Shown: positions 1 to 64,000 of the stretch, one piece after another
How the letters are laid out: every line of letters begins with the position of its first letter
How positions within the stretch are numbered: the first letter of the stretch is position 1
NCBI RefSeq assembly: GCF_031458255.1
Contig: NZ_JAVDYC010000001.1
Span: forward strand, 8,418,501 to 8,482,500
Source: Catenuloplanes niger
Lineage (GTDB): Bacteria; Actinomycetota; Actinomycetes; Mycobacteriales; Micromonosporaceae
Direction of reading: 5' to 3'
Length of the DNA: 64,000 nucleotides
The notes under the pieces: generated by a model
What the model was told of the DNA's origin: nothing
Seen by the model: only the letters and a program-made list of their open reading frames with translations
Databases searched by the model: none
Translations under genes and position numbers: made by a program

Positions 1-194
1 GGAAGCTGCACGAGGTGGGGGTGGTGCACCACCTCGACCTCAAGCGATACCGCCACGCCGAGCTGGGCGAGCTCGAACTCTACTGCCAGATCGTGATCGA
101 CCCCGACCAGGCGCAGTGGCTGCTGCTGTTCACCGCGGTGCCCGGCACGCCGAGCGACGAGAAACTCCAGCTCCTGTCGGCGGTCCGGAGCTGA
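1..194 (+). CDS. XRE-family regulator with MmyB-like ligand-binding domain, C-terminal fragment
   Basis: The window opens inside a reading frame that stops at TGA 192-194. The 63 readable residues include a stretch (HAELGELEL, then VIDPDQAQWLLLFTAVPGTPS) that matches the end of the MmyB-like ligand-binding domain found at the C terminus of many actinobacterial helix-turn-helix regulators: the H-x-E-L-G-E-L motif, a hydrophobic strand and the closing P-G-[ST]-P-S turn. The N-terminal DNA-binding domain lies outside the window. A second, complete member of the same family is at 4040-4888. What it regulates cannot be told from this piece. Confidence 0.75.
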   Translation, partial: KLHEVGVVHHLDLKRYRHAELGELELYCQIVIDPDQAQWLLLFTAVPGTPSDEKLQLLSAVRS

Positions 195-212
195 TCCCGC
201 CGGCCGCGTGGT

Positions 213-239
213 GATCCCCGGACGAATCGTCCGGGGATC
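213..239 (+). terminator. Hairpin after the MmyB-like regulator
   Basis: Arms of 13 bases (213-225 and 227-239) are perfectly complementary around a single central base, or 12 bases around a 3-base loop. The hairpin starts 18 bases after the TGA at 192-194. No T-run follows, which is usual for actinomycete terminators. Confidence 0.6.
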
Positions 240-298
240 GTGCTATTACGCTGTCTCGCCCGGGTGGCTCCGGCAGCACCGGGTCGGGCGGCCGGCGG

Positions 299-2107
299 AT
301 GCTGTGCCGTCCCGACGGGCCGGACCGCGTCCGGCCTCCCGGTGGTGAGCACGGCACTGGAGGCGCGTTGTCCCACGACGAAGAAGACGATCCGGCCGGG
401 GACGTCGAGTCGTACCTGCGGCGGCTGGCCGTCGTGGTCGAGTCCGCGAACGCCGCGCCGGGACCGGCCGGCATCGCGTCGGCCCTGGCCGATGCCCAGC
501 GCGTCGCCGCCTGGGCGCTGCGATCGGCCGTGCGCCTCGGACGCGCGCGGGGACTCAGCTGGCGGCAACTCGCTGAGCTGCTCGACATCCCCGCCTCGAC
601 CCTGCACCGTCAGTATCTCGGCTGGGCGTTGCTGACCGGCCTGGCCCGCAAGTCGATGATCGCGGCCGATCCGCACCGTCCGGGCCGGTTCCGGATGCTG
701 CGGTCACTGCGGGCGTACGGCGAGCGCGTCATGGCCGCCGGCCGGCTGGCGTCCGTGCAGAACCTGCTGCTGCGCTGGCTGGCCGACGTCGAGCTACGAC
801 TCCGGGAATGCCCGCGGGGCGACGAGCTCACGGCGATCGAGCGGCAGATCGTCGCGGAGATGGACAACCTGCGGTACGCGGTGACCGTGGCCGCGGCCCG
901 CCACCACCCGCTGCATCCGACCCTGGCCGTCCTGCTCGCCCGTTTCCTGGCCAACACGTTCGACCTGGCCGAGGTCGGACACCTGCTCCCCGACGTACTG
1001 AGCACACCGGCCGCGTCGCCGCCGGACCGCGCGCACGCGTTGGTGCTGCTCGCCCAGAACGACGCGCGCCGAGGCGACCGCGAGGCCGCGGTGCGTCACT
1101 CCGACCGCGCGCTCGAACTCGCTCACGGGATCGGCGACAACTACACGCTGGCGCTCGCGCTCACCAGCGTCATGATGACGCGCGGCTCGACCGGTGACCT
1201 GGCCGGCGGAATCCGGGCCGGCGAGGAGCTCATCGCGCTCCTGCGCCGGACGGCCCGACCGGACATGACGGGCCCGATCCTCAGCAAGCAGGCATGGCTG
1301 CTCATCGGAAGCGGAGACCTGCCGGCGGCACGCGAGGCAATCACCGAATCCATCCAGCTGTACGAATCGCAGACCGACCGGTCGCTGCCGCTCGCCGACC
1401 GCTTCGCCAACCACCACGGGATGACGGTGTTGCACAACGCCGCCATGACCGCCGTCCTGCAACGGGACGACACCACCGCCGCCGAGTACGTCAGGGCCGT
1501 GCTCACCATGCCGGTGCCCGACCGCGACTACGTCCTCGGCGCCGTCGAGTGCGCGGCACTCATCGCGGCCCGTCGCGGACGGTACGCACTCGCCGTCACC
1601 CTGATAGCCGGGACGACCGCGGTGGGCCACCCGGTGCACTCGCTCTGGACCCGGGAGCTGGACGCGGCGACCACGGCCGCACGGCGGGCCATCGGTCCCA
1701 CGGCGGCGCGAGCCGCGGCGGCGGAGGGCGCGTCGCTGACCGTCGAACAGCTCATCGCACTGGCGCTCCGCGGCGACACGCTGCTCGGTGACGACCCGGC
1801 CGGTGTCCTCACGCGCCGGGAGCTCGCCGTGGCCCGGCGGGTGGCCGGCGGCCTCACCAACGGCCAGATCGCCAACGAACTGCACATCAGCGTGCGTACG
1901 GTGGCCAGCCACCTGGCGAACATCCGCACGAAGCTCGGCGTCCGCAGCCGGGTCGACGTGGCCCTGTGGGTCGCCCGGGCCGAGCGCGGCCCGCGGCCTC
2001 TGCCGTTCGCTCCGGCGAAAGCGGTGTGCGCCGGGGCGAAAGCGGGTTCCGCCGCGTCCGGCGAAGGTGAGGAGGACAGACACACCGTTGGAAGGACCGG
2101 AAAGTGA
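299..2107 (+). CDS. LuxR-type regulator with N-terminal HTH remnant and TPR-like middle, no ATPase domain
   Basis: About 600 residues. The last 65 carry a clear LuxR/FixJ HTH (LTRREL..., GLTNGQIANELHIS, HLANIRTKLGV). The middle is helical repeat sequence like the TPR region of STAND/LuxR (AfsR- or MalT-like) regulators. Near residues 110-140 the text reads GLARKSMI...GRFRMLRSLRAYGERV, which in this family directly follows the NB-ARC ATPase. Here it is joined instead to an HTH-like segment (GLSWRQLAELLDIPASTLHRQY) and no Walker A or B motif exists. It may have lost its ATPase by deletion. The start is uncertain: ATG 299, or TTG 368 behind GGAGG at 359-363. It ends in a GTGA overlap with the hydrolase gene, so the two are co-translated. 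Confidence 0.75.
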   Translation: MLCRPDGPDRVRPPGGEHGTGGALSHDEEDDPAGDVESYLRRLAVVVESANAAPGPAGIASALADAQRVAAWALRSAVRLGRARGLSWRQLAELLDIPASTLHRQYLGWALLTGLARKSMIAADPHRPGRFRMLRSLRAYGERVMAAGRLASVQNLLLRWLADVELRLRECPRGDELTAIERQIVAEMDNLRYAVTVAAARHHPLHPTLAVLLARFLANTFDLAEVGHLLPDVLSTPAASPPDRAHALVLLAQNDARRGDREAAVRHSDRALELAHGIGDNYTLALALTSVMMTRGSTGDLAGGIRAGEELIALLRRTARPDMTGPILSKQAWLLIGSGDLPAAREAITESIQLYESQTDRSLPLADRFANHHGMTVLHNAAMTAVLQRDDTTAAEYVRAVLTMPVPDRDYVLGAVECAALIAARRGRYALAVTLIAGTTAVGHPVHSLWTRELDAATTAARRAIGPTAARAAAAEGASLTVEQLIALALRGDTLLGDDPAGVLTRRELAVARRVAGGLTNGQIANELHISVRTVASHLANIRTKLGVRSRVDVALWVARAERGPRPLPFAPAKAVCAGAKAGSAASGEGEEDRHTVGRTGK

Positions 2108-3069
2108 CATCAGTCGACACCGTTCGTGGGCCGGTTCCGGTCGGGGAACTCGGGACCGTGCTCATGCACGAGCACGTCTTCGTGATCAGCGACGAGTTCC
2201 GGCGCGCCGAACCGGAGACCTGGGACGAGGACGAGCGGGTCGCGGACGCGGTACGACGGCTGACGGCGCTCGCCGCGACCGGCGTGACGACGATCGCCGA
2301 CCCGACCGTGATCGGTCTCGGCCGCGACGTGGCCCGCATCGCCCGGGTGAACGCGCGGGTGGACCTGAACATCGTGGTGGCGGCCGGCGTCTACACGCTG
2401 TCCGACATCCCGGATCACCTGCGGTACCACGGCCCGGGCACGCTGCTGGGCGGGCCGGAGCCGATGGTCGCGCTGTTCGTCCGGGAGCTCACCGAGGGGA
2501 TCGCGGACACGGGCATCCGGGCGGCGTTCCTGAAGTGCGCGATCGAGGACCGGCTGACCCCGGGGGTGGAGCGGGTGCTCCGGGCCACGGCCCAGGCCGC
2601 CGTACGCACGGGCGCGCCGATCACCGTGCACACCAACCCGGGCGCGGGCACCGGGCTGGTCGCGCAGGAGGTGCTGCGCGGCGAGGGCGTGGACCTGACC
2701 ACGGTGGTGATCGGGCACAGCGGGGACAGCACCGACCTGGACCACCTGCGCCGGGTCGCCGACAACGGCTCGTACCTGGGCATGGACCGGTTCGGGCTGG
2801 ACGTGCTGCTGCCCGGCGACAAGCGGGTGGAGACCGTTGCGGCGCTGGCTCGGGACGGTTACGCCGACCGGATGGTGCTGTCGCACGACGCGTCCTGCCA
2901 CATCGACTGGTTCCCGCCGGGCGTACGCGAGCAGGCGCTGCCCAACTGGCACTACGGCCACCTGCACGAGGTCGTGCTGCCGGCGCTGCGCGCGTCCGGC
3001 GTGACCGAGCAGCAGCTCACCACGATGCTGGTGGACAACCCCCGCAGGTACTTCACCCGGGCGGTCTAG
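2104..3069 (+). CDS. Phosphotriesterase-family metal-dependent hydrolase
   Basis: 321 residues, the full length of phosphotriesterase-like lactonase/hydrolase TIM barrels. Candidate metal ligands and key residues are all present: H22-x-H24 (MHEH), K144 in FLKCAIED, the bridging lysine position, H176 in VHTNPG, H205 in IGHSGD and D262 in LSHDAS. Known members open lactones or esters, and the natural substrate cannot be read from sequence. GTG 2104 overlaps the stop of the LuxR-like gene (GTGA), with GGAAGG about 12 bases upstream, so the regulator and enzyme form a coupled pair. The gene converges on and overlaps by 4 bases the AraC-type gene on the other strand. Confidence 0.88.
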   Translation: MTSVDTVRGPVPVGELGTVLMHEHVFVISDEFRRAEPETWDEDERVADAVRRLTALAATGVTTIADPTVIGLGRDVARIARVNARVDLNIVVAAGVYTLSDIPDHLRYHGPGTLLGGPEPMVALFVRELTEGIADTGIRAAFLKCAIEDRLTPGVERVLRATAQAAVRTGAPITVHTNPGAGTGLVAQEVLRGEGVDLTTVVIGHSGDSTDLDHLRRVADNGSYLGMDRFGLDVLLPGDKRVETVAALARDGYADRMVLSHDASCHIDWFPPGVREQALPNWHYGHLHEVVLPALRASGVTEQQLTTMLVDNPRRYFTRAV

Positions 3070-3977
3070 GACCGCGCGTCGCGGGGCGGGACGCCGAACT
3101 CGGCGCGGAACGCGGTCGTGAAGGACGCGTGGCTGCCGAAACCGCAGGAGCGGGCGATGCCGCCGATCGACGTCCGGGACCACGCGGGGCTGGCCAGCCG
3201 GGAGCGGGCGAGCAACAGCCGCTCCCGGCGGATCAGGTCGCGGGGTGTGGTGCCGGCGTCCCGCAGCACCTGCTGGAGGTAGCGGGGCGACCAGCCCAGC
3301 GCGCGGGCGACCACGGTGACGTCGAGGCCGGGCTCGGCGGCGTGCTGCCGGACGTACCGCCGGATCTCGGTCTCGACGAGTGCGCGCCGATCGGCCGGTG
3401 CGGCGGCGCCACCACCCTCGGCGGCCAGGCAGACCAGGTCGAGGAGGCGGTCGCAGGTCAGGTCGAACGCCGCGCCGGAGAGCAGCTGACGCTCCTGGTG
3501 GATGCTGGTGACCAACTGCCGGACGACGCGGCCCAGGCCGGTGCGGGCGTCGATCCGCCGGGACCCGGCGGTCAGGGCGCGGCTGCGTCCCGCGACGGCG
3601 TCCTCGGGCACGATCAGGGCGATGGACCGGAAGTCGTCCTGGTGTGTGAAGGTCAGCGGACGGTCCAGGTCGCACAGCACCATCGCCTCGGGGCCGATCT
3701 GCGCCGCGGTCCGGTCCTGTTCCATCCCGGCGCTGCCGGTGAGCGGGACCAGCAGTTCGAAACGGCCGCGCGGGTCGGCGCGGATGTGGCGGGACTGGCG
3801 GCTCACGAACTGCCGGCCACCACCACAGAACGCCACACCGTACGAGGAGGTCCGGCGAACCTCGAGGCGGCTGGACCATGGTGCGTCCCGGTCCGGCACG
3901 GTGATCCGCATCGCGCCGTGCAGGTCCGCGAACGCCTGCTGCCAATCACTGACCGAGGTCGTCGCAGTGGATGTCAC
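3066..3977 (-). CDS. AraC-family transcriptional regulator
   Basis: 303 residues. The C terminus has the two-helix AraC/XylS DNA-binding domain: first HTH in LDVTVVARALGWSPRYLQQVLRDAG, linker RDLIRRERLLLARSRL, second HTH ending IGGIARSCGFGSHASFTTAFRAEFGVPP. The N-terminal 170 residues resemble the cupin-like AraC_binding_2 domain seen in regulators of aromatic or sugar catabolism. It is convergent with the hydrolase gene, so the two are not in one operon. No effector can be named. Confidence 0.88.
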   Translation of the reverse strand: MTSTATTSVSDWQQAFADLHGAMRITVPDRDAPWSSRLEVRRTSSYGVAFCGGGRQFVSRQSRHIRADPRGRFELLVPLTGSAGMEQDRTAAQIGPEAMVLCDLDRPLTFTHQDDFRSIALIVPEDAVAGRSRALTAGSRRIDARTGLGRVVRQLVTSIHQERQLLSGAAFDLTCDRLLDLVCLAAEGGGAAAPADRRALVETEIRRYVRQHAAEPGLDVTVVARALGWSPRYLQQVLRDAGTTPRDLIRRERLLLARSRLASPAWSRTSIGGIARSCGFGSHASFTTAFRAEFGVPPRDARS

Positions 3978-4039
3978 AAGTCATCGTAACGACGCCCCGG
4001 ACCTGCCGTGCCGATCGCGGCCGGCGGCGTGGGGCCGGC

Positions 4040-4888
4040 TCAGCGGGCCTCGCTGAACCGGGACGTACGCATGCGCTCCAGCTGGTCGGCGCCGCTGGTC
4101 GCCGGGGCCGCCGTGTAGGTGACGATGCGCAGGTCGGCTCCCGGCACGGTCAGCACGTCGCAGTCCAGGGTGACGTCGCCGAGCTCGGGATGGCTGATCG
4201 TCTTCAGGTCCCCGGTCAGCTGCGCCATGTCCGCCGCGGCCCACAGCTCACCGAAGAACGGCGACACCGTCCGCAACCCGTCCACGAGCGCGGCCAGTCC
4301 CGGGTCGGCCGGGTAGCGGGCGACCGCTTCGCGCAGGTCCGCGACGATCGCGGTCTCGAACGCGTACGGTCCGGCCGCCGACGAGACGGGACGCAGGTGC
4401 CAACGACCCGCTCCGGTGCCGAAGAGCGCGCGGGCGAGGTTGCGTTCGGCGGGCGGCAGGCCGGACGGGTCGCCGTGCAGGGCCGTCCACATGTCGTTCC
4501 ACCACAGCAGGCTCCAGTCGGCGGCGAACACGCCGATCGGGAGGTCACCGAGGCGGCCGACGAGGCGGCGGACGCTCGGCGGCACGTGCGTGCCGACGGT
4601 GCGGTCGCGCGGGGGGAGCAGGCCGGCGGCGCGGAACAGCTGATCGCGCTCGGCCGTGGTGAGCCGCAGCGCCCGGGCGACGGCCGAGACCACCTGTCCG
4701 GACGGATTCGTGGCCCGGCCCTGCTCCAGGCGCAGCACGTACTCGACGGACAGGCCGGCGAGCTCGGCGAGTTCCTCCCGGCGCAGGCCGGGGGCGCGAC
4801 TGCGGGCCGACCGGGCGTAGCCGGCATCGGCCGGGTCGAGGCGGTCACGCCAGCCGCGCAGCAAGGCGCCGAAGCTCGGGTCGCTCAC
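4040..4888 (-). CDS. XRE-family regulator with MmyB-like ligand-binding domain
   Basis: 282 residues. N-terminal XRE helix-turn-helix (RRAPGLRREELAELAGLS-type sequence, residues about 30-90) is followed by the MmyB ligand-binding fold with WWND near residue 130 and the closing ISHPELGDVTLDCDVL...VYTAAP-like stretch. The start chosen is GTG 4888, which overlaps the TGA of the upstream SRPBCC gene (GTGA). A Shine-Dalgarno-like AGGAG lies too close to act normally, which suggests reinitiation after the upstream stop. In this very common actinobacterial pairing the regulator usually controls its neighbour; here that would be the SRPBCC gene (inference). Confidence 0.85.
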   Translation of the reverse strand: MSDPSFGALLRGWRDRLDPADAGYARSARSRAPGLRREELAELAGLSVEYVLRLEQGRATNPSGQVVSAVARALRLTTAERDQLFRAAGLLPPRDRTVGTHVPPSVRRLVGRLGDLPIGVFAADWSLLWWNDMWTALHGDPSGLPPAERNLARALFGTGAGRWHLRPVSSAAGPYAFETAIVADLREAVARYPADPGLAALVDGLRTVSPFFGELWAAADMAQLTGDLKTISHPELGDVTLDCDVLTVPGADLRIVTYTAAPATSGADQLERMRTSRFSEAR

Positions 4889-5382
4889 TCCTGCATGATG
4901 CCACCGGGCGTCTCCTGCACCACGGTCACCATCCGGGCGAGTGCGGCGCGCATGTAGCGGGTCCAGAGCGGCTTGAACGGCCCCGCGACGATCCAGCGGC
5001 GGCCCGGCAACGGCTTGAAGTCGTAGGTCCACCGGATCGACGTGCCGGTGCCGTCGGGCAGGAACGACCACTCGCCGCGTACCCCGGAGACCAGACCGGC
5101 CAGCACGTTGGTGAAGCCGCTCAGCTCGTAGGCGAACCCGTGCCCCTCCGCGGTCTCGGTGAGCCGCTCGTCGGCCTTGGAACCGTCCGTGAACCAGGTT
5201 TGGCGCGACGTCCCCGGCCGGTCCCAGGTACCGGTCTGGTCGCGCACCTCCGCGACGCCGGGGAACGGTCCCCACGGCTTGAACACCCGGGCGAGGTCGA
5301 TCGGCACGATGACCCGGTAGGTGTGCGCGGGGCTGGTCGTCGTGCGGGCGAAGACGGTGATCGGAACACTCGTTGTGGTCAT
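4885..5382 (-). CDS. SRPBCC (START-like) domain protein
   Basis: 165 residues from ATG 5382. The pattern of a helix-grip fold is visible: an N-terminal strand with VIVPIDLARVF, alternating strands in the middle (TWFTDGS, FAYELSGF, GEWSFLPDGTGTSIRWTYDFKP) and a long C-terminal helix (FKPLWTRYMRAALARMV). Proteins of this group bind hydrophobic ligands, and some are polyketide cyclases or AHSA1-like stress proteins. It is the first gene of a two-gene operon with the XRE regulator at 4040-4888. Specific function unknown. Confidence 0.75.
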   Translation of the reverse strand: MTTTSVPITVFARTTTSPAHTYRVIVPIDLARVFKPWGPFPGVAEVRDQTGTWDRPGTSRQTWFTDGSKADERLTETAEGHGFAYELSGFTNVLAGLVSGVRGEWSFLPDGTGTSIRWTYDFKPLPGRRWIVAGPFKPLWTRYMRAALARMVTVVQETPGGIMQE

Positions 5383-5633
5383 GCCACGAGCATCCCGGCC
5401 GGCGCGCGGCCGGGGCAGACACCTGTCAGTACATACCCTCACGGTCCTCGAACGCCGCACCGGGCGGGCGCTCCCGGGAAACAGGTACTCGATGAGTAGG
5501 TGGTGACCTGTCGGCTGAGCGTTTCGCGGACGTACGGTCCGTCGGGTACGAACCGCCCGGTCGTCGGCCCGCGACGCGGTCCTCCCCGGTGGTGTCAGCC
5601 GACGATCTTCTGAAGAGGTGACCTCGAGTCGCG

Positions 5634-6344
5634 ATGCTGTCCTACGTCCTGGACCTGACCGGGGTCTTCGCCTTCGGCAGTTACGGCGCCTACCAGGCAC
5701 TGCGGGTGCGGATGAACTACTTCGGCGTCTTCGTCTGCGCGGGGCTGGTCGCCATGGGTGGCGGCACCGTGCGCGAGGTCATCCTGCACGGCACACCCGC
5801 CTACATCGCCGACTACCGGTACGTCGCGGTCGTCACCGTCGCGGCGGCCACCGTGGTGGTGGTGTTCCCGCACTTCCACCGCGTCGAGCCGGGCCTGGCC
5901 GTGCTGGACGCCGTGGGCACCGGTGCGTTCGCGTTGTTCGGTGCCATCCGTGCCGCGGAGTCAGGCCTCGGGCTCGGCGGAATGATGCTGTGCGGCACGC
6001 TCACCGCGGTCGGCGGCGGAGTCATCTGCGATCTGCTGGCCGGCCACCGTTCCCGGCTCTTCTGGAACGACTCGGTCATGGTGCCCGTGCTGCTGACGAC
6101 CGTGCTCGCCTGGCTCCTGCGGGCCCACCTGTCCAGTCCCCCGCTGGTGGCGTCGCTGGTCGTGCTCGCGGCCGTCGTGCGCATCGCGACCGTACGCTGG
6201 AACCTGCAACTGCGGCCGGCCGCGGCCCGCTGGCATCGCCGCACCGACAGCGTGGACGAGACGTCCGTGCACCGCACGAACGGCTCACCCTGGAACGACG
6301 TGACCGTACCGCTGCCGGTGGCCCGCGACCGGACACCGCGCTGA
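5634..6344 (+). CDS. TRIC-type / UPF0126 membrane protein
   Basis: 236 residues with six to seven hydrophobic helices in two halves, each carrying the hallmark glycine motif of the bacterial TRIC (UPF0126) family: AMGGGTVREVILHGTP near residue 45 and AVGGGVICDLLAGH near residue 130. Known members are trimeric cation (mainly potassium) channels. The C-terminal 50 residues are hydrophilic and presumably cytoplasmic. An AGAGG-like site lies about 15 bases before ATG 5634, further than usual, so the true start may differ slightly. The gene stands alone between two minus-strand operons. Confidence 0.85.
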   Translation: MLSYVLDLTGVFAFGSYGAYQALRVRMNYFGVFVCAGLVAMGGGTVREVILHGTPAYIADYRYVAVVTVAAATVVVVFPHFHRVEPGLAVLDAVGTGAFALFGAIRAAESGLGLGGMMLCGTLTAVGGGVICDLLAGHRSRLFWNDSVMVPVLLTTVLAWLLRAHLSSPPLVASLVVLAAVVRIATVRWNLQLRPAAARWHRRTDSVDETSVHRTNGSPWNDVTVPLPVARDRTPR

Positions 6345-6380
6345 CGCGGCCGAAGCGGCTCACGGCCGGTGTCGCGCGGG

Positions 6381-7847
6381 TCAGCACAGCATCGGGAAGC
6401 CGGTGCCCAGTCCTTTCAGGACCAGCCCTGCGCCGAGTGCGCTGACGACCACGGCGCTGACCAGGGGAAGCGCCGTCGTCCATCGGGTGCCGAGGCGGGC
6501 GAAACGGCCGACGAGGTGGCGGAACCGGACGAGAACGATGCCCAGCCCCATGAGGACCGCGGCCAGGCCCAGACTGAAGGAGAGGATGAGGCCGAGGCCG
6601 AGAACGGTGCGGTTGACGCCCACCGCGAGGACCATGACGCCGAGCGCTTCGGGACAGGGCACGAGCCCGCCGGAGACTCCCATCGCGATGAGGTTGCGTG
6701 GCGTGAGGCCGCTGACCGGAAGCGCGTGTGTGTGCGAGCGTCCGCCGTGGCTGTGCGTGGCGCCGGCTTCGTGATGATGATGGTCGTGGTGATGTGGGTG
6801 GGTGACCCCGGCGTGCACCGGCACGCGTTCGACTGGGCGGGTGTGTTCCCGCCGGCCGGTGAAGGCGGCGGGCCGGCGTCGCCTGATCAGTTGCAGGCCG
6901 ATCACGAGGACCAGCGCGCCGGAGATGATCTCCAGGGCGGGCACCAGGACGCCGGGGACGAGGAACCGGCTGGCGAACAGGGCGACCATGCCGATGGCGA
7001 TGACCGATGCGGTGTGGGTGAAGGTGATGACCGCACCCAGTGTGACGGCGTTGCGGGTCGTGCCGCCGCTCCCGACGAGGTACGCGGCCATGAGCGTCTT
7101 CGCGTGGCCGGGCGTGAGCGCGTGGAGGGCTCCGAGCAGGGCGGCGAAGCCGATCGCCAGGAGCACGACGGTCACCGACAGCGTCCGGGACTCGAGAAGC
7201 CCGGCCAGCCGGCCGGACCCGGGCGGTGCCGCGGTCTCCGACGCCGCTGGCGCGGCCGCGGCGCCGGTGCCGATGCGATAGGCGACGCGGCTCTGCTGCT
7301 GAGCCGCGTCGCGTTGCTGGGTGCCCAGAACGACCGGTGCGCCGGCGTGGCTGACGGCGTTGACCTGATAGGTCGCGCCTCGGGTGGTGTTGTCGTTGCG
7401 AAAGAAGATCTCGTGCTCGCCGCCGCCCACCGGTGCTCCGTCGGCCCGGCCATGGAGACGGATGACGCCGTAGCCGGCCTGGATGGTCAGGTAGGGCGGC
7501 ATGTCCACGTCCACCGGGGCGACGCGCAGGGGTACGCCGTCCGCGCGGATCTGAAGGCGGCCGAGGACGCGCTCGGCGTACGCGCGGGCCTCGGCGCCGG
7601 TGATCTGCCGGTCGCGGTCGGGATCGAGATCGGCGAGGGCGTCGGGTGCGACGAGTACGCCGGGTGAGATGTCGAGGTCGACGCCGATCGAGCCCGGGGC
7701 CGGAGTCAGATAGGCCGCGTGGAGGAGGGCGTCGAGCGGGTGCGCCGCTGCCGGACCGGCCGGCAGCAGCACGCCGATCAACAGACTGAGCGGGGCCAGC
7801 ACGACCGCCGCGGCCGCACGGCGGCTGATCAGGGCACGACGGTTCAT
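6381..7847 (-). CDS. NicO-type nickel/cobalt transporter with N-terminal extracytoplasmic domain
   Basis: 488 residues. A signal peptide (about residues 1-35, ending GPAAAHPLD) leads into a 180-residue outside domain that includes an EF-hand-like DLDPDRDRQITGAEA. The membrane part has the NicO/RcnA signature HALTPGHAKT, a cytoplasmic loop very rich in histidine (HPHHHDHHHHE, then THSHGGRSHTHA) and GGLVPCPEALGVM. This places it with nickel/cobalt efflux or uptake permeases of the RcnA/UreH type. Direction of transport is not certain. It is coupled to the DUF3500 lipoprotein gene upstream by a TGATG overlap at 7845-7849. Confidence 0.82.
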   Translation of the reverse strand: MNRRALISRRAAAAVVLAPLSLLIGVLLPAGPAAAHPLDALLHAAYLTPAPGSIGVDLDISPGVLVAPDALADLDPDRDRQITGAEARAYAERVLGRLQIRADGVPLRVAPVDVDMPPYLTIQAGYGVIRLHGRADGAPVGGGEHEIFFRNDNTTRGATYQVNAVSHAGAPVVLGTQQRDAAQQQSRVAYRIGTGAAAAPAASETAAPPGSGRLAGLLESRTLSVTVVLLAIGFAALLGALHALTPGHAKTLMAAYLVGSGGTTRNAVTLGAVITFTHTASVIAIGMVALFASRFLVPGVLVPALEIISGALVLVIGLQLIRRRRPAAFTGRREHTRPVERVPVHAGVTHPHHHDHHHHEAGATHSHGGRSHTHALPVSGLTPRNLIAMGVSGGLVPCPEALGVMVLAVGVNRTVLGLGLILSFSLGLAAVLMGLGIVLVRFRHLVGRFARLGTRWTTALPLVSAVVVSALGAGLVLKGLGTGFPMLC

Positions 7848-8959
7848 CAGCAGACCGTGCCGCCGTAGTCGTTGGTGGGGTCACGATAGATGCCGTGGAT
7901 GTGGTTCTCGGGATCGCCGCCCATGGCTTGCGGGGAGTACTCGACGACGACGCGCGGACCGGTGATCCGGAAGTATGCGGCGCTGCCGGGCGTGGTCGGG
8001 CCGTACCAGGCGAAGTGGGTGGTGGTGAGGTCGGCTTCCAGCTGCGCCTGCCGGGCGGCGGCGTGCGGGCCGTTGCCGAGCCCGCCGTACTTGCTGAGCA
8101 GCGTACGGAACGCGGCCTGCTGGGCGCCGGTCATCTCCGATCCGGGCAGCCCTTCGGACGGGATGGACCGGCAGTCCTGTCCCGCTCCGAGCACGAGGTC
8201 GATCGGCTGGCTGCCGAGTACCGCTCGCTGCCGCTGGGCGTCACTGAGCGAGTCGACCAGACTGAACGCCTGGTCGGTGATGTCGCCGAGCGGGCGGACG
8301 GAGTTTCCGTCGGCGTCGTAGGTGGCCGGTTCGGCGCCGAGGAAGCTGGGGGTCATCGAGAGGGCGTCGCCCTCGACGGTGGCGTTGACCGAGAGGTGGT
8401 GGCCGCCGAACTGCCACTGCCACGGCTCGGTCGGTGACGGCTCACCGATGATCGCGAACCAGTAGTACTGCCGGCCGATGCTCCCGCCGCGACGGGAGGC
8501 GAGGGCGTCGTCGGCCGCCCACTCGTCGATCACCCGGTGGTAGCCCTCCGGGCTGAGCGTGGCCCGCATCATCGTGAGGAACGCGTCGACCTTGCTCTGC
8601 GCCAGGTCGCCGACCATCAGGCCCTCGCGGTCGAAAACGCCGTGCGGCAGGTTGGACCAGCGCTGCTTCTGCTCCCGGTCGCCCCGGTCGAACAGCACGC
8701 TGTCACGCTCGCTGTCGGTCAGGGTGGCGAGGAAGGCGTTCGCCGCCGTCACGATCGCCGTGGTGGCGGACGAGGACGCGCCCGGTGCGTTCGGCGGTGC
8801 CGCGCTCGAGCCCGCCGGGCTCGACGGGATCGAGGCGCGTGGCGCCGGATCGAGGGAACCGCTGTCGCCGCTGCACGCGGTGAGCGCGAGCACCAGCAGC
8901 CCGGCGGAGACCGCCAGGGCTGCCACACCGAGGGACGTCGAGTCACGTGGTCGAGCCAT
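7847..8959 (-). CDS. DUF3500-family lipoprotein
   Basis: 370 residues from ATG 8959. Residues about 11-30 form a lipoprotein signal ending in the lipobox LTAC, followed by a Ser/Ala/Pro linker. The rest fits the DUF3500 family: LTDSERDSVLF, WSNLPHG, YYWFAIIGEPS...W.W.FGGHHLSVN and the closing HIHGIYRDPTNDYG. The family's biochemical role is not established. The conserved histidines (GGHHL, HIHGIY) and the coupling to a nickel/cobalt permease gene suggest a metal-related role at the cell surface (inference only). An upstream in-frame ATG at 9031 would spoil the signal peptide, so 8959 is preferred. Confidence 0.82.
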   Translation of the reverse strand: MARPRDSTSLGVAALAVSAGLLVLALTACSGDSGSLDPAPRASIPSSPAGSSAAPPNAPGASSSATTAIVTAANAFLATLTDSERDSVLFDRGDREQKQRWSNLPHGVFDREGLMVGDLAQSKVDAFLTMMRATLSPEGYHRVIDEWAADDALASRRGGSIGRQYYWFAIIGEPSPTEPWQWQFGGHHLSVNATVEGDALSMTPSFLGAEPATYDADGNSVRPLGDITDQAFSLVDSLSDAQRQRAVLGSQPIDLVLGAGQDCRSIPSEGLPGSEMTGAQQAAFRTLLSKYGGLGNGPHAAARQAQLEADLTTTHFAWYGPTTPGSAAYFRITGPRVVVEYSPQAMGGDPENHIHGIYRDPTNDYGGTVC

Positions 8960-9297
8960 GCCCACAATCTGCCGGTGCGATCGGTGGCTCACCAACGCGA
9001 ATGACGCATGGAAACTATCCGGATGCCGCATAGTGACCCCCGGTGCCGCCGAAGGGATGGACGCGCGTGCGGCCGACGTACGGAGTAGGTGTTGCCGGAC
9101 ATGATTCCCGGTGACGACGATCGAATACCCCCGCGTCGAGCCGGCCCGGGGGCTGGGATGACGTCCGGTGGATCCCGTTCGGCACGATGCGCCGGCTCGA
9201 CGCGCCGCCGGCTCGACGCGCGCGGAAACGGATTTAACGGGCGTAATCGGATGGTAAAACGCGTCAGGAGCCGCGTGGGCGCGCCGATGGGGAGGGC
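8960..9297. other. Divergent intergenic region, 338 bases
   Basis: This lies between the lipoprotein gene (minus) and the GGDEF-EAL gene (plus), so it must hold both promoters. I see no convincing inverted repeat or gene. The segment 9232-9262 (ATTTAACG... GGTAAAAC) is relatively A/T-rich and is the likeliest promoter for the plus-strand gene. GGGAGG at about 9290-9295 is its ribosome binding site. Confidence 0.4.
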
Positions 9298-11934
9298 ATG
9301 AGAGGCAGGGGCGGCCGCGTCGGGTACCTGGTGGGGCTGGCGGTGCTGAGCGCGATGTACTACGCCTGGCCGGCGTGGCGGCTGGAGCTGTGGGCGCTGA
9401 TCGGGCTCGGCGGCGTGGCCGCGATCGTGACCGGCGTGTGGCTGCACCGGCCGGCGCGGTGGTCGGCGTGGCTGCTGATCGCGGCGGCGCTGCTGGTGTT
9501 CGTCACCGGCGACACGATCAACAACACGTATCTCACGCTGCAGCTGCAGCCGCCCTACCCGGGTGTCGCGGACGTGCTCTACCTGCTGGTCTATCCGCTG
9601 CTCGGCGGCGGGCTGCTGCTGCTCGTCCGGTCCCGCGCGGGTGACCGCAACCGGGCGGCGCTGCTCGACGCGCTGGTGCCGACCGTCAGTTTCGGGCTAC
9701 TCACCTGGGTGTTCCTGGTCGCACCGTACGCGCGGGCCACCGATCTGAGCGCGGTGGAGAAGTCGCTGTCCGTGGCGTACCCGGTGGGTGACGTGTTGTC
9801 CCTGGGTTTTCTGCTCCGCCTGCTCGTGGCGCCGGGGCGCAAGCCGGCCACGGTGCGCCTGCTGACCGTGGCCGTCACCGGGCTGCTGGTCTCGGACATC
9901 GTGTACAGCCTCGGCCGGCTCGACGCGACCTGGCAGATCGGCGGCCCGGTCGACCTGGGCTGGGTCGCGATGTACGGCTGTGCGGGACTCGCCGCGCTGC
10001 ACCCGTCGATGGCCGCGGTCGCGGGGGAGCCGGCCGGTGAGCCGGACCTCGGCCCGCGGGCCGCGATGCGCCGGCTGGTGCTGCTCACCGGCGCCTCGCT
10101 GATCGCGCCGGCGGTGCTGCTGCTGCAGTACGCGCACGGCGAGGTGGTCGACGCGCCGATCATCGCCGCCGCGGCCGCGCTGATGTTCGTGCTGGTGATG
10201 GCGCGCGTGTACGGGCTGATGACGGAACGCACGGCGCTGGCCGCGGAGGTGAGCCGGCGCGAGGGGGAGGCGTACTTCCGCACGCTCATCCAGAGCGCGT
10301 CGGACGTGATCCTGATCGTCGGCGACGACGCGCGGATCCGCTACGCCAGCCCGTCCGCGACCGTGCTGCTCGGCTACCCGGACCTGACCGGGACGCCGCT
10401 GCACACCATCGTCGCGGACACCCATCACGACACGCTGCTGCTGGCCGAGCGCGGCCGGGTGGAGAGCGCCGACCTGACCGCGGTCCGCGCCGACCGGTGC
10501 CTGCTGCAGGTCGAGTGCGCGGTCCGGGACCTGCGGGGCGATCCGACCGTCCGCGGGCTGGTCCTCACGCTGCGCGACGTGACGGAGCGGCGCCGGCTGG
10601 AGAACGACCTGGCGCACCAGGCGTTCCACGACAGCCTGACCGGGCTGGCGAACCGGGTGCTGTTCCGGGACCGGCTCGACCAGTCCTACGCGCGGGCCGA
10701 GCTGGCCGGGGCCGGCATCGGCGTGCTCTTCGTCGACCTGGACGACTTCAAGGAGGTCAACGACACGCTCGGGCACGCGGTCGGCGACCAGGTGCTGGTC
10801 AGCGTGGCCGAGCGGATCTCCCGCTCGGTCGGGCCGGACGACACCGCGGCGCGGATGGGCGGCGACGAGTTCGCGATCCTGGTCGCCCACGCGGACGGGC
10901 CCGGCGGCGCGGAGGACGTGGCCGCGCGGGTGATCGCCGCGCTGCGGGCGCCGGTCGAGGTCAGCGACGGTCTCGGCGGCCGGTTCGCGGCCAGCGGCGC
11001 GGCCAGCATCGGCCTGGCCACCAGCGCGGACGCGAGCACGCCGACCGAGTTGCTGCGGCACGCGGATCTGGCGCTCTACCTGGCCAAGGGCGCCGGGAAG
11101 GGCGACTGGAAGCGGTACCGGCCGGACCTGCAGACCGCGATGATCGAACGGTCCGCGCTGCGGCAGGCGCTGCACGAGGCGGTCGAGCGCGAGCAGTTCG
11201 TGCTGCACTACCAGCCGATCGTGGACATGCCGACCGGCGCGGTGGTCGGGCTGGAGGCGCTGGTGCGCTGGCAGCACCCGGAGCGGGGGCTGCTCGGGCC
11301 GTACCACTTCATCGAGCTCGCGGAGGAGAGCGGCGCGATCGTCGGCATCGGCGGCTGGGCGCTGCGCGAGGCGCTGCACCGGTTCGTCCGCTGGCAGCGG
11401 GACCACCCGGCAGCCGCGCCGGCGTACGTGAGCGTGAACGTGTCCGCCCGGCAGTTCCGCCGCCCGGACTTCGTCGGTCAGGTCCGCGCCGCGCTGGACG
11501 GCACCGGGGCCGCGCCGGGCGCGCTGCTGCTGGAGATCACCGAGAGCCTGGTGCTGCACGACACCGAGCAGGTGCTCGCGGACCTGCGCGCGCTGCGGGC
11601 GCTCGGCGTGCGGATCGCGATCGACGACTTCGGCACCGGCTACTCGTCGCTGAGCTATCTGCGGCACCTCCCGGTGGACGTCCTCAAGATCGACAAATCG
11701 TTCATCGACGACATCGTGACCAGCGACCGGCAGGCCGCGCTGGTCACCGCGATCGTCACGCTGGCCCGCGACCTCGGCCTGACCGTGGTCGCCGAGGGCA
11801 TCGAGGACGCCGGCCAGCGCGCCACGCTCAACGGCATGGGCTGCCCGTACGGTCAGGGCTACCTGTTCTCGAAGCCGGTCCCACCGGAGGCGGTCCCGGG
11901 CACGATCACGGCCGCGGAGCTGACCGCGCCGTGA
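9298..11934 (+). CDS. Membrane PAS-GGDEF-EAL protein (cyclic di-GMP turnover)
   Basis: 878 residues. The N-terminal 310 residues hold about nine hydrophobic helices, like other actinobacterial membrane-anchored GGDEF-EAL proteins. A PAS domain follows (about 325-430). The GGDEF domain (about 445-600) has an intact MGGDEF at about 520, so cyclase activity is possible, but there is no RxxD inhibitory site in the usual place before it (GPDD instead). The EAL domain (about 620-870) keeps EAL at 653, DDFGTGYSSL, LKIDKSF and VAEGIED, so phosphodiesterase activity is also possible. The sensed signal is unknown. The gene is monocistronic. Confidence 0.93.
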   Translation: MRGRGGRVGYLVGLAVLSAMYYAWPAWRLELWALIGLGGVAAIVTGVWLHRPARWSAWLLIAAALLVFVTGDTINNTYLTLQLQPPYPGVADVLYLLVYPLLGGGLLLLVRSRAGDRNRAALLDALVPTVSFGLLTWVFLVAPYARATDLSAVEKSLSVAYPVGDVLSLGFLLRLLVAPGRKPATVRLLTVAVTGLLVSDIVYSLGRLDATWQIGGPVDLGWVAMYGCAGLAALHPSMAAVAGEPAGEPDLGPRAAMRRLVLLTGASLIAPAVLLLQYAHGEVVDAPIIAAAAALMFVLVMARVYGLMTERTALAAEVSRREGEAYFRTLIQSASDVILIVGDDARIRYASPSATVLLGYPDLTGTPLHTIVADTHHDTLLLAERGRVESADLTAVRADRCLLQVECAVRDLRGDPTVRGLVLTLRDVTERRRLENDLAHQAFHDSLTGLANRVLFRDRLDQSYARAELAGAGIGVLFVDLDDFKEVNDTLGHAVGDQVLVSVAERISRSVGPDDTAARMGGDEFAILVAHADGPGGAEDVAARVIAALRAPVEVSDGLGGRFAASGAASIGLATSADASTPTELLRHADLALYLAKGAGKGDWKRYRPDLQTAMIERSALRQALHEAVEREQFVLHYQPIVDMPTGAVVGLEALVRWQHPERGLLGPYHFIELAEESGAIVGIGGWALREALHRFVRWQRDHPAAAPAYVSVNVSARQFRRPDFVGQVRAALDGTGAAPGALLLEITESLVLHDTEQVLADLRALRALGVRIAIDDFGTGYSSLSYLRHLPVDVLKIDKSFIDDIVTSDRQAALVTAIVTLARDLGLTVVAEGIEDAGQRATLNGMGCPYGQGYLFSKPVPPEAVPGTITAAELTAP

Positions 11935-11973
11935 CGGACCGGTGCGTCGGTGACCGCTCGCGGCGCCCGGCCG

Positions 11974-13386
11974 TCAGGTCCGCAGCAGGAACCGGATGAC
12001 GTCGGCCGCGGCGTAGTCGCCGGTCAGCCGGGACAGGAACGCGAGGTCCTGGCCGAGCGTCACCAGCGGCGGTTCGAGATATCCGCCGGGCCGGGCCTGA
12101 CCGAGGCCGGCCGTGGACATCAGGCCGTTGCACAGACAGCGGCTGCCCTCGGTGTCCACGGCGGGGCCGCCCTTGCGCACGTACTCGTCGACCGGCTCCG
12201 CGGGGCAGCGGTAGCCGACCGCGCCGTTCTCCCGCCGGTACGGCGTGCGCAGGTAGCCGAGGTCGCACAGCCGGGGCCGGGCCGCGTAGACCCGCTCGTC
12301 GGACGCGGTCCCGGCCATCGACGCGGTCTTGAACGGGAACCCGGTCGGGGACGCCCGCACGTCGTTGCGCACGGTCAGCGTGCCGGCGGCCGCGTCGCCG
12401 CGCAGCCGCCGCTTCAGTCCGTCGTCGAGCGCGGACTCCCGGCACAGCGCGAACGCGGTGCCGACCTGGATCCCGGCCGCCCCCGCCCGCCGGGCCGCGG
12501 CCAGGTGCTCCGGCCCGCACTGGCCTCCGGCCAGCCAGAACGGCAGACCGAGAGCGGCGATCGAGGGTACGTCGATGTGGTCCCGGGCGCCGTACACCGG
12601 CTCGCCGCCGGCGTCGAGCACCAGCCGGCCCCGTGGCCGCGCGCTGTGCCCGCCGGCCACCGGTCCCTCCAGCACGAAGCCGTCCGGCCGGGTCGCCGCG
12701 TCCCGGGCGAGGTAGCCGGCGAGCGTGGCGGACGAGACGATCGCGAGGAACCGCGGCCGGCGCAGCGGCCCGGCGGCCGCGCCGAGCACCTCGGCCGGGT
12801 CGAGCGTGACGTGGTGGCTCTCGCCCGGCAGCGCGCCGTGCACGGTGACCGGCAGCGTCGCGGGCCGCCCGGCCGCGAGCGTGTCCAGCAGCCGCGGGAT
12901 CTCGGTGGGCAGGCCCGCGCCCATCAGCACGTAGTCGACGCCGGCCAGCATCGCGCCGTACACCGCGGCCGGGGTGGCGGTCTGGATCTTCTCCAGGTAG
13001 TTCACGCCGACCGGGCCGTCGTGCCCCTCCTTGGCCAGGAGAACCTCGGCGAAGTTCGCGACCACGGTCAGCAGCTGCGCCTGGATCCGGGGCCGCAACC
13101 CGAGTTTCGGCACCGGGCGCATCGGCCGGCCGTCCGGCACCCCGCCCGGCACGAAGTAGCGGTCGAGCACGGTCGCGGCCAGTGCCGGCACCGGGAACCG
13201 CGCCAGCGCGCGCCGCAGGTGCCCGCCCTCGTCGCCGCGCTGCAGCCGCCGCGCGAGCTGGGCGTCGAGCGCGACGCCGGAGACCACGCCGAGCTGCCCG
13301 GCGCGCGCCACGGCCCGGGCCAGCCGCCAGCCGGAGACGCCGACACCCATTCCACCCTGGATCACCGACGGGACCTCTGTCGTCAT
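11974..13386 (-). CDS. Nitronate monooxygenase / PfaD-like FMN flavoprotein
   Basis: 470 residues from ATG 13386. TIM-barrel FMN enzyme of the 2-nitropropane dioxygenase group: VIQGGMGVGVSGWRLARAVA at the N terminus, VGVNYLEKIQ, MGAGLPTEIP, the GPVAGGHS phosphate-binding loop at mid-protein and GGQCGP...GIQVGTAF. At about 100 residues longer than plain nitronate monooxygenases, it resembles PfaD/FabX-type enzymes that act on acyl thioesters. Four cysteines cluster near the C terminus (about C374, C394, C417, C419) and might bind a metal or iron-sulfur cluster, as in FabX (inference). It lies 89 bases downstream of the P450 gene in the same direction, probably one operon. Confidence 0.82.
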   Translation of the reverse strand: MTTEVPSVIQGGMGVGVSGWRLARAVARAGQLGVVSGVALDAQLARRLQRGDEGGHLRRALARFPVPALAATVLDRYFVPGGVPDGRPMRPVPKLGLRPRIQAQLLTVVANFAEVLLAKEGHDGPVGVNYLEKIQTATPAAVYGAMLAGVDYVLMGAGLPTEIPRLLDTLAAGRPATLPVTVHGALPGESHHVTLDPAEVLGAAAGPLRRPRFLAIVSSATLAGYLARDAATRPDGFVLEGPVAGGHSARPRGRLVLDAGGEPVYGARDHIDVPSIAALGLPFWLAGGQCGPEHLAAARRAGAAGIQVGTAFALCRESALDDGLKRRLRGDAAAGTLTVRNDVRASPTGFPFKTASMAGTASDERVYAARPRLCDLGYLRTPYRRENGAVGYRCPAEPVDEYVRKGGPAVDTEGSRCLCNGLMSTAGLGQARPGGYLEPPLVTLGQDLAFLSRLTGDYAAADVIRFLLRT

Positions 13387-13475
13387 CACGCCCGGTAGCG
13401 TGCCGGGCCGCGGGCCGGTGCGGCCAGGGCCGGAGGTCCCGGTCCGTGGCTCCGACGGGCCCGCTCCCGTGGAGA

Positions 13476-14663
13476 TCAGGGCGTCCAGGCCACCGGCAGG
13501 CTCGTCATGCCGTAGACGTCGGCGGTCTCCGGCCGCAGCCCGGCCGGGCCGGCCACGCGCAGCGTGGGGAAGCGGTCGAACAGCGCGGTGAACGCGACCC
13601 GCATCTCGACCCGGGCCAGCTGCTGACCAAGGCACTGGTGGACGCCGTGGCCGAACGCGAGGTGCCCGCCGTCCCGCCGGGCCACGTCCAGTGTGCCCGG
13701 CGCGTGAAAGCGCTCCGGGTCGTGGTCGGCCATGTGGTACGACAGCGCGACCGTGGTGCCGGCCTCGATCATCTGCCCGCCGAGCTCGACGTCCTCCAGC
13801 GCGGTCCGCATGAACGTCTTCGCCACGGTCAGGTACCGCAGCAGCTCCTCGACGCCCCGCTCCGGGTCGGCGCGCAGCGCGGCCAGCTGCGCCGGGTGCT
13901 CCAGCAACGCGTACGTGCCCAGCGACAGCATGTTCGCGGTGGTGTCCAGCCCGGCCGCGAGCAGCAGCAGGCTCATGCCGCGCAGTTCCTCGTCGGTCAG
14001 GTCGCCGGTGGTGAGCTCGCTGAGGATGTCGTCGGTCGGGTGCGCGCGCTTCGCGGCCACCAGCTCGTCCAGGTAGTGCTGGGTCGCGGTGTAGGCCGCG
14101 AACACCTCCTCGTCGGTGGCCGCACCGCCCATGAACGCGTCCACCTGTTCCTGGAAGCGGCCCCGGTCGGCGTACGGCACGCCGAGCAGCTCGCAGATCA
14201 CGATCGTCGGGATCGGCTTCGCGAACGCGGTCACCAGGTCCGCCGGCGGCCCGGTCCGCTCCATCTCGTCCAGGCAGCCGGTGGTGATCTCCTCGATCCG
14301 CGCGGTCAGCAGCCGCATGCGCCGGACCGTGAACCGGCCCTGCAGCCGCTTGCGATAGCGCCCGTGCTCCGGCTCGTCGGTCAGCAGGAACTCGCCGGGT
14401 GGCGCGGCCGGCACGGTGAAGTCGCCGATGGCGAGCAGGTCCTTCCGCGCACTGAACCGTGGGTCGGCCAGCACCGACCGGACCAGGTCGAAGCCGGTGA
14501 CCAGCCAGCCGGGCCGGCCGTAGTCGTGCGTGAACCGGCTGATCGGCCCGTGCCGGCGTGCCTCGGCCAGCTCGGCCGGCGGGTCGAACGGACAACCGGG
14601 CCGGCGGGCCTTCGGCGTCCCGGCAACCGTGTGCACGGATTCCCCCATGACGATTTCCCCCAT
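13476..14663 (-). CDS. Cytochrome P450 (bacterial class I)
   Basis: 395 residues, normal length. The I-helix oxygen-binding segment is LLLAAGLDTTAN, the K-helix ExxR is EELLR, and the heme-binding loop is FGHGVHQCLGQQLAR with the thiolate cysteine. GGQMIEAGTTV and HDPERF are further family landmarks. It resembles the CYP105/CYP107-like enzymes of secondary metabolism, and no ferredoxin gene is adjacent. Two ATG codons (14663, 14648) are possible starts. The palindrome at 14686-14699 lies just upstream and the gene is divergent from an HTH/MarR regulator. The flavoenzyme at 11974-13386 follows. Confidence 0.92.
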   Translation of the reverse strand: MGEIVMGESVHTVAGTPKARRPGCPFDPPAELAEARRHGPISRFTHDYGRPGWLVTGFDLVRSVLADPRFSARKDLLAIGDFTVPAAPPGEFLLTDEPEHGRYRKRLQGRFTVRRMRLLTARIEEITTGCLDEMERTGPPADLVTAFAKPIPTIVICELLGVPYADRGRFQEQVDAFMGGAATDEEVFAAYTATQHYLDELVAAKRAHPTDDILSELTTGDLTDEELRGMSLLLLAAGLDTTANMLSLGTYALLEHPAQLAALRADPERGVEELLRYLTVAKTFMRTALEDVELGGQMIEAGTTVALSYHMADHDPERFHAPGTLDVARRDGGHLAFGHGVHQCLGQQLARVEMRVAFTALFDRFPTLRVAGPAGLRPETADVYGMTSLPVAWTP

Positions 14664-14685
14664 GACGATCCCCCTGTCGCGATAG

Positions 14686-14699
14686 TACGCGTTCGCGTA
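14686..14699. promoter_or_regulatory. Perfect inverted repeat upstream of the P450 gene
   Basis: TACGCG (14686-14691) and CGCGTA (14694-14699) face each other across TT. The repeat sits 23 bases before the P450 start codon, in the space shared with the divergent regulator gene. It is a good operator candidate, probably for that regulator or for a TetR-type protein elsewhere. Confidence 0.5.
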
Positions 14700-14779
14700 T
14701 CACAAAACGCTATGGCGCGCCCGGACACACCGTCAATGCCACCCCGCGCGTAACACCAGCTGGTAGGCCGTAAATCGGT

Positions 14780-14819
14780 GCAATGACGCAGGTGTCGAAC
14801 GCAATGTCTCGTTGCAATG
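14780..14819 (+). repeat. Three GCAATG direct repeats before the HTH/MarR regulator
   Basis: GCAATG occurs at 14780-14785, 14801-14806 and 14814-14819, with start-to-start spacings of 21 and 13 bases. The first spacing is two DNA turns. The third copy contains the ATG at 14817. If translation really starts later (TTG 14862), all three lie upstream of the gene and could be regulator half-sites. Confidence 0.35.
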
Positions 14820-15521
14820 GTTGACGTCGAAGGCAACACTGTGGACATGCCAGGAGGACGGTTGACCCAGCAGGAACGCCGGCGTATCGCGTCCGGCCTC
14901 GCGGACCGGCTCAGCTACGCGGAGATCGCCCGCCGGCTCGGCCGGCCGACCTCGACGATCAGCCGCGAGGTCGCCCGCAACGGCGGCCCCGGCGGCTACC
15001 GGCCGCAGTGGGCGCAGCGGGCGACGGCCCGGCGCGCGCGGCGTGGCGTCCCGGTGCCCCCGTCCGCGGCCACGGTCGCCGGCGACGCGGCGGCGGACGG
15101 GATCGTCGAGATGGCGGTGCGGTCCGGCCTGCCCAGGATCACCGCGCGCGTGCACGTCGACCTGCTGATGGCCGAGGACGGCCGGCGCACCGCGGCCGAG
15201 CTGACCCGGCGGCTCGGCGTCAGCGCCGCGTCCGTCTCCGGCGCGGTCAACTTCCTGATCGACAACGGGTACGTCCGGCGTGAGCGCGACCCCGAGTTGC
15301 GCCGCGACGTCTACGTGGTCGACGACGACGCCTGGTACCACTCCCTCGTGATCAGCTCGACGCAGACGCTCGGCGCCGCCCGGGCCGCCCTGGCCGCGGC
15401 GGACGCGCTCGGCCCCGGCAGTCCGGTGGGGGAGCGGCTGTCCAAGGTGGGCATGTTCCTGGAGCGGGTGATGGAGGACGGCCTGGAGTCGGCCGCGCGC
15501 TGGCGCCCGCTCCTGATGTGA
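14817..15521 (+). CDS. HTH/MarR-type (GbsR-like) transcriptional regulator
   Basis: About 235 residues. The first 50 carry an IS30-like HTH (LTQQERRRIASGLADRLSYA, then IARRLGRPTSTISREVARNG). After an Arg-rich linker comes a winged helix of the GbsR/MarR type (RTAAELTRRLGVSAASVSGA...GYVRRERDP) and a helical dimerization tail. No transposase catalytic core is present, so this is a regulator and not an IS30 element. The start may be ATG 14817, ATG 14847 or TTG 14862; AGGAGG at 14852-14857 favours the last. It is divergent from the P450 operon and likely controls it (inference). Confidence 0.8.
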   Translation: MVDVEGNTVDMPGGRLTQQERRRIASGLADRLSYAEIARRLGRPTSTISREVARNGGPGGYRPQWAQRATARRARRGVPVPPSAATVAGDAAADGIVEMAVRSGLPRITARVHVDLLMAEDGRRTAAELTRRLGVSAASVSGAVNFLIDNGYVRRERDPELRRDVYVVDDDAWYHSLVISSTQTLGAARAALAAADALGPGSPVGERLSKVGMFLERVMEDGLESAARWRPLLM

Positions 15522-15589
15522 CACTCAACATCGACCAACCTCGCCGCGTAGTGGTGTGCCCACGGAAGGTCATGGGTATCGTCGGGATC

Positions 15590-16786
15590 ATGCTGGAACT
15601 ATCCGCGATCTCCGATGCCGCGGAGCACGTGAGCGGCATCTGCTTCAAGACCGGGCCACCACGCCGGATCGGCGTCGAACTGGAATGGACAGTGCACCAC
15701 GCGGCGGCACCGTCGTCGCCGCTCACCACCGCGGACCTGCGGCACGCACTCGGGCCGTACGCGCCCGGCACGCTCGGCAACCCCGCACCGGAGACGCTCC
15801 CGGGCGGCGGCACCGTCACGGTCGAACCGGGCGGCCAGATCGAGCTCTCCTCCGCCCCGGCCGACTCGCTCACCGCGCTGCACGCCGCGGTCGAAGCGGG
15901 CCGTGCCGCCCTCGGCGAACGCCTCGCCCGCGCCGGACTCGCCCTCGGCGGCACCGGCCTCGATCCCCACCGTCCACCGCGCCGGCTGCTGCACACGCCC
16001 CGGTACGGCGCGATGCAGCGCCTGTTCGACCGGCGCGGCGACCACGGGCGGATCATGATGTGCAGCACCGCCGGACTGCAGGTCTGCCTGGACGCGGGCC
16101 GGCCGCGGGACGTGGCCCGGCGATGGGCCGCGGTGCACGAGATCGGCCCGCCGCTGCTGGCCGCGTTCGCCACCTCCCGCTTCCGGGCCGGCCGGGACAC
16201 CGGCTGGGCATGCGGGCGGATGGCGGTCTGGTACGGCATGGAGCCCGGCCTCACCCGCCCGGTCGGCACCGGCGCCGACCCGGCACAGACCTGGGCCCGG
16301 TACGCACTCGACGCGCCACTGCTGTGCCTGCGCCGCGACGACGGCGACTGGACCGCACCGCCCGGCCTCACCTTCGCCGGCTGGATCCGCGGCCGGCTGC
16401 CCCGCCCGCCCACGGTCGAGGACCTGGAGTACCACCTCGGCACGCTGTTCCCACCGGTACGCCCGCGCGGCTACCTCGAGATCCGTTACCTGGACGCGCA
16501 GCCCGGCGACGAGTGGATCGCACCGGCCGCGATCCTGACCGTGCTGCTCGACGACGCCGTCCTCGACCGGGCCCGCGACCTGGCCGCCCCGGCCCGCGAC
16601 CGCTGGCAGGAGGCGGCCCGCGAGGGCCTGGCCTGCCCCGCGATCGGCGCCGCCGCGACCGGCCTGCTGGACCTGGCCTGCCGCAACCTCGACCGCACCG
16701 GCCTCCCCGCGCACCTGCGCGACCGGGTCGCCGACATCGCCGGGCGGCGGCTGGCCGCTCGATCCCGCAAGGAGCCGCAGACATGA
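15590..16786 (+). CDS. egtA: Ergothioneine biosynthesis glutamate-cysteine ligase EgtA
   Basis: 398 residues from ATG 15590. In-frame alternatives are ATG 15572, with GGAAGG only 2 bases away, and GTG 15518. The sequence fits the GCS2-type glutamate-cysteine ligase fold: GICFKTGPPRRIGVELEW near the start, GGTVTVEPGGQIELSS, the MMCSTAGLQVCLD segment, and RGYLEIRYLDAQP near the end. It makes gamma-glutamyl-cysteine, the sulfur donor used by EgtB. Its stop overlaps the egtB start (ATGA, 16783-16786). The order egtA-B-C-D with overlaps throughout is the standard actinobacterial operon. Confidence 0.93.
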   Translation: MLELSAISDAAEHVSGICFKTGPPRRIGVELEWTVHHAAAPSSPLTTADLRHALGPYAPGTLGNPAPETLPGGGTVTVEPGGQIELSSAPADSLTALHAAVEAGRAALGERLARAGLALGGTGLDPHRPPRRLLHTPRYGAMQRLFDRRGDHGRIMMCSTAGLQVCLDAGRPRDVARRWAAVHEIGPPLLAAFATSRFRAGRDTGWACGRMAVWYGMEPGLTRPVGTGADPAQTWARYALDAPLLCLRRDDGDWTAPPGLTFAGWIRGRLPRPPTVEDLEYHLGTLFPPVRPRGYLEIRYLDAQPGDEWIAPAAILTVLLDDAVLDRARDLAAPARDRWQEAAREGLACPAIGAAATGLLDLACRNLDRTGLPAHLRDRVADIAGRRLAARSRKEPQT

Positions 16787-18081
16787 CCGACCTTCGTCTC
16801 TCCGTCGCCGCGGAGCTGGAACGGGCCCGCGCCCGCACCGAGACGCTGACCGAGGCCGTCGACGACGCCGACCTGATCCGCCAGCACTCCCCGCTGATGT
16901 CGCCGCTGGTCTGGGACCTGGCGCACGTCGGCAACCAGGAGGAGCTGTGGCTGGTCCGGGACGTCGGCGGCCGCGAGCCGGTCCGCCGCGACATCGACGA
17001 GCTCTACGACGCGTTCAAGCACCCGCGCCGGGACCGTCCGGCACTGCCGCTGCTCAACCCGGCCGAGGCCCGCGCCTACGTCCGGCAGGTCCGCACCAAG
17101 GCCATGGACATCCTGGACACGGTACGGATGGACGGCCGCCCGCTGGTGGCGGACGGCTTCGCGTTCGGGATGATCGTCCAGCACGAGCAGCAGCACGACG
17201 AGACCATGCTCGCCACCCACCAGCTGCGGGCCGGTGCGCCGGTCCTGGCCGCGGACCCGCCCCCGGCCGCCACCGTCCCGGTGGCGGACGAGGTGCTGAT
17301 CCCCGGCGGGCCGTTCACCATGGGTACGGACGTGGAGCCCTGGGCGCTGGACAACGAGCGCCCGGCGCACGCCGTGGACGTGCCGGCGTTCGTCATCGAC
17401 GCCGCGCCGGTCACCAACGCCCGCTACCGCGAATTCATCCAGGCCGGTGGGTACGACGACCCGCGCTGGTGGGACACGGACGGCTGGGCGCACCGCACCT
17501 CGGCCGGCCTGACCGGGCCCGCGCACTGGAACCCGGACGGCGAGACGTACACCCGGTTCGGCCGCACCGAGCGGATCGTGCCGGACGAGCCGGTCGTGCA
17601 CGTCTGCTGGTACGAGGCGCGCGCCTACGCCCGGTGGGCCGGCCGGCGACTGCCGACCGAGGCGGAGTGGGAGAAGGCGGCCCGGTTCGACCCGGCGACC
17701 GGCCGCTCGCGCCGCTTCCCGTGGGGCGACGACCCGCCGGAGGCCCGGCACGCGAACCTCGGCCAGCGGCACCTGCACCCGGCCCCGGTCGGCGCGTACC
17801 CGGACGGCGCCTCGCCGCTCGGCGTGCACCAGCTGATCGGTGACGTGTGGGAGTGGACGTCCTCGGACTTCCGCGGCTACCCCGGGTTCCGCGCGTTCCC
17901 GTACCGCGAGTACTCGGAGGTCTTCTTCGGGCCGGACCACCGAGTGCTGCGCGGCGGGTCGTTCGGCACGGACGCGGCCGCCTGCCGGGGCACGTTCCGC
18001 AACTGGGACTACCCGATCCGGCGGCAGATCTTCAGCGGCTTCCGGTGCGCGCGGGACGCCCGCCCGGAGGAACTCGCCTGA
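16783..18081 (+). CDS. egtB: Ergothioneine biosynthesis sulfoxide synthase EgtB
   Basis: 432 residues. The N-terminal DinB-like domain supplies the non-heme iron ligands: a histidine in WDLAHVGNQEE and the pair in HEQQHDE. The C-terminal formylglycine-generating-enzyme-like domain is clear (IPGGPFTMGTD, NARYREFI, RLPTEAEWEKAAR, GDVWEWTSS, RVLRGGSF). EgtB joins gamma-glutamyl-cysteine to hercynine with oxygen to give the sulfoxide. It starts at ATG 16783 inside the egtA stop and ends in a TGATG overlap with egtC. Confidence 0.95.
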   Translation: MTDLRLSVAAELERARARTETLTEAVDDADLIRQHSPLMSPLVWDLAHVGNQEELWLVRDVGGREPVRRDIDELYDAFKHPRRDRPALPLLNPAEARAYVRQVRTKAMDILDTVRMDGRPLVADGFAFGMIVQHEQQHDETMLATHQLRAGAPVLAADPPPAATVPVADEVLIPGGPFTMGTDVEPWALDNERPAHAVDVPAFVIDAAPVTNARYREFIQAGGYDDPRWWDTDGWAHRTSAGLTGPAHWNPDGETYTRFGRTERIVPDEPVVHVCWYEARAYARWAGRRLPTEAEWEKAARFDPATGRSRRFPWGDDPPEARHANLGQRHLHPAPVGAYPDGASPLGVHQLIGDVWEWTSSDFRGYPGFRAFPYREYSEVFFGPDHRVLRGGSFGTDAAACRGTFRNWDYPIRRQIFSGFRCARDARPEELA

Positions 18082-18830
18082 TGTGCCGCCACCTGGCGTA
18101 CCTCGGGCCACCCGTACCGCTGAGCGGTCTGCTCTTCGATCCGCCGCACGCGTTGTGCCGTCAGGCGTGGGCGCCCCGCGACATGCGCGGCGGCGGAACG
18201 GTCAACGTGGACGGTTTCGGCGTCGGCTGGTACCCCGGCGCCGGCGGTGAGCCGGTGCGGTACCGGCGCGCCACGCCGATCTGGTCGGACCCGTCGCTTC
18301 TGGCGCTGGCCGCGGCGACGGCGTCCGGCGCGATCCTCGCGGCCGTGCGGTCCGCGACCGTCGGCATGCCGGTGACCGAGGGGGCGGCCGCGCCGTTCGC
18401 GGCGGGCCGCTGGCTGTTCAGCCACAACGGGAAGGTGACCGGCTGGCCGGACTCGGTGGCGAAGCTCGCGGAACGGCTGCCGGTGCGCGACCTGCTCACG
18501 CTGGACGCGCCGACCGACTCCGCGCTGCTCTGGGCGCTGGTCCGCGACCGGCTGCGGACCGGCGCGGACCCGGGCGACGCGCTCGCCGGGACGGTCCGCG
18601 CCGTGCACGCCACCGCCCCTGAGTCCCGGCTCAACCTGCTGCTGACGGACGGCGAGCGCGTCGCCGCGACGACGTGGGGCCACGCACTGTCCCTTCTCGA
18701 CGGACCCGGCTCGCTGACCGTCAGCTCGGAACCGCTCACCGACGACCCCGCCTGGACGGAGATGCCGCCCCGGCATCTGCTCGTCGCCACCCGATCCACA
18801 CTGGACCTGACGCCGCTGGAGGCAGCGTGA
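18081..18830 (+). CDS. egtC: Ergothioneine biosynthesis amidohydrolase EgtC
   Basis: 249 residues. A class II glutamine amidotransferase-like fold with the N-terminal catalytic cysteine directly after the initiator (MCRHLAYLGPP), the VNVDGFGVGWY segment and the SHNGKVTGW loop, all typical of EgtC. It removes the gamma-glutamyl group from the EgtB product. It starts at ATG 18081, overlapping the egtB stop by one base, and ends in a GTGA overlap with egtD. Confidence 0.95.
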   Translation: MCRHLAYLGPPVPLSGLLFDPPHALCRQAWAPRDMRGGGTVNVDGFGVGWYPGAGGEPVRYRRATPIWSDPSLLALAAATASGAILAAVRSATVGMPVTEGAAAPFAAGRWLFSHNGKVTGWPDSVAKLAERLPVRDLLTLDAPTDSALLWALVRDRLRTGADPGDALAGTVRAVHATAPESRLNLLLTDGERVAATTWGHALSLLDGPGSLTVSSEPLTDDPAWTEMPPRHLLVATRSTLDLTPLEAA

Positions 18831-19789
18831 ACCTGGAGACCCATCTCGACGAACGGGACATCGCCGAGGCGTTACGCGCCGACGTGCGCACCGGCCTGAC
18901 CGCCAGCCCGAAGTGGCTGCCGCCGAAGTGGTTCTACGACGCGCGCGGCAGCGAACTGTTCGACGAGATCACCCGGCTGCCGGAGTACTACCCGACCCGC
19001 GCCGAACGCGCGATCCTCGCCGCGCGGGCCGCCGAGATCGCCCGGATCACCGAGGCGAAGACGCTGGTCGAGCTCGGCTCCGGATCGTCGGAGAAGACCC
19101 GGCTGCTGCTCGACGCGCTGCTCGCGCACGGCACCCTCGGCGCGTTCGTGCCGCTGGACGTGTCCGCGGCCGCGCTCGCCGACGCGGTCGGCCGGCTGGA
19201 CGCGGCCTACCCGGCGCTGTCCGTGCGGGGCATCGTCGGCGACTACACCCGGCACCTGCACCACCTGCCGGACGGCGGGAGCCGGATGATCGCCTTCCTC
19301 GGCGGGACGATCGGCAACCTGCCGCCCGCGGACCGCGCCGGCTTCCTCGGTGACGTCCGCGGCGTGCTGGACGCGGGGGAGTGGCTGCTGCTCGGCGCGG
19401 ACCTGGTCAAGGACGTGCGGACGCTGCTGCCGGCCTACGACGACACGGCCGGCGTCACCGCGGACTTCAACCGCAACGTGCTCCGCGTGATCAACCATCA
19501 CCTCGACGCCGGGTTCGCGCCGGAACTCTTCGACCACGTCGCGGTCTGGGACGCCGACAACGAATGGATCGAGATGCGGCTGCGGGCGCGGGAGCCCATG
19601 CGCGTACCGGTGCGGGATCTCGGTCTGGTCGTCGACTTCGCGCGCGGTGAGCTGCTGCGCACCGAGATCTCCGCGAAGTTCCGGCCGGAGCGGCTGCGCG
19701 CCGAGCTCGAGACGGCCGGGTTCCGGCTGCGCCACCGCTGGACCGACGACGACGGGCTGTTCACGGTCTGCCTCGCGCAGGCGTCCTGA
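18827..19789 (+). CDS. egtD: L-histidine N-alpha-methyltransferase EgtD
   Basis: 320 residues, full length. GTG 18827 lies behind GGAGG (18818-18822). The family signature PPKWFYDARGSELFDEITRLP, the SAM-binding LVELGSGSSEKTRLLL, FLGGTIGNLPP and DNEWIEM are all present. EgtD trimethylates histidine to hercynine, the first committed step of ergothioneine synthesis. It closes the operon. No egtE lyase gene follows. A perfect hairpin at 19824-19853 ends transcription. Confidence 0.96.
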   Translation: MNLETHLDERDIAEALRADVRTGLTASPKWLPPKWFYDARGSELFDEITRLPEYYPTRAERAILAARAAEIARITEAKTLVELGSGSSEKTRLLLDALLAHGTLGAFVPLDVSAAALADAVGRLDAAYPALSVRGIVGDYTRHLHHLPDGGSRMIAFLGGTIGNLPPADRAGFLGDVRGVLDAGEWLLLGADLVKDVRTLLPAYDDTAGVTADFNRNVLRVINHHLDAGFAPELFDHVAVWDADNEWIEMRLRAREPMRVPVRDLGLVVDFARGELLRTEISAKFRPERLRAELETAGFRLRHRWTDDDGLFTVCLAQAS

Positions 19790-19823
19790 GCCCGCCCGGG
19801 ACGACGACCGACCGGCGGGTGAC

Positions 19824-19853
19824 GTGCCGCGGCGCACCGGAGCGCCGCGGCAC
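19824..19853. terminator. Bidirectional terminator between egtD and the zinc-ribbon gene
   Basis: Perfect 12-base arms (19824-19835 and 19842-19853) around a 6-base loop, in the 71-base gap where egtD (plus) and the small zinc-ribbon gene (minus) converge. Confidence 0.75.
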
Positions 19854-19860
19854 CGCTCGC

Positions 19861-20106
19861 TCAGCGGACGGCGGCCTGGAGGCGGCGCGCCTCGTCCCGG
19901 CCGATCCGGGTCTCCGTGTGGCAGAACGCGTTCTGGCAGCGCACCACGTACTTCGTGCGCACCGGGATCAGCGGGACGAAGAACAGGCTGAACTTGGTGA
20001 CCTCGCGGATCAGCAGCAGACTGCCGGACTGACCGCAGACCCGGCAGGTCTCCGGCACCCAGCCGAGCGACTCGGCCTTGGTCCGCAAACCGAAGATGAA
20101 GAACAC
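19861..20106 (-). CDS. Zinc-ribbon family protein, 81 residues
   Basis: Opens MFFIFGLRTK and has two cysteine pairs, CRVC near residue 21 and CQNAFCH near residue 57, separated by a hydrophobic strand region (FSLFFVPLIPVRTKYVV). This fits the small actinobacterial zinc-ribbon family with an N-terminal hydrophobic leader. The family's function is unknown. It is transcribed toward egtD, with the terminator at 19824-19853 between them. Confidence 0.75.
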   Translation of the reverse strand: MFFIFGLRTKAESLGWVPETCRVCGQSGSLLLIREVTKFSLFFVPLIPVRTKYVVRCQNAFCHTETRIGRDEARRLQAAVR

Positions 20107-20130
20107 GGGGGAGCGCTCCAGGTTGTCGAG

Positions 20131-20159
20131 GGCCCTGACACATCAACTGTGTCAGGGCC
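20131..20159 (-). terminator. Hairpin terminator after the 71-residue gene
   Basis: Perfect 12-base arms (20131-20142 and 20148-20159) with a 5-base loop, starting 11 bases beyond the stop of the minus-strand gene at 20170-20385 and lying before the next minus-strand start. Confidence 0.75.
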
Positions 20160-20169
20160 GGGCCAGCGT

Positions 20170-20385
20170 CTAGTTGGGGCCGGTCGGGCCGGTGAAATCG
20201 GTCCGCAGCGCGCGGTCGGTGTCCGCCCGGCGCCGGTCCACGTCCTCGATGCCCGCGTCGTTGCCGGTCGGGTCGTCGGTCTGGCCGTCCGCCGGCGAGG
20301 TCGCGACCGCGGCGGCCAGCTCGGACAGCGGCAGCCGCTCCTCGTCCCGCCAGACCCCGTCCGGCTTCTCTTCTGCGCTCGTCAT
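20170..20385 (-). CDS. Small hydrophilic protein, 71 residues, unknown
   Basis: Starts at ATG 20385 behind a clear GGAGGGA site. The sequence is polar and charged (DEERLPLSELAAAV near the middle, then Asp/Arg-rich), with no cysteines, signal or membrane segment. It is divergent from the acidic DUF5709 protein and ends in its own terminator, which supports a real gene. I do not recognise the family. Confidence 0.55.
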   Translation of the reverse strand: MTSAEEKPDGVWRDEERLPLSELAAAVATSPADGQTDDPTGNDAGIEDVDRRRADTDRALRTDFTGPTGPN

Positions 20386-20491
20386 GCGGCTTCCCTCCGT
20401 CATTCCTGCCGTGCTTCGCCAGGTCGGCGTACCCGTCGTCACCGTCCGCAAACACGCGTGTGGAATCCGGCTGTCTGGGTAGACCGCAGAC

Positions 20492-21070
20492 ATGTCCGAC
20501 AACACCTATCCGCAGCCGGTCTCCGACCCGGAGGCCGAGGGCCTGCCCGATATCGCCGATGACGACTCCACCGCCCGGGACGACGTGGCCACCGGCCGCG
20601 TGGCCGACGGTCCGGACCCGGCCGCACTGCCGCTCGACCGCGACGACCGGCCGCTGGCCGTCGACCACTTCGGCACCACGCCGGAGGAGGCCCGCCAGGG
20701 CGAGTCGCTCGACCTGAAGATCGGCCGTGAGGTGCGCGACCCGGCCCTGGACGAGGCCGCGACCCGGGCGGACACCCGCCCGTCGCCGACCTCCGCGGAG
20801 TCGTTCGACCCGGACGCGACCGGCATCGACGTGGACGCGGTCGACCGCGACACGCCGCTCGACGACGGCGGCCCGGTCGACCCGAACCTCGACTCCCCGG
20901 TCTCGATGTACGACACCGGCATCGGCGACCGCCCGGTCGGCCGGCTCGTCGAACCGGACGAAGGTCTCGAGGAGGACCGGGAGGCGCAGTCGGTGGCCTA
21001 CGACGCCGGCGCGGCCGGGGGTGGCGCGACCGCGGAGGAGTTGGCCATTCACCCGATCCCGGACCGCTGA
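20492..21070 (+). CDS. DUF5709-type acidic protein
   Basis: 192 residues, very rich in Asp, Glu, Pro and Gly, probably disordered. The C-terminal block VGRLVEPDEG...AGGGATAEELAIHPIP is the hallmark of the DUF5709 family of actinobacteria. No enzymatic motif. No Shine-Dalgarno site precedes ATG 20492, while GGGTAG at 20477-20482 resembles the -10 of general-stress (SigB/SigF-type) promoters and would give a near-leaderless mRNA. A stress-related role is therefore a reasonable guess only. Confidence 0.72.
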   Translation: MSDNTYPQPVSDPEAEGLPDIADDDSTARDDVATGRVADGPDPAALPLDRDDRPLAVDHFGTTPEEARQGESLDLKIGREVRDPALDEAATRADTRPSPTSAESFDPDATGIDVDAVDRDTPLDDGGPVDPNLDSPVSMYDTGIGDRPVGRLVEPDEGLEEDREAQSVAYDAGAAGGGATAEELAIHPIPDR

Positions 21071-21087
21071 GGCGGCAAAATGATCAG

Positions 21088-21525
21088 ATGAGCGTCAGTC
21101 TCGACGAGTTCGTCGCCTCCGACTCTTATCAGGCCGTCCTGCACGACGTCCTGTCCCGCTGCGGCCTGCCGCTGCACAGCGGCCCGGAGCCGGCGGTCCT
21201 CGGCGAACTCCTCAGGCAGGACCTCGAGGCGGCCGGCGTCGGCGTGCGCGAGCTCGCCGGCGTCGTCACCACCCACGGCGCCGAACTGGCCCGCTACGTC
21301 CAGCTGAAGCTGGTCGCCTACCTCCGTGACCACGAGGGCGACTCGCGCGTGGTCACGGAGGATCTGTCTCCCGCGTTCCTGGTCGGCCACATCGTCGAGT
21401 TCCACCTGCTCGCGAACCGGCCCGACGAGCTCGAACGATACGTCCGGCGGCTGCGCATCCCCAACGCCCGCCGCTACGCGGCCCGGGTCCGCACCATCTA
21501 CGACCTGGCCCTTCGTACGGTGTAG
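21088..21525 (+). CDS. Conserved-looking helical protein, 145 residues, unknown
   Basis: Starts at ATG 21088, 17 bases after the DUF5709 gene, so the two may be co-transcribed. The sequence is mostly predicted helix with balanced charge (ELLRQDLEAAGVGVRELAGV, then ARYVQLKLVAYLRDHEG) and no membrane span, cysteine or known motif. Codon use is normal for the genome. I cannot assign a family. Confidence 0.6.
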   Translation: MSVSLDEFVASDSYQAVLHDVLSRCGLPLHSGPEPAVLGELLRQDLEAAGVGVRELAGVVTTHGAELARYVQLKLVAYLRDHEGDSRVVTEDLSPAFLVGHIVEFHLLANRPDELERYVRRLRIPNARRYAARVRTIYDLALRTV

Positions 21526-21570
21526 GCGCCCCGGCGCTCGAGTGGCCGGGTGTTCAGGCGTTTCGGGTGT

Positions 21571-22344
21571 TCAGGCGGCCGGGCGGAGAGTGAGGACCTG
21601 CGGGCCGCCGGGGGTGATGGCGACGGTGTGCTCGGAGTGCGCGGTGCGGGAGCCGTCGGCGGAGCGGATGGTCCAGCCGTCGGCGTCGTAGGTGATCTTG
21701 TCGGTGGTGGCGCAGAGCCACGGCTCCAGGGCGAGCGTGAGGCCCGGGGTGAGCTTCATGCCGCGGCCGGCCCGGCCGGTGTTGGACACGTGCGGGTCCT
21801 CGTGCATGGTGCGGCCGATGCCGTGGCCGCCGAACTCGGAGTTGACCCGGTAACCGTAGCCGTGCGCGACCTCGCCGATCGCGGCCGAGATGTCGCCGAG
21901 CTTGCCGCCGGGCTGGGCGGCGGCGATCGCGGCGTCCAGCGCGACCTCGGTCGCCTCGATCAGCTTGAGGTCGGCCGGGGCGGGCGTGCCGACCACGAAC
22001 GACAGCGCCGAGTCCGCGACCCAGCCGTCGATGCCGACCGCCATGTCGATGCTGAGCAGGTCGCCGTCGGCCAGCACGTAGTCGTGCGGCAGCCCGTGCA
22101 GCACCGCGTCGTTCACGGACAGGCACAGCACGTTGCGGAACGGGCCGCGGCCGAACGACGGCGCGTAGTCCCAGTAGCACGACTCCGCGCCGCGCTCCTC
22201 GATCCGGCGGCGGGCGTGCCGCTCGATGTCCATCAGGTTGACGCCGACCGCCGCGACCGTCTTCAGCTCGGCCAGCAGCTCGCCGACGAACCGGCCGGTC
22301 ACCGCCATCCGCTCGATCTCCGTGGCGGACTTCAACTCGATCAC
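21571..22344 (-). CDS. map: Methionine aminopeptidase, type I
   Basis: 257 residues. The five metal ligands are visible: Asp in LLSIDMAVG, Asp in WVADSA, His in EFGGHGIGRTMHEDP, Glu in LALEPW and Glu in AHSEHTV. It removes initiator methionine from new proteins. It is not next to the secY/adk/infA ribosomal block where the housekeeping copy normally lies, so this is probably a second, separately controlled Map. A palindrome overlaps its likely -10 (22363-22378). The site GAGGAG lies about 8 bases before the start. Confidence 0.92.
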   Translation of the reverse strand: MIELKSATEIERMAVTGRFVGELLAELKTVAAVGVNLMDIERHARRRIEERGAESCYWDYAPSFGRGPFRNVLCLSVNDAVLHGLPHDYVLADGDLLSIDMAVGIDGWVADSALSFVVGTPAPADLKLIEATEVALDAAIAAAQPGGKLGDISAAIGEVAHGYGYRVNSEFGGHGIGRTMHEDPHVSNTGRAGRGMKLTPGLTLALEPWLCATTDKITYDADGWTIRSADGSRTAHSEHTVAITPGGPQVLTLRPAA

Positions 22345-22362
22345 GACAATCTCCTCTACGTG

Positions 22363-22378
22363 CGGTATTTCTATACCG
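22363..22378 (-). promoter_or_regulatory. Palindrome over the map promoter
   Basis: CGGTAT (22363-22368) and ATACCG (22373-22378) are perfect inverted arms with a 4-base spacer. Read on the minus strand, TATAGA inside the palindrome looks like a -10 box for map, and a further TATAAA lies just upstream. A repressor bound here would block the promoter. The A/T-rich island stands out sharply from the surrounding GC-rich DNA. Confidence 0.55.
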
Positions 22379-22405
22379 TCATTTTTATACCACGCCCGCG
22401 GTGGG

Positions 22406-23521
22406 TCAGAGCGCGCAGGTCACCGGGACCGGCTCGGCCGGCGCGACCGATCCCGACGCCGGCCCGCCTGCCGCTGCCGGCGCCGGTGACGGTGGTGCCG
22501 ACGGTGTCGGGGCCGGTGCCCGGACGGCCTGGATGGGTGCGGTCGAGGTGGTGAGCGGGCCGCCGGTGCGGTCGTGCGCGGCGGCGACGACCTCCGCGAG
22601 GACGGAGAGGGCGGTCTCGGCGATCGAGGTGGCCCCGAGGTCGAGACCGGCCGGGCCGCGCAGCCGGTCCAGGCCCGGCGCGCCGGACAACCGATCGAGG
22701 CGCTGGGCGTGCGTGGCGCGGCTGCCGAGCGCGCCGACGTAACCGGCCGGGCCGGCCAGGGCGGCACGCAGCGCGCGGTCGTCGATACGCGGGTCGTGGG
22801 TGATCGCGACGACCGCGTCCGCGGCCGACGGCGGGTGCGCGGCCAGCCACTCGTCCGGCCAGGCCCGGACGACCAGCGAGGCCCCGGGGAACATGTCGTC
22901 CCGCGCGTGACTGGGCCGCGGGTCGACGATCTCGACGCGCCGGCCGGTGGTCCGCCCGAGCGCGGCCAGCGCGGCGGCCAGGTCGGTGGCGCCGGCGACG
23001 ATCAACCGCGGTCCCGGCCGCACCTCCTCGGCGAAGACCGCCCCGGCGGTTGCCCGGCCGGCCCCGGGGACGCCCGCGGCCGAGGTGGGCAGCAGATCGA
23101 TCGACGGTGCGGTGGCCCACGACCACGGCGCGGTGAGCGAGACGCCGACCGCGATCGGGCGGGCGGCCTCGATCGCGGACGTGATCTCGTCACACACGGC
23201 GGCCGGTGGCGCGGGCGTGACGAGCACGGTCAGCACGCCGGCGCAGGCCGGGGCCGGCTCCCAGGGCAGCAGCTGCTCACCGGGGCTGACCGAGACGAGC
23301 CGCGGCCCACCGCCGTCGAGGACCTCGCGGGCCGTGTCGAGCAGGATGCCCTCCACACAGCCGCCGGAGACCGACCCGCACCAGGAGCCGTCACCGGCGA
23401 CCGCCATGGTCGCGCCGAGCGGCCGGGACCCGGGACCGTCGCGGCCCACCAGCCGGGCCAGCACGACCGGCCGGCCCGCCCGCCGGGCCCGGATGACGAA
23501 CGGCCACACCTCGGTCAGCAC
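22406..23521 (-). CDS. XdhC/CoxI-family protein
   Basis: 371 residues. The N-terminal XdhC_CoxI domain (ARLVGRDGPGSRPLGATMAV...GSVSGGCVEG) is followed by a Rossmann-like C-terminal domain (RLIVAGATDLAAALAAL, then AVVAITHDPRIDDRALRAAL and YVGALGSRATHAQR). Such proteins insert or sulfurate the molybdenum cofactor of xanthine dehydrogenase or CO dehydrogenase type enzymes. No such enzyme is adjacent. A Pro/Ala-rich tail of about 50 residues follows the domain. It is divergent from the SagB-like gene. Confidence 0.85.
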   Translation of the reverse strand: MLTEVWPFVIRARRAGRPVVLARLVGRDGPGSRPLGATMAVAGDGSWCGSVSGGCVEGILLDTAREVLDGGGPRLVSVSPGEQLLPWEPAPACAGVLTVLVTPAPPAAVCDEITSAIEAARPIAVGVSLTAPWSWATAPSIDLLPTSAAGVPGAGRATAGAVFAEEVRPGPRLIVAGATDLAAALAALGRTTGRRVEIVDPRPSHARDDMFPGASLVVRAWPDEWLAAHPPSAADAVVAITHDPRIDDRALRAALAGPAGYVGALGSRATHAQRLDRLSGAPGLDRLRGPAGLDLGATSIAETALSVLAEVVAAAHDRTGGPLTTSTAPIQAVRAPAPTPSAPPSPAPAAAGGPASGSVAPAEPVPVTCAL

Positions 23522-23543
23522 CGGTCACGCCTCCTGTCGCCGT

Positions 23544-23600
23544 CGCCGGGACCGGGCCGGTCCCGGCGAGCCCTGCCGCGTCCCGGGTGGGGTACCCGGG
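23544..23600. promoter_or_regulatory. Two inverted repeats between xdhC-like and sagB-like genes
   Basis: The first dyad has 12-base arms at 23544-23555 and 23557-23568 around one base. The second has CCCGGGT (23582-23588) facing ACCCGGG (23594-23600). Both lie in the 170-base divergent promoter region. They could be regulator sites, but chance is possible in such GC-rich DNA. Confidence 0.35.
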
Positions 23601-23691
23601 CCGGGCGCCGGTAACCCGCGTCCCGCCAGTGTGCCGCCGGGTGCCGGAAAACCGCTCATCGGCCGCGCCGCGTGTCTGCCAGGATGGGCGC

Positions 23692-25233
23692 GTGAAACCT
23701 GACACGGGCGCCGGCCTGCTGCACCTGCTGACGTCGTACCGGACGGATCGGGAGTGGGATGTCCCCGCGGACGATCCACGGGTGCGGCACGACCTCGTCC
23801 CGAACGACCCGGACACGTTCCCGCCGCCGGTCAAGGCGTACCCGCCGGGTCTTCCCACCACCGTGCTCCCGCGCGACCTGCCGGTGCCGGAGGTCGCGGC
23901 CACCGCGGTCCTGTCCGGACACGCGGGACCGGCCGTGCCGCTGGACGCGGCCGGCCTCGGCCGGATCCTGTTCCTCGGCGCCGGCGTGGTCCGCACCACC
24001 GAGCGCAACGGCCGGTCCTGGCTGTTCCGGGCGTCCGGCTCGGCCGGTGCCCGGTTCCCGCTGGAGGTCTACGCGGTCACCACCGGCGTCGCCGGCGTCC
24101 CGGACGGCGTGCACTGGTACGACCCGGTCGCGCACGCGCTGGTCCAGGTCGGCCCGGCGGCCGGCGGCGCCACCACGCTCGTGGTCACCGGCGTGCCGTG
24201 GCGGACCGGCTGGCGTTACGCGGAGCGCGGTTTCCGGCACCTCTACTGGGACGCCGGTACGCTGCTGTCGCAGCTCGAGGCCGCGGCGGTCAGCGCCGGG
24301 CGCGCGCCCCGGCTGGTCACCCGCTTCCCGGACGCGCGGGTGCGGGACCTGGTCGGCGCGGACGGCGTGCACGAGTTCCCGCTGGCACTGCTCACCGTGG
24401 ACGGTGCCGCGCCGGTCACCGAGCCGGCCGGCCCGGCCGTGCGCGGCGACCTGCCGGAGGTGGAGTTCCCGCTCGTCACCGCGGCCCAGCGGGCCGGCGA
24501 CTCCGACTCGCTCGGCACGGCCTGGCCGCTCGCGGCCCCGATCACCCCGGCCACCCGCCCGGTCACCCCGGATCGGCGGCCGACCGCGCCGGGACACGTG
24601 ACGGGTCGATCGCCGGGACAGGGGTCCGGCACGGCGGCCGGAGGCGGTGCCGATCCGGGCCGGGAGACGCTCGACGACGTCGTCCGGCGCCGGGGATCGC
24701 AGCGGCGGATGGACCGCTCCCGTACCGTACCCGCGGAGGCTCTGGAATGGCCGCTGGCGGCCGCGCTGCGGGGCATCGACGTGCCGCACTGGGTCGCGGT
24801 GCACGGCGTCGACGGCGTCCCGCCGGGCGTCTACCGCTGGCCGGACCTCGACACCCCGGTCCGCGCCGGTGACCTGCGCGACGAACTGACCCGGATCTGT
24901 CTGGACCAGGCGCTCGGCGGCGACGCGGCCTACGTGGTGATCGCCGCGATCGACGGCGCCGCACTGGACGACCGCGGCTACCGGGAGGCGCAGCTGGCCG
25001 CCGGGATCGTCGAGGGGCGGCTGCACCTGGCCGCGTACGCGCTCGGCGCCACCGCGTCCGGCATGACGTTCCTCGACTCGGAGGTGCCCGGCCTGCTCGG
25101 CGCGGACGACACGCTCGTCACGCTGTTGTTCACCTGCGTCGGCGTCGCGGAGTACCGGTCGCGGCCCGGTGGTGCGCCGGGCGCGCCGGTGGCGATTCGT
25201 AGCGTTGTGCCCCGGATGGGGACCGTGTCCTGA
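23692..25233 (+). CDS. Tandem SagB/ThcOx-type nitroreductase-fold protein
   Basis: 513 residues from GTG 23692, roughly two SagB-type domains. The first half starts LLTSYRTDREWD and contains FPPPVKAYP, RILFLGAGVVRTTERNGRSWLFRASGSAGARFPLEVY and GFRHLYWDAGTLLSQLEAAA. A linker rich in Pro/Thr/Gly (about 280-330) leads to a second half with RRGSQRRMD, AYVVIAAIDGA, YREAQLAAGIVEGRLHLAAYALG and ATASGMTF. SagB-type FMN oxidoreductases oxidise azolines to azoles in RiPP peptides, yet no YcaO cyclodehydratase or precursor gene is present here. Stand-alone tandem members are common in actinomycetes and their substrate is unknown. Confidence 0.82.
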   Translation: MKPDTGAGLLHLLTSYRTDREWDVPADDPRVRHDLVPNDPDTFPPPVKAYPPGLPTTVLPRDLPVPEVAATAVLSGHAGPAVPLDAAGLGRILFLGAGVVRTTERNGRSWLFRASGSAGARFPLEVYAVTTGVAGVPDGVHWYDPVAHALVQVGPAAGGATTLVVTGVPWRTGWRYAERGFRHLYWDAGTLLSQLEAAAVSAGRAPRLVTRFPDARVRDLVGADGVHEFPLALLTVDGAAPVTEPAGPAVRGDLPEVEFPLVTAAQRAGDSDSLGTAWPLAAPITPATRPVTPDRRPTAPGHVTGRSPGQGSGTAAGGGADPGRETLDDVVRRRGSQRRMDRSRTVPAEALEWPLAAALRGIDVPHWVAVHGVDGVPPGVYRWPDLDTPVRAGDLRDELTRICLDQALGGDAAYVVIAAIDGAALDDRGYREAQLAAGIVEGRLHLAAYALGATASGMTFLDSEVPGLLGADDTLVTLLFTCVGVAEYRSRPGGAPGAPVAIRSVVPRMGTVS

Positions 25234-25303
25234 CAGGACGGGCGGAGATGACTAGGTTGTGGCGAGACTTTCATCTACCGGTTTGACGGGAGGCCACCGC
25301 TCC

Positions 25304-25690
25304 ATGCGCCTGGTCCACATTCTCGACTGCGTCGACCCGCAGCCGCTCGCCGAGTTCTGGTCCCAGGCGCTGGGGTTCCGGGTCGGCGCCTGGGAACCGC
25401 CCTACCAGCGCATCGTCGACCCGGCGGGCCGCTGGCCCGACATGATCTTCCAGGCCGTCCCGGAGGAGAAGCGCGGCAAGAACCGCATGCACCTGGACAT
25501 CCAGCTCACCGACATGCGCGGTGAGCTGGGCCGGTTCCTCGCGCTCGGCGCCCAGCTGGTCCAGGCGCCGCACGACGACAACGGCTACGAGATCGCGACG
25601 CTGGCCGACCCGCAGGGCAACGAGTTCTGTCTCGTCGTCCCGCCGCCCGGCTCCTACGACCACGACCACCTGAAGGTGCTGGAGGGCTGA
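25304..25690 (+). CDS. VOC-superfamily (glyoxalase/bleomycin-resistance fold) protein
   Basis: 128 residues from ATG 25304, preceded by GGGAGG. One paired beta-alpha-beta-beta-beta module set: LVHILDCVDPQPLAEFWSQALGF at the start, MHLDIQLTDM in the middle and LADPQGNEFCLV at the end, the usual VOC pattern. These are small dioxygenases, isomerases or binding proteins. The gene stands alone and the substrate is not predictable. Confidence 0.85.
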   Translation: MRLVHILDCVDPQPLAEFWSQALGFRVGAWEPPYQRIVDPAGRWPDMIFQAVPEEKRGKNRMHLDIQLTDMRGELGRFLALGAQLVQAPHDDNGYEIATLADPQGNEFCLVVPPPGSYDHDHLKVLEG

Positions 25691-25694
25691 GCGG

Positions 25695-26009
25695 TCACCC
25701 CTGCGGCGACACGTAGGACAGCGAGACGGTGAACGTGCCGTCCTTCTCCACCATGAGCGTGTACGTGTTCCACGGCTCCGCGTCCGCGTCCACGGTGTCG
25801 TCGTACAGCTTGATCAGGGTCAGGTCGAACTCCGGCGGCGCGGCGACCGGCGTGACCGAACCATCCGAGCTCACCACGGACAGTGATGACGTGGAGTGGC
25901 CGAGGTCGGCCTCGCCGGTCGCGACGATCCGGTCCCCGCCGTCCGGAAGTGCCTGGAGAAGCAGCTCCACCAGTGACTTGACGATCTCGTCGTGCCGCGG
26001 ACCGTGCAT
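25695..26009 (-). CDS. Small protein, possibly YezG/immunity-like
   Basis: 104 residues from ATG 26009, behind GAGGAG. The protein has an N-terminal helix (EIVKSLVELLLQAL) and then beta-rich sequence ending WNTYTLMVEKDGTFTVSLSYV. The W-x-x-Y...DG-x-F-x-V...Y pattern recalls YezG/Imm-type immunity proteins, but the likeness is weak and no toxin gene is adjacent. An inverted repeat at 26022-26048 lies just upstream. It converges on the VOC gene. Confidence 0.5.
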   Translation of the reverse strand: MHGPRHDEIVKSLVELLLQALPDGGDRIVATGEADLGHSTSSLSVVSSDGSVTPVAAPPEFDLTLIKLYDDTVDADAEPWNTYTLMVEKDGTFTVSLSYVSPQG

Positions 26010-26021
26010 CTGTGACTCCTC

Positions 26022-26048
26022 GTTCCCCGTTGCGGTATTGCGGGGAAC
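26022..26048 (-). promoter_or_regulatory. Inverted repeat in the leader of the YezG-like gene
   Basis: GTTCCCCG (26022-26029) and CGGGGAAC (26041-26048) are perfect arms with an 11-base spacer, ending 12 bases before the start codon and next to the Shine-Dalgarno site. It could be an operator or an mRNA hairpin. Confidence 0.4.
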
Positions 26049-26194
26049 CTTACTGAACGTATGCAACCGTGGCGGGTCGCAAACGCCGTGCGGCGCGGCC
26101 CAAGGATCAAGATCACAAACGGTGCGTCGGCATTGCGACGCTCGGGGCGCGTTCGTGAAAAGATCAATACCTCACGGACACGGAGGGTACGCAG

Positions 26195-26659
26195 ATGAGC
26201 GACGCCGACCTGATCGCGCGCATCGAGGAGCAGGAGGAGCGGCTGCGGTTCGACCGCTTCGACAACGACGACGCGTGGCGGCTCGGCGTGCTGCTGGCCG
26301 ACACCGCCCGGGAGCGCGGCCTGTCCGTCACGATCGACATCCGCCGCGGCGGCCAGCAGCTCTTCCACGCCGCGCTGCCCGGCACCGCGCCGGACAACGA
26401 CCGCTGGATCGACCGGAAGGTCCGCGTGGTCGAACGGTTCCAGGCCAGCTCCTACCTGGTGGGCCGGCGCCTCGCCGCGAAGGGCCGCACGCTGGACGCC
26501 GGCCAGGGCGTCGACCCGGCCGACTACGCGGCGCACGGCGGCGCGTTCCCCGTCCACGTCCGCGGCACCGGCGTGGTCGGCGTGGTCACGGTCTCCGGCC
26601 TGCCGCAGGCCGACGACCACGCGCTGGTCGTCGACGTGCTGGAGGCGTTCCTCCGCTGA
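26195..26659 (+). CDS. HbpS/UPF0303-like heme-degrading domain protein
   Basis: 154 residues of the GlcG/HbpS-like fold, UPF0303 branch: RFDRFDNDDAWRLG near residue 20, the strand LSVTIDIRRGGQQLFHAALPG, NDRWIDRKVRVVERFQASSYLVG and GTGVVGVVTVSGLPQADDHALVV near the end. Family members bind heme or small ligands, and some heme-degrading activity has been reported. ATG 26195 follows GGAGGG. Monocistronic. Confidence 0.82.
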   Translation: MSDADLIARIEEQEERLRFDRFDNDDAWRLGVLLADTARERGLSVTIDIRRGGQQLFHAALPGTAPDNDRWIDRKVRVVERFQASSYLVGRRLAAKGRTLDAGQGVDPADYAAHGGAFPVHVRGTGVVGVVTVSGLPQADDHALVVDVLEAFLR

Positions 26660-26741
26660 CCGGGTGCGGCCTGCTGGCCGGGTGCGGCCCGCTGAGCGGG
26701 TGCTCGCCCGGGTGTGGCCCGCTGAGCGCGCCGGCGCCCGG

Positions 26742-26900
26742 TCAGCCCTGCGGCAGCGGGATCGCCTCGTCGCCGCTGATCACCTGGTTGGCCGGCGGCG
26801 GGCTCGCGGGCGTGGTGGCCCGCAGGTCCTCCGGCCGGACGCGCTCGGGCATGTGCCGCCACCGCTCCGGCGTGGGACGCGGGTCGCTCTGCTTCTCCAT
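26742..26900 (-). CDS. Short basic/proline-rich protein, 52 residues
   Basis: Starts at ATG 26900 with no strong ribosome binding site. Sequence is MEKQSDPRPTPERWRHMPER followed by a Pro/Ala-rich tail. No domain is recognised. It is kept because its third codon positions are GC-rich and it fills the gap before the molybdoenzyme gene. It could be a spurious frame. Confidence 0.35.
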   Translation of the reverse strand: MEKQSDPRPTPERWRHMPERVRPEDLRATTPASPPPANQVISGDEAIPLPQG

Positions 26901-26940
26901 GCCCTGATGATGGCACGCGACCACCCGGTTCCGGGGGGGT

Positions 26941-28578
26941 TCACACCGCGGAGACCGAGATCGTGTGCCGGCCGGTGGCCCCGTCCGGGAACGGTGTGGC
27001 GCGTGCGTCGGTCTGTACCGCGCCCGCCCGGTCGGTCGCCCGGACCCGCAGCGTGTGCCCGCCCGGCGCCGGCTTCCACGGCAGCCGCCACTGCACCCAG
27101 GTGTCGTCGGACGGCGGCGGCAGCACGGTCGCGGCCTGCCACGGCCCGTCGTCGATCTGCACCTCGACGCTCGCGATCCCGGTGTGCAACGCCCAGGCGA
27201 CGCCGGAGATCGTGGCGTTCGTCCCGGACTCGAGGCGGGTGAACGGCGCGGGCCGGTCGATCCGGGACGCGGTCTTCGCCGGTCCCTCCGCGGCCCAGCC
27301 ACGCTCCACCCAGTAGGCGTCGTACGCCGCGAACGTGGTCAGCTCGAGCTCGGTGATCCACTTGCAGGAACCGGCGTAGCCGTACAGGCCCGGCGTCAGC
27401 ATCCGCACCGGGAAACCGTGCGTGACCGGCAGCGGTTCGCCGTTCATGCCGACCGCGAGCATGGCGTCGCGGCCGTCCCGCACGATCCGGGTCGGTGTCC
27501 CGATCGTCATGCCGTCCGCGCCGCGCGCCACCAGCTGGTCCGCGCCCGGATCGACCCCGAGCTCGTCGAGCAGCGCCGCCAGCGGTACGCCGAGCCAGCG
27601 CGCGGTTCCGGTGTACGGCCCGCCCACCTCGTTCGAGACGCAGGTCAGGGTCAGGAACCGTTCGACGGTACGCCGGCGCAGCAGGTCGTCCAGGCTCAGC
27701 GTCACCGGGTTCCGGACCATGCCGTGGATGCGCAACCGCCAGTCGGCCGGGTCGATCCGGGGGACCGTCAGCGCGGTGTCGACGCGGTAGAAGTCCGCGT
27801 TCCGGGTGAGGAAGTCCGGTGGGGTGCCCGGCGGCAGCGGGGGAGCGGGCTCGGCCGGCGCGGGCAGCCGCACCGCGGCCCGGGACTCGGCCAGGGAGGA
27901 CGTGGCGCGTCGGCGCAGCAGACCGGTCAGGCCACCCGCCACCACGGCTCCCACGCTCAGCGCCGTCGCCGTGGTCAGGAACCCACGCCGGCTCCGCTCA
28001 CCGGACAGGTTCGCGGTCGCGGTCGTGCGCTCGTGCTCCGGGGTCGCGGGATCATGGTCAGCCGTCGTGAGGTCGTGCCCCGCGGCATCGGGCTCGTGCC
28101 CCGCGGCAGTAGGTTCGTGCCCCGCGGCGGTGGGTGCTTCCGCCGGTGGGGCGGTGCCGGGGCGCAACGCGGTCAGTGCGGTCAGCGCGACCGCCGCGAG
28201 CAGGCCCGCCAGCGCCGACGGCAGCACGTCCGCCGACTCGGCACCGGGCCGGGTGACCGCGGCCACCGCGCCGGCCACGCCGAACGCGGCGAAACCGAGC
28301 ACGCCCCACAGTGGACGGCGCCGCGCCGCGATGCCGAGCGCGGCCGCGAGCAGTGCGGTCAGGATCGCGATGCCGGTCAGCAGCAGGGGTTTGTCGGCGG
28401 TGCCGGCGGTGCGGACCGCGAACTCCTTGACCGGCGTCGGGGTCGCGTCGATGACGGCGGCGCCGACCGAGAGGACCGGGCTGGCCCCGGGCCGGGCCGC
28501 GGCGGCGAGAAGCTCGCCCGCCGCGACCCCGGCACCGGCCGCGATCAGCCCACTGAGAAGGTCTGAACGCCACCGCAC
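26941..28578 (-). CDS. Membrane-anchored molybdopterin-dependent (sulfite oxidase-family) oxidoreductase
   Basis: 545 residues. The N terminus has about four membrane helices, then a low-complexity linker with 7-residue His-containing repeats (about 150-177), a Tat-like RSRRGFLTTATALSVGA helix (about 196-215) and the catalytic part. The molybdopterin-binding domain shows the molybdenum-ligating cysteine C313 in LTCVSNEVGG, HGFPVRMLTPGLYGY and KWITELEL. The Mo-cofactor dimerization domain closes the protein. The substrate is unknown. It starts (GTG 28578) two bases after the fasciclin gene stop, an operon pair often seen in actinobacteria. Confidence 0.9.
   Translation of the reverse strand: MRWRSDLLSGLIAAGAGVAAGELLAAAARPGASPVLSVGAAVIDATPTPVKEFAVRTAGTADKPLLLTGIAILTALLAAALGIAARRRPLWGVLGFAAFGVAGAVAAVTRPGAESADVLPSALAGLLAAVALTALTALRPGTAPPAEAPTAAGHEPTAAGHEPDAAGHDLTTADHDPATPEHERTTATANLSGERSRRGFLTTATALSVGAVVAGGLTGLLRRRATSSLAESRAAVRLPAPAEPAPPLPPGTPPDFLTRNADFYRVDTALTVPRIDPADWRLRIHGMVRNPVTLSLDDLLRRRTVERFLTLTCVSNEVGGPYTGTARWLGVPLAALLDELGVDPGADQLVARGADGMTIGTPTRIVRDGRDAMLAVGMNGEPLPVTHGFPVRMLTPGLYGYAGSCKWITELELTTFAAYDAYWVERGWAAEGPAKTASRIDRPAPFTRLESGTNATISGVAWALHTGIASVEVQIDDGPWQAATVLPPPSDDTWVQWRLPWKPAPGGHTLRVRATDRAGAVQTDARATPFPDGATGRHTISVSAV
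28073..28135 (-). repeat. 21-base tandem repeat inside the molybdoenzyme gene
   Basis: Three near-identical 21-base units (28073-28093, 28094-28114, 28115-28135), in frame, encode AAGHE/D-type heptads in the linker between the membrane part and the catalytic part. A diverged fourth unit adjoins. Each heptad offers one histidine. Confidence 0.7.
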
Positions 28579-28580
28579 GG

Positions 28581-29219
28581 TCAGCTCTTCGGCATGAGTA
28601 CGGTGTCGATGATGTAGACGGTCGCGTTCGAGGTCTGCACGTTGCCGCAGACCACGGCCGCGTTGCCGTTCACCGTGAACGACTCACCGCTGCCCGCGAC
28701 GGTCAGCTCGCCGCCCTGCAGCGTGGTGTGCGTGCCCGCGAGGTCCGTCGGCGCCAGCTTCCCGGACACCACGTGGTAGGTGAGGATGTCGGTCAGCTGC
28801 TTCTTGTCCGCCAGCACCTTGTCCAGGTCGGCCTTCGGGATCTTCCCGAAGGCGTCGTCGACCGGCGCGAAGACGGTCAGCGCGGGCGCGCTGTTCAGCG
28901 AGTCGACCAGGCCGGCCTGCTTGACCGCGCTGACCAGCGTGCTCAGCAGCGGGTTGCCGGACGCGGCGGACGCGACGGGCACCTGCGCCATCGCCTGGAA
29001 GCTGCCCGCGTTCGCCGGGTCGGTGGGCACGGCCGCGCAGCCGGGGCCGAACTCCGCCGCGGCCATCGCCGGTGCGCTGCTCGCCATCGCGGTGGCCATG
29101 GGCGTGGCCTCGCCGGTCGCGCCCGTGCTGGTCTCCGCGTCGTCACCCTGGCCGCAGGCCGCGAGCCCGAGGCAGAGAGTAGCCGCGCTGGCGACCGCGA
29201 TCATACGAATCGTACGCAT
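28581..29219 (-). CDS. Fasciclin (FAS1) domain lipoprotein
   Basis: 212 residues from ATG 29219; an in-frame ATG at 29237 is possible. Lipoprotein signal with lipobox LGLAAC at about residues 18-22, a short Ala/Thr/Met-rich linker, then one FAS1 domain: NPLLSTLVSAVKQAGLVDSLN, the H1 motif LTVFAPVDDAFGKIP, LTYHVVSGKL, LQGGELTV and the H2 region VYIIDTVLMP. It resembles mycobacterial MPT70/MPT83, surface adhesion-type proteins. The molybdoenzyme gene follows directly. A SigK-like promoter lies at 29273-29299. Confidence 0.92.
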   Translation of the reverse strand: MRTIRMIAVASAATLCLGLAACGQGDDAETSTGATGEATPMATAMASSAPAMAAAEFGPGCAAVPTDPANAGSFQAMAQVPVASAASGNPLLSTLVSAVKQAGLVDSLNSAPALTVFAPVDDAFGKIPKADLDKVLADKKQLTDILTYHVVSGKLAPTDLAGTHTTLQGGELTVAGSGESFTVNGNAAVVCGNVQTSNATVYIIDTVLMPKS

Positions 29220-29272
29220 GGTGAAATGTCCCCTCATAGCGTTGTGAGTCCGGGTCAGGACCGTTGTGAGGG

Positions 29273-29299
29273 ATTCGGTGACCACCGGCCGGCGGATGG
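29273..29299 (-). promoter_or_regulatory. SigK-like ECF promoter of the fasciclin-molybdoenzyme operon
   Basis: On the minus strand CCATCC (29299-29294) precedes CCGAAT (29278-29273) with a 15-base spacer, about 54 bases before the start codon. As I recall it, the SigK promoter of mycobacterial mpt70/mpt83 uses the same two hexamers with a slightly longer spacer. The region 29220-29543 holds this and no gene. Confidence 0.55.
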
Positions 29300-29543
29300 G
29301 TCCTTATTTCGGCGAAGTCCCCCGAACGGACCTCAGATGTGCATCCACACCCGACACAACCCCCGGCGAAACGCCTGATTGCCCAGCTCACCGCGCCTGC
29401 CGAACCACCTCGGGCGCGCACTGCACATGTCTCGCGGCGGGCGCGGCGGGCGGCATCCCGGCGTCGTGCCGCTCGTTCGTGGTCGGGCGGACCGCGGACC
29501 GGAATTCGGCGGATGCGGAGCCGGCCGCGCCCGGGACGGGCGG

Positions 29544-30266
29544 TCACCAGGGGACGGGGCCCTCGTCGGAGAGGAACGCCGCGGTGGTGCGGTCGTCGGT
29601 GGTGGCGAGGCCGACGGCGACGGCGGCGCCCTGGGCGGCGGTGCGCTCGACGGGGATGCCGAGGGCGGCGGTGAAGTCGGTGGCGCAGGCGCCGGGCGCG
29701 ATCGCGTTGACGGTGATGCCGTCGTCGGCGAGCGCCTTGGCGTACTGGACGGTGAGCATGTTCAGGGCGGTCTTGGAGACCGGGTAACCGGCCATCGTCG
29801 CGCGGATCGCGAACGAGTGGGCCGGGTCGGTCGTCCGGGCCATCGACGCGGTGCCGCTGGAGACGTTGATGACGCGCGCGCCGGAGCCGCGGCGCAGCAG
29901 CGGCAGGAACGCCTCGGTGACGCGGATGACGCCGAGGACGTTCGTGTCCAGCACGGAGCGGACCGTGTCCAGGTCGACCGCGCCCGGGACCTGCCGGAAG
30001 CCGCCGGAGATGCCGGCGTTGTTGACCAGGACGTCCAGCCGACCGTAGCGGTCCGCCACCTCGCGGGCGGCCGCGGCCACGGACGCGTCGTCGGTCACGT
30101 CCAGCGTGATCGGGTACGCGCCGATCCGGGCGGCGGCCGCGGCGCCCTTCTCCGGGTCGCGCGCGGCGATCAGCACGGTCAGGCCGTGTCCGGCGAGGCC
30201 TTCCGCGATCGCCGCGCCGATGCCCTTGTTCGCCCCGGTGACCAGGGCGATCCTCTCGTCTGTCAT
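29544..30266 (-). CDS. Short-chain dehydrogenase/reductase
   Basis: 240 residues from ATG 30266. Classical SDR: cofactor loop TGANKGIG at residues 10-17, NNAG near 88, the catalytic serine in VINVSSGTASMA and the catalytic Tyr/Lys in YPVSK, followed by VNAIAPGACATDF. The arginine after the glycine loop (AARD) suggests NADPH. The sequence resembles carbonyl reductase-like SDRs. It is divergent from a LysR gene with a dyad between them, so LysR control is likely. Confidence 0.92.
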   Translation of the reverse strand: MTDERIALVTGANKGIGAAIAEGLAGHGLTVLIAARDPEKGAAAAARIGAYPITLDVTDDASVAAAAREVADRYGRLDVLVNNAGISGGFRQVPGAVDLDTVRSVLDTNVLGVIRVTEAFLPLLRRGSGARVINVSSGTASMARTTDPAHSFAIRATMAGYPVSKTALNMLTVQYAKALADDGITVNAIAPGACATDFTAALGIPVERTAAQGAAVAVGLATTDDRTTAAFLSDEGPVPW

Positions 30267-30303
30267 GCGGTCATCCGACCATCGGGACGCGGCCCGCTCC
30301 AAC

Positions 30304-30324
30304 ATCGATCGAGTCCCGATCGAT
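30304..30324. promoter_or_regulatory. Dyad between the SDR and LysR genes
   Basis: ATCGATCG (30304-30311) and CGATCGAT (30317-30324) are perfect inverted arms with a 5-base spacer, in the 69-base divergent gap. The position and symmetry suit a LysR-type regulator site controlling both genes. Confidence 0.55.
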
Positions 30325-30335
30325 ACCCTGACGGT

Positions 30336-31193
30336 ATGGACGACGTGGAGACGCGCGAGCTGCGGTACTTCGTCGCGGTCGCGGAGGAGCTGCACTTCGG
30401 CCGCGCGGCCGCGCGGCTCGGCATCGCGCAGCCGCCGCTGTCCCGGGCGATCCGCCGCCTCGAGCACCGCCTCGGCGTGCCGCTGCTGGAACGCACCAGC
30501 CGCTCGGCCCGGCTCACGCCGGCCGGCGAGGTGCTGCTCGCGGAGGGCCGGACGGCGCTCGCCGCGGTCGCGGCCGCGGTCCGGCGCACCCGGTGGGCCG
30601 GGCGGGAGACGCCCGGCCTGCGGCTCGCGATGAAGCCCGGCGGTGACGGCGGGCTGCTGCCCGGCATCCTCGACCGGTACGCGGAACAGCCCGGCGCGCT
30701 CCCGGTGGACCTGGTCTTCTCGCACCACGAGCGGGCCGCGATGGTCCGCGACGGCCGCGCCGACCTGGCGTTGCTGCACCACCCGCAGAACGACCTGACC
30801 GGCCTGGACAGCGAGCCGCTGCACACCGAACGCCGGGTGCTGGCGCTCGCCGCCGGTCACCCGCTCGCCGCCCGGGACACGCTCACGCTCGCGGACCTGG
30901 CCGGGTTGCCGATGTCGCGGTGGCGGGAGGCCGCGGTCCCCGCGCCCGGCCCGCTGGTCACCGACGTCGGCGAGTTGCAGCAGCTGGTCGCGCTCGGTCG
31001 CGCGGTCGCCCTGGTCCCGGAGTCCGCGGCGGACCACCCGTCGGCGGGCATCGCCTACCGGCCGGTGCTCGACGCGCCCCCGTCCACGCTCGTCCTCGCC
31101 TGGCCGGAGAACAGCCGTTCGCGCGACATCGCCGCGTTCGTCACCGCCGCCCGCGCCGCCGTGCCGCGCCGTCCGGCCGCACAGGCCGTCTGA
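30336..31193 (+). CDS. LysR-family transcriptional regulator
   Basis: 285 residues. N-terminal winged HTH (ELRYFVAVAEELHFGRAAARL, PPLSRAIRRLEHRLGVPLLERTSR), then a periplasmic-binding-like effector domain (PVDLVFSHHERAAMVRDGRADLALLHHP). Divergent from the SDR gene, which it probably controls. ATG 30336 has no strong Shine-Dalgarno site. The gene ends inside the arm of the terminator at 31182-31218. Confidence 0.92.
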   Translation: MDDVETRELRYFVAVAEELHFGRAAARLGIAQPPLSRAIRRLEHRLGVPLLERTSRSARLTPAGEVLLAEGRTALAAVAAAVRRTRWAGRETPGLRLAMKPGGDGGLLPGILDRYAEQPGALPVDLVFSHHERAAMVRDGRADLALLHHPQNDLTGLDSEPLHTERRVLALAAGHPLAARDTLTLADLAGLPMSRWREAAVPAPGPLVTDVGELQQLVALGRAVALVPESAADHPSAGIAYRPVLDAPPSTLVLAWPENSRSRDIAAFVTAARAAVPRRPAAQAV

Positions 31194-31218
31194 TCAGGCC
31201 ACCTGATCAGACGGCCTG
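31182..31218. terminator. Bidirectional terminator between the LysR and HsdM-like genes
   Basis: Perfect 17-base arms (31182-31198 and 31202-31218) with a 3-base loop, the strongest hairpin in the window. The LysR stop codon lies in the left arm and the methyltransferase-like gene stops two bases beyond the right arm, so both convergent genes use it. Confidence 0.85.
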
Positions 31219-31219
31219 A

Positions 31220-33916
31220 TCAGGTCAGCGGGCGGTCGATCTCGTGGTCGCGGCCGCTGCGCAGGGTGGCGGTGTGCCGGTGGACCTGGTTGATGACGAA
31301 GAACTCCCACTGGCGGCACGTCGGGCACAGTTCGGCGCCGGCGACCGGCCACAGGTCGATCGCGGCCGCGGTGGAGGGGCCGGTGACGTAGACGCGGTGC
31401 GGGGTGACCGGGTCGGGGACCAGGCGCTCGAACGGCTCCCAGTCGGGGTGGCCGCCGCGCAGCCGGCGGCCGACCAGGCGGAAGCCGGTGCCGGTGTACT
31501 CGCAGCGGTCGACCAGGTCGTACCGGAGCTGGGCGAGCCAGCCGGCGGACTCGAGGGTGCGCTGGACGACCGGCTCGATCCGGGCGATCTCGTCCTCCAG
31601 CTCGTGCGCGGGCTGGACGCCGAAGGAGTGGCCGGAGTCGTTGCGGAACCTGAGGGCCCGGGTGAGCAGCGCGTGGGTGCCGTCGTCGTCGAGGACGCCG
31701 TCGAGCTCGGGCAGCTCGGGCACCGCGCCGGGCGTGCGCAGGTCCTTGATCATCCAGTTCCAGGTGCCCCAGGTGGCGCTGCGCTCGAACCTGCGGCGCA
31801 GTTCGGCCGTCATCCGGTCGCCGTTGCGGCCGACCAGCACGGCAAGAGCCAGGCCCCCGATCGTACGGGCGACCGACTCACCCAGCTTGAGCAGCGCCTC
31901 CTTGCGCTGGGCTGGTGAGGCGGCGATCCGGTAGTGGCGGGCCAGGGCGGCGATCGGGAACGGGTACGCGTACTCGGCGCGCCAGAACGGGTCCTCCAGC
32001 GGTTGCAGCAGCTCCGTGGTGAGGGCCGCCGTGGCGAGTGCGACGCCGACCGTGCGCCGGGTCGCGGCCAGGTCGGCGCGGGTGCCCTCGAACACGTTGG
32101 GCAGGATGCCGGCGGTGATCCGGGCGAGGTCGGCGCGGGACCGGCGGAGGTCCTCGAGGTGGTCGCTGAACGTCTCGTCGTCGAGGATCTCGGCCGGCAC
32201 CGGCAGATCGGTGAGCGGGTGGAGGCGGTCGTCGTACCCGGCGTTCTGCGGGGCGTTGAGGAACTCGCACAGCGCGCGCCCGGTGCGGCGACGCGGCCGG
32301 AGCACGAACATGTGGGTGAAGGCCTCGCCGAACCCGGGCGGCAGCAGGTGCCAGTCGCCGGCGTCGCCGACGACGTCGCCGGCCGCGCACGGGGTGAGTG
32401 CCGACGTGGTCAGGACGGTGTCGAGATCGGCGGCGGAGAGGTCGGGCCGGTCGAGATCCTCGGCGGTGAGCAGCGGCCGGCCGGAGTCGGTGGGAGGGAC
32501 CGGCCGCAGGACCTCGGCGACCGAGGAGAGCGGCGCGTAACCGTCGCCGAGCGCGATGGAGAAGAACGCGAACGGGCGGATCTCGTAGCCGACGCGGGTG
32601 ACGTCGCCGACGACCCGCTCGAAGCGGAAATCGGCGACCGGCACGACCGTGGCGACGTCCGGCGCGACGGTGCCGGTCGCGGTGGCCGACCGCCGGATCG
32701 CGACGATCTCGGAGATCTGCTCGGTCGTCAGGTATCTGCTCTTGTCGGCGATCGCGCGGCGCATCGCCGCGAAGCGCCGGCGGCAGTCCATCAGGATGAC
32801 GTTGCCGGCGCGGTCGGGCTCCTTCCGGTTGGTCAGCACCCACACGTACGTCGGGATGTGCGTGTGGTAGAGGAGCCGCTCGGGCAGGGCCACCACGGTT
32901 TCGAGCAGGTCGTTCTCGAGGATCCAGCGACGGATCTCGGACTCGCCGGTGCCGGGCTCCCCGGCGAACAGCGGGCTGCTGTTGAAGAGGACGGCGAGAC
33001 GGCTGCCGCCGTCCTCCGGCGGGCGCATCTTGGCCAGCAGGTGCTGGAGGAAGAGCAGCGAGGCGTCGTTGATGCGCGGCAGGCCGGCGCCGAAACGGCC
33101 GGCGTCGCCGAGCGCGGCCTCCCTCGTGACCTCCGCCGCCACCTTCTTCCACTCCAGGCCGAAGGGCGGGGCGGCGACCAGGTAGTCGAAGGTGGCGTCG
33201 GGGTGGGCGTCCGCGCCGAGGGTGTCGCCGAGGGCGATGCCGCCGGGGTCGAGCCCGTGCATCAGCAGCGTGGCGGAGGCCAGTGCGGACGATGCCGGGT
33301 CGAGATCCTGGCCGGACAACTCCACCGGGGTCGGCCGGCCGACGGCGGCCCGGAGCTCCATGAGGGACCCGCCCGCTCCGCAGACCGGGTCGTAGACGCG
33401 GACCGGGGCGGTGCGGCGCGCCAGCCGGTCGGCGTCGGGCGCGACGATCAGCGCGGCGAGCAGGGCGGTCACGTCCGGCGCGGTGAAGTGGTCTCCGCCG
33501 GCGTCGGCCGCGATCTCGGCGGAACGGCGGACCAGCGTGTCGAAGACCGCACCCATCTCGGCGTCGGAGAGGACCCGCTCGCCGAGGTCGAGCGCGGCGA
33601 ACCGCGCGAGCACCGGGGGCAGGAGGCCGGCGTCGGCGAGTCGCGCGGCGACGGCGTGCAGGCCGAGCCGGGCCAGCAGGCCGGCCGGCTCCGCCGGGGC
33701 GTCGTCGGGCACGGCGCGGAGCGCTTCGCGCGGGTCGCTCCCGGCGTGCGCCCGGTGGACGAGGCTCCGACCGCCGAGCAGACCGAGGCACTCGAGGCGG
33801 CGGAACACGGTGAAGGGGAGGAGCACCGAACCGTACTCACTCGGGCGGAAGTCGCCTCGCAGAAGGTCGGCGACGGACCAGATGAGGTCGGCCAGATCCT
33901 GCGAGCCGTCTCTCAC
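31220..33916 (-). CDS. Orphan HsdM-like methyltransferase with HsdS-like region and C-terminal HEPN-type motif
   Basis: 898 residues. Residues 1-440 follow HsdM (N6-adenine methyltransferase of type I systems): N-terminal helical HsdM domain, SAM motif I DPVCGAGG (176-183), and HsdM landmarks ALPERLLYHTHIPTYVWVLT and YLTTEQISEIV. Motif IV, normally NPPF or DPPY, reads AAPPF (248-252), so the catalytic Asn is replaced by Ala and methylation is doubtful. Residues 440-620 look like an HsdS half-subunit (CEFLNAPQNAG, LPVPAEIL, coiled helix). Residues 640-800 are helical and carry RNDSGH (758-763), the R-[polar]-x3-H motif of HEPN ribonucleases. A lone CPTC is at 864-867. No hsdR, hsdS or other defence gene adjoins. 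Confidence 0.8.
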   Translation of the reverse strand: MRDGSQDLADLIWSVADLLRGDFRPSEYGSVLLPFTVFRRLECLGLLGGRSLVHRAHAGSDPREALRAVPDDAPAEPAGLLARLGLHAVAARLADAGLLPPVLARFAALDLGERVLSDAEMGAVFDTLVRRSAEIAADAGGDHFTAPDVTALLAALIVAPDADRLARRTAPVRVYDPVCGAGGSLMELRAAVGRPTPVELSGQDLDPASSALASATLLMHGLDPGGIALGDTLGADAHPDATFDYLVAAPPFGLEWKKVAAEVTREAALGDAGRFGAGLPRINDASLLFLQHLLAKMRPPEDGGSRLAVLFNSSPLFAGEPGTGESEIRRWILENDLLETVVALPERLLYHTHIPTYVWVLTNRKEPDRAGNVILMDCRRRFAAMRRAIADKSRYLTTEQISEIVAIRRSATATGTVAPDVATVVPVADFRFERVVGDVTRVGYEIRPFAFFSIALGDGYAPLSSVAEVLRPVPPTDSGRPLLTAEDLDRPDLSAADLDTVLTTSALTPCAAGDVVGDAGDWHLLPPGFGEAFTHMFVLRPRRRTGRALCEFLNAPQNAGYDDRLHPLTDLPVPAEILDDETFSDHLEDLRRSRADLARITAGILPNVFEGTRADLAATRRTVGVALATAALTTELLQPLEDPFWRAEYAYPFPIAALARHYRIAASPAQRKEALLKLGESVARTIGGLALAVLVGRNGDRMTAELRRRFERSATWGTWNWMIKDLRTPGAVPELPELDGVLDDDGTHALLTRALRFRNDSGHSFGVQPAHELEDEIARIEPVVQRTLESAGWLAQLRYDLVDRCEYTGTGFRLVGRRLRGGHPDWEPFERLVPDPVTPHRVYVTGPSTAAAIDLWPVAGAELCPTCRQWEFFVINQVHRHTATLRSGRDHEIDRPLT

Positions 33917-34053
33917 TGCCGCACTCCATGGTGGCCGGTGTCAGCGCGGATCGCTGGACCTGTCCGACAGTCTTACCACCGGGGTCCGACACGTTCGCGG
34001 GCGGAGTCTCGGGCGTCCACCGGGCGGCCCAGCCGACCGGACGGGGTCTTCGC

Positions 34054-34088
34054 GGGGTGCCGGCCGGGCGCAGCCCGGCCGGCACCCC
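34054..34088. terminator. Strong hairpin downstream of the SPW gene
   Basis: Perfect 16-base arms (34054-34069 and 34073-34088) with a 3-base loop, in the 312-base space between the SPW-gene stop (minus) and the methyltransferase-like start (minus). The rest of 33917-34228 shows no gene. The promoter of the methyltransferase-like gene must lie between 33917 and this hairpin. Confidence 0.65.
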
Positions 34089-34228
34089 GGCTCGTGCGCC
34101 CACGGCACGTGCAGGGAGGCCGCCCGCGGCCGACCGGTGCCCGCGGGAGCATGCGGCAGCGGAGCCGCCGGGAGCGGGCAGCGGCAGCAGATCGTGATCT
34201 GCCCACCGTGCGGTCGGCGACGCCGTGG

Positions 34229-34675
34229 TCAGTCGCGCATGACGCTGCGGGACCGGCCGCCGGACGCGGCGCTGGCCAGCGCGAGCACGGCGACGACCGC
34301 GCCGGTCGCGTAGCTGGTGCGGGCGGCGACCAGGTCGGTGCCGTAGCCGAGCAGGAACGGGGAGGCGATCAGCCAGATGCCGAGCACCAGGTGGACCAGG
34401 CCGAGCCGGCTGGTCCTCGGCGGGGACCCGAGGCGGGCGACGGCCAGGATCGCGATCACCGCGCCGCTGATCAGCGTGTTCCAGAACGCGGCGCCGTCGT
34501 GGCCGAGGACGAACGGTGCGACGACCAGCCAGACGCCGGCCACCAGCACGCCCACGTCGGTGATCAGCGAGAGGCGGCCGCCGGCCGGTCCCGGGTAGGT
34601 GGGTGGCGCGGTCTCGTGCGCGAGTTCGTGGCCCGGCGGGCGCTCGCGGTTCTCCGGGCCCTTGATGTCGGTCAT
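34229..34675 (-). CDS. SPW-repeat membrane protein
   Basis: 148 residues. A polar N terminus of about 35 residues precedes four hydrophobic helices arranged as two SPW repeats: VLVAGVWLVVAPFVLGHDG followed by WNTLISGAVIAILA, and LVLGIWLIASPFLLGY followed by a last helix. The family is common in soil bacteria and its function is unknown. The gene is single, with a strong hairpin 140 bases downstream. Confidence 0.85.
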   Translation of the reverse strand: MTDIKGPENRERPPGHELAHETAPPTYPGPAGGRLSLITDVGVLVAGVWLVVAPFVLGHDGAAFWNTLISGAVIAILAVARLGSPPRTSRLGLVHLVLGIWLIASPFLLGYGTDLVAARTSYATGAVVAVLALASAASGGRSRSVMRD

Positions 34676-34745
34676 GATGGTCCTCTGTGTGCCTGGAGGG
34701 GTGGGGCACCGGTTCGGCTACCCCACCCGCCGGGGCACAAACCGG

Positions 34746-36161
34746 TTACGCGGGTACGGGGTTGCGGGCCGTGGCGTAGGCGGCGGAGCCGATCAGCTCC
34801 ATCGAGACCTTCAGGCGCTCCAGGCTGATGTTCTTGGCGATCGTGTCCTCGGGGCTGTGGTACGGCGGTTCGAGGATCGCCGGGGACTCCTCGCCGCGCC
34901 AGGAGAAGTTCGCGGACGCGATGCCGACCTCCTGGAACGACTGGTGGTCGCTGGAGCCGCGCAGCGTGACCGGGGAGATCCGCGGCGCGTAGCCGAGGCG
35001 TTCCGCGGCGGCGGCCACCTCGTCCGTCGCCCGGTTGGCCAGGCCGGTGAAGGAGAGCAGCCAGTAGCGGGTGGCCGGGTTCCAGCTGGTGGCGACCATG
35101 TCGTTCTGGAACACGGCGACGATCCGGTCCCGTTCGGCCTGCGGCAGCTGCGCCACGTAGTAGCGGGAACCGATCAGGCCCTGCTCCTCCGAGCCCCACA
35201 GCCCGAACCGGAGCGTCGCGTTGACCGGCAGCCGGCGCAGCACCCGGGCCAGTTCCAGGTTGAGGACGGTGCCGGAGCCGTCGTCGTTCGCGCCGGGCGC
35301 GCCGATCACGGTGTCGTAGTGCGCGCTGACCATGACGACCGGGCCGGTGCCGTCGCCCGTGCGCCGCTCCGCGAGCACGTTGTGCGAGGTCAGGCCGCGG
35401 TGCGCGGTGGTGGTGACGGTGAGCTTGCGCAGCCGGCCGGCGGTCAGCAGCGCGCGCAGCCGGTGCTTCTGCGCCTGGGCCACGCCGACCACCGGGATCG
35501 GCACCGGCGTGGTCGCGGACCCGGGCAGCGTGGGGCTGAACGCGGACGCGCGCCGCGGCTCGACCAGGTCGGCGGGCAGGAAGATCACGGCCGCGGCGCC
35601 GCGGGCGACCGCGAGCGCGACCACGGCCTCCCGGTTCGCGGCCACGTAGTCGACCAGCAGGATCGTGCGGCGCACGGTCTCCGGGTAGTCGGCGGGGCCG
35701 CCCGCGCCGGCGTCCAGCACCTCGCCGCGCACCGTGCCACCCAGGCCGCCCTGCGGCGACGCGCCGGCCTGCCAGCACAGGTCGCGGGGCAGGCCGCCGG
35801 GCGCGTCCAGGTCGGCGAGGAACTTGTCCGCGACCGGGAACGGCTGGAGCGTGGTGTCGTAGCCGAGCCGGTCCAGGGTGTGCGCTATGTAGTCGGCCGC
35901 GCGTTTCTCCGAGCGGGTGCCACCGATCCGCGGGCCGATGCCCTCGGACAGCACGCGCAGGTGCTCGAGCGCGCGGCGGGCGGACACCTCGCCGGCCACC
36001 CGGCGGTCTCCCGGGGTCAGCGCCGGCGGGCGGACCGCGCCGGGCCGCTGGTCGCCGACCGCCCAGGCGGGGGCGGGCAGCGCGACGCCGGCGGCGCCAC
36101 CGGCCGCGAGCGCCAGCATCCGGCGGCGGCTGAGAAAGGACTTCGAGGCTGGGGTTTCCAA
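34746..36161 (-). CDS. Tat-exported M28-family zinc aminopeptidase (paralogue 1)
   Basis: 471 residues. TTG 36161 lies 4 bases behind AGGAGG. A Tat signal (SRRRMLALAAGG...PAPAWA) covers residues about 11-34. The zinc peptidase part shows all M28 ligands: His in SAHYDTV, Asp in PGANDDGSG, Glu-Glu in GSEEQGL, Asp in VFQNDM and His in PPYHSPED. A PA domain is inserted between the N-terminal part and the catalytic core. Exported aminopeptidase, probably scavenging peptides. A close paralogue lies at 55760-57145 with the same promoter motif. Confidence 0.92.
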   Translation of the reverse strand: METPASKSFLSRRRMLALAAGGAAGVALPAPAWAVGDQRPGAVRPPALTPGDRRVAGEVSARRALEHLRVLSEGIGPRIGGTRSEKRAADYIAHTLDRLGYDTTLQPFPVADKFLADLDAPGGLPRDLCWQAGASPQGGLGGTVRGEVLDAGAGGPADYPETVRRTILLVDYVAANREAVVALAVARGAAAVIFLPADLVEPRRASAFSPTLPGSATTPVPIPVVGVAQAQKHRLRALLTAGRLRKLTVTTTAHRGLTSHNVLAERRTGDGTGPVVMVSAHYDTVIGAPGANDDGSGTVLNLELARVLRRLPVNATLRFGLWGSEEQGLIGSRYYVAQLPQAERDRIVAVFQNDMVATSWNPATRYWLLSFTGLANRATDEVAAAAERLGYAPRISPVTLRGSSDHQSFQEVGIASANFSWRGEESPAILEPPYHSPEDTIAKNISLERLKVSMELIGSAAYATARNPVPA

Positions 36162-36200
36162 GGCTCCTCCTGGATCCGGGGGCGGGTGACCACCACAGGA

Positions 36201-36210
36201 AGAGACTAGG
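36201..36210 (-). promoter_or_regulatory. Promoter motif shared by both M28 peptidase genes
   Basis: AGAGACTAGG (plus strand) reads CCTAGTCTCT on the minus strand, with TAGTCT matching the TANNNT form of a -10 box, 40 bases before the start codon. The same 10 bases occur 33 bases before the start of the paralogue (57178-57187), and the flanking sequence is also alike. Confidence 0.5.
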
Positions 36211-36350
36211 GTCGATCTTGATGCCGGTCTATTACATGTCTGAGAATTGCACGGTACGACAAAGGGGCTAGCCTCCTAGGATGCGCTACGCGCGGTGGCG
36301 TGCGGCACGCGGGCGCGCAAGGGGTGGGGCAGTGGGAGGTCGTGCATGGG

Positions 36351-36806
36351 TCAGCGGTCGCGCAGCCGGTCGCGCAGCGCCGCGGCGATCTCGCCGGCCG
36401 CGGTGAGCTGTTCCGGCGTGAGCGCGTCGACGAACAGCTCCCGGACCACCCGCAGGTGCGGGATGGTCGCCGCGTGGAACGCCGCGCCCCCGTCCGGCGT
36501 CATCACGATCAGCGCGCCGCGGTTGTCGCCCGGCGCGCCGGTGCGGGTGATCAGGCCGCGCCGTTCCATCCGGCCGAGGTGGTGCGAGAGCCGGCTGCGT
36601 TCCCAGCCCACCCGGGTGGCCAGCTCGGAGGAGCGCAGGCGGGTGTCCGGCGCCTCGCTGAGCGTGAGCAGCACGGTGTAGTCGCCGGCGCCGAGGCCGG
36701 TGTCGTCGTGCAGGCGGCCGGTCACCCGGGTGCGCAGGGCCTCGGTGGCCTCGATGAACTCGCGCCAGATGTGCAGCTCGTCACGATCGGGCAGTTTGCG
36801 GGGCAT
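36351..36806 (-). CDS. MarR-family transcriptional regulator
   Basis: 151 residues with the MarR winged helix: GLGAGDYTVLLTLSEAPDTR, LRSSELATRVGWERSRLSHH, LGRMERRGLITR and the wing GDNRGALIVMTPDG. Divergent from the monooxygenase operon; two MarR-type boxes lie between them at 36826-36861, so it probably represses itself and that operon, with a small phenolic or oxidant ligand as in other MarR proteins (inference). Confidence 0.92.
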   Translation of the reverse strand: MPRKLPDRDELHIWREFIEATEALRTRVTGRLHDDTGLGAGDYTVLLTLSEAPDTRLRSSELATRVGWERSRLSHHLGRMERRGLITRTGAPGDNRGALIVMTPDGGAAFHAATIPHLRVVRELFVDALTPEQLTAAGEIAAALRDRLRDR

Positions 36807-36825
36807 AAAGCTCGACCTCCGGTAG

Positions 36826-36861
36826 TTGACGTGTCCATCATAGCAACGATTGACGTGTCAA
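36826..36861. promoter_or_regulatory. Two MarR-type boxes
   Basis: TTGACGTGTCAA at 36850-36861 is an inverted repeat (TTGAC/GTCAA around GT). A near copy, TTGACGTGTCCA, lies at 36826-36837. The starts are 24 bases apart. Both lie between the divergent MarR and monooxygenase genes. Confidence 0.65.
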
Positions 36862-36881
36862 TGACCTCGGAGGGCAGCGCC

Positions 36882-37907
36882 ATGATTCTCGGACTGGACA
36901 CGTTCGGCGACGTCCCGGAGGACGACCACGGCACGCTGGTGTCGCACGCGACCGCCGTCCGGCAGGTCGTCGAGGAGGCCGTGCTCGCCGACCAGCTCGG
37001 CGTGGACGTGATCGCGCTCGGCGAACACCACCGCCCGGAGTACTCGATCTCCACGCCGGAGACCGTGCTGGCCGGCATCGCCACCCGCACCGAGCGGATC
37101 GGGCTCGCGTCCGGCGTGACCGTGCTCAGCTCGGACGACCCGGTCCGGGTGTTCCAGCGGTTCGCGACCGTGGACGCGCTCTCCGGCGGCCGGGCGCAGC
37201 CGATCCTCGGGCGCGGCTCGTTCACCGAGTCGTTCCCGCTGTTCGGCTACGACATGAGCAAGTACGACGTGCTGTTCGAGGAGAAGCTCGACCTGTTCGT
37301 CAAGCTCCTCGACGAGAACCCGGTCACCTGGAAGGGCACCACCCGGCCCGCGCTGGAGGACATGGACGTGTTCCCGAAGACCGAGTCCGGGCGGATGGAC
37401 GCCTGGGTCGGCGTCGGTGGTTCGCCGCAGTCGGTGGTCCGTACCGCGCAGCACGGCCTGAAGTTGATGCTGGCCATCATCGGTGGCGCGCCGGAGCGGT
37501 TCGCGCCGTACGTCGACCTCTACCGGCGGGCCGCGGAGCAGCTCGGCACGGCCGCGCACCCGGTCGGCATGCACTCGCCCGGCTTCGTCGCGGACACCGA
37601 CGAGGCGGCGAAGGAGCTGTTCTACCCGCACTACAAGGTGCAGCGGGACCGGATCGGTGCGCTGCGCGGGTGGCCGCCGCTGCGCCGCGCGGAGTTCGAC
37701 CACGAGGTGGAGCACGGGTCGCTCTACATCGGCGCGCCGGAGACGGTGGCCCGTAAGATCGCCCGCGCGGCGAAGGCGCTCGACGTGGGGCGCTTCGACC
37801 TCATCTACACCGTCGGCGCGCAGCCGGTCAGCGCGCGGCTGCGCGCGGTCGAGCTGCTCGGTTCCACGGTGTTCCCGATGGTTCGCGACATGATGACGGA
37901 GAAGTAG
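36882..37907 (+). CDS. LLM-class (luciferase-like) flavin-dependent oxidoreductase
   Basis: 341 residues from ATG 36882, behind GGAGGG. Luciferase-like TIM barrel: [11 protein letters not shown] at the start, [57 protein letters not shown] and [17 protein letters not shown]. Such enzymes use FMNH2 or F420H2. The next gene, two bases downstream, is of the NADPH:F420 reductase type, which favours an F420-dependent pair (inference). Probably controlled by the divergent MarR. Confidence 0.92.
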
Positions 37908-37909
37908 AG

Positions 37910-38587
37910 ATGACGACCCTGGGGATCCTCGGCGCGGGCAAGGTCGGCACGGTGCTGGCCCGGCTCGCGGTCGCGGCGGGTTACGACGTGCTGATCGCGG
38001 GTTCCGGCGACCCGGCGAAGATCCGGCTGATCGTGGAGATCCTGACGCCGGGCGCGGTCGCGGTCTCCGGGGCCGAGGCGGCCGCGCGTGCCGACGTCGT
38101 GGTGCTGGCGCTGCCGCTCGGGAAGTACCGGTCGGTGCCGGCGGACGCGTTGCGCGGCAAGCTGGTGATCGACGCGATGAACTACTGGTGGGAGGTCGAC
38201 GGTGTGCGCGACGACCTCACCGACCCGCGCACGTCGTCGAGCGAGACGGTGGCGTCGTTCCTGACCGGTGCCCGCGTGGTGAAGGCGTTCAACCACATGG
38301 GCTACCACGATCTGGAGGAGGGTGCGCTGCCGGCCGGCGCGCCGGGGCGGCGGGCGATCGCGATCGCCGGCGCGGCGGACGACGCGGCGGAGGTGGCGGC
38401 GCTGGTCGACGCGCTCGGCTTCGACCCCGTGCTCGCCGGGCCGCTGGCCGAGGGGGTGCGGATGGAGCCCGGCACGGAACTGTTCGGCGCGAACGTGGAC
38501 GCGGCCGAGGTGCGGGCGATGCTGGACCGGTTCGCCGGCTCCGAGCGCGGCCGGGTGGTGACGGCGGCGCGCGCCGGGACGGTCTGA
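37910..38587 (+). CDS. NADPH-dependent F420 reductase-type oxidoreductase
   Basis: 225 residues. Starts [20 protein letters not shown], a Rossmann GxGxxG loop, then [29 protein letters not shown] and [17 protein letters not shown], which are landmarks of the F420-dependent NADP reductase / ProC-like group (COG2085). It starts two bases after the monooxygenase stop, so it is co-transcribed and likely supplies or recycles reduced cofactor. A hairpin at 38592-38620 ends the operon. Confidence 0.88.
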
Positions 38588-38591
38588 GCGG

Positions 38592-38620
38592 GCGGGCGGT
38601 GGCGTCGCGCCGCCGCCCGC
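38592..38620. terminator. Bidirectional terminator
   Basis: Arms of 12 bases (38592-38603 and 38609-38620) with one G-T type pair and a 5-base loop, between the convergent reductase (plus) and acetyltransferase (minus) genes. Confidence 0.65.
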
Positions 38621-38626
38621 CGCCGG

Positions 38627-39085
38627 TCAGCCGATCTCGCGGGTGAGGTAGACGCCGAGCGGGTGCACCGGGTACGGCCCGAACGTCTCGATCCGCCGGT
38701 AGCCCGCCCGCTCGTAGAAGCGGATCGCGTCCGGTTGCCGCACGGTGGTCGCCATCCGGACGGTGGCCACGCCGCGGGCGCGGGCCCGGTCCTCCAGCGC
38801 GCGCAGGATCGCGGTGGACGCGCCGGTGCCACGCGCCTCCGGTGCCACGTACATGCGTTTCACCTCGGCCGTGCCGTCGTCCAGCAGGCGCAGCGCGCCA
38901 CAGCCGACCGCCGCGCCGGCCGCGTCCCGGGCGACGACGAACGCGTCGACGTTCTCCGCGGTCGGCTCGACCGGTTCGCGTTCCTGGACGTCGCTGAAGA
39001 GCGCGAACAGCTCCGCGCCCATCGCCGCGCGCAGTCGCACGCCCTCCGCGTCGTCGAACGGCACGTCCACAATGGTCGTCGTCAT
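38627..39085 (-). CDS. GNAT-family N-acetyltransferase
   Basis: 152 residues from ATG 39085. Acetyl-CoA loop in VAPEARGTGASTAILRALEDRA (R-x-x-G-x-G/A), preceded by the strand AEVKRMYV, and the closing RFYERAGYRRIETFG. Substrate unknown. A dyad with 7-base arms lies 15 bases upstream of the start (39100-39116). Confidence 0.9.
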   Translation of the reverse strand: MTTTIVDVPFDDAEGVRLRAAMGAELFALFSDVQEREPVEPTAENVDAFVVARDAAGAAVGCGALRLLDDGTAEVKRMYVAPEARGTGASTAILRALEDRARARGVATVRMATTVRQPDAIRFYERAGYRRIETFGPYPVHPLGVYLTREIG

Positions 39086-39099
39086 GACTCTCCGATCAG

Positions 39100-39116
39100 T
39101 TCACGCTGTGCGTGAA
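39100..39116. promoter_or_regulatory. Inverted repeat before the GNAT gene
   Basis: TTCACGC (39100-39106) and GCGTGAA (39110-39116) around TGT, just upstream of the acetyltransferase start, with GATCAG flanking on both sides. Operator candidate. Confidence 0.45.
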
Positions 39117-39181
39117 AGATCAGAACAGTCCGCCGGGGTACGCCGGAAATGCCGATCGGGCTGGACGCCCATGCCGGGGGA

Positions 39182-39240
39182 GCATGTCCCCGGGCTGCTT
39201 GTCCCCGGGCGGCTTGTCCCCGAGTCGCTTTCCCCGGGCT
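39182..39240. repeat. Four copies of a 15-base tandem repeat
   Basis: Units like GCTTGTCCCCGGGCG at 39182-39196, 39197-39211, 39212-39226 and a 14-base copy at 39227-39240, in the intergenic DNA upstream of the small exported peptide and moxR genes. No coding frame explains them. Confidence 0.65.
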
Positions 39241-39345
39241 TTCGGTCCGGTCTGGTGGCATGTGAGCACGCGGGCGCCCAGCGGTGTCCCCAGCAATCCC
39301 GCCGGGTGCCCGCCTTCACCGCCTACCGGAAGGCAGAGGACGCAC

Positions 39346-39522
39346 ATGCGCATCACCACCCTGATCGGACTGGCCGGTGCCGGCGTGGCGACCGCCGCGG
39401 CCGTGGTGCTCGGTTCCGCCGCGCTCGCGGCCGAGCCGGTGCCCGGGACCGTGGCCCGGATTGTCGTCGTCGACACCACGCCGACCGACTGCCCCGCCGA
39501 GTCGAGCCGGGCGGCGCTGTGA
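39346..39522 (+). CDS. Small exported peptide upstream of moxR, 58 residues
   Basis: Starts at ATG 39346. The first 28 residues are a signal peptide (MRITTLIGLAGAGVATAAAV, ending SAALAAEP). The mature part is only about 30 residues, with one cysteine (TDCPAE). Its TGA overlaps the GTG start of moxR (GTGA, 39519-39522), so it is translated with that gene. I do not recognise a family. It may simply be a coupled leader gene or a short secreted factor. Confidence 0.55.
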   Translation: MRITTLIGLAGAGVATAAAVVLGSAALAAEPVPGTVARIVVVDTTPTDCPAESSRAAL

Positions 39523-40553
39523 CCGCGACCGCGGTGGAACTCACCGCGCACCAGGCCGCCGCCAAGCAGCTCGAACGGGTGCTGTTCGAGGTCAAGCGCG
39601 TGATCGTCGGACAGGACACGCTGGTCGAGCGGCTGCTCGTGGCGTTGCTCGCGGAGGGGCACCTGCTGCTCGAGGGCGTGCCCGGCGTGGCGAAGACGCT
39701 CGCGGCGGAGACGCTCGCCACCGCGGTCGGCGGCACGTTCGCCCGGATCCAGTTCACCCCGGACCTGGTGCCGTCCGACATCCTCGGCACCCGCGTCTAC
39801 CGCGCGTCCCGCGAGGAGTTCGACGTCGAGCCCGGCCCGGTGATGGCCAACCTGGTCCTCGCCGACGAGATCAACCGGGCGCCCGCGAAGGTCCAGTCCG
39901 CGCTGCTGGAGGTGATGGCGGAACGCCAGGTCTCGATCGGCGGCCGCCGCCACCCGCTGCCCGCGCCGTTCGCGGTCCTGGCCACGCAGAACCCGATCGA
40001 GTCGGAGGGCGTCTACCCACTGCCCGAGGCACAGCGGGACCGGTTCCTGATGAAGGTCGTGGTCGGCTACCCCACCGAGGAGGACGAGCTCGGCATCCTC
40101 TACCGGATGGGCGCCGACCGCCCGTCCGCGCACCCGGTCCTCGACCCGGCCCGGCTGGTCGCGTTGCAGCGCCTGGCCCGCGGCGTCTTCGTCCACCACG
40201 CGCTCGCCGAGTACGTGGTCCGGCTGGTGATGGCCACCCGCAACCCGTCCCGGTTCGGCAAACCACAGATCACCCCGCTGCTCGGGTACGGTGCCAGCCC
40301 GCGCTCCACGCTCGGCCTGGTCGCCGCGGCACGCGCCCTGGCGCTGGTCCGCGGCCGGGACTACGTGCTGCCGTCCGACGTCGGGGAGATCGCCGTCGAC
40401 GTGCTCGCCCACCGGCTCGTGCTCTCCTTCGACGCGGTGGCGGACGGCGTCGACCCGGCCGCGCTGGTCCGCGAGCTGATCGCGGCGGTGCCGGTCCCGC
40501 GGATCGCGCCGGCCCGCCAGGACGACGGCCACGGTCTCGGCGCCGCCGCATGA
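39519..40553 (+). CDS. MoxR-type AAA+ ATPase
   Basis: 344 residues from GTG 39519. Walker A-type loop LLLEGVPGVAKTLAAETLA, Walker B LVLADEINRAPAK, sensor region FAVLATQNPIESEGVYPLPEAQRDRF and the C-terminal lid, all standard for MoxR. These ATPases act as chaperones that insert metals or assemble VWA-containing complexes. The gene is overlapped by the DUF58 gene (ATGA) and followed by a VWA gene, the classical MoxR-DUF58-VWA unit. Confidence 0.95.
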   Translation: MTATAVELTAHQAAAKQLERVLFEVKRVIVGQDTLVERLLVALLAEGHLLLEGVPGVAKTLAAETLATAVGGTFARIQFTPDLVPSDILGTRVYRASREEFDVEPGPVMANLVLADEINRAPAKVQSALLEVMAERQVSIGGRRHPLPAPFAVLATQNPIESEGVYPLPEAQRDRFLMKVVVGYPTEEDELGILYRMGADRPSAHPVLDPARLVALQRLARGVFVHHALAEYVVRLVMATRNPSRFGKPQITPLLGYGASPRSTLGLVAAARALALVRGRDYVLPSDVGEIAVDVLAHRLVLSFDAVADGVDPAALVRELIAAVPVPRIAPARQDDGHGLGAAA

Positions 40554-41608
40554 CCGCGCGGGACGCCACGGTGCGTGGCGGGCTCGCGACCTCGGAGCGG
40601 CGGCTGCGGCGGCTGGAGCTGACCGTGATCCGGCGTCTCGACGGGCTGCTGCGCGGCGACCACCTCGGGCTGCTGCCGGGCCACGGCAGCGAACCGGCCG
40701 GCAGCCGCGAGTACCGGGCGGGCGAGGACGACGTGCGCCGGATGGACTGGGCGGTCACCGCGCGGACCGGGACCGCGCACGTGCGCACCACCGAGGCCGA
40801 CCGGGAGCTGTCCACCTGGGTCCTGGTCGACGGCACGCCGAGCATGGACTTCGGCACGGCCGCGCTGACGAAGCGGGAACTGGCGTTGATCGCGGTGGCC
40901 GCGGTCGGTCATCTCACCGCCCGGTCCGGCAACCGGATCGGCGCGCACCTGCTGCGGGCCGGCGACGTCCGGCGGTTCCCGGCCCGGGCCGGCCGCGCCC
41001 ACCTGAACGCGTTGCTGCGCGCGCTGATGTCCGGCGTACCGGCCGGTCCCGGTTCGCCGGCCACCGCCGGCGCCCGGCCGGGAACCGGTGGGCACCCCGG
41101 CTCCCGGCCGGGCACCGGCCCTTCGGCGGCGAGTGCCGGTGGAGGTGGCGGGATGTCGCTGGCCGACGGGATCGACGGGTTGCGGCGGGGCGCGCGGCGG
41201 CGTGGGCTGGCCGTGGTCGTCTCCGACTTCCTGGACGGCGTGCCGGCCGGGCCGGGCGCGCCCGGCTGGGAGCGTCCGATGCGCCGCCTCGCCGCCACGC
41301 ACCAGGTGCTGGCCGTGGACATCGCCGACCCCCGCGAGCTGGAGCTGCCGGACGTCGGCCTGATCACGCTGACCGACCCGGAGACCGGCCGGGTCCGGGA
41401 GATCTCGACCGGCAGCCGCCGGCTGCGTGCCCGTTACGCCGCGGCCGCGGCCGAGCAGCGCGCCGCGATCCGCGACGCCCTCCGCCGGGCCGGTGCCGCG
41501 CATCTGCCGCTGCGCACCGACCGGGACTGGATCACGGACATCGTGCGGCACGTCCACGCCCACCGCCGCCTGGCCCGCGCCACCCGGCCGATGCCGGGCG
41601 TGCGATGA
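40550..41608 (+). CDS. DUF58 domain protein
   Basis: 352 residues. DUF58 core: GDHLGLLPGHGSEPAGSREY, then RAGEDDVRRMDWAVTART, ADRELSTWVLVDGTPSMDFGTA, with a VWA-like DGTPSM. A Gly/Pro/Ala-rich insert at about 165-205 is poorly conserved in composition. The family works with MoxR; some members bind metal or form co-chaperone complexes. Starts in an ATGA overlap with moxR. Confidence 0.92.
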   Translation: MTARDATVRGGLATSERRLRRLELTVIRRLDGLLRGDHLGLLPGHGSEPAGSREYRAGEDDVRRMDWAVTARTGTAHVRTTEADRELSTWVLVDGTPSMDFGTAALTKRELALIAVAAVGHLTARSGNRIGAHLLRAGDVRRFPARAGRAHLNALLRALMSGVPAGPGSPATAGARPGTGGHPGSRPGTGPSAASAGGGGGMSLADGIDGLRRGARRRGLAVVVSDFLDGVPAGPGAPGWERPMRRLAATHQVLAVDIADPRELELPDVGLITLTDPETGRVREISTGSRRLRARYAAAAAEQRAAIRDALRRAGAAHLPLRTDRDWITDIVRHVHAHRRLARATRPMPGVR

Positions 41609-41687
41609 CGGGCGTGCCGGGCGGCCCCGCGCGGCCGCCGGGCGCGCGCCGGGCGGATCGACCGACTCATCGGAGAGGGGACCGACG

Positions 41688-42662
41688 ATGACGTGGCAGT
41701 CACCGGAGCGGCTGTGGCTGCTGGCGGCGGTGCTGCTGCTGGCGGCCGGATATCTGGTCGTGCAGCGGCGCCGCGGCCGGTACGCGGTGCGCTTCACCAA
41801 CCTGGCCCTGCTCGACACGGTCGCGCCGAAGCGGCCGGGCTGGCGGCGGCACGTGCCGGCGAGCCTGTTCCTGGCCATGTGCGCGTTGCTCGTGGTCGGC
41901 TTCGCGCGGCCGTCGGACGAGGTGCGGGTGCCGCGGGAGCGGGCGACCGTGCTGATCGCGGTCGACGTGTCCGCGTCGATGGCGGCGACGGACGTGGCAC
42001 CGGACCGGCTGGCGTCGGCGAAGGCGGCCGCGCGGGAGTTCGCGGCCGGGCTGCCGGAGCAGTACAACGCCGGGCTGGTCGCGTTCGCCGGCACGGCCGC
42101 GGTCCTGGTGCCACCGGGCACGGACCGCGCCCGGCTGACCGCCGGCATCGACCGGATCGGCATGGAGTCGACCGGCCGCCCGGGCACGGCGATCGGCGAG
42201 GCGGTCGCCGCGTCCCTGGCCGCGGTCCAGAGCCTCGGCACCGGCGGCACCGGTGGGGACGACACCGACGGGCAGGTCCCGGCCCGGCTGGTGGTGCTCT
42301 CCGACGGGCAGAACACGGCGGGCCGGGCCCCGTCCGAGGCGGCGGCGGAGGCCGCCCGGCTCGGCATCCCGGTGGACACGATCGCGGTCGGCACCACGTC
42401 CGGCGACATCCAGCTCGAGGGGCGCAGCACCGCGGTGCCGGTCGACGGGCAGACGTTGCGGGCCGTCTCCGAGCAGACCGGCGGCCGGCACTTCGAGGCG
42501 GGCAGCGCGGACGAGCTGCGCGCGGTCTACGCGGACATCGGCAGCCTGGTCGGCTTCGAACTGGAACGTCAGGACGTCTCCTGGCGCTTCATCGGCGCCG
42601 GCCTGGTCCTCGCGCTGCTCGCGGCCGGCCTGTCGATGCTGTGGTTCTCCAGGCTTCCCTGA
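41688..42662 (+). CDS. Membrane VWA-domain protein
   Basis: 324 residues from ATG 41688, preceded by GGAGAGGGG. Two N-terminal hydrophobic helices (LWLLAAVLLLAAGYLVV; LFLAMCALLVVGFA) anchor a VWA domain with the MIDAS motif D-x-S-x-S in AVDVSASMAAT, followed by TAIGEAV and LVVLSDGQNTAG. A last helix (LVLALLAAGLSMLWF) ends the chain. Third gene of the MoxR-DUF58-VWA unit, probably the metal-binding partner at the membrane. Confidence 0.92.
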   Translation: MTWQSPERLWLLAAVLLLAAGYLVVQRRRGRYAVRFTNLALLDTVAPKRPGWRRHVPASLFLAMCALLVVGFARPSDEVRVPRERATVLIAVDVSASMAATDVAPDRLASAKAAAREFAAGLPEQYNAGLVAFAGTAAVLVPPGTDRARLTAGIDRIGMESTGRPGTAIGEAVAASLAAVQSLGTGGTGGDDTDGQVPARLVVLSDGQNTAGRAPSEAAAEAARLGIPVDTIAVGTTSGDIQLEGRSTAVPVDGQTLRAVSEQTGGRHFEAGSADELRAVYADIGSLVGFELERQDVSWRFIGAGLVLALLAAGLSMLWFSRLP

Positions 42663-42785
42663 GCACGGCGCGCGGGCCGGGTCGCCGCCCGGTGACGCGG
42701 TGCCCGCGGGTGAGTCAACACCCTCCAGTGACCAGGCTGGCCGCCGGCGAAGGGCGGCGCGGCCGATGCGGAAAGGACGGATGCG

Positions 42786-43661
42786 ATGTCGGTACCGACG
42801 ATCGGGCTCGGTGAGCCGCGTGGACCCGCCTTCGAGTCGCCCGGGGTCGCCGCCGGGGCGGACACGGCACCCCCGGAGGCGCGGGACGCGACGGCGAGCC
42901 GGCGCGCCGTACCGGTGAAGGGGTTGCTGGCGGGCCTGGTGGTGGTCGCGGTCTCCGCGGGGACGGGCGCGGCCGCCGGGACCGTCGCCGCGCGCGACGA
43001 CGACGCGGTGACCGCGGTCCCGGCACCGGCGCCCGGCGGCGGCGGGGGCGGGGCGGTGCCGGCGGATCTGGTCGGCGCGGCCGCGGCGGTGCTGCCCGGG
43101 GTCGTCTCCGTGCAGGTCAGGGGCGGGCGCGGGACCGCATCCGGCTCCGGGTTCGTCTTCGACGCGGCCGGGCACGTGGTGACGAACAGTCACGTCGTCG
43201 CGGACGGCGGCGCGATCAGCGTGGTCGGCCAGGATGGGCGGCGGCGGGACGCGGAGCTGGTCGGGCGCGATCCGGCCAGCGACATCGCGGTGCTGCGGGT
43301 CGACGGCGGGGCCGGGACACCGCTGCGGCTGGCGGCGGCGGGACACACCCGCGTGGGCGAGCCGGTGCTCGCGGTCGGGTCGCCGCTCGGGCTGTCCGGG
43401 ACGGTCACGGCCGGGATCGTCAGCGCGCTGGACCGCGAGGTGCGGCTCGGCGGCGCGGGCGGGCGGCGTACGGCGGTGCAGACGGACGCGTCCATCAACC
43501 CGGGCAACTCGGGTGGGCCGCTGGTGAACGCGCGCGGCGAGGTGGTGGGCGTGAACACGGCGATCGCCACGCTGGAGGGCGGCGGGTCGATCGGCATCGG
43601 GTTCGCGATCCCGATCGACCGGGCCGCGCAGGTCGCGCAGAGCATCATCCGCGCGGGATAG
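42786..43661 (+). CDS. HtrA/DegP-like serine protease lacking a PDZ domain
   Basis: 291 residues. Short cytoplasmic part, one membrane helix (GLLAGLVVVAVSAGTGAAAG, about 46-65), Gly/Pro linker, then a trypsin-like domain with the triad His in VTNSHVVAD, Asp in SDIAVLRVD and Ser in NPGNSGGPL. It ends right after the protease fold, so unlike DegP/PepD it has no PDZ domain. It is followed 10 bases later by a two-component system, as envelope-stress proteases often are (compare MprAB-PepD in mycobacteria), so it may be regulated with it. Confidence 0.9.
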   Translation: MSVPTIGLGEPRGPAFESPGVAAGADTAPPEARDATASRRAVPVKGLLAGLVVVAVSAGTGAAAGTVAARDDDAVTAVPAPAPGGGGGGAVPADLVGAAAAVLPGVVSVQVRGGRGTASGSGFVFDAAGHVVTNSHVVADGGAISVVGQDGRRRDAELVGRDPASDIAVLRVDGGAGTPLRLAAAGHTRVGEPVLAVGSPLGLSGTVTAGIVSALDREVRLGGAGGRRTAVQTDASINPGNSGGPLVNARGEVVGVNTAIATLEGGGSIGIGFAIPIDRAAQVAQSIIRAG

Positions 43662-43671
43662 CGTGGCGGCC

Positions 43672-44361
43672 ATGCGACTTCTGGTGGTCGAGGACGAGGA
43701 GGACCTGGCCGACGGCCTGCGCGTCGGCCTGAGCCGGGCCGGGTACGCGGTGGATCTGGCCGTGGACGCGGCCGAGGCGGAGGAGCGGCTGGCGGTCAAC
43801 GCGTACGACCTGATGCTGCTCGACGTGAACCTGCCCGGCCGCAACGGGTTCGCGCTGTGCCGGGCGATCCGCCGCGGCGACGTGCCGGTGGCCGGCGGTG
43901 GCGAGCTGCGCATCCTCATGCTGACCGCGCGGGACAGCCTGGCCGACCGGGTGACCGGCCTGGACGAGGGCGCGGACGACTACCTGGTCAAGCCGTTCGC
44001 GCTCGCCGAGCTGCTGGCCCGCGCCCGGGCGCTGCTGCGCCGGGACACCGGCGGCACGAACGCCGTGCTGACCGTCGGTGACCTGCGGCTGGACACCGCG
44101 CGGCACGAGGCCACCCGCGCCGGTGAGCGGCTGGCGCTGACCCTGAAGGAGTTCGGCGTGCTGGAGTACCTGATGACGCGGCCCGGCCGGGTCGTCCCGG
44201 CGGAGGAACTGCTCGAGCATGTCTGGGACGAGAACACCGACCCGTTCACCCAGACGGTCCGGGTGACCGTCGGCACGCTGCGCCGCAAGCTCACCCCGGC
44301 CGGTGGTGAGCCGCCGATAGAGACCGTGGTGGGGCGCGGGTATCGGCTGCGGGAGGCGTGA
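43672..44361 (+). CDS. OmpR-family response regulator
   Basis: 229 residues from ATG 43672; a GTG at 43663 is in frame but less likely. Receiver domain with acidic pocket VVEDEEDLA, phospho-acceptor Asp in LMLLDVNLPGRNGFALC and Lys in DDYLVKPFAL. Winged-helix output domain (LTLKEFGVLEYLMTRPGRVV, TVRVTVGTLRRKL, VVGRGYRLRE). It ends in a TGATG overlap with the sensor kinase gene. Confidence 0.95.
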   Translation: MRLLVVEDEEDLADGLRVGLSRAGYAVDLAVDAAEAEERLAVNAYDLMLLDVNLPGRNGFALCRAIRRGDVPVAGGGELRILMLTARDSLADRVTGLDEGADDYLVKPFALAELLARARALLRRDTGGTNAVLTVGDLRLDTARHEATRAGERLALTLKEFGVLEYLMTRPGRVVPAEELLEHVWDENTDPFTQTVRVTVGTLRRKLTPAGGEPPIETVVGRGYRLREA

Positions 44362-45659
44362 TGCCCGCGTTCACCCGGTCGATCCGGTTCCGGCTGACCG
44401 CGCTCTACTCCGGCATCCTGTTCGCGCTGGCCGGGGCCGGGCTGGCGGTGACCTACGTGGTGGTCGAGCGGGTCACCGACCCGAAACCGATCACCACGCG
44501 GTACACGGCGCAGCTGGTCAAGGAGAAGGCGGACGGCCGCGAGTACCCGGTGGGCACGCTGGACGTGGCCGCGATCGAGGAGATCGAGTCCGAGGTCAAC
44601 CTGCGGCTGCTGGAGACGCTGCGGACGTACTCGCTGCTCGCTCTCGGGGTGTTGTTCCTGGTCAGTCTCGCGCTCGGCTGGGTGCTGGCCGGGCGGGCGC
44701 TGCGGCCGGCCGGCGCGATCGCCCGCACCGCGCGGGAGATCCAGGCGACCGACCTGTCCCGGCGGATCCGGCTCGACGGTCCGCGGGACGAGCTGCGGGA
44801 CCTGGCGGACACGATCGACGAGATGCTGGACCGGCTCGACGCCGCGTTCCGTGCCCAGCGGCAGCTGATCGACGACGCGTCGCACGAGCTGCGCAGCCCG
44901 CTGGCGATCATCCGGGCGAACCTGGACGCGTCGCTGACCGCGCCGGAGGCGACCGACGAGGAACGCGCCCGCGCGACCGCGATCGTGGACCGGGCCACCA
45001 CGCGCATGTCCCGGCTGGTCGAGGACCTGCTCGCGACCGCGCGCCGGGACGCGGACGCGCTGGCCGACACCGAGGCCGACCTGGCCGAGGTGGCGCGGGA
45101 GGCGGGCGAGGAGTTCGCCGCGCCGGCCGAGGTCACGGTGCGGACCCTGCCGTCCGACCCGCTGCTGATGATCGGTGACCCGGACGCGCTGCGCCGCGCC
45201 GCCGGGAACCTGCTCTCCAACGCGGTGCGGGTCTCCCCGGCCGGCGGCACGGTCACGATCGGGGCGGGCCGGTCCGGCGGCTGGCTGTGGCTGGCCGTCA
45301 CGGACGAGGGCCCGGGGATCGCGGAAACGGAGATCTCCCGCGTCTTCGACCGGTTCTGGCGCGGCACGGCCGGCGGCACCCCGCGCGGCACGGCCGGCGG
45401 CACCCCGCGCGGCACGGCCGGCGGCACCCCGCGCGGTACGGCCGGCGGCACCCCGCGCGGTACGGCCGGCGGCACCGTGCGCGGGGAGCGGCGGACCGGG
45501 CTGGGACTGGCGATCGTGCGGCAGATCGTCGAGTCGCACGGCGGGCAGCCGGCGGTCTTCTCCACGGTCGGCGCGGGCAGCACGTTCGTGCTCTGGCTCC
45601 CCGCCGCCGGCCGTGCGGACGACGCGCCGCCGCCCGCCGCGAACCCGATGCCGCGCTGA
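44361..45659 (+). CDS. Sensor histidine kinase with repeat-expanded ATP lid
   Basis: 432 residues from ATG 44361, with GGGAGG 4 bases before it; GTG 44358 is an alternative. Two membrane helices (about 13-33 and 92-113) flank a small sensor loop. HAMP domain follows, then the H-box DDASHELRSPLAII, N-box NLLSNAVRVSP, G1 DEGPGIAE, F-box VFDRFWRG and G2 GLGLAIV. Between F and G2 boxes, residues 335-374 are five tandem copies of GTAGGTPR (last copy GTAGGTVR). This sits in the flexible lid that closes over ATP. Partner of the regulator encoded just upstream. Confidence 0.94.
   Translation: MPAFTRSIRFRLTALYSGILFALAGAGLAVTYVVVERVTDPKPITTRYTAQLVKEKADGREYPVGTLDVAAIEEIESEVNLRLLETLRTYSLLALGVLFLVSLALGWVLAGRALRPAGAIARTAREIQATDLSRRIRLDGPRDELRDLADTIDEMLDRLDAAFRAQRQLIDDASHELRSPLAIIRANLDASLTAPEATDEERARATAIVDRATTRMSRLVEDLLATARRDADALADTEADLAEVAREAGEEFAAPAEVTVRTLPSDPLLMIGDPDALRRAAGNLLSNAVRVSPAGGTVTIGAGRSGGWLWLAVTDEGPGIAETEISRVFDRFWRGTAGGTPRGTAGGTPRGTAGGTPRGTAGGTPRGTAGGTVRGERRTGLGLAIVRQIVESHGGQPAVFSTVGAGSTFVLWLPAAGRADDAPPPAANPMPR
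45363..45482 (+). repeat. Five 24-base tandem repeats in the histidine kinase gene
   Basis: Five in-frame 24-base units from 45363 to 45482. Units 1-3 are identical; units 4 and 5 begin GGT instead of GGC, and unit 5 also differs at the Pro codon. Because the unit is a multiple of three, copy-number change would lengthen or shorten the ATP lid without breaking the frame. Confidence 0.9.
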
Positions 45660-45761
45660 CCGCTCGGCTCCACGCCCGGTGGACGCCCGGCTGGTGGCCG
45701 TGACGCGCCCGCAGCGGACGGCCGGCCTGCGACACGCGCTCCTCGGAGGCCGCGGGTGCTG

Positions 45762-46529
45762 TCACCGGCCCGGAGCGTGCGGGTTCGCGACCGGCCCGCG
45801 GAAGCAGTCCTGCTGCGACACGGCGTCGCCGACCAGGTCGGTGTAGTCCTCCGCGTCGTCCCGCGGCGCGTACCCCAGGAGCCGGTTGTCCTCGGTCACG
45901 TCCCACCGGGAGCGGCTGTTGCGGGACGAGACCAGGAACGTGCCGAAGCCCGGCGCGCGGGTCAGTGCCGCGTCGAACGCGCGGACCAGGTCCGGGTGGC
46001 TGAGCCAGATCCGCAGCGCCAGCTCGTCGTGCGGGCGGACGTCGACGTCGCCGAGCCGCAGGCAGGTCACGGTCAGCCCGTCCCGGTCGGCGTGGTAGCG
46101 GCCGAACGACTCGCCGAGCGTCTTCGTCACGCCGTAGAAGCAGCACGGGCGCACCGGCCAGCGGGCCGACACGCCGGGGGTGCGGTCCCGGTCGTAGCCG
46201 CCGCCGGCGTGGTGCGAGCTGGCGAACACCACGGTGCGGACCCCGGCCGCGACCGAGGCGGCGAACACGTGCCGCGTACCGTCCACGTTGGGGTGTCGCA
46301 GCTCCTCCCACGCGACGCCGGGCCGCGCGTTCGCGGCCAGATGCACCACCACGTCCACGCCCGGGGGTACGGTCAGCGCGGTCACGTCGCCCCGCGACCA
46401 GGTCTCGCCGGGCAGCGTGACCGTGGGCGCGGCCACGTCGTGGCAGTGCAGCACGTGGGTGCCGGCCCAGGCGCGCCGCAGCAGCGTGCCGATCGTGCCG
46501 GCCGCCCCGGTGACCAGCACCGTGCTCAT
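45762..46529 (-). CDS. NAD-dependent epimerase/dehydratase, uronate dehydrogenase-like
   Basis: 255 residues from ATG 46529. Extended SDR: VLVTGAAGTIGTLLRRAW at the start, VVHLAANARPGVAW, NVDGTRHVFAASVAAGVRTVV, the active-site S in FASSHHAGGGYDRD and Y-x-x-x-K in FYGVTKTLGESF. These match uronate dehydrogenase-like enzymes best. It is the third gene of an overlapping operon with a Gfo/Idh oxidoreductase and a sugar isomerase, so a sugar or sugar-acid pathway is likely. Substrate not certain. Confidence 0.85.
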   Translation of the reverse strand: MSTVLVTGAAGTIGTLLRRAWAGTHVLHCHDVAAPTVTLPGETWSRGDVTALTVPPGVDVVVHLAANARPGVAWEELRHPNVDGTRHVFAASVAAGVRTVVFASSHHAGGGYDRDRTPGVSARWPVRPCCFYGVTKTLGESFGRYHADRDGLTVTCLRLGDVDVRPHDELALRIWLSHPDLVRAFDAALTRAPGFGTFLVSSRNSRSRWDVTEDNRLLGYAPRDDAEDYTDLVGDAVSQQDCFRGPVANPHAPGR

Positions 46530-47719
46530 CCGGCCGCCGGGCCGAACGTGCTGTGCACGGTGACGTACTCGCCGCGCTCGGCCGACTCCATGATGGACAG
46601 CATCAGGTCCAGCACGTGCAGCGCCCGTTCGCCGGACGCGGCGTGCGGCACGCCGGCCCGGATCGCGCGGGCCATCTCGACCACGCCCAGCCCGCGCGCG
46701 ACGTGCGGGTCCTCGTCGCCGGGCGCGACCGGCAGATCGGTCCACGCGGTGTCGCCGAGGCGCAGGATCCGGCCGTGGTCGCGGTGCCGGTTCGGGTCGG
46801 GCAGCGCCAGTGTGGCGGCGGTGCCGGTGATCTCCAGCAGCCCGGTGCGGCCGAGCGGCGAGTCGAAGCTCATCACGAGCGTGGCGACCGGGCCGGCGGC
46901 GAACTCGATCAGCGCGGTCACGTGCGTCGGCACCTGGACCCCGAACACCGTGCCGGCCCTCGGGCCGCTGCCGATCGTGCGTTCCGCGAACGCGCGGCGG
47001 CCGAGCGCGACCACCCGCGCGGCCGGGCCGAACGCGGCGGTGAGCGCGGTCAGGTAGTACGGGCCGATGTCCAGCAGCGGGCCGGCACCGGCCTGGTACA
47101 GGAACTCGGGGGAGGGGTGCCACGACTCCGGCCCGGGACTCTGCATGATCAACAGTGCGCTCTGCGGCGTGCCGATGGTGCCGTCGCCGACCGCGCGCAA
47201 CGCGTTCGCCAGGCCCGGGGCCAGGAAGGTGTCCGGTGCGCCGCCGACGCGCACCCCGGCCGCGGCCGCGGCGTCGAGCATGCGGGCGCCGGACGCGCGG
47301 TCCAGCGACAGCGGCTTCTCGTTGTAGACGTGCCGGCCGGCCGCGATCACGTCCGCGGCGACCGCGTCGTGCGCGGCCGGGACGGTCAGGTTGACCACCA
47401 GTTCCACGTCCGGGTGCGTGATCGCGGCCGGGACGTCCGTGGCCGGCGGTACGCCGTACTTCGCCGCCACCTCGGCCGCGCGGGCGACGTCGAGGTCGGC
47501 GCAGACGACCACGCGCACGTCGTCCGGATACCCGGCGAGCGTGGGGAGGTACTGGTGGCTGACCGTGCCGCAGCCGACGATCGCGACGCCGACCGGGCCG
47601 GCGGCCCTGTTGCCAGCCGTGCCGGCGGCCGTGTTGCCGGCCGTGCCGGCGGCCGTGTTGCCGGCCGGGCCGGCGGCCGGGTCGCCGGTCGGGCCGGCGG
47701 ACGTGGGGGCGCCGGTCAT
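46526..47719 (-). CDS. Gfo/Idh/MocA-family oxidoreductase
   Basis: 397 residues from ATG 47719. Rossmann loop VAIVGCGTVSHQYLP at about 43-57, followed by VVVCADLD and the family's EKPLSLD with the catalytic lysine near residue 138. The C-terminal domain binds the sugar (LLDIGPYYLTALTAAFG). The first 42 residues are an odd Ala/Gly/Thr-rich extension made of 8-residue repeats. It overlaps the isomerase gene before it (4 bases) and the epimerase gene after it (ATGA). Confidence 0.9.
   Translation of the reverse strand: MTGAPTSAGPTGDPAAGPAGNTAAGTAGNTAAGTAGNRAAGPVGVAIVGCGTVSHQYLPTLAGYPDDVRVVVCADLDVARAAEVAAKYGVPPATDVPAAITHPDVELVVNLTVPAAHDAVAADVIAAGRHVYNEKPLSLDRASGARMLDAAAAAGVRVGGAPDTFLAPGLANALRAVGDGTIGTPQSALLIMQSPGPESWHPSPEFLYQAGAGPLLDIGPYYLTALTAAFGPAARVVALGRRAFAERTIGSGPRAGTVFGVQVPTHVTALIEFAAGPVATLVMSFDSPLGRTGLLEITGTAATLALPDPNRHRDHGRILRLGDTAWTDLPVAPGDEDPHVARGLGVVEMARAIRAGVPHAASGERALHVLDLMLSIMESAERGEYVTVHSTFGPAAG
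47606..47677 (-). repeat. Three 24-base tandem repeats in the Gfo/Idh gene
   Basis: Three in-frame 24-base units encode AAGPAGNT, AAGTAGNT and AAGTAGNR (residues 15-38), with a partial fourth. They precede the Rossmann fold and are not part of the family's conserved structure. Unit length and composition recall the kinase repeat at 45363-45482, 2 kb away. Confidence 0.8.
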
Positions 47720-48438
47720 CGCAGCACCGCCGCGCTCGCCCGGAGCGCCTCGAGGACGTCGCCGGCGCAGTGGTCCAGTTCCACGATCCGCCGCGCGCCG
47801 GGCGCGGCGGCGAGCGCGGCGCCGATCGGGACGATGCCGGCGCCGACCGCGGTCATCGGGCCCTCGACCGTGGCCGGGCCGTCCTTGACGTGCAGGTACC
47901 GGACCCGGTCGCCGAGCCGGCCGAGCAGCGCCGGCACGTCCGCGCCGCCGGTCGCGGCCCAGTACAGGTCGACCTCGAGCAGGACCTCCGGCGCGAGCCG
48001 GTCCGCGAGGGCCTCCAGCGCGGTCCGGCCGTCGACGCGCGTGGCGACCTCCCAGTGGTGGTTGTGGTACCCGACGCGCAGCCCGAGGTCCGCGGCCCGG
48101 ACCGCGGCCGCGCCGAGGCGGCGGGCGGTGTCCGCGACCGCGTCCGCGTCGGCGAACCGCTCGGGCGGCAGGTAGGCCTGGATCAGCGTGTCCGTGCCGA
48201 GGACCGGCGCGGCCGCGAACGCGGCGTCCGCGTCCGCGCCGAGGACGTCGGCGTGCGCGCTGCACACGGACAGCCCGGCCGCGTCGAGGTCGGCCCGCAG
48301 CGCGTGCGGGTCGCGGTGGGCCTGGAACGGTTCGACGGCGCCGTAGCCGGCGTCGGCGAGCGCGCGGAGCGTGCCGGGCCGGTCCGCGGCGAGCCGGTCC
48401 CGGACGGTGTAGAGCTGGACGGCGAGAACGGTGCTCAA
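47716..48438 (-). CDS. Sugar phosphate isomerase/epimerase (AP endonuclease 2-like TIM barrel)
   Basis: 240 residues. TIM barrel of the xylose isomerase-like/AP_endonuc_2 group: LAVQLYTVRDRLAAD at the start, YGAVEPFQ, LGLRVGYHNHHWEV with likely metal-binding His, VLLEVDLYWAATGG, YLHVKDGP and IVELDH with the metal-ligating Glu and His. First gene of the three-gene operon. Frequently paired with Gfo/Idh oxidoreductases in inositol or keto-sugar metabolism. Confidence 0.88.
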   Translation of the reverse strand: MSTVLAVQLYTVRDRLAADRPGTLRALADAGYGAVEPFQAHRDPHALRADLDAAGLSVCSAHADVLGADADAAFAAAPVLGTDTLIQAYLPPERFADADAVADTARRLGAAAVRAADLGLRVGYHNHHWEVATRVDGRTALEALADRLAPEVLLEVDLYWAATGGADVPALLGRLGDRVRYLHVKDGPATVEGPMTAVGAGIVPIGAALAAAPGARRIVELDHCAGDVLEALRASAAVLR

Positions 48439-48792
48439 TGCTGCTCCCTGCCAAGAGACGGTGGCGGTCTTGTCGGGATTCGTCGTCGGGGTGGTGCCTC
48501 AGTCTCGTCGACTTCGGTCGATGCGTCCAGATCATGTTCCGGTCCGACCCACCGCGTGATTACACTTAGTAGTCGTAAGATTGCTGAGGGTTGGCACCGC
48601 GCATCGGCCGTTCGGCCGGAACCACCTCGGCCCTTTATCCCGTTATTTCCGGCCAGATCGGGCAAGAGGTCGCGCGTCGGGGCAAAGTCGCGGCCACGCA
48701 TGGATCACGCACCGCTGTCAAGACCGTGCGCGGCTATCCGACACTGCCCTACGGTTCTGGCACCGCATCCCGCACGGCAGAAGGGCACCCCC
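48439..48792. other. Intergenic region, 354 bases
   Basis: Divergent space between the isomerase operon (minus) and a small membrane-protein gene (plus). A relatively A/T-rich stretch at 48555-48595 carries a short dyad, CTTA (48565-48568) facing TAAG (48576-48579), and is the likely promoter or operator area. No gene with credible codon use is visible. Codon bias in all frames is poor between 48600 and 48790. Confidence 0.4.
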
Positions 48793-49098
48793 TTGATCAA
48801 GACCCGCGCGTTCACCGGCGACGTCCACGAGCTGCCGGTCGAGGCCCGCGCGCTGATCGCCGGGACCGTCACCGCCCTGTGCGGCATGCTCGCCGGCAGC
48901 CTGCTGCTCAGTGCCTACCTGTTCCCCGGCCTGCACGGCTCGGCGCGGCAACTCGGCGAGTTCGCCACCGCGTTCGCGCTGCTCGCCGTCGCACCCGTCC
49001 TGTGGTTCCGGCTCCTGCCGCGGGTGCGATGGCTCGGTCTGCCCGCCGTCGCCGTGCTGCCCGCCCTCTTCGCGCTCTACCTGGGCACCGGATACTGA
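48793..49098 (+). CDS. Small membrane protein, 101 residues, unknown
   Basis: Starts at TTG 48793, with AGAAGGG about 7 bases upstream. About 20 polar residues (IKTRAFTGDVHELPVEARAL) precede three hydrophobic helices (IAGTVTALCGMLAGSLLLSAY; FATAFALLAVAPVLWF; GLPAVAVLPALFALYLG). No known motif. High third-position GC supports a real gene. Confidence 0.55.
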   Translation: MIKTRAFTGDVHELPVEARALIAGTVTALCGMLAGSLLLSAYLFPGLHGSARQLGEFATAFALLAVAPVLWFRLLPRVRWLGLPAVAVLPALFALYLGTGY

Positions 49099-49218
49099 AC
49101 CGGCGCCCCCACCTCCCGACCCGTCCCGCCGCGCGCCGCGTTCTGAATCGATGGCGATCAAAGCCGCGCCGGACGACACTGAGCCGTGTTCCGACCCTCC
49201 GGCTCAGGGAGCGACCGC

Positions 49219-49569
49219 GTGATTCGAGGCGCCACGCAAGACGAGCTGCTCTGTCTCGCGTTGCTGATCGTGTGGTACGCGGCGGTCGTCTGGGCCGTCG
49301 TCCGCCGTGTGCCGGTTCTCGGCGGCGGGGTGCTGGCGATCGCCTGGGCCGGAGCCTCGCCGACGTACGACCGACGCCGAGCCGGCGCGTGTGCCGCTGA
49401 TGAGGTACCACTACTTCTCGCGGCGGGCGATCAACTCGTTGTACGAGGACAACGGAGGCCGGAGTCGTCCCGTCATCACCTTGGAGAGGCTGCGCATTCC
49501 CTCGCTGGGGAACGTGACGCCGGAGGTGGAGGGGCGGATCGCCGCGGGGCGGACCTCGCGTGCGGCTGA
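49219..49569 (+). CDS. Doubtful small membrane ORF overlapping the next gene
   Basis: GTG 49219 follows AGGGAG by 7 bases. The first 50 residues include one convincing membrane helix (LLCLALLIVWYAAVVWAVV) with good codon use. After about 49400 codon use in this frame collapses while the next gene's frame becomes coding, so the tail is probably read-through past a lost stop. It may be a decayed or frameshifted small gene. Confidence 0.3.
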   Translation: MIRGATQDELLCLALLIVWYAAVVWAVVRRVPVLGGGVLAIAWAGASPTYDRRRAGACAADEVPLLLAAGDQLVVRGQRRPESSRHHLGEAAHSLAGERDAGGGGADRRGADLACG

Positions 49570-50317
49570 GGCCGCGGCAGCGGAGCGCCTGCTGGGCGAC
49601 TTCGTGGCGGACGATCCCGCATCGGTCGCCGCGGCCGGTGAAGGGTTCGTTCGCGGCCGAGGTGACGTCTGGATGACGCTCTACGGCACCGATGACATCG
49701 ACCAGCCGCCACATGCGGGCCGAGTCGCTTTTTTCGTCCGGTGCGGTGAAGGCGGCCGTACCGCGATGTGCCTCTTCGGCAGCCGGGAGAACTGCGACGG
49801 CTGGTTGCAGGACTCCCATCCCGACCGGGTGACCGGCTGGGCCCTGTCGTCCACGGCCGACGTCCTGCGGTGGCTCAACGACGCCGACCGCGAGTGGGAC
49901 CACGCGCGATGGGCCGGGAGCGTCGGACTCGAGGCTCTGATGATGGCGAATTACGAGGCGATCCTCGGCCTCGGTGGGTTCTTCGGCCGGCGTACGGACA
50001 ATGCGATGAGCTTTGTGGGTCGTCTCATCGACGTGGAATGGCTGGCTCTGGTCTATCACGTCGAATCCGTCACCCAAGGCGACCTGCCGTTCGACACCAT
50101 CATGATCGGTCGGCCGTTCTGGATCCGGTCCGGGCGGCACCGGGTGCAGACCACGGACGTCATCTCGCTCGCGGGCATGCGGTCGCGTCGGGATCGGCCC
50201 GTGTTCGCCGAGCGGTGGATCCGGTGGTTGCGGCCGGCGGAGTCGGGAGCCGGCCGGCCGCTGTATCTGTACCGGTCGCTCTGCCGTGTTCGTCACGTCT
50301 CGCCCGATCTCGGGTAG
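49400..50317 (+). CDS. Uncharacterised protein resembling DUF7019/SAVMC3_10250-type families
   Basis: 305 residues from ATG 49400; GTG 49391 is in frame. It begins MRYHYFSRRAINSLYEDNGG, like actinobacterial proteins that open with a short strand plus SxxK/R-I-xx-L-Y. The middle has VWMTLYGTDDIDQPP, VAFFVRCGEGGRTAMCLFGS and DGWLQDSHPDRVTGWALSS. No catalytic motif or membrane span is seen. Base composition is a little less GC-rich than its neighbours, which may point to later acquisition. Family likeness is weak. Confidence 0.55.
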   Translation: MRYHYFSRRAINSLYEDNGGRSRPVITLERLRIPSLGNVTPEVEGRIAAGRTSRAAEAAAAERLLGDFVADDPASVAAAGEGFVRGRGDVWMTLYGTDDIDQPPHAGRVAFFVRCGEGGRTAMCLFGSRENCDGWLQDSHPDRVTGWALSSTADVLRWLNDADREWDHARWAGSVGLEALMMANYEAILGLGGFFGRRTDNAMSFVGRLIDVEWLALVYHVESVTQGDLPFDTIMIGRPFWIRSGRHRVQTTDVISLAGMRSRRDRPVFAERWIRWLRPAESGAGRPLYLYRSLCRVRHVSPDLG

Positions 50318-50352
50318 GTAGGTGACGGCATTTCGCCTGCTGAGCGTGAAGT

Positions 50353-50375
50353 TGATCAGAGCGACACTCTGATCA
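50353..50375. promoter_or_regulatory. TetR operator candidate
   Basis: TGATCAGAG (50353-50361) and CTCTGATCA (50367-50375) are perfect 9-base arms with a 5-base spacer, 20 bases before the TetR start codon. This is the expected place and symmetry for self-repression. Confidence 0.7.
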
Positions 50376-50395
50376 TGGGATGTTAGCGTGAGCGG

Positions 50396-50986
50396 GTGCA
50401 CACCAGTCGGCGGGCGGAATATGCGGAGGCCACACGCCAGGCGATCATCGCGGCGTCGCGGGAGCTCTTCGTGACCAAGGGGTACGTCAAGACGACGGTC
50501 AACGAGATCGCCCGGACCGCCCGGGTCGCGCCCGCCACCGTGTACGCGGTCGGCGGCGGCAAGCAGGATCTGCTCCGCACCGTCATCCGGGACGGCACGG
50601 CGAGCCCGGCGTTCGACTCGCTGCAGGCCGGGATCGGGGCCGCGACCGAGCCCGGTGAGGTGCTGCGGCTGGTCGTGCGCGCCAGCCGGGAGGCGTTCGC
50701 GGCGTGGGCCGACCTGATCCGGGTGGTCACCGACACCGCGCCGCACGAGCCGGCCGCGGCCGAGAGCCTGCGCGTGTCCCGGCAGTTCCAGCGGGACTGT
50801 CTCGCGGCCGCGGCCCGCCGCCTGGAGTCGCTCGGCACGCTGCGGCTCACCGTCGACGAGGCCACCGACGTGCTCTACTACTACCTCGGCAACTCCTCGT
50901 TCTTCACGCTGACCGGCGACAACGGCTGGACCCTCGACGGCGCGGAACGTTGGCTGCTCGGCGCGCTCCACAAGGCGCTGCTCTGA
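50396..50986 (+). CDS. TetR-family transcriptional regulator
   Basis: 196 residues from GTG 50396. N-terminal HTH: EATRQAIIAASRELFVTKGY, then VKTTVNEIARTARVAPATVY; the usual F-x-x-K is replaced by VGGGKQDLL. The C-terminal helical ligand domain is divergent (TASPAFDSLQAGIGAATEPG). The perfect palindrome upstream suggests autoregulation. No co-directed target gene follows, so its other targets lie elsewhere. Confidence 0.9.
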   Translation: MHTSRRAEYAEATRQAIIAASRELFVTKGYVKTTVNEIARTARVAPATVYAVGGGKQDLLRTVIRDGTASPAFDSLQAGIGAATEPGEVLRLVVRASREAFAAWADLIRVVTDTAPHEPAAAESLRVSRQFQRDCLAAAARRLESLGTLRLTVDEATDVLYYYLGNSSFFTLTGDNGWTLDGAERWLLGALHKALL

Positions 50987-51007
50987 CCGTGGCACGGCCG
51001 GCGGCGG

Positions 51008-52024
51008 TCAGGCGGGGGCGGTGCTCTCCCGTACCGTGATCGTGGGTCGCGGTGGCTCCTCGGGCTCGTCGACGGTGCCGTGGACCAGGCGGAGCAGGCG
51101 GCGGGCGACGGACTCGCCGAAGACGGCCGGGTCGCGGTGCACGGCCGTCAGGGACGGCGTGAGCGCGGTGCAGACCGGCGAGTCCTCGACGCTCGCGACC
51201 GCGACGTCCGCCGGGACCGACAGGTCCCGCGCGCGCAGCGTGCGCACGCCCGCGACCGCCAGCACCTCGTTGTCGAAGATCAGTGCGTCCGGCCGGGACG
51301 GCGCGTCCAGCAGGCGAGCGGTGGCGGCCCGGCCCTGCGCGTCGCTGTAGTCGGTGCCGAGCACGTCGCGGGGCGCGCGGGCGGCGCCAGCGGTGCGGCG
51401 GAACGCGGTCACCCGGCGGTGCACGTGCAGCAGCTCGCCGGGGCCGCTGACGTAGGCCAGCCGGCGGCGCCCGGTCTCCAGCAGGTGGCCGACGAGCAGG
51501 CCGATCGCCACGCCGTCGTCCACGCTCACGCACGGGATCAGGCGTCTCGGGTCGGGGCCGCCGGCCAGCACGGCCGGGATGCCGAGGTCGCGCAGCAGCG
51601 CCGGGCGCGGGTCGCCCCGCCGCAGGTCACTGATGATCACGCCGTCGACGCGGCGTTCGTCGCTCCACCGGCGCAGCACGGTCAGCTCCTCCGCGACCGA
51701 CCGGGTCATGTGGAACAGCAGGCCGTAGCCGGCGCCGCTGAGCACGGCCTGGGTGCCGGCCAGCAGCCGCAGGTAGAAACTCTCGGTGCCGAACTCGCGC
51801 ACGTCCCGGGTGAGCGCGAACCCGATGGTCATCGACGCGCTGCCGGAGAGCGTGCGCGCGGCGTGATGCGGCGACCACTGCAGCTCCGCGGCCAGCGCCA
51901 GCACCCGCTGCCGGGTCTGCGCGGAGACGCCGGACCGCCCGTTCAGCGCGAACGAGGCGGCGGTCTCCGAGATGCCCAGGCGGGCGGCGAGATCCTTCAG
52001 CGTCGGGCGGGCTCTGCGCGGCAT
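51008..52024 (-). CDS. LacI-family transcriptional regulator
   Basis: 338 residues from ATG 52024. N-terminal HTH and hinge (TLKDLAARLGISETAASFAL, QTRQRVLALAAELQW, HHAARTL), then a sugar-binding-protein-like domain with GVIISDL, PCVSVDDG, LLVGHLLETGRRRLAYVSGP and DALIFDNEVLAVAGVRTL. It is divergent from the mannanase gene and presumably represses it until mannan-derived sugars appear (inference). A weak dyad (ATCGA/TCGAT spaced by 10 bases) lies near 52044-52064. Confidence 0.92.
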   Translation of the reverse strand: MPRRARPTLKDLAARLGISETAASFALNGRSGVSAQTRQRVLALAAELQWSPHHAARTLSGSASMTIGFALTRDVREFGTESFYLRLLAGTQAVLSGAGYGLLFHMTRSVAEELTVLRRWSDERRVDGVIISDLRRGDPRPALLRDLGIPAVLAGGPDPRRLIPCVSVDDGVAIGLLVGHLLETGRRRLAYVSGPGELLHVHRRVTAFRRTAGAARAPRDVLGTDYSDAQGRAATARLLDAPSRPDALIFDNEVLAVAGVRTLRARDLSVPADVAVASVEDSPVCTALTPSLTAVHRDPAVFGESVARRLLRLVHGTVDEPEEPPRPTITVRESTAPA

Positions 52025-52168
52025 GGTGGGCACACCGTACCGACATCGAAAGATTGCGATCGATCCGGCCCGGCGGTAGGTTGGCGGCAGATCCGGGCAC
52101 TTCACATGCGTCGCGCGTTCCCCACCAGCGCGCTGGGCAGGCGCATCACCACCTGTCTGAGGAAGGTC

Positions 52169-53509
52169 ATGAGAAGAAAGCTGCTCGCGATCGGCGCGGT
52201 TCTCGCCGCCGCCGTCGCCTCCGTCATGCTCGGCGTGTCGCCCGCGTCCGCCGCGGTGGGACTGCACATCGAGGGCACCGACATCGTCGAGGCCAACGGC
52301 CAGAAACTGATCATGCGGGGGATCAACCACCCGCACGTCTGGTACACCGGGAACACGTCCGCGTTCGCCGACATCAAGGCCACCGGGGCGAACACGGTCC
52401 GGGTCGTGCTCGGCACCGGCAAGCGCTGGGGACCGTCGAACGACGTGCCCGCGGTGATCCAGCTCTGCAAGCAGAACCGGCTGATCTGCGTGCTCGAGGT
52501 GCACGACACCACCGGGTACGGCGAGGAGGCCGCGGCCGCGTCGCTGGACGAGGCCGCCGACTACTGGATCAGCCAGAAGGCGAACCTGGTCGGCCAGGAG
52601 AACTACGTCGTGATCAACATCGGCAACGAGCCGATCGGCAACGTCGACGCGGCACAGTGGACCGCCGCGAGCGCCGCCGCGGTCGCGAAGATGCGCGCCA
52701 ACGGCTTCGAGCACCTGCTCATGGTGGATGCGCCGAACTGGGGCCAGGACTGGCAGTACACGATGCGGGACACCGCGCAGACCGTGCTCGACGCGGACCC
52801 GCAGGGCAACACCGTGCTGTCCATCCACATGTACGCGGTGTTCAGCACCGCACAGTCGATCATCAACTACCTGGACGCGATCGCGGCCGAGGGCTGGCCA
52901 CTGGTGATCGGCGAGTTCGGCTGGCAGTTCGCGGCCGGCGAGGTCGACGACGCCACGATCCTGGCCGAGGCGCAGCGCCGCGGGCTCGGCTACATCGGCT
53001 GGTCGTGGTCCGGCAACACCGACCCGATCCTGGACATGGTGCTCAACTTCGACCCCGCACAGATCACCACCTGGGGCGAACGGATCATCAACGGTACGAA
53101 CGGCATCCGCGCCACGTCCCGGGAGGCGTCGATCTACGGCGGTGTCCAGCCGACCACACCGGTGCCGACGACCGCGTCACCGACGCCGTCGCCGACCGGC
53201 GGTGGCGACCGGGGCTGCACCGCGGTCTACGCCACCGCCGGCCAGTGGCCGGGCGGCTTCCAGGGCGACGTGAAGGTCACCGCGGGCACGTCCGCGATCA
53301 CCGGCTGGACGGTGTCGCTGACGTTCCCGAACGGTCAGGCCGTCAACCAGGCGTGGGGCGCCACCGTCTCCGGCACCGGCACCGCGGTCACCGCCCGCAA
53401 CGCCGCCTGGAACGGCGCGCTCGGCGCGGGCGCCAGCACCACCTTCGGCTTCATCGGCTCCTGGACCGGCACGAACGGCGCACCGGCCGTGTCCTGCACC
53501 GCGAGCTGA
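52169..53509 (+). CDS. Secreted GH5 (subfamily 8-like) beta-mannanase with CBM2
   Basis: 446 residues from ATG 52169, behind GAGGAAGG; ATG 52106 is an in-frame alternative. Signal peptide (MRRKLLAIGAVLAAAV... SPASA) is followed by the GH5 barrel: LHIEGTDIVEANGQKLIMRG, TGANTVRVVL, LEVHDTTGYGE, acid/base Glu in INIGNEPIG, IHMYAVF and nucleophile Glu in VIGEFGW. A Pro/Thr linker (TTPVPTTASPTPSPTGGG) leads to a CBM2 module (CTAVYATAGQWPGGFQGDV to the final CTAS). The text is close to the Streptomyces mannanase ManA, so endo-1,4-beta-mannanase is more likely than cellulase. Confidence 0.92.
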   Translation: MRRKLLAIGAVLAAAVASVMLGVSPASAAVGLHIEGTDIVEANGQKLIMRGINHPHVWYTGNTSAFADIKATGANTVRVVLGTGKRWGPSNDVPAVIQLCKQNRLICVLEVHDTTGYGEEAAAASLDEAADYWISQKANLVGQENYVVINIGNEPIGNVDAAQWTAASAAAVAKMRANGFEHLLMVDAPNWGQDWQYTMRDTAQTVLDADPQGNTVLSIHMYAVFSTAQSIINYLDAIAAEGWPLVIGEFGWQFAAGEVDDATILAEAQRRGLGYIGWSWSGNTDPILDMVLNFDPAQITTWGERIINGTNGIRATSREASIYGGVQPTTPVPTTASPTPSPTGGGDRGCTAVYATAGQWPGGFQGDVKVTAGTSAITGWTVSLTFPNGQAVNQAWGATVSGTGTAVTARNAAWNGALGAGASTTFGFIGSWTGTNGAPAVSCTAS

Positions 53510-53517
53510 CCGCCCGG

Positions 53518-53551
53518 GGGCGGGCCGGGATCATCCGGTCCCGGCCCGCCC
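53518..53551 (+). terminator. Hairpin after the mannanase gene
   Basis: Perfect 13-base arms (53518-53530 and 53539-53551) with an 8-base loop, starting 8 bases after the stop codon. Confidence 0.8.
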
Positions 53552-53728
53552 TCCGTCACCGGTCGACGTCGCGCCGGGAACGCCGAAGCGGGTTGTCGTG
53601 CGTGACGTGAAAGCGCCGGCTTCGGGGTGCAGGCCCGAAAGCCCGCGCGCGGCGGTGACCGGGGCCGGGCCGCCCCCCGGGTGCCCGGCCCCGCCGGCGA
53701 CGTTGACGGAGGCGGTCATCATGGTGGA

Positions 53729-54223
53729 GTGATCGACGCTGACGTGCTCCGGCCGCCGCGGCATCGGGTGGACCGGCGATTCGTGCCGTGGCGGACCCTG
53801 CGCGCGGTGATCGGGGCGGTCGTCGTCCTCGTACCGCTGGGTGTGTCGCACCTGGTCTTCGAGGTGGCGCGACCGTGGACCGGGCCGGTGTGGCTGGTGC
53901 TCGCGGCCTGCTACCTGATCGGCATCGCGGTCACGCCGACCTGGCGCTACCGGGTGCACCGGTGGGAGGCCACCGACGACGCGGTGTACGCGCTGGAGGG
54001 CTGGCTGACCCGGAAGTGGCAGATCGTGCCGATCTCCCGGATCCAGAGCATCGACACGGAGATCGGGCCGATCCAGAACCTGCTCGGCATCGCCACGATC
54101 AAGGTGACCACGGCGTCGTCCGAGGGCGCGATCTCGATCGAAGGGCTGTCCCGCGCGGACGCGGAGACCACGGTGGACCGGTTGCGCGCGGTGACCGGGG
54201 CGACGCCGGGCGACGCCACATGA
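53729..54223 (+). CDS. PH-domain (YdbS-like) membrane protein
   Basis: 164 residues from GTG 53729. Two membrane helices (LRAVIGAVVVLVPLGVSHLV; VWLVLAACYLIGIAVT) precede a bacterial PH-like domain: WRYRVHRWEATDDAVYALEGWLTRKWQIVPISRIQSIDTEIGPIQNLLGIATIKVTT is the canonical text in parts. The family is linked to lantibiotic-type membrane stress in Bacillus (YdbS/YdbT). Overlaps the next PH gene (ATGA). Confidence 0.88.
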   Translation: MIDADVLRPPRHRVDRRFVPWRTLRAVIGAVVVLVPLGVSHLVFEVARPWTGPVWLVLAACYLIGIAVTPTWRYRVHRWEATDDAVYALEGWLTRKWQIVPISRIQSIDTEIGPIQNLLGIATIKVTTASSEGAISIEGLSRADAETTVDRLRAVTGATPGDAT

Positions 54224-55734
54224 CACCACCGGAGCACACACCGGCCGAAGCCCCGACGGCCGAGGTCCCGGTGGCTGATGACGTGCCCTGGCGGCGGCTG
54301 AGTGCGCGGCTCGTCTGGGTGGACCTGATCCGGGCCGCGCTCGCCTCCGTACCCGGATATGTCGGCATCGTCGTGCTGGGCGACGACGGTCCGGTGTGGC
54401 CGCTGGTGGCCGCGTCCGTGGTCGGCGTGCTGCAGGCCGTCCTCGACCTGATCCGGATGCTGACCACCCGCTACCGGGTGCTGGACGACCGGGTCGAGCT
54501 GCACAGCGGCTGGCTCGCCCGCCGCGAGCGCACCGTGGCCCGGGACCGGATCCGCAGCGTCGACACCACCGCGAAGCTGCTGCACCGGCCGTTCGGGCTG
54601 CGCGTGGTGCGGATCGGCACCGGCGAGCAGGAGTCGTCGTTCACGCTGGAGGCGCTCGACGCCCGCTCCGCCACGCGCCTCCAGGACGAGCTCCTGCACC
54701 CGGAGACCGGCATCGTCGACGAGCCGGACGGCGACGTCATCGCGCGGCTGCGCCCCGCCTGGGTGATGATCAACGCGGTCCGGGTCTGGGCCGTGCTCGC
54801 GGTGATCGGCCCGCTCTTCGCCGGCTACTGGTTCCTGCGCGTGTTCGGCGTCGACCTGCTCGACACCGGCGCCCGGCTCTACGGCGCGCTCGGACTCGGG
54901 CCGGTGTGGACCACCGTGCTCGTCGTCGCGGTCGCCTACCCGGCCGGCGTGGCGATCCAGGCCGCCGCGTTCCTCGCGGAGAACTGGCGGTTCACGCTCA
55001 CCCGCGACGGCGGCAGCCTGATCACCCGGCGCGGCCTGCTCGACACGCACACCGCGCACCGCGACGAGCAGCGGGTACGCGGCCTCGCGTTCAAGGAGCC
55101 GCTGCTGGGACGCTGGTTGCGGATCACCGAGACGCTGCTGATCACCACGGGCCTGCGCAGCGCCGGCGACGCCGGGTCCGCCTCGCTGCTGCCGCGCATC
55201 CAGCGTCCGGAGGCCCGCGCGATCGCGGCCCGGGTGCTGCCCGGCGGGCACCGGCCGCTGGAGGCGCGCCTGCACCGGCACCCGCGCGGCGCGCTCACCC
55301 GCCGCCTGATCCGCGCGGTCACCGGCCCGGCGCTGCTGTCCGCCGCGCTGCTGGCCCTCCCGGTCCCCGGCCGGTGGTGGCTGCTCCCGCTCGCGCTCCT
55401 GCCGCTCACGCTGGTGCTCGCGGTCGTCGGCTACCGCGCGCTCGGGCACGCGGTAGCCGGGCCGTACCTGGTGCTGCGGCGCGGCGCGCTCTCCCGGCTC
55501 ACGGTCGCGCTCCGCCGGGACGCGGTGATCGGGTGGACGCTGCGGCAGTCACTGTTCCAGCGGTGGGGCGGCCGGATCACGATCGGTGTCTCGACCGCGG
55601 CCGGCGACCGGTTCTACCACACCGAGGACGCGGGCACGGAGCAGGCGATCGCGTTCATCCGCGCCGCCACGCCGGACCTGGCCGCCCGGTTCGCCGGTAC
55701 GCCCGCACCCGGCGCGGCCGACCCGGTCGACTGA
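54220..55734 (+). CDS. Multi-PH-domain (YdbT-like) membrane protein
   Basis: 504 residues from ATG 54220. Repeated bacterial PH domains alternate with membrane helices: the first PH has TTRYRVLDDRVELHSGWLAR and VARDRIRSVDTTAKLLHRPF; a second begins WRFTLTRDGGSLITRRGLLD; a third at the end has GPYLVLRRGALSRLTVALRR. It is the usual partner of the YdbS-like protein and translation is coupled to it. Exact function is not established; the Bacillus pair gives resistance to a membrane-acting amylolysin-type peptide. Confidence 0.88.
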   Translation: MTPPEHTPAEAPTAEVPVADDVPWRRLSARLVWVDLIRAALASVPGYVGIVVLGDDGPVWPLVAASVVGVLQAVLDLIRMLTTRYRVLDDRVELHSGWLARRERTVARDRIRSVDTTAKLLHRPFGLRVVRIGTGEQESSFTLEALDARSATRLQDELLHPETGIVDEPDGDVIARLRPAWVMINAVRVWAVLAVIGPLFAGYWFLRVFGVDLLDTGARLYGALGLGPVWTTVLVVAVAYPAGVAIQAAAFLAENWRFTLTRDGGSLITRRGLLDTHTAHRDEQRVRGLAFKEPLLGRWLRITETLLITTGLRSAGDAGSASLLPRIQRPEARAIAARVLPGGHRPLEARLHRHPRGALTRRLIRAVTGPALLSAALLALPVPGRWWLLPLALLPLTLVLAVVGYRALGHAVAGPYLVLRRGALSRLTVALRRDAVIGWTLRQSLFQRWGGRITIGVSTAAGDRFYHTEDAGTEQAIAFIRAATPDLAARFAGTPAPGAADPVD

Positions 55735-55759
55735 CCCCCGCACGTACCGCCGGGGGTGC

Positions 55760-57145
55760 TCAGGGGTTGCGGGCGGTGGCGTAGGCGGCGGACGCGATCA
55801 GTTCCATCGACACCTGAAGGCGTTCCAGGCTGATGTTGTGCGTGATCGTGTCCTCCGGGCTGTGGTACGGCGGCTCCAGCACGATCCAGCCGTCGTCCTC
55901 GCCCCGCCAGGAGAAGTTCGCCGCCGCGATGCCGACCTCCTGGAACGACGCGTGGTCGCTGGCACCGCGCTCCGTCACCGCCGACAGGTGCGGGGTGTAG
56001 CCGAGCCGGGAAGCGGCCGCGACCACCTCGTCCGTGGACCGGTTCGGCTCGCCGGCCAGCGACAGCAGCCAGTAGCGGATCGCCGGATCCCAGCTGGTCG
56101 CGACCATGTCGTTCTGGAACACCGCGACGATCCGGTCCCGTTCGCGCTGCGGCAGCCCGGCCACGTAGTGCCGCGAGCCGACCAGCCCCGACTCCTCCGA
56201 TCCCCACAGCGCGAACCGCAGCGTCGCGTTCACCGGCAGGTGGCGAAGGACCCGGGCCAGTTCCAGCGTCAGTACGGTCCCGGAGCCGTCGTCGTTCGCG
56301 CCGGGCGAGCCGATCACGGTGTCGTAGTGCGCGCTGACCATGACGACCGGTCCGTCGCCGGTCCCGTGCGCGCGTTCCGCGAGCACGTTGTACGACGTCA
56401 GGCCGCGATGCATGCGGGTGCTGACGGTCAGCTCCGGCAGCGCGCCGGCGGCCAGCAGCGCCCGCAGCCGGTGCTTCTGCGGCTGCCCGGCGCCGACCAC
56501 CGGGATCGGCACCGGGTTCGCCAGCCACGGCGGGAACGCGGGCGCGAGCGAGTGGTCGAGGTGGTCGTTCGACACGAACACGATCGCGGCCGCACCGCGC
56601 GCGACCGCGGTGCCGGCCAGCACGTCCGGGTCCTCCACCCACGGAAAGTCGATCAGCACGATCCGGCCGGTCACGTCGTCCGGGTAGCCCTCGGGCGCGC
56701 CCGTTCCCGCGTCGACGACCGCGCCACGGACCGTGGTGTCCAGCGCGCCCGACTCGGTCGCGCCCACCTGCCAGCCCAGGTCGGCCGGCAGCCCGCCGGG
56801 CGCGCCGAGTGAGCCCAGCGCGATGTCCTCCGCGGCGAACGGCTGCGTCGTCGTGTCGTAGCCGAGCGAGTCGAGCACGCCGGCGATCCAGTCGGCCGCC
56901 CGGTTCTCCGCCGGCGTGCCGCTGACCCGCGGCCCGATCCGCTCGGACAGCACGCGCAGGTGCTCCAGCCCGCGCCGCGCCGACACCTGCCCGGCCACCG
57001 ACCGGTCGTCCGCGGTCAGCACCGGTGGCCGCACCGCCCCCGGCCGCTGGTCGCCGATCGCCCAGGCGGGCGCCGGCAGCGCGGCCCCGGCCGCACCTCC
57101 GGCCGCGATCCCGAGCAGCTTCCGCCGGCTCAACGGATTCCCCAC
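55760..57145 (-). CDS. Tat-exported M28-family zinc aminopeptidase (paralogue 2)
   Basis: 461 residues from GTG 57145, behind GGGAGG; the promoter motif at 57178-57187 argues against earlier starts. Tat signal (SRRKLLGIAAGG...PAPAWA) opens the chain. M28 zinc ligands are intact: SAHYDTV, PGANDDGSG, GSEESGL, VFQNDM and PPYHSPED. It shares long identical stretches with the 34746-36161 product, including VGDQRPGAVRPP-like and NISLERL regions, so the two arose by duplication. Exported peptidase of unknown specificity. Confidence 0.92.
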   Translation of the reverse strand: MGNPLSRRKLLGIAAGGAAGAALPAPAWAIGDQRPGAVRPPVLTADDRSVAGQVSARRGLEHLRVLSERIGPRVSGTPAENRAADWIAGVLDSLGYDTTTQPFAAEDIALGSLGAPGGLPADLGWQVGATESGALDTTVRGAVVDAGTGAPEGYPDDVTGRIVLIDFPWVEDPDVLAGTAVARGAAAIVFVSNDHLDHSLAPAFPPWLANPVPIPVVGAGQPQKHRLRALLAAGALPELTVSTRMHRGLTSYNVLAERAHGTGDGPVVMVSAHYDTVIGSPGANDDGSGTVLTLELARVLRHLPVNATLRFALWGSEESGLVGSRHYVAGLPQRERDRIVAVFQNDMVATSWDPAIRYWLLSLAGEPNRSTDEVVAAASRLGYTPHLSAVTERGASDHASFQEVGIAAANFSWRGEDDGWIVLEPPYHSPEDTITHNISLERLQVSMELIASAAYATARNP

Positions 57146-57177
57146 GGTGCCTCCCAGTTCCAGTCGCTCCATCGTGG

Positions 57178-57187
57178 AGAGACTAGG
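57178..57187 (-). promoter_or_regulatory. Promoter motif shared with the first M28 gene
   Basis: Same 10-base AGAGACTAGG (plus strand) as at 36201-36210; TAGTCT on the minus strand is the likely -10. The flanks are also similar, so the duplication covered the promoter. Confidence 0.5.
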
Positions 57188-57298
57188 CACGACGGTGATA
57201 TCGGTCGATCAATAGTGAGATTTCGGACAACCGGCAACCGATCTGTCTTCGCTCCACGGGACCGCCCGGGCACCGCGGCAACTCGGCGCGGACCGAGG

Positions 57299-59395
57299 TC
57301 ATGGGTGGCTCGTGAGGACCACCAGTTGCCGGGTCGCCCTGGTCATCGCGACGTAGCGGTCGACCGCGCCGGGGACGCCGTCGCCGAAGGAGGCCGGGTC
57401 GACCAGGACGACCAGGTCGAACTCGAGTCCCTTGGCCAGTTCGGGGGTCAGTGACCGCACGCGGGCGGAGCCGGTGAACGCCGGGTGCCCGATGACCACG
57501 GCGGTGCCCTCGCCGGCGGCGTGCCGCGCCAGGATCAGATCAAGATCCTCGACCCGCGCGTGTACGACCGGGAGGCCGCTGTCGCGGACCGAGCGGGGCA
57601 CGTTCGCGTCCGGGAGCACGGCGCGGATCACCGGGGCGGCCTCGGCCATCACCTCGGACGGGGTGCGGTAGTTGATGCTCAGCGACGCCAGCTCGATCCG
57701 GTCCAGGCCGGCCCGGGTCAGCCGGTCCTGCCACGACTCGGTGAAGCCGTGCCGGGCCTGGGCGCGGTCGCCGACCACGGTGAGGCTGCGGGACGGGCAG
57801 CGCAGCAGCAGCATCTGCCATTCGGCGTCGGTGAGTTCCTGGGCCTCGTCCACCACGATGTGCGCGAACGGGCCGGTCAGCCGGTCGGTCTCGGCCTCGG
57901 GCAGCACCGCCTCGTCGACCAGCACGTCCCGCAGGTCCTGCTGGACCAGCATCTGCATCAGGCCCTCGCCGTCGTCGTGGACGTTCGAGGCGATCAGGTC
58001 GTCGACGACCGCGGCCATGCCGGCGCGCTGGGCGGCCACGGCCGCGTTCCGGTGCCGTCGCCGCCGGTCGGCGCCGGCGTCGCCGAGCCGGTGCCGCGCC
58101 GCGTCGAGCAGCGGCAGGTCCGCGACGGTCCAGGCGCGCGGGTCCGCGCGTTGCAGCGCGGCGATCTCGGCCGGGCTCAGCCGGGGCGCGCAGCGGCGCA
58201 GGTAGGCGGGGACCGACCAGAGGTCGGCGATCAGGTCGGCCGCGTCGAGCATCGGCCAGGCCCGGTGCAGCGCGGCGCGCAGGCCGGGGCGCAGGTCGGC
58301 CGGATCGGCGTCGTACCGGTCGGTCAGGATCGCGACGAGTTCGTCGATGACGGGCTCGCGGGCCTCGTTGTGCGGGATGCCGGCGGCCGCGCCGAAGGCC
58401 TCGGCCCAGTCGTCCGCGCTCACCCGCAGGCCCTCGACCGTGGTCGCGGCCGCGGGCGGCTCCTCGTAGAACCGGACCGCGGCCTCGACCGCGCGGACCA
58501 TGTCCGTGGACGACTTCAGGCGGGCCACCGCGGGGTCCTTCTCCTCGCCGGCGTCCGCGCCCTCCGGCACCAGGTCGCGCAGCGTGCAGGAGAGCACGCC
58601 CTCCTCGCCGAGGCTGGGCAGCACGTCGGAGACGTACGCCAGGTAGGGCTCGTGCGGGCCGACGAAGAGCACGCCGCCGCGCCGATGGCCGAGCCGCGGG
58701 TCGGAGTAGAGCAGGTACGCGGTGCGGTGCAGCGCGACCACGGTCTTGCCGGTGCCCGGGCCGCCGTCGACCACGAGCGTGCCGGCGGACCCGGCGCGGA
58801 TGATCGCGTCCTGGTCGGCCTGGATGGTGCCGAGCACGTCGCGCATGCGCGCGGTCCGGGTGTCGCCGAGGCTGGCGATGAACGCGGACTGGTCGTCCAG
58901 CGCCGCGTGCCCCGCCAGACCGTCCGGGGTGAACACCTCGTCCCAGTAGTCGGTGACCCGCCCGCGGGTCCACCGGTAGCGGCGGCGGCTGGCCAGGCCC
59001 ATCGGGTTCGCGTGGGTGGCGCCGAAGAACGGTTCGGCCGCGGGCGAGCGCCAGTCGGTCAGCAGCCGGCCGCCGTCGCCGTCGGTGAGCCCGAGCCGTC
59101 CGACGTAGACGGTGTCGCCGGTGACCGCGTCGACCATCCGGCCCAGGCACAGGTCCAGGCGGTAGCGGCGCAGCGTGCGCAACCGGGTGGACAGCCGGCG
59201 CACCTCCTGGTCGCGGTCGACCGCCTGCCGCCCCTTGCCCGCGGCGCTCCGGCGGGCCTCGTCGAGCCGGGCGGACAGGTCGTCGAGCTGACGGCGCAAC
59301 GCGTCCCCGATCGCGGCGAAGTGCCGCTCGTCCGCGTCGATCAGCGCGGGTGCGGCCTTGGCCGCCAGCCCGTCCGGCAGAGCAAACGCGCTCAC
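57299..59395 (-). CDS. helR: HelR-like (HelD-family) RNA polymerase-protecting helicase
   Basis: 698 residues from GTG 59395, with GGGGGGA 6 bases before it. N-terminal coiled-coil (DERHFAAIGDALRRQLDDLS and onward), then UvrD/HelD-like helicase parts: DWRSPAAEPFF, QADQDAIIRAGSAGTLVVDG, Walker A GGPGTGKT, motif II VVDEAQELTDAEW, VVGDRAQARHGF, SINYRTPSEV and YVAMTRATRQL. HelD-family proteins pull RNA polymerase off DNA; HelR of Streptomyces also displaces rifamycins and gives resistance. The rifamycin-associated element at 59453-59475 lies 58 bases upstream, which strongly supports the HelR assignment. Confidence 0.9.
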   Translation of the reverse strand: MSAFALPDGLAAKAAPALIDADERHFAAIGDALRRQLDDLSARLDEARRSAAGKGRQAVDRDQEVRRLSTRLRTLRRYRLDLCLGRMVDAVTGDTVYVGRLGLTDGDGGRLLTDWRSPAAEPFFGATHANPMGLASRRRYRWTRGRVTDYWDEVFTPDGLAGHAALDDQSAFIASLGDTRTARMRDVLGTIQADQDAIIRAGSAGTLVVDGGPGTGKTVVALHRTAYLLYSDPRLGHRRGGVLFVGPHEPYLAYVSDVLPSLGEEGVLSCTLRDLVPEGADAGEEKDPAVARLKSSTDMVRAVEAAVRFYEEPPAAATTVEGLRVSADDWAEAFGAAAGIPHNEAREPVIDELVAILTDRYDADPADLRPGLRAALHRAWPMLDAADLIADLWSVPAYLRRCAPRLSPAEIAALQRADPRAWTVADLPLLDAARHRLGDAGADRRRRHRNAAVAAQRAGMAAVVDDLIASNVHDDGEGLMQMLVQQDLRDVLVDEAVLPEAETDRLTGPFAHIVVDEAQELTDAEWQMLLLRCPSRSLTVVGDRAQARHGFTESWQDRLTRAGLDRIELASLSINYRTPSEVMAEAAPVIRAVLPDANVPRSVRDSGLPVVHARVEDLDLILARHAAGEGTAVVIGHPAFTGSARVRSLTPELAKGLEFDLVVLVDPASFGDGVPGAVDRYVAMTRATRQLVVLTSHP

Positions 59396-59452
59396 GAGAA
59401 TCCCCCCAAATTGCCATGTTCCGGCGTTCGAGCAAGGATTCTGCGGCATCAC

Positions 59453-59475
59453 CCGGGTCTTGCGGCAAGACCCGG
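59453..59475 (-). promoter_or_regulatory. Rifamycin-associated element (RAE) of the helR-like gene
   Basis: Perfect inverted repeat, 11-base arms (59453-59463 and 59465-59475) around one G, with the core CTTGCGGCAAG. RAEs with this core lie upstream of rifamycin-inducible resistance genes in actinomycetes (glycosyltransferase, phosphotransferase, monooxygenase, HelR). A TATAC-containing -10-like stretch is just beyond it at 59483-59489. The rest of 59396-59689 holds promoters only. Confidence 0.9.
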
Positions 59476-59659
59476 TCCCTGATATACGTTGAAGATGGCG
59501 GAGGAAGGGTTTTTCCCTTTCTCCCTTTTTGCTGTCCGGGCCGATGCGTCCGCCCGGCGGGCTCTGTACGCGTTCGTGGCGTTTGGTTCCCTGGATGGGG
59601 ATAGATCACGATTGCGGGCGTTCGGTCATCGATCCCGGTAACGTTCCGGCCGTCGAAAT

Positions 59660-59673
59660 GTTGAACGCTCAAC
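59660..59673. promoter_or_regulatory. Palindrome before the doxX-like gene
   Basis: GTTGA (59660-59664) and TCAAC (59669-59673) around ACGC, 16 bases before the ATG. TTGA-N4-TCAA repeats often serve MarR/HxlR-type regulators. Confidence 0.45.
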
Positions 59674-59689
59674 CAGAACGGGAGCCCTG

Positions 59690-60124
59690 ATGACCCTGGC
59701 CCGCGATCTCGCGATCCTCGTCGCCCGCATCGGTATCGGCGCGGTCTTCATCGCACACGGCTGGCAGAAGCTGGTCACCAACGGAGTGGACGGCACGGCC
59801 GGATTCTTCGGCAGCGTCGGCATCCCGCTGCCGACCGCGGCGGCCTGGTTCGCCGCGCTGGTCGAGGTCGGCGGCGGCGCCGCACTGATCCTCGGCCTGC
59901 TCACGCCGGTCTTCGGCGCGCTGCTCGCGCTGAACATGCTCGGCGCCTACATCTTCGTGCACGCCGGCAACGGCATGTTCGTCGACACCGGCGGCGCGGA
60001 GCTGGTGCTGGTTCTCGGTGCCGGCGCGCTGATGCTGGCCGCGGTCGGCGCCGGCCGGTTCAGCGTGGACGCTCTGCTCATGCCGGTGCTGCGCCGTCGC
60101 GCGCCGGAGCCGGCGACGGCCTGA
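59690..60124 (+). CDS. DoxX-family membrane protein
   Basis: 144 residues, four membrane helices. DoxX landmarks: LVARIGIGAVFIAHGWQKLV in helix 1, FGSVGIPLPTAAAWFAALVEVGGGAALILG in helices 2-3, and AELVLVLGAGALML in the last. The family forms membrane oxidoreductase complexes, for example with SodA/SseA in mycobacteria; the role here is unknown. GGGAG lies 7 bases before ATG 59690. A palindrome at 59660-59673 may control it. Confidence 0.9.
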   Translation: MTLARDLAILVARIGIGAVFIAHGWQKLVTNGVDGTAGFFGSVGIPLPTAAAWFAALVEVGGGAALILGLLTPVFGALLALNMLGAYIFVHAGNGMFVDTGGAELVLVLGAGALMLAAVGAGRFSVDALLMPVLRRRAPEPATA

Positions 60125-60140
60125 CGGCCGGCACGCACGA

Positions 60141-60174
60141 CGAAGGGGGCACGGCGTACGCCGTACCCCCTTCG
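60141..60174. terminator. Bidirectional terminator between doxX and cspA
   Basis: Outer arms of 9 bases (60141-60149 and 60166-60174) enclose an inner 14-base palindrome (60151-60164), forming one long hairpin with a single mismatch. It lies between the convergent doxX-like and cold-shock genes. Confidence 0.8.
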
Positions 60175-60186
60175 CGGTGTTCTAGA

Positions 60187-60390
60187 TCAGAGCGGGCGGA
60201 TGTTCGCGGCCTGCGGGCCCTTCTGGCCCTGCGTGATCTCGAACTCGACCCGCTGGTTCTCTTCGAGGCTGCGGTAGCCGCTCGTGGCAATCGCGGAGAA
60301 GTGCGCGAAGACGTCCGCGCCGCCCTCGTCCTGAACGATGAAGCCGAATCCCTTGTCGGCGTTGAACCACTTCACGGTGCCGGTGGCCAT
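60187..60390 (-). CDS. cspA: Cold-shock protein (CspA family)
   Basis: 67 residues from ATG 60390, behind AAGGAG. Complete cold-shock domain with both RNA-binding motifs: RNP1 in [12 protein letters not shown] and RNP2 in VFAHFSAI, opening [17 protein letters not shown] and closing [13 protein letters not shown] chaperone or antiterminator. A 270-base leader and promoter region (60391-60661) lies upstream, as usual for csp genes with long 5' leaders. Confidence 0.96.
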
Positions 60391-60627
60391 GTGTTTCTCC
60401 TTCGCGAGCTGTGGGAGGTCAGCAACGTGCCGACCTCGCGTTGCCGTTTCGGATTGCCCGCCCGGGAGAGCCCGGATATGAAGAAAGCGCCTGTCGGGTC
60501 CGTCTGGATGCCCAACCGGCGCTGTCGATTCACACATCGCAACGTCTACGGAAATCAAAACTGCAACGAAGCGACGGTATCACGGGTACGGGGAATCCGT
60601 GGCAGGTTCCGGCTCCCGGGTGATGCG

Positions 60628-60655
60628 GGCCGCGCCCGCGCATGCGGGCGCGGCC
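60628..60655 (-). terminator. Hairpin after the trypsin-like gene
   Basis: Perfect 12-base arms (60628-60639 and 60644-60655) with a 4-base loop, 7 bases beyond the stop of the minus-strand protease gene. Confidence 0.8.
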
Positions 60656-60661
60656 GCCGGG

Positions 60662-61528
60662 TCAGCGCGGCAACAGGCAGCCGGAGATGGTCAGGTCGAT
60701 GGTCCGGGACGAGGTCAGGCACGTGGTGAACCAGTACGTCTGCTGGCCGTAGCCGCGGCCTCGGAGCACCGTGACCGTGCCGTTCGCCGCGACCTCGCAC
60801 GGGTTGTTGAGCGTGCAGCGGCCACCGGACTCGTTGCCGGTGTTGTTGACGCCGATCACCGCACCGGTGGCGTCGTCGACGATCGGCGAGCCGGACGTGC
60901 CGCCGATCGTGTCGCAGCCGGCGTCGTACCGGATGGAGTCCCGCCAGGACCACTGGTCCTCGCGGAGCGTGGGGACGAAACCGTCCACCGTGCAGTTCCA
61001 GACGCGCTTCCAGTAGCCGGACGGGACGGACATCGACGTGCCGGCGGCGGTCCGGCTGCCGGAGATGGTGAGCGGCGTGGCGCCGTACTGGCTCCGCAGC
61101 GCCGCGAACGTGGTGTTCAGCCGGTAGAGCGCGACGTCCGTGCCGGTCATGGTGGCGTAGAGGACCAGGTCGGCGCGGACCCGGCCGAGCGCGCCGCCGC
61201 TCGCGTCGAGCAGCGTGCCCTGCCGGGTGCTGGACACGTTGCGCAGCACGGTGCCGGAGCCGATGAAGCCGCCCTCGTAGCAGTGGCCGTTGGTCAGCAT
61301 CATCGCGCGGTCGCCGCCGGCCGAGGTGGGGTAGCGCACCAGCGACGCCGAGCAGTTGTTGAGCGCGATGGTCGAGGCCAGCGTGGCGGGTGCGGCGAGC
61401 GCGGGCGCCGCGGGTGCGGGCCCGGCGGCTGCGGGACGGGCCGGCGCGGCCTCCGCCGGCCCGGCGGGACCGAAGAGGACGGCGGCGATCGCGGCGGCAC
61501 CGAGCGCGAGTGTCCGTCGAAGCTGCAT
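60662..61528 (-). CDS. Secreted trypsin-like serine protease
   Basis: 288 residues. Signal peptide (MQLRRTLALGAAAIAAVLFG, ending AEA), an Ala/Pro-rich segment, then a chymotrypsin-fold domain with the triad His in MMLTNGHCYEGG, Asp in GTDVALYRL and Ser in IGGTSGSPIVDD. Several cysteines suit disulfides. Exported, single-gene unit with a terminator behind it. The specificity pocket was not determined. Confidence 0.9.
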   Translation of the reverse strand: MQLRRTLALGAAAIAAVLFGPAGPAEAAPARPAAAGPAPAAPALAAPATLASTIALNNCSASLVRYPTSAGGDRAMMLTNGHCYEGGFIGSGTVLRNVSSTRQGTLLDASGGALGRVRADLVLYATMTGTDVALYRLNTTFAALRSQYGATPLTISGSRTAAGTSMSVPSGYWKRVWNCTVDGFVPTLREDQWSWRDSIRYDAGCDTIGGTSGSPIVDDATGAVIGVNNTGNESGGRCTLNNPCEVAANGTVTVLRGRGYGQQTYWFTTCLTSSRTIDLTISGCLLPR

Positions 61529-62031
61529 GGAGGAGTCCTTCCGCGGGAACGGGGACGGCTCGGGGGTGGACCGCCCGTGCGTACCCTCGCATCGGGGTTT
61601 ATGGGTGTCAATAAATCACTTTGACCATGACTCCGGCGGTATGACCCGATGCCGGCTGTCGCGTGGACGACAGTGAAATCGCGCCGTCATATTCGGTTGT
61701 GCGGGCGGAAATGTCGCCGAGAGGCGCACGTTCCCCAGTGACTCAGCGCACATCGGTGTATTTGCGGGCGGCGTTGCTGGTCGGCGTTCGCATGTGATTT
61801 ACAGGCGTCGATTCAGAAGTGCGCACTATTGCCAATGCAAAAAGCGCGGGGCACTGTGGGTTCATCGCCACCACACCACGCCCCGGCGGGCGGATGTGCT
61901 GGCGTGGGAGCGTTTCCATGATGGGGGAGCAGGGGGTTCTGCCAGCACATTGTCCGGAATGTCGTGGTGCCCGCACGTCCGGGTTAACCACCGGTAAATC
62001 CTGCGCGAAAGTCGAAAGAGGGGGCCGTCCG
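61529..62031. other. Long non-coding region, 503 bases, upstream of the aminotransferase
   Basis: Base composition drops compared with flanking genes and no frame shows GC-biased third codon positions. An open frame from 61819 into the aminotransferase exists, but its codons (AAA, TTA, AGA, AAT, TGT) are unlike the genome, so I treat it as leader. The region probably holds the promoters of the protease (minus) and the aminotransferase operon (plus). No strong hairpin was found. Confidence 0.5.
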
Positions 62032-63255
62032 TTGAGCTCGCATCTCGCCGAGTACACCGGCAACGGGATCTATCTGACCGCACACGACGAGCAGTACATC
62101 GACTGCGCGTCCGGCACGTTCAACGTTTCGCTCGGCTATTCCGCCAAAGAGGTTGTCGACGCACTTCACCGGCAATTGGACCGCCTCGCCCACCTGACGT
62201 CCGAGCACACGCGGGACGCCTCGGCGCGCATATTTGAATCGATGCGCGAATATCTCCCGCCGCACATCGGCGCGTTCTGGTTCCGGGACATCACCGGCTC
62301 GACCGCGAACGAGGCCGCGATCCGGATCGCCCAGAAGGCCACCGGGAACACCGACGTCTTCTCGCTCTTCCTGTCCCACCACGGCCAGTCCGTGGCCGCG
62401 ACCGGCATCTCCGGCAACGCGTTCCGGCACCGGTCGTTCACGCTGCCGTTCCCGGGTTCGGTGAAGGTGCCGGCGCCGGACTGCGCCAACTGCTTCTTCG
62501 GCCAGACGCCGGACCGGTGCGGGCTGCTCTGCGCCACCCGGGTCGCGGACTTCGCCGAGTACGCGTCCAGCGGCCGGATCGCCGCACTGATCATCGAGCC
62601 GGTGCTCGGCAACGGCGGCAACCTGGTGCCGCCGGACGGCTACTTCCGCGAGCTGCGCCGGGTCTGCGACGACCTCGGCATCCTGATCATCGCGGACGAG
62701 GTGCAGACCGGCTTCGGGCGCACCGGCACGTTCTTCGCCTCCACCGGCGTCGCGCGCGAGCTGCGACCGGACATCATCACGTTCGCCAAGGGCGCGGGCG
62801 GCATCGGCATCCCGGTCGCGGGCGTGCTGATGCGGCCCGAGCTGGACGTGCTGGAGCCGTGGGAGCACTCCAGCACCGCGGGCGCGAACCCGCTGTCGCT
62901 GACCGCGCTGGAGGAGACGGTCCGCTACATCCGCGACCACGACGTGCTGGACAACGTGACCGCCGTGGAGCAGCCGCTGCTGGACGGCCTGCGCGCTCTC
63001 GAGCGCGACTATGTAACCGTTTCCAACCCGCGCGGCGTCGGGCTCATGCAGGCGTTCGACCTGCCGGACTCGGACGCGGTGCACCGGTTCCTGCCGATCG
63101 CCCGGCGGCACGGCCTGATCATGCGCGGCAGCCGGTACGGCTTCGGCCGCGCGGTCAAGGTCCGGCCACCCCTGATCATCACGCCCGAGCAGGTCGACGA
63201 GCTGCTCGTCCGTCTCCGCGCGGCACTGCACACCTTCACCGAGGAGGGGTCATGA
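62032..63255 (+). CDS. Class III PLP-dependent aminotransferase
   Basis: 407 residues from TTG 62032, with AGAGGGGG 7 bases upstream; an ATG at 61918 or 61921 is possible but has poor codon bias. Fold type I class III: NGIYLTAHDEQYIDCASGTFN at the start, DITGSTANEAAIRIAQKATG, HHGQSVAATG, ALIIEPVLGNGGNLVPPDGY, the PLP-binding DEVQTGFGRTG and the Schiff-base lysine in ITFAKGAGG. A cysteine-rich insert (DCANCFFGQTPDRCGLLC) lies near residue 150. The ATGA overlap with the dehydrogenase gene makes a coupled pair. Confidence 0.88.
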   Translation: MSSHLAEYTGNGIYLTAHDEQYIDCASGTFNVSLGYSAKEVVDALHRQLDRLAHLTSEHTRDASARIFESMREYLPPHIGAFWFRDITGSTANEAAIRIAQKATGNTDVFSLFLSHHGQSVAATGISGNAFRHRSFTLPFPGSVKVPAPDCANCFFGQTPDRCGLLCATRVADFAEYASSGRIAALIIEPVLGNGGNLVPPDGYFRELRRVCDDLGILIIADEVQTGFGRTGTFFASTGVARELRPDIITFAKGAGGIGIPVAGVLMRPELDVLEPWEHSSTAGANPLSLTALEETVRYIRDHDVLDNVTAVEQPLLDGLRALERDYVTVSNPRGVGLMQAFDLPDSDAVHRFLPIARRHGLIMRGSRYGFGRAVKVRPPLIITPEQVDELLVRLRAALHTFTEEGS

Positions 63256-64000
63256 AGGCTCTCAGATACGGATCGGCCTGGAACGTGGACCTCGCGGACG
63301 TGCCGGACCTCCACGTGACCGGCGACGACGACGTCGTGGTCGACATCGCCTACTGCGGCATCTGCGGCACCGACCTGGGCATCGTCTCCGGCGCCTACCC
63401 GGTCGCGGTCCCCGGTGTCACGCTCGGCCACGAGGCCTCCGGGGTCGTGGCCGAGGTCGGCGCGGGCGTCACCACGATCGCGCCCGGCGACCGCGTGGTG
63501 ATCAACCCGACGCCGTACTGCGGGCGCTGCCGGATGTGCCGCACCGGCCGGATCAACCACTGTGTGGGCAAGCACGGCACGGAGAGCGGCGTCAGCTACG
63601 ACGGCGCGTTCGCCGGGCGGTACCGGACCACGTCCGCGTTCGTGCACCGCGTCCCGGACCACGTGCCGCTGCGCGCGGCCGCGCTGACCGAGCCGCTCAG
63701 CTGCGTCGTCACCGGCGTGCGGAAGATCCAGCCGACGTCGCTGGCGATGAACACCTACGTGATCGGCGCGGGCCCGCTCGGCCTGCTCTACGCCTGGATG
63801 CTGTCGCTGAAGGGCCTGAACCCGACCGTGGTCGAGCGGTCCCCGGCCCGCCTCGACTTCGCCCGCGACCGGCTGCCGGCCGGCAGCCGGATCACGGCCG
63901 GCCTGGACGGGGAGAACGACCTCGACATCGTCGTCGACACCACCTCGCACTTCCTGGAGGAGCTGTTGCCGCGGATGGCGCCGGGCGGCACGTTCATGTC
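63252..64000 (+). CDS. Zinc-dependent medium-chain alcohol dehydrogenase, 5' part
   Basis: About 249 residues are visible before the window ends. Catalytic zinc ligands: Cys in CGICGTDLG and the GHE motif in LGHEASGVVAEVG; structural zinc cysteines in CGRCRMCRTGRINHC. The Rossmann loop is VIGAGPLGLLYAWML. Resembles threonine dehydrogenase/polyol dehydrogenase-like MDR enzymes. With the aminotransferase just upstream it could oxidise an alcohol to a ketone that is then aminated, as in aminosugar or aminocyclitol routes (inference). Incomplete at the 3' end. Confidence 0.88.
   Translation, partial: MKALRYGSAWNVDLADVPDLHVTGDDDVVVDIAYCGICGTDLGIVSGAYPVAVPGVTLGHEASGVVAEVGAGVTTIAPGDRVVINPTPYCGRCRMCRTGRINHCVGKHGTESGVSYDGAFAGRYRTTSAFVHRVPDHVPLRAAALTEPLSCVVTGVRKIQPTSLAMNTYVIGAGPLGLLYAWMLSLKGLNPTVVERSPARLDFARDRLPAGSRITAGLDGENDLDIVVDTTSHFLEELLPRMAPGGTFM

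Follow-up and report, generated by a model that had tools for sequence, protein, structure and literature searches.

A horizontally moved gene of Catenuloplanes niger encodes an HsdM-like chain with an altered motif IV and a probable HEPN ribonuclease domain

HEPN ribonucleases have been tied to restriction-modification (R-M) in several ways, for which we draw on the accessible parts of three papers (PMC3710099, PMC3506569 and PMC12839542). The anticodon nuclease PrrC is coupled to a type I R-M system (PMC3710099, PMC3506569); its HEPN RNase is restrained by the R-M machine and freed by an anti-restriction peptide (PMC3506569), and in both PrrC and RloC the HEPN domain is joined to an ABC ATPase and is separate from the R-M subunits. 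HEPN domains are also fused to R-M helicases and restriction endonucleases (REases; PMC3710099) and occur on DUF499 ATPases (PMC12839542). According to a survey of 2013, HEPN domains linked to R-M fuse "not to the methylases", and Table 1 of the same survey records DUF86 HEPN domains as occasionally fused to nucleic acid methylase domains (PMC3710099). The protein described here would have in common with PrrC and RloC a restrained HEPN RNase, and with the helicase, REase and DUF499 fusions a HEPN domain set on an R-M-like machine. Unlike PrrC and RloC, it unites a methylase, a recognition-like domain and HEPN in one chain, has no R-M gene found near it and gives no Pfam match to an ABC ATPase; unlike in the other fusions, the partner of HEPN is a methylase plus a recognition part. 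Here, such a fusion exists despite the conclusion of the 2013 survey. A chain of methylase, target-recognition domain (TRD) and HEPN is not described in the accessible parts of PMC3710099, PMC12839542 and PMC3506569, and none is named in the titles and abstract beginnings of open-licence PMC papers, a scope outside which lie most subscription papers and bioRxiv.

The gene occupies positions 31220..33916, on the minus strand, of the window, that is, of the whole stretch of 64,000 nucleotides that was analysed; it starts with GTG, encodes 898 residues and has a third-position GC of 0.96, similar to that of nearby genes (the coordinates of its parts given below all refer to the minus strand). The chain consists of an HsdM_N-like part (residues 8-44, 33785..33895; PF12161, E 5.5e-8), an N6-adenine methylase domain (residues 120-409, 32690..33559; N6_Mtase, PF02384, E 1.1e-40), a TRD-like region, a HEPN-like domain and a terminal Cx2C...H part, the first two being the only domains that a Pfam scan detects at E ≤ 1. 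With HsdM_N, N6_Mtase and motif I (DPVCGAGG, residues 176-183, 33368..33391; by sequence comparison, the predicted SAM pocket) all present, the protein is of the HsdM type, as the preliminary description had held, and MTase_I is its top PADLOC model. These features it shares with type I HsdM (PADLOC MTase_I PDLC03029), from which it differs in carrying a recognition-like domain and HEPN in the chain, in having no hsdR or hsdS among the ten tested neighbours, and in motif IV: instead of the (N/D)PP(Y/F) of type I HsdM, with NPPF as the expected form, sequence comparison finds AAPPF (residues 248-252, 33161..33175). Both motifs, as well as the RNDSGH considered below, lie exactly where the preliminary description had placed them; what it observed is confirmed, and its interpretation, a non-methylating sensor wired to a toxic RNase, is partly supported.

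Relatives were sought by protein and profile searches, by tblastn against plasmids and phages, and by IMG/VR scans, and the C-terminal module was aligned in 25 rows. The HEPN-like domain (residues 645-800, 31517..31984), assigned from this alignment and from weak Pfam HEPN matches in relatives, contains RNDSGH (residues 758-763, 31628..31645), the predicted active site. Conservation of RNxxxH in homologues had been proposed as a check, and it holds: N759 and H763 are invariant (25/25), position 758 is R in 22 rows and K in 3, and in L117 the spacing from R to H is one residue longer. Equally invariant are the acidic residue E680 upstream (31877..31879) and Y651, P652, W719, G821 and H891; R684, at the Ex3[KR] position after E680, is found in 13/25 rows. 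R758, N759 and H763 all fall within the 19 of 310 columns that are conserved in at least 22 of the 25 rows, the chance of this for three residues named in advance being about 2e-4 by simple counting that ignores relatedness. Beyond these rows, three Streptomyces plasmid proteins also combine R-N-x3-H with Cx2C...H. The latter part of the chain (31223..31516), absent from the preliminary description, comprises C864 and C867 (each in 24/25 rows) together with H891 and is possibly metal-binding.

The HEPN definition given in the accessible part of PMC3710099 comprises Rx4-6H, usually a polar residue after the R and, in many families, an upstream acidic residue; all three are found in the window module. 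A Pfam scan of the 25 segments at E ≤ 10 matched seven families, of which three are HEPN, namely, RiboL-PSP (PF18735; best E 0.03, 2/25 members), MAE_28990 (PF18737; best E 0.25, 1/25) and Cthe2314 (PF18730; best E 0.3, 1/25). None of these three reached a cut-off and none involved the window row, which has no HEPN Pfam match at E ≤ 10; the non-HEPN family CDC48_N also matched, at E 0.022, and taken singly none of the matches is significant. Profile searches of the PDB with the module yielded no HEPN chain. HHalign comparison with the Swt1, DUF4145 and RiboL-PSP sets gave no signal, the reversed profile scoring higher in 3/3, and, since the known HEPN families that served as positive controls likewise failed to match each other in the same comparison, this result is uninformative. 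Judging from the conserved residues, the C-terminal domain is probably an RNA-cutting HEPN domain. We consider it unlikely that this domain is a non-catalytic dimerisation or regulatory part and the whole protein a DNA-binding regulator or a reader of modification without RNase action: the active-site motif is indeed absent from some HEPN families (PMC3710099, accessible part), and K replaces R in 3/25 rows, but the residues of the RNase motif (R/K, N, H and the upstream E) are among the best conserved of the domain.

Between the methylase and the HEPN-like domain lies a single HsdS/TRD-like region (residues 440-612, 32081..32599). The HsdS-like region of the preliminary description finds support in relatives and lacks a Pfam match of its own in the window protein; in none of the 21 rows of this region was Methylase_S or another Pfam specificity domain found. 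Its profile (A6) matches PDB 8vsr/8vsq 'Esub1' at E 4e-4, as well as an HTH regulator (E 0.065) and the HsdS MG438 (1ydx, E 0.47), and in a PADLOC scan of ten relatives only L118 matches type I specificity models (Specificity_I, best E 1.2e-4). The assignment of residues 440-612 as a target-recognition-like domain is likely but not secure.

In distant relatives, only a remnant of the methylase, or the recognition-like domain with HEPN, appears to remain. L118, L119, L122 and L123 have no Pfam match at E ≤ 0.05; nonetheless, they align across the recognition-like and HEPN parts, and the profile of the distant group recovers the window protein with E 4.9e-19. By our reading of their sequences, three shorter proteins, L121 (525 aa) and two from Streptomyces plasmids that bear the annotation 'restriction endonuclease' (520 and 497 aa), appear to hold the recognition-like domain and HEPN alone. 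The C-terminal module also ends chains of other kinds, two of them helicase-like by our own reading of the sequence (L043 and, without Pfam support, L038) and two, read in the same way, putative membrane proteins (L042 and, without Pfam support, L040). In the phage records listed (15 of a total of 22), the similarity is limited to the methylase part, and scans of viral contigs in IMG/VR yielded one HEPN-fused contig, L056 (again as L127), which carries a terminase gene.

The window gene is a single-gene insertion that was moved horizontally. Relative to G084 and G047, two genomes of the same genus, the insertion spans 31162..34230 (no strand assigned): flank similarity stops at 31158-31161 and restarts at 34229-34231, and the LysR and SPW matches are 185 bp (G084) and 10 bp (G047) apart, versus 3041 bp in the window. 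This empty site occurs in two of the four other same-genus genomes; in G067 and G006, the LysR and SPW genes were not adjacent in the searches run. When 8 kb were compared by blastn, similarity to Micromonospora inaquosa (89%) spanned 31216-34010 only and that to Actinoplanes siamensis (85%) 31219-34015 only, so that the unit common to the other-genus copies is the gene with about 95 bp upstream. The empty sites and the sharp boundaries of similarity support the single-gene character that the preliminary description had proposed. The upstream stretch that travels with the gene (33917..34010, minus strand; delimited by blastn and by alignment with L033, L034, L035 and L055) is probably a promoter. 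In this stretch, common to five carriers, TGTCGGAC is present twice in the window, single copies differing in some relatives; the pair is a possible operator. At 31190-31223, in the space where the LysR gene and the fusion gene converge, there are three copies of CTGATCAG, perhaps a two-way terminator. The distribution of the C-terminal module is patchy: of the family's 354 genomes, 14 match it at E ≤ 0.001, and of the 394 genomes from the class, 8 do, both counts including the window's own genome and weak distant matches.

The ten ORFs that flank the gene (23587-38584) belong to metabolic, regulatory or other non-restriction Pfam families and include no defence gene; there is no hsdR among these ten neighbours, to which the search for it extended. 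In the host genome, no match to HsdS (PF01420) was found at E ≤ 0.001, and there is one other N6_Mtase match, weaker (26.8 bits) and above the cut-off. The earlier claim that no restriction gene lies near is valid for these neighbours and, as regards PF01420, for the genome, but not for some of the relatives, and the proposed comparison of neighbourhoods found R-M or other restriction genes by some relatives and none among the ten tested neighbours of the window gene. For this comparison, genes were called at 11 loci (L121 and others were left out), and Pfam was run on chosen neighbour ORFs at seven (L049, L116 and L117 were left out). L051 adjoins genes for the type I R, S and M subunits and for a kinase; in L034, an Mrr-like gene follows the relative of the fusion gene; the L048 relative is about 6 kb from a GmrSD gene; and L122 is near McrC, AAA, UvrD and MZB-helicase genes, a McrBC-family neighbourhood. 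The row at L051 (5858-18278, all on one strand) consists of type I M, S and R genes, a HEPN fusion in which ANPPF is intact, a Ser/Thr kinase gene and one for a RAMA-domain protein.

L090, L091 and L092 are plasmid genes annotated merely as 'N-6 DNA methylase', so that genes of this kind are easily overlooked and methylation may be wrongly expected of them. No annotated hsdR or hsdS is near them in a gene table that is incomplete; an HNH endonuclease family gene is close to L092, and the related plasmids of L090 and L091 have in common an XRE regulator and a hypothetical protein. Presence on plasmids and in a terminase-bearing contig, as well as insertion as a single gene, would also suit a toxin-antitoxin-like or addiction gene under selection to maintain itself and not to defend against phages. 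This we regard as decidedly improbable, given the R-M and McrBC-family genes near some relatives and given that no partner gene is obvious at the loci read, the regulator and hypothetical protein shared by L090 and L091 being borne in mind.

The Asn of motif IV makes contact with the target base in N6-adenine methylases; other methylases can have D in its place. The fate of the Asn was followed in a tree set of 70 methylase-domain rows, 14 of them HEPN-fused, 55 HEPN-less and one (L005/L055) an AAPPF row without a detected C terminus, which was accordingly labelled apart. The rows are matches spanning at least 280 query residues, drawn from the best 30 loci and the best 34 of two match lists, which is not a random sample; near-identical rows (e.g. 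one of L090/L091) were removed, the second gene of L034 (SHPPF, with a weak C-terminal match) was excluded, and the frameshifted copies L035 and L053 are both within the 14. Among the matches listed, the Asn is gone in 10 of the 14 HEPN-fused rows (AAPPF 4, AHPPF 2, SAPPF 2, ADPPF 1, SCPPF 1; its position thus holds A, H, D or C) and present in 55/55 HEPN-less rows. The remaining four fused rows listed keep it (ANPPF 2, ANPPY 1, SNPPW 1), and motif I is DPxCGxGG in all 14. Two more distant HEPN fusions, L052 and L092, which belong to another HsdM subgroup and are outside the 70-row set, keep ANPPF; with these added, the Asn is gone in 10/16 fused chains among the matches listed. ADPPF may still be a working motif because D occurs there in other methylases.

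The association of HEPN fusion with loss of the Asn has a Fisher p of 2.9e-9, relatedness being ignored, and an independent-pairs test, with 3 pairs only, is not significant. In a tree for which the motif columns were omitted, the loss takes 4 changes or more (6 by letter), and the HEPN-bearing rows are united in a single clade in 0% of the 200 bootstrap trees. L056 (AHPPF) and L116 (ANPPF) are sisters (SH-aLRT 99); therefore, the loss can come after the fusion. Since some fusions keep NPPF, NPPY or NPPW, the fusion architecture does not depend on a loss of catalysis. The motif IV Asn has been lost in several lineages and, in the sample studied, only in HEPN-fused chains. As to the check proposed earlier, whether APPF and RNxxxH are conserved together, the Asn is lost repeatedly and, in this sample, in fused chains only, whereas APPF itself is not a conserved trait, with the Asn retained in the four fused rows listed and in L052 and L092. 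The refuting condition named in the preliminary description, homologues with NPPF here and no conserved R or H at 758/763, has for the most part not come about. It seems very improbable that the methylase is still active, as part of a one-chain R-M-like enzyme in which Ala is tolerated at motif IV and HEPN stands in reserve as an effector, as in the type I systems that carry PrrC. The intact motif I, the fused rows that keep the Asn and the type I M, S and R genes adjoining L051 would agree with such an enzyme, but the Asn is the residue that contacts the target base, and among the matches listed it is present in every HEPN-less row and lost solely in fused ones.

A full-length ORF is present in three genera. 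Comparison of these copies gives a dN/dS of 0.24-0.45 over the whole gene, 0.27-0.51 over the methylase part and 0.13-0.24 over HEPN; for the last 98 residues, it is 0.80 between the window and L033 and 0.10-0.23 in the other two pairs. L035, L053 and L055 are frameshifted or truncated; unless sequencing errors account for this, the genomes concerned seem able to do without the gene. That the protein is a decaying pseudo-enzyme without function, as these broken copies might suggest, is scarcely credible in view of the full-length ORFs and of the dN/dS values for the whole gene and for HEPN.

The reading that we favour, and to which we would give an even chance, is that of a stand-alone mobile defence protein in which a non-methylating sensor restrains a HEPN ribonuclease. 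The conserved R/K-N-x3-H and E, the loss of the motif IV Asn, the graded loss of the methylase, the single-gene insertion, the R-M genes near some relatives, the patchy distribution and the dN/dS below 1 speak in its favour. Against it count the weak HEPN profile matches, the fusions that keep the Asn, the lack of a defence gene among the ten tested neighbours, the dN/dS of 0.80 for the last 98 residues in one pair and the broken copies. The HsdM-like domain and the one target-recognition-like domain would form a DNA- and SAM-binding sensor, from which methyl transfer would have gone with the change of the motif IV Asn to Ala; a retained motif I beside a lost motif IV would point to SAM being bound as a ligand and not used as a donor. 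As a safety catch, the sensor would keep the C-terminal HEPN ribonuclease in check. On disturbance of the sensor, RNA would be cleaved by the HEPN domains, probably acting as a dimeric pair, and either the cell or the phage would be halted (abortive infection). Candidate triggers might be phage anti-restriction DNA mimics that bind a decoy, loss of SAM, or phage DNA modification; it is unlikely that an unmodified site suffices as trigger because no HsdS and only one other N6_Mtase match were found in the host genome. Further, it can be envisaged, tentatively and with more doubt than confidence, that there is a whole family of immune devices, each a single protein, in which a type I methylase, dead but with its SAM pocket kept, would serve as a guarded decoy or a SAM/DNA sensor, the RNase would be released by phage anti-restriction, and the methylase would have been switched off repeatedly after fusion and discarded in some lineages, where the recognition domain and HEPN would be what is left. 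The existence of the fusion, together with the loss of the Asn, in the sample studied, only in fused chains, makes an idea testable, namely, that of a modification enzyme turned into the sensor of a suicide RNase within a single mobile gene.

Weak matches to the C-terminal module are also found next to two of the relatives. In L048, at 5760-6830 and some 2 kb away from that genome's HEPN-methylase gene, a response regulator receiver domain is followed by a weak match to the HEPN module (RNGIAH). In L034, at 14807-17617, some 4 kb away from the window gene's 80% relative and separated from it by the Mrr-like gene, there is a second methylase-like protein with SHPPF at motif IV and a weak C-terminal match to the module.
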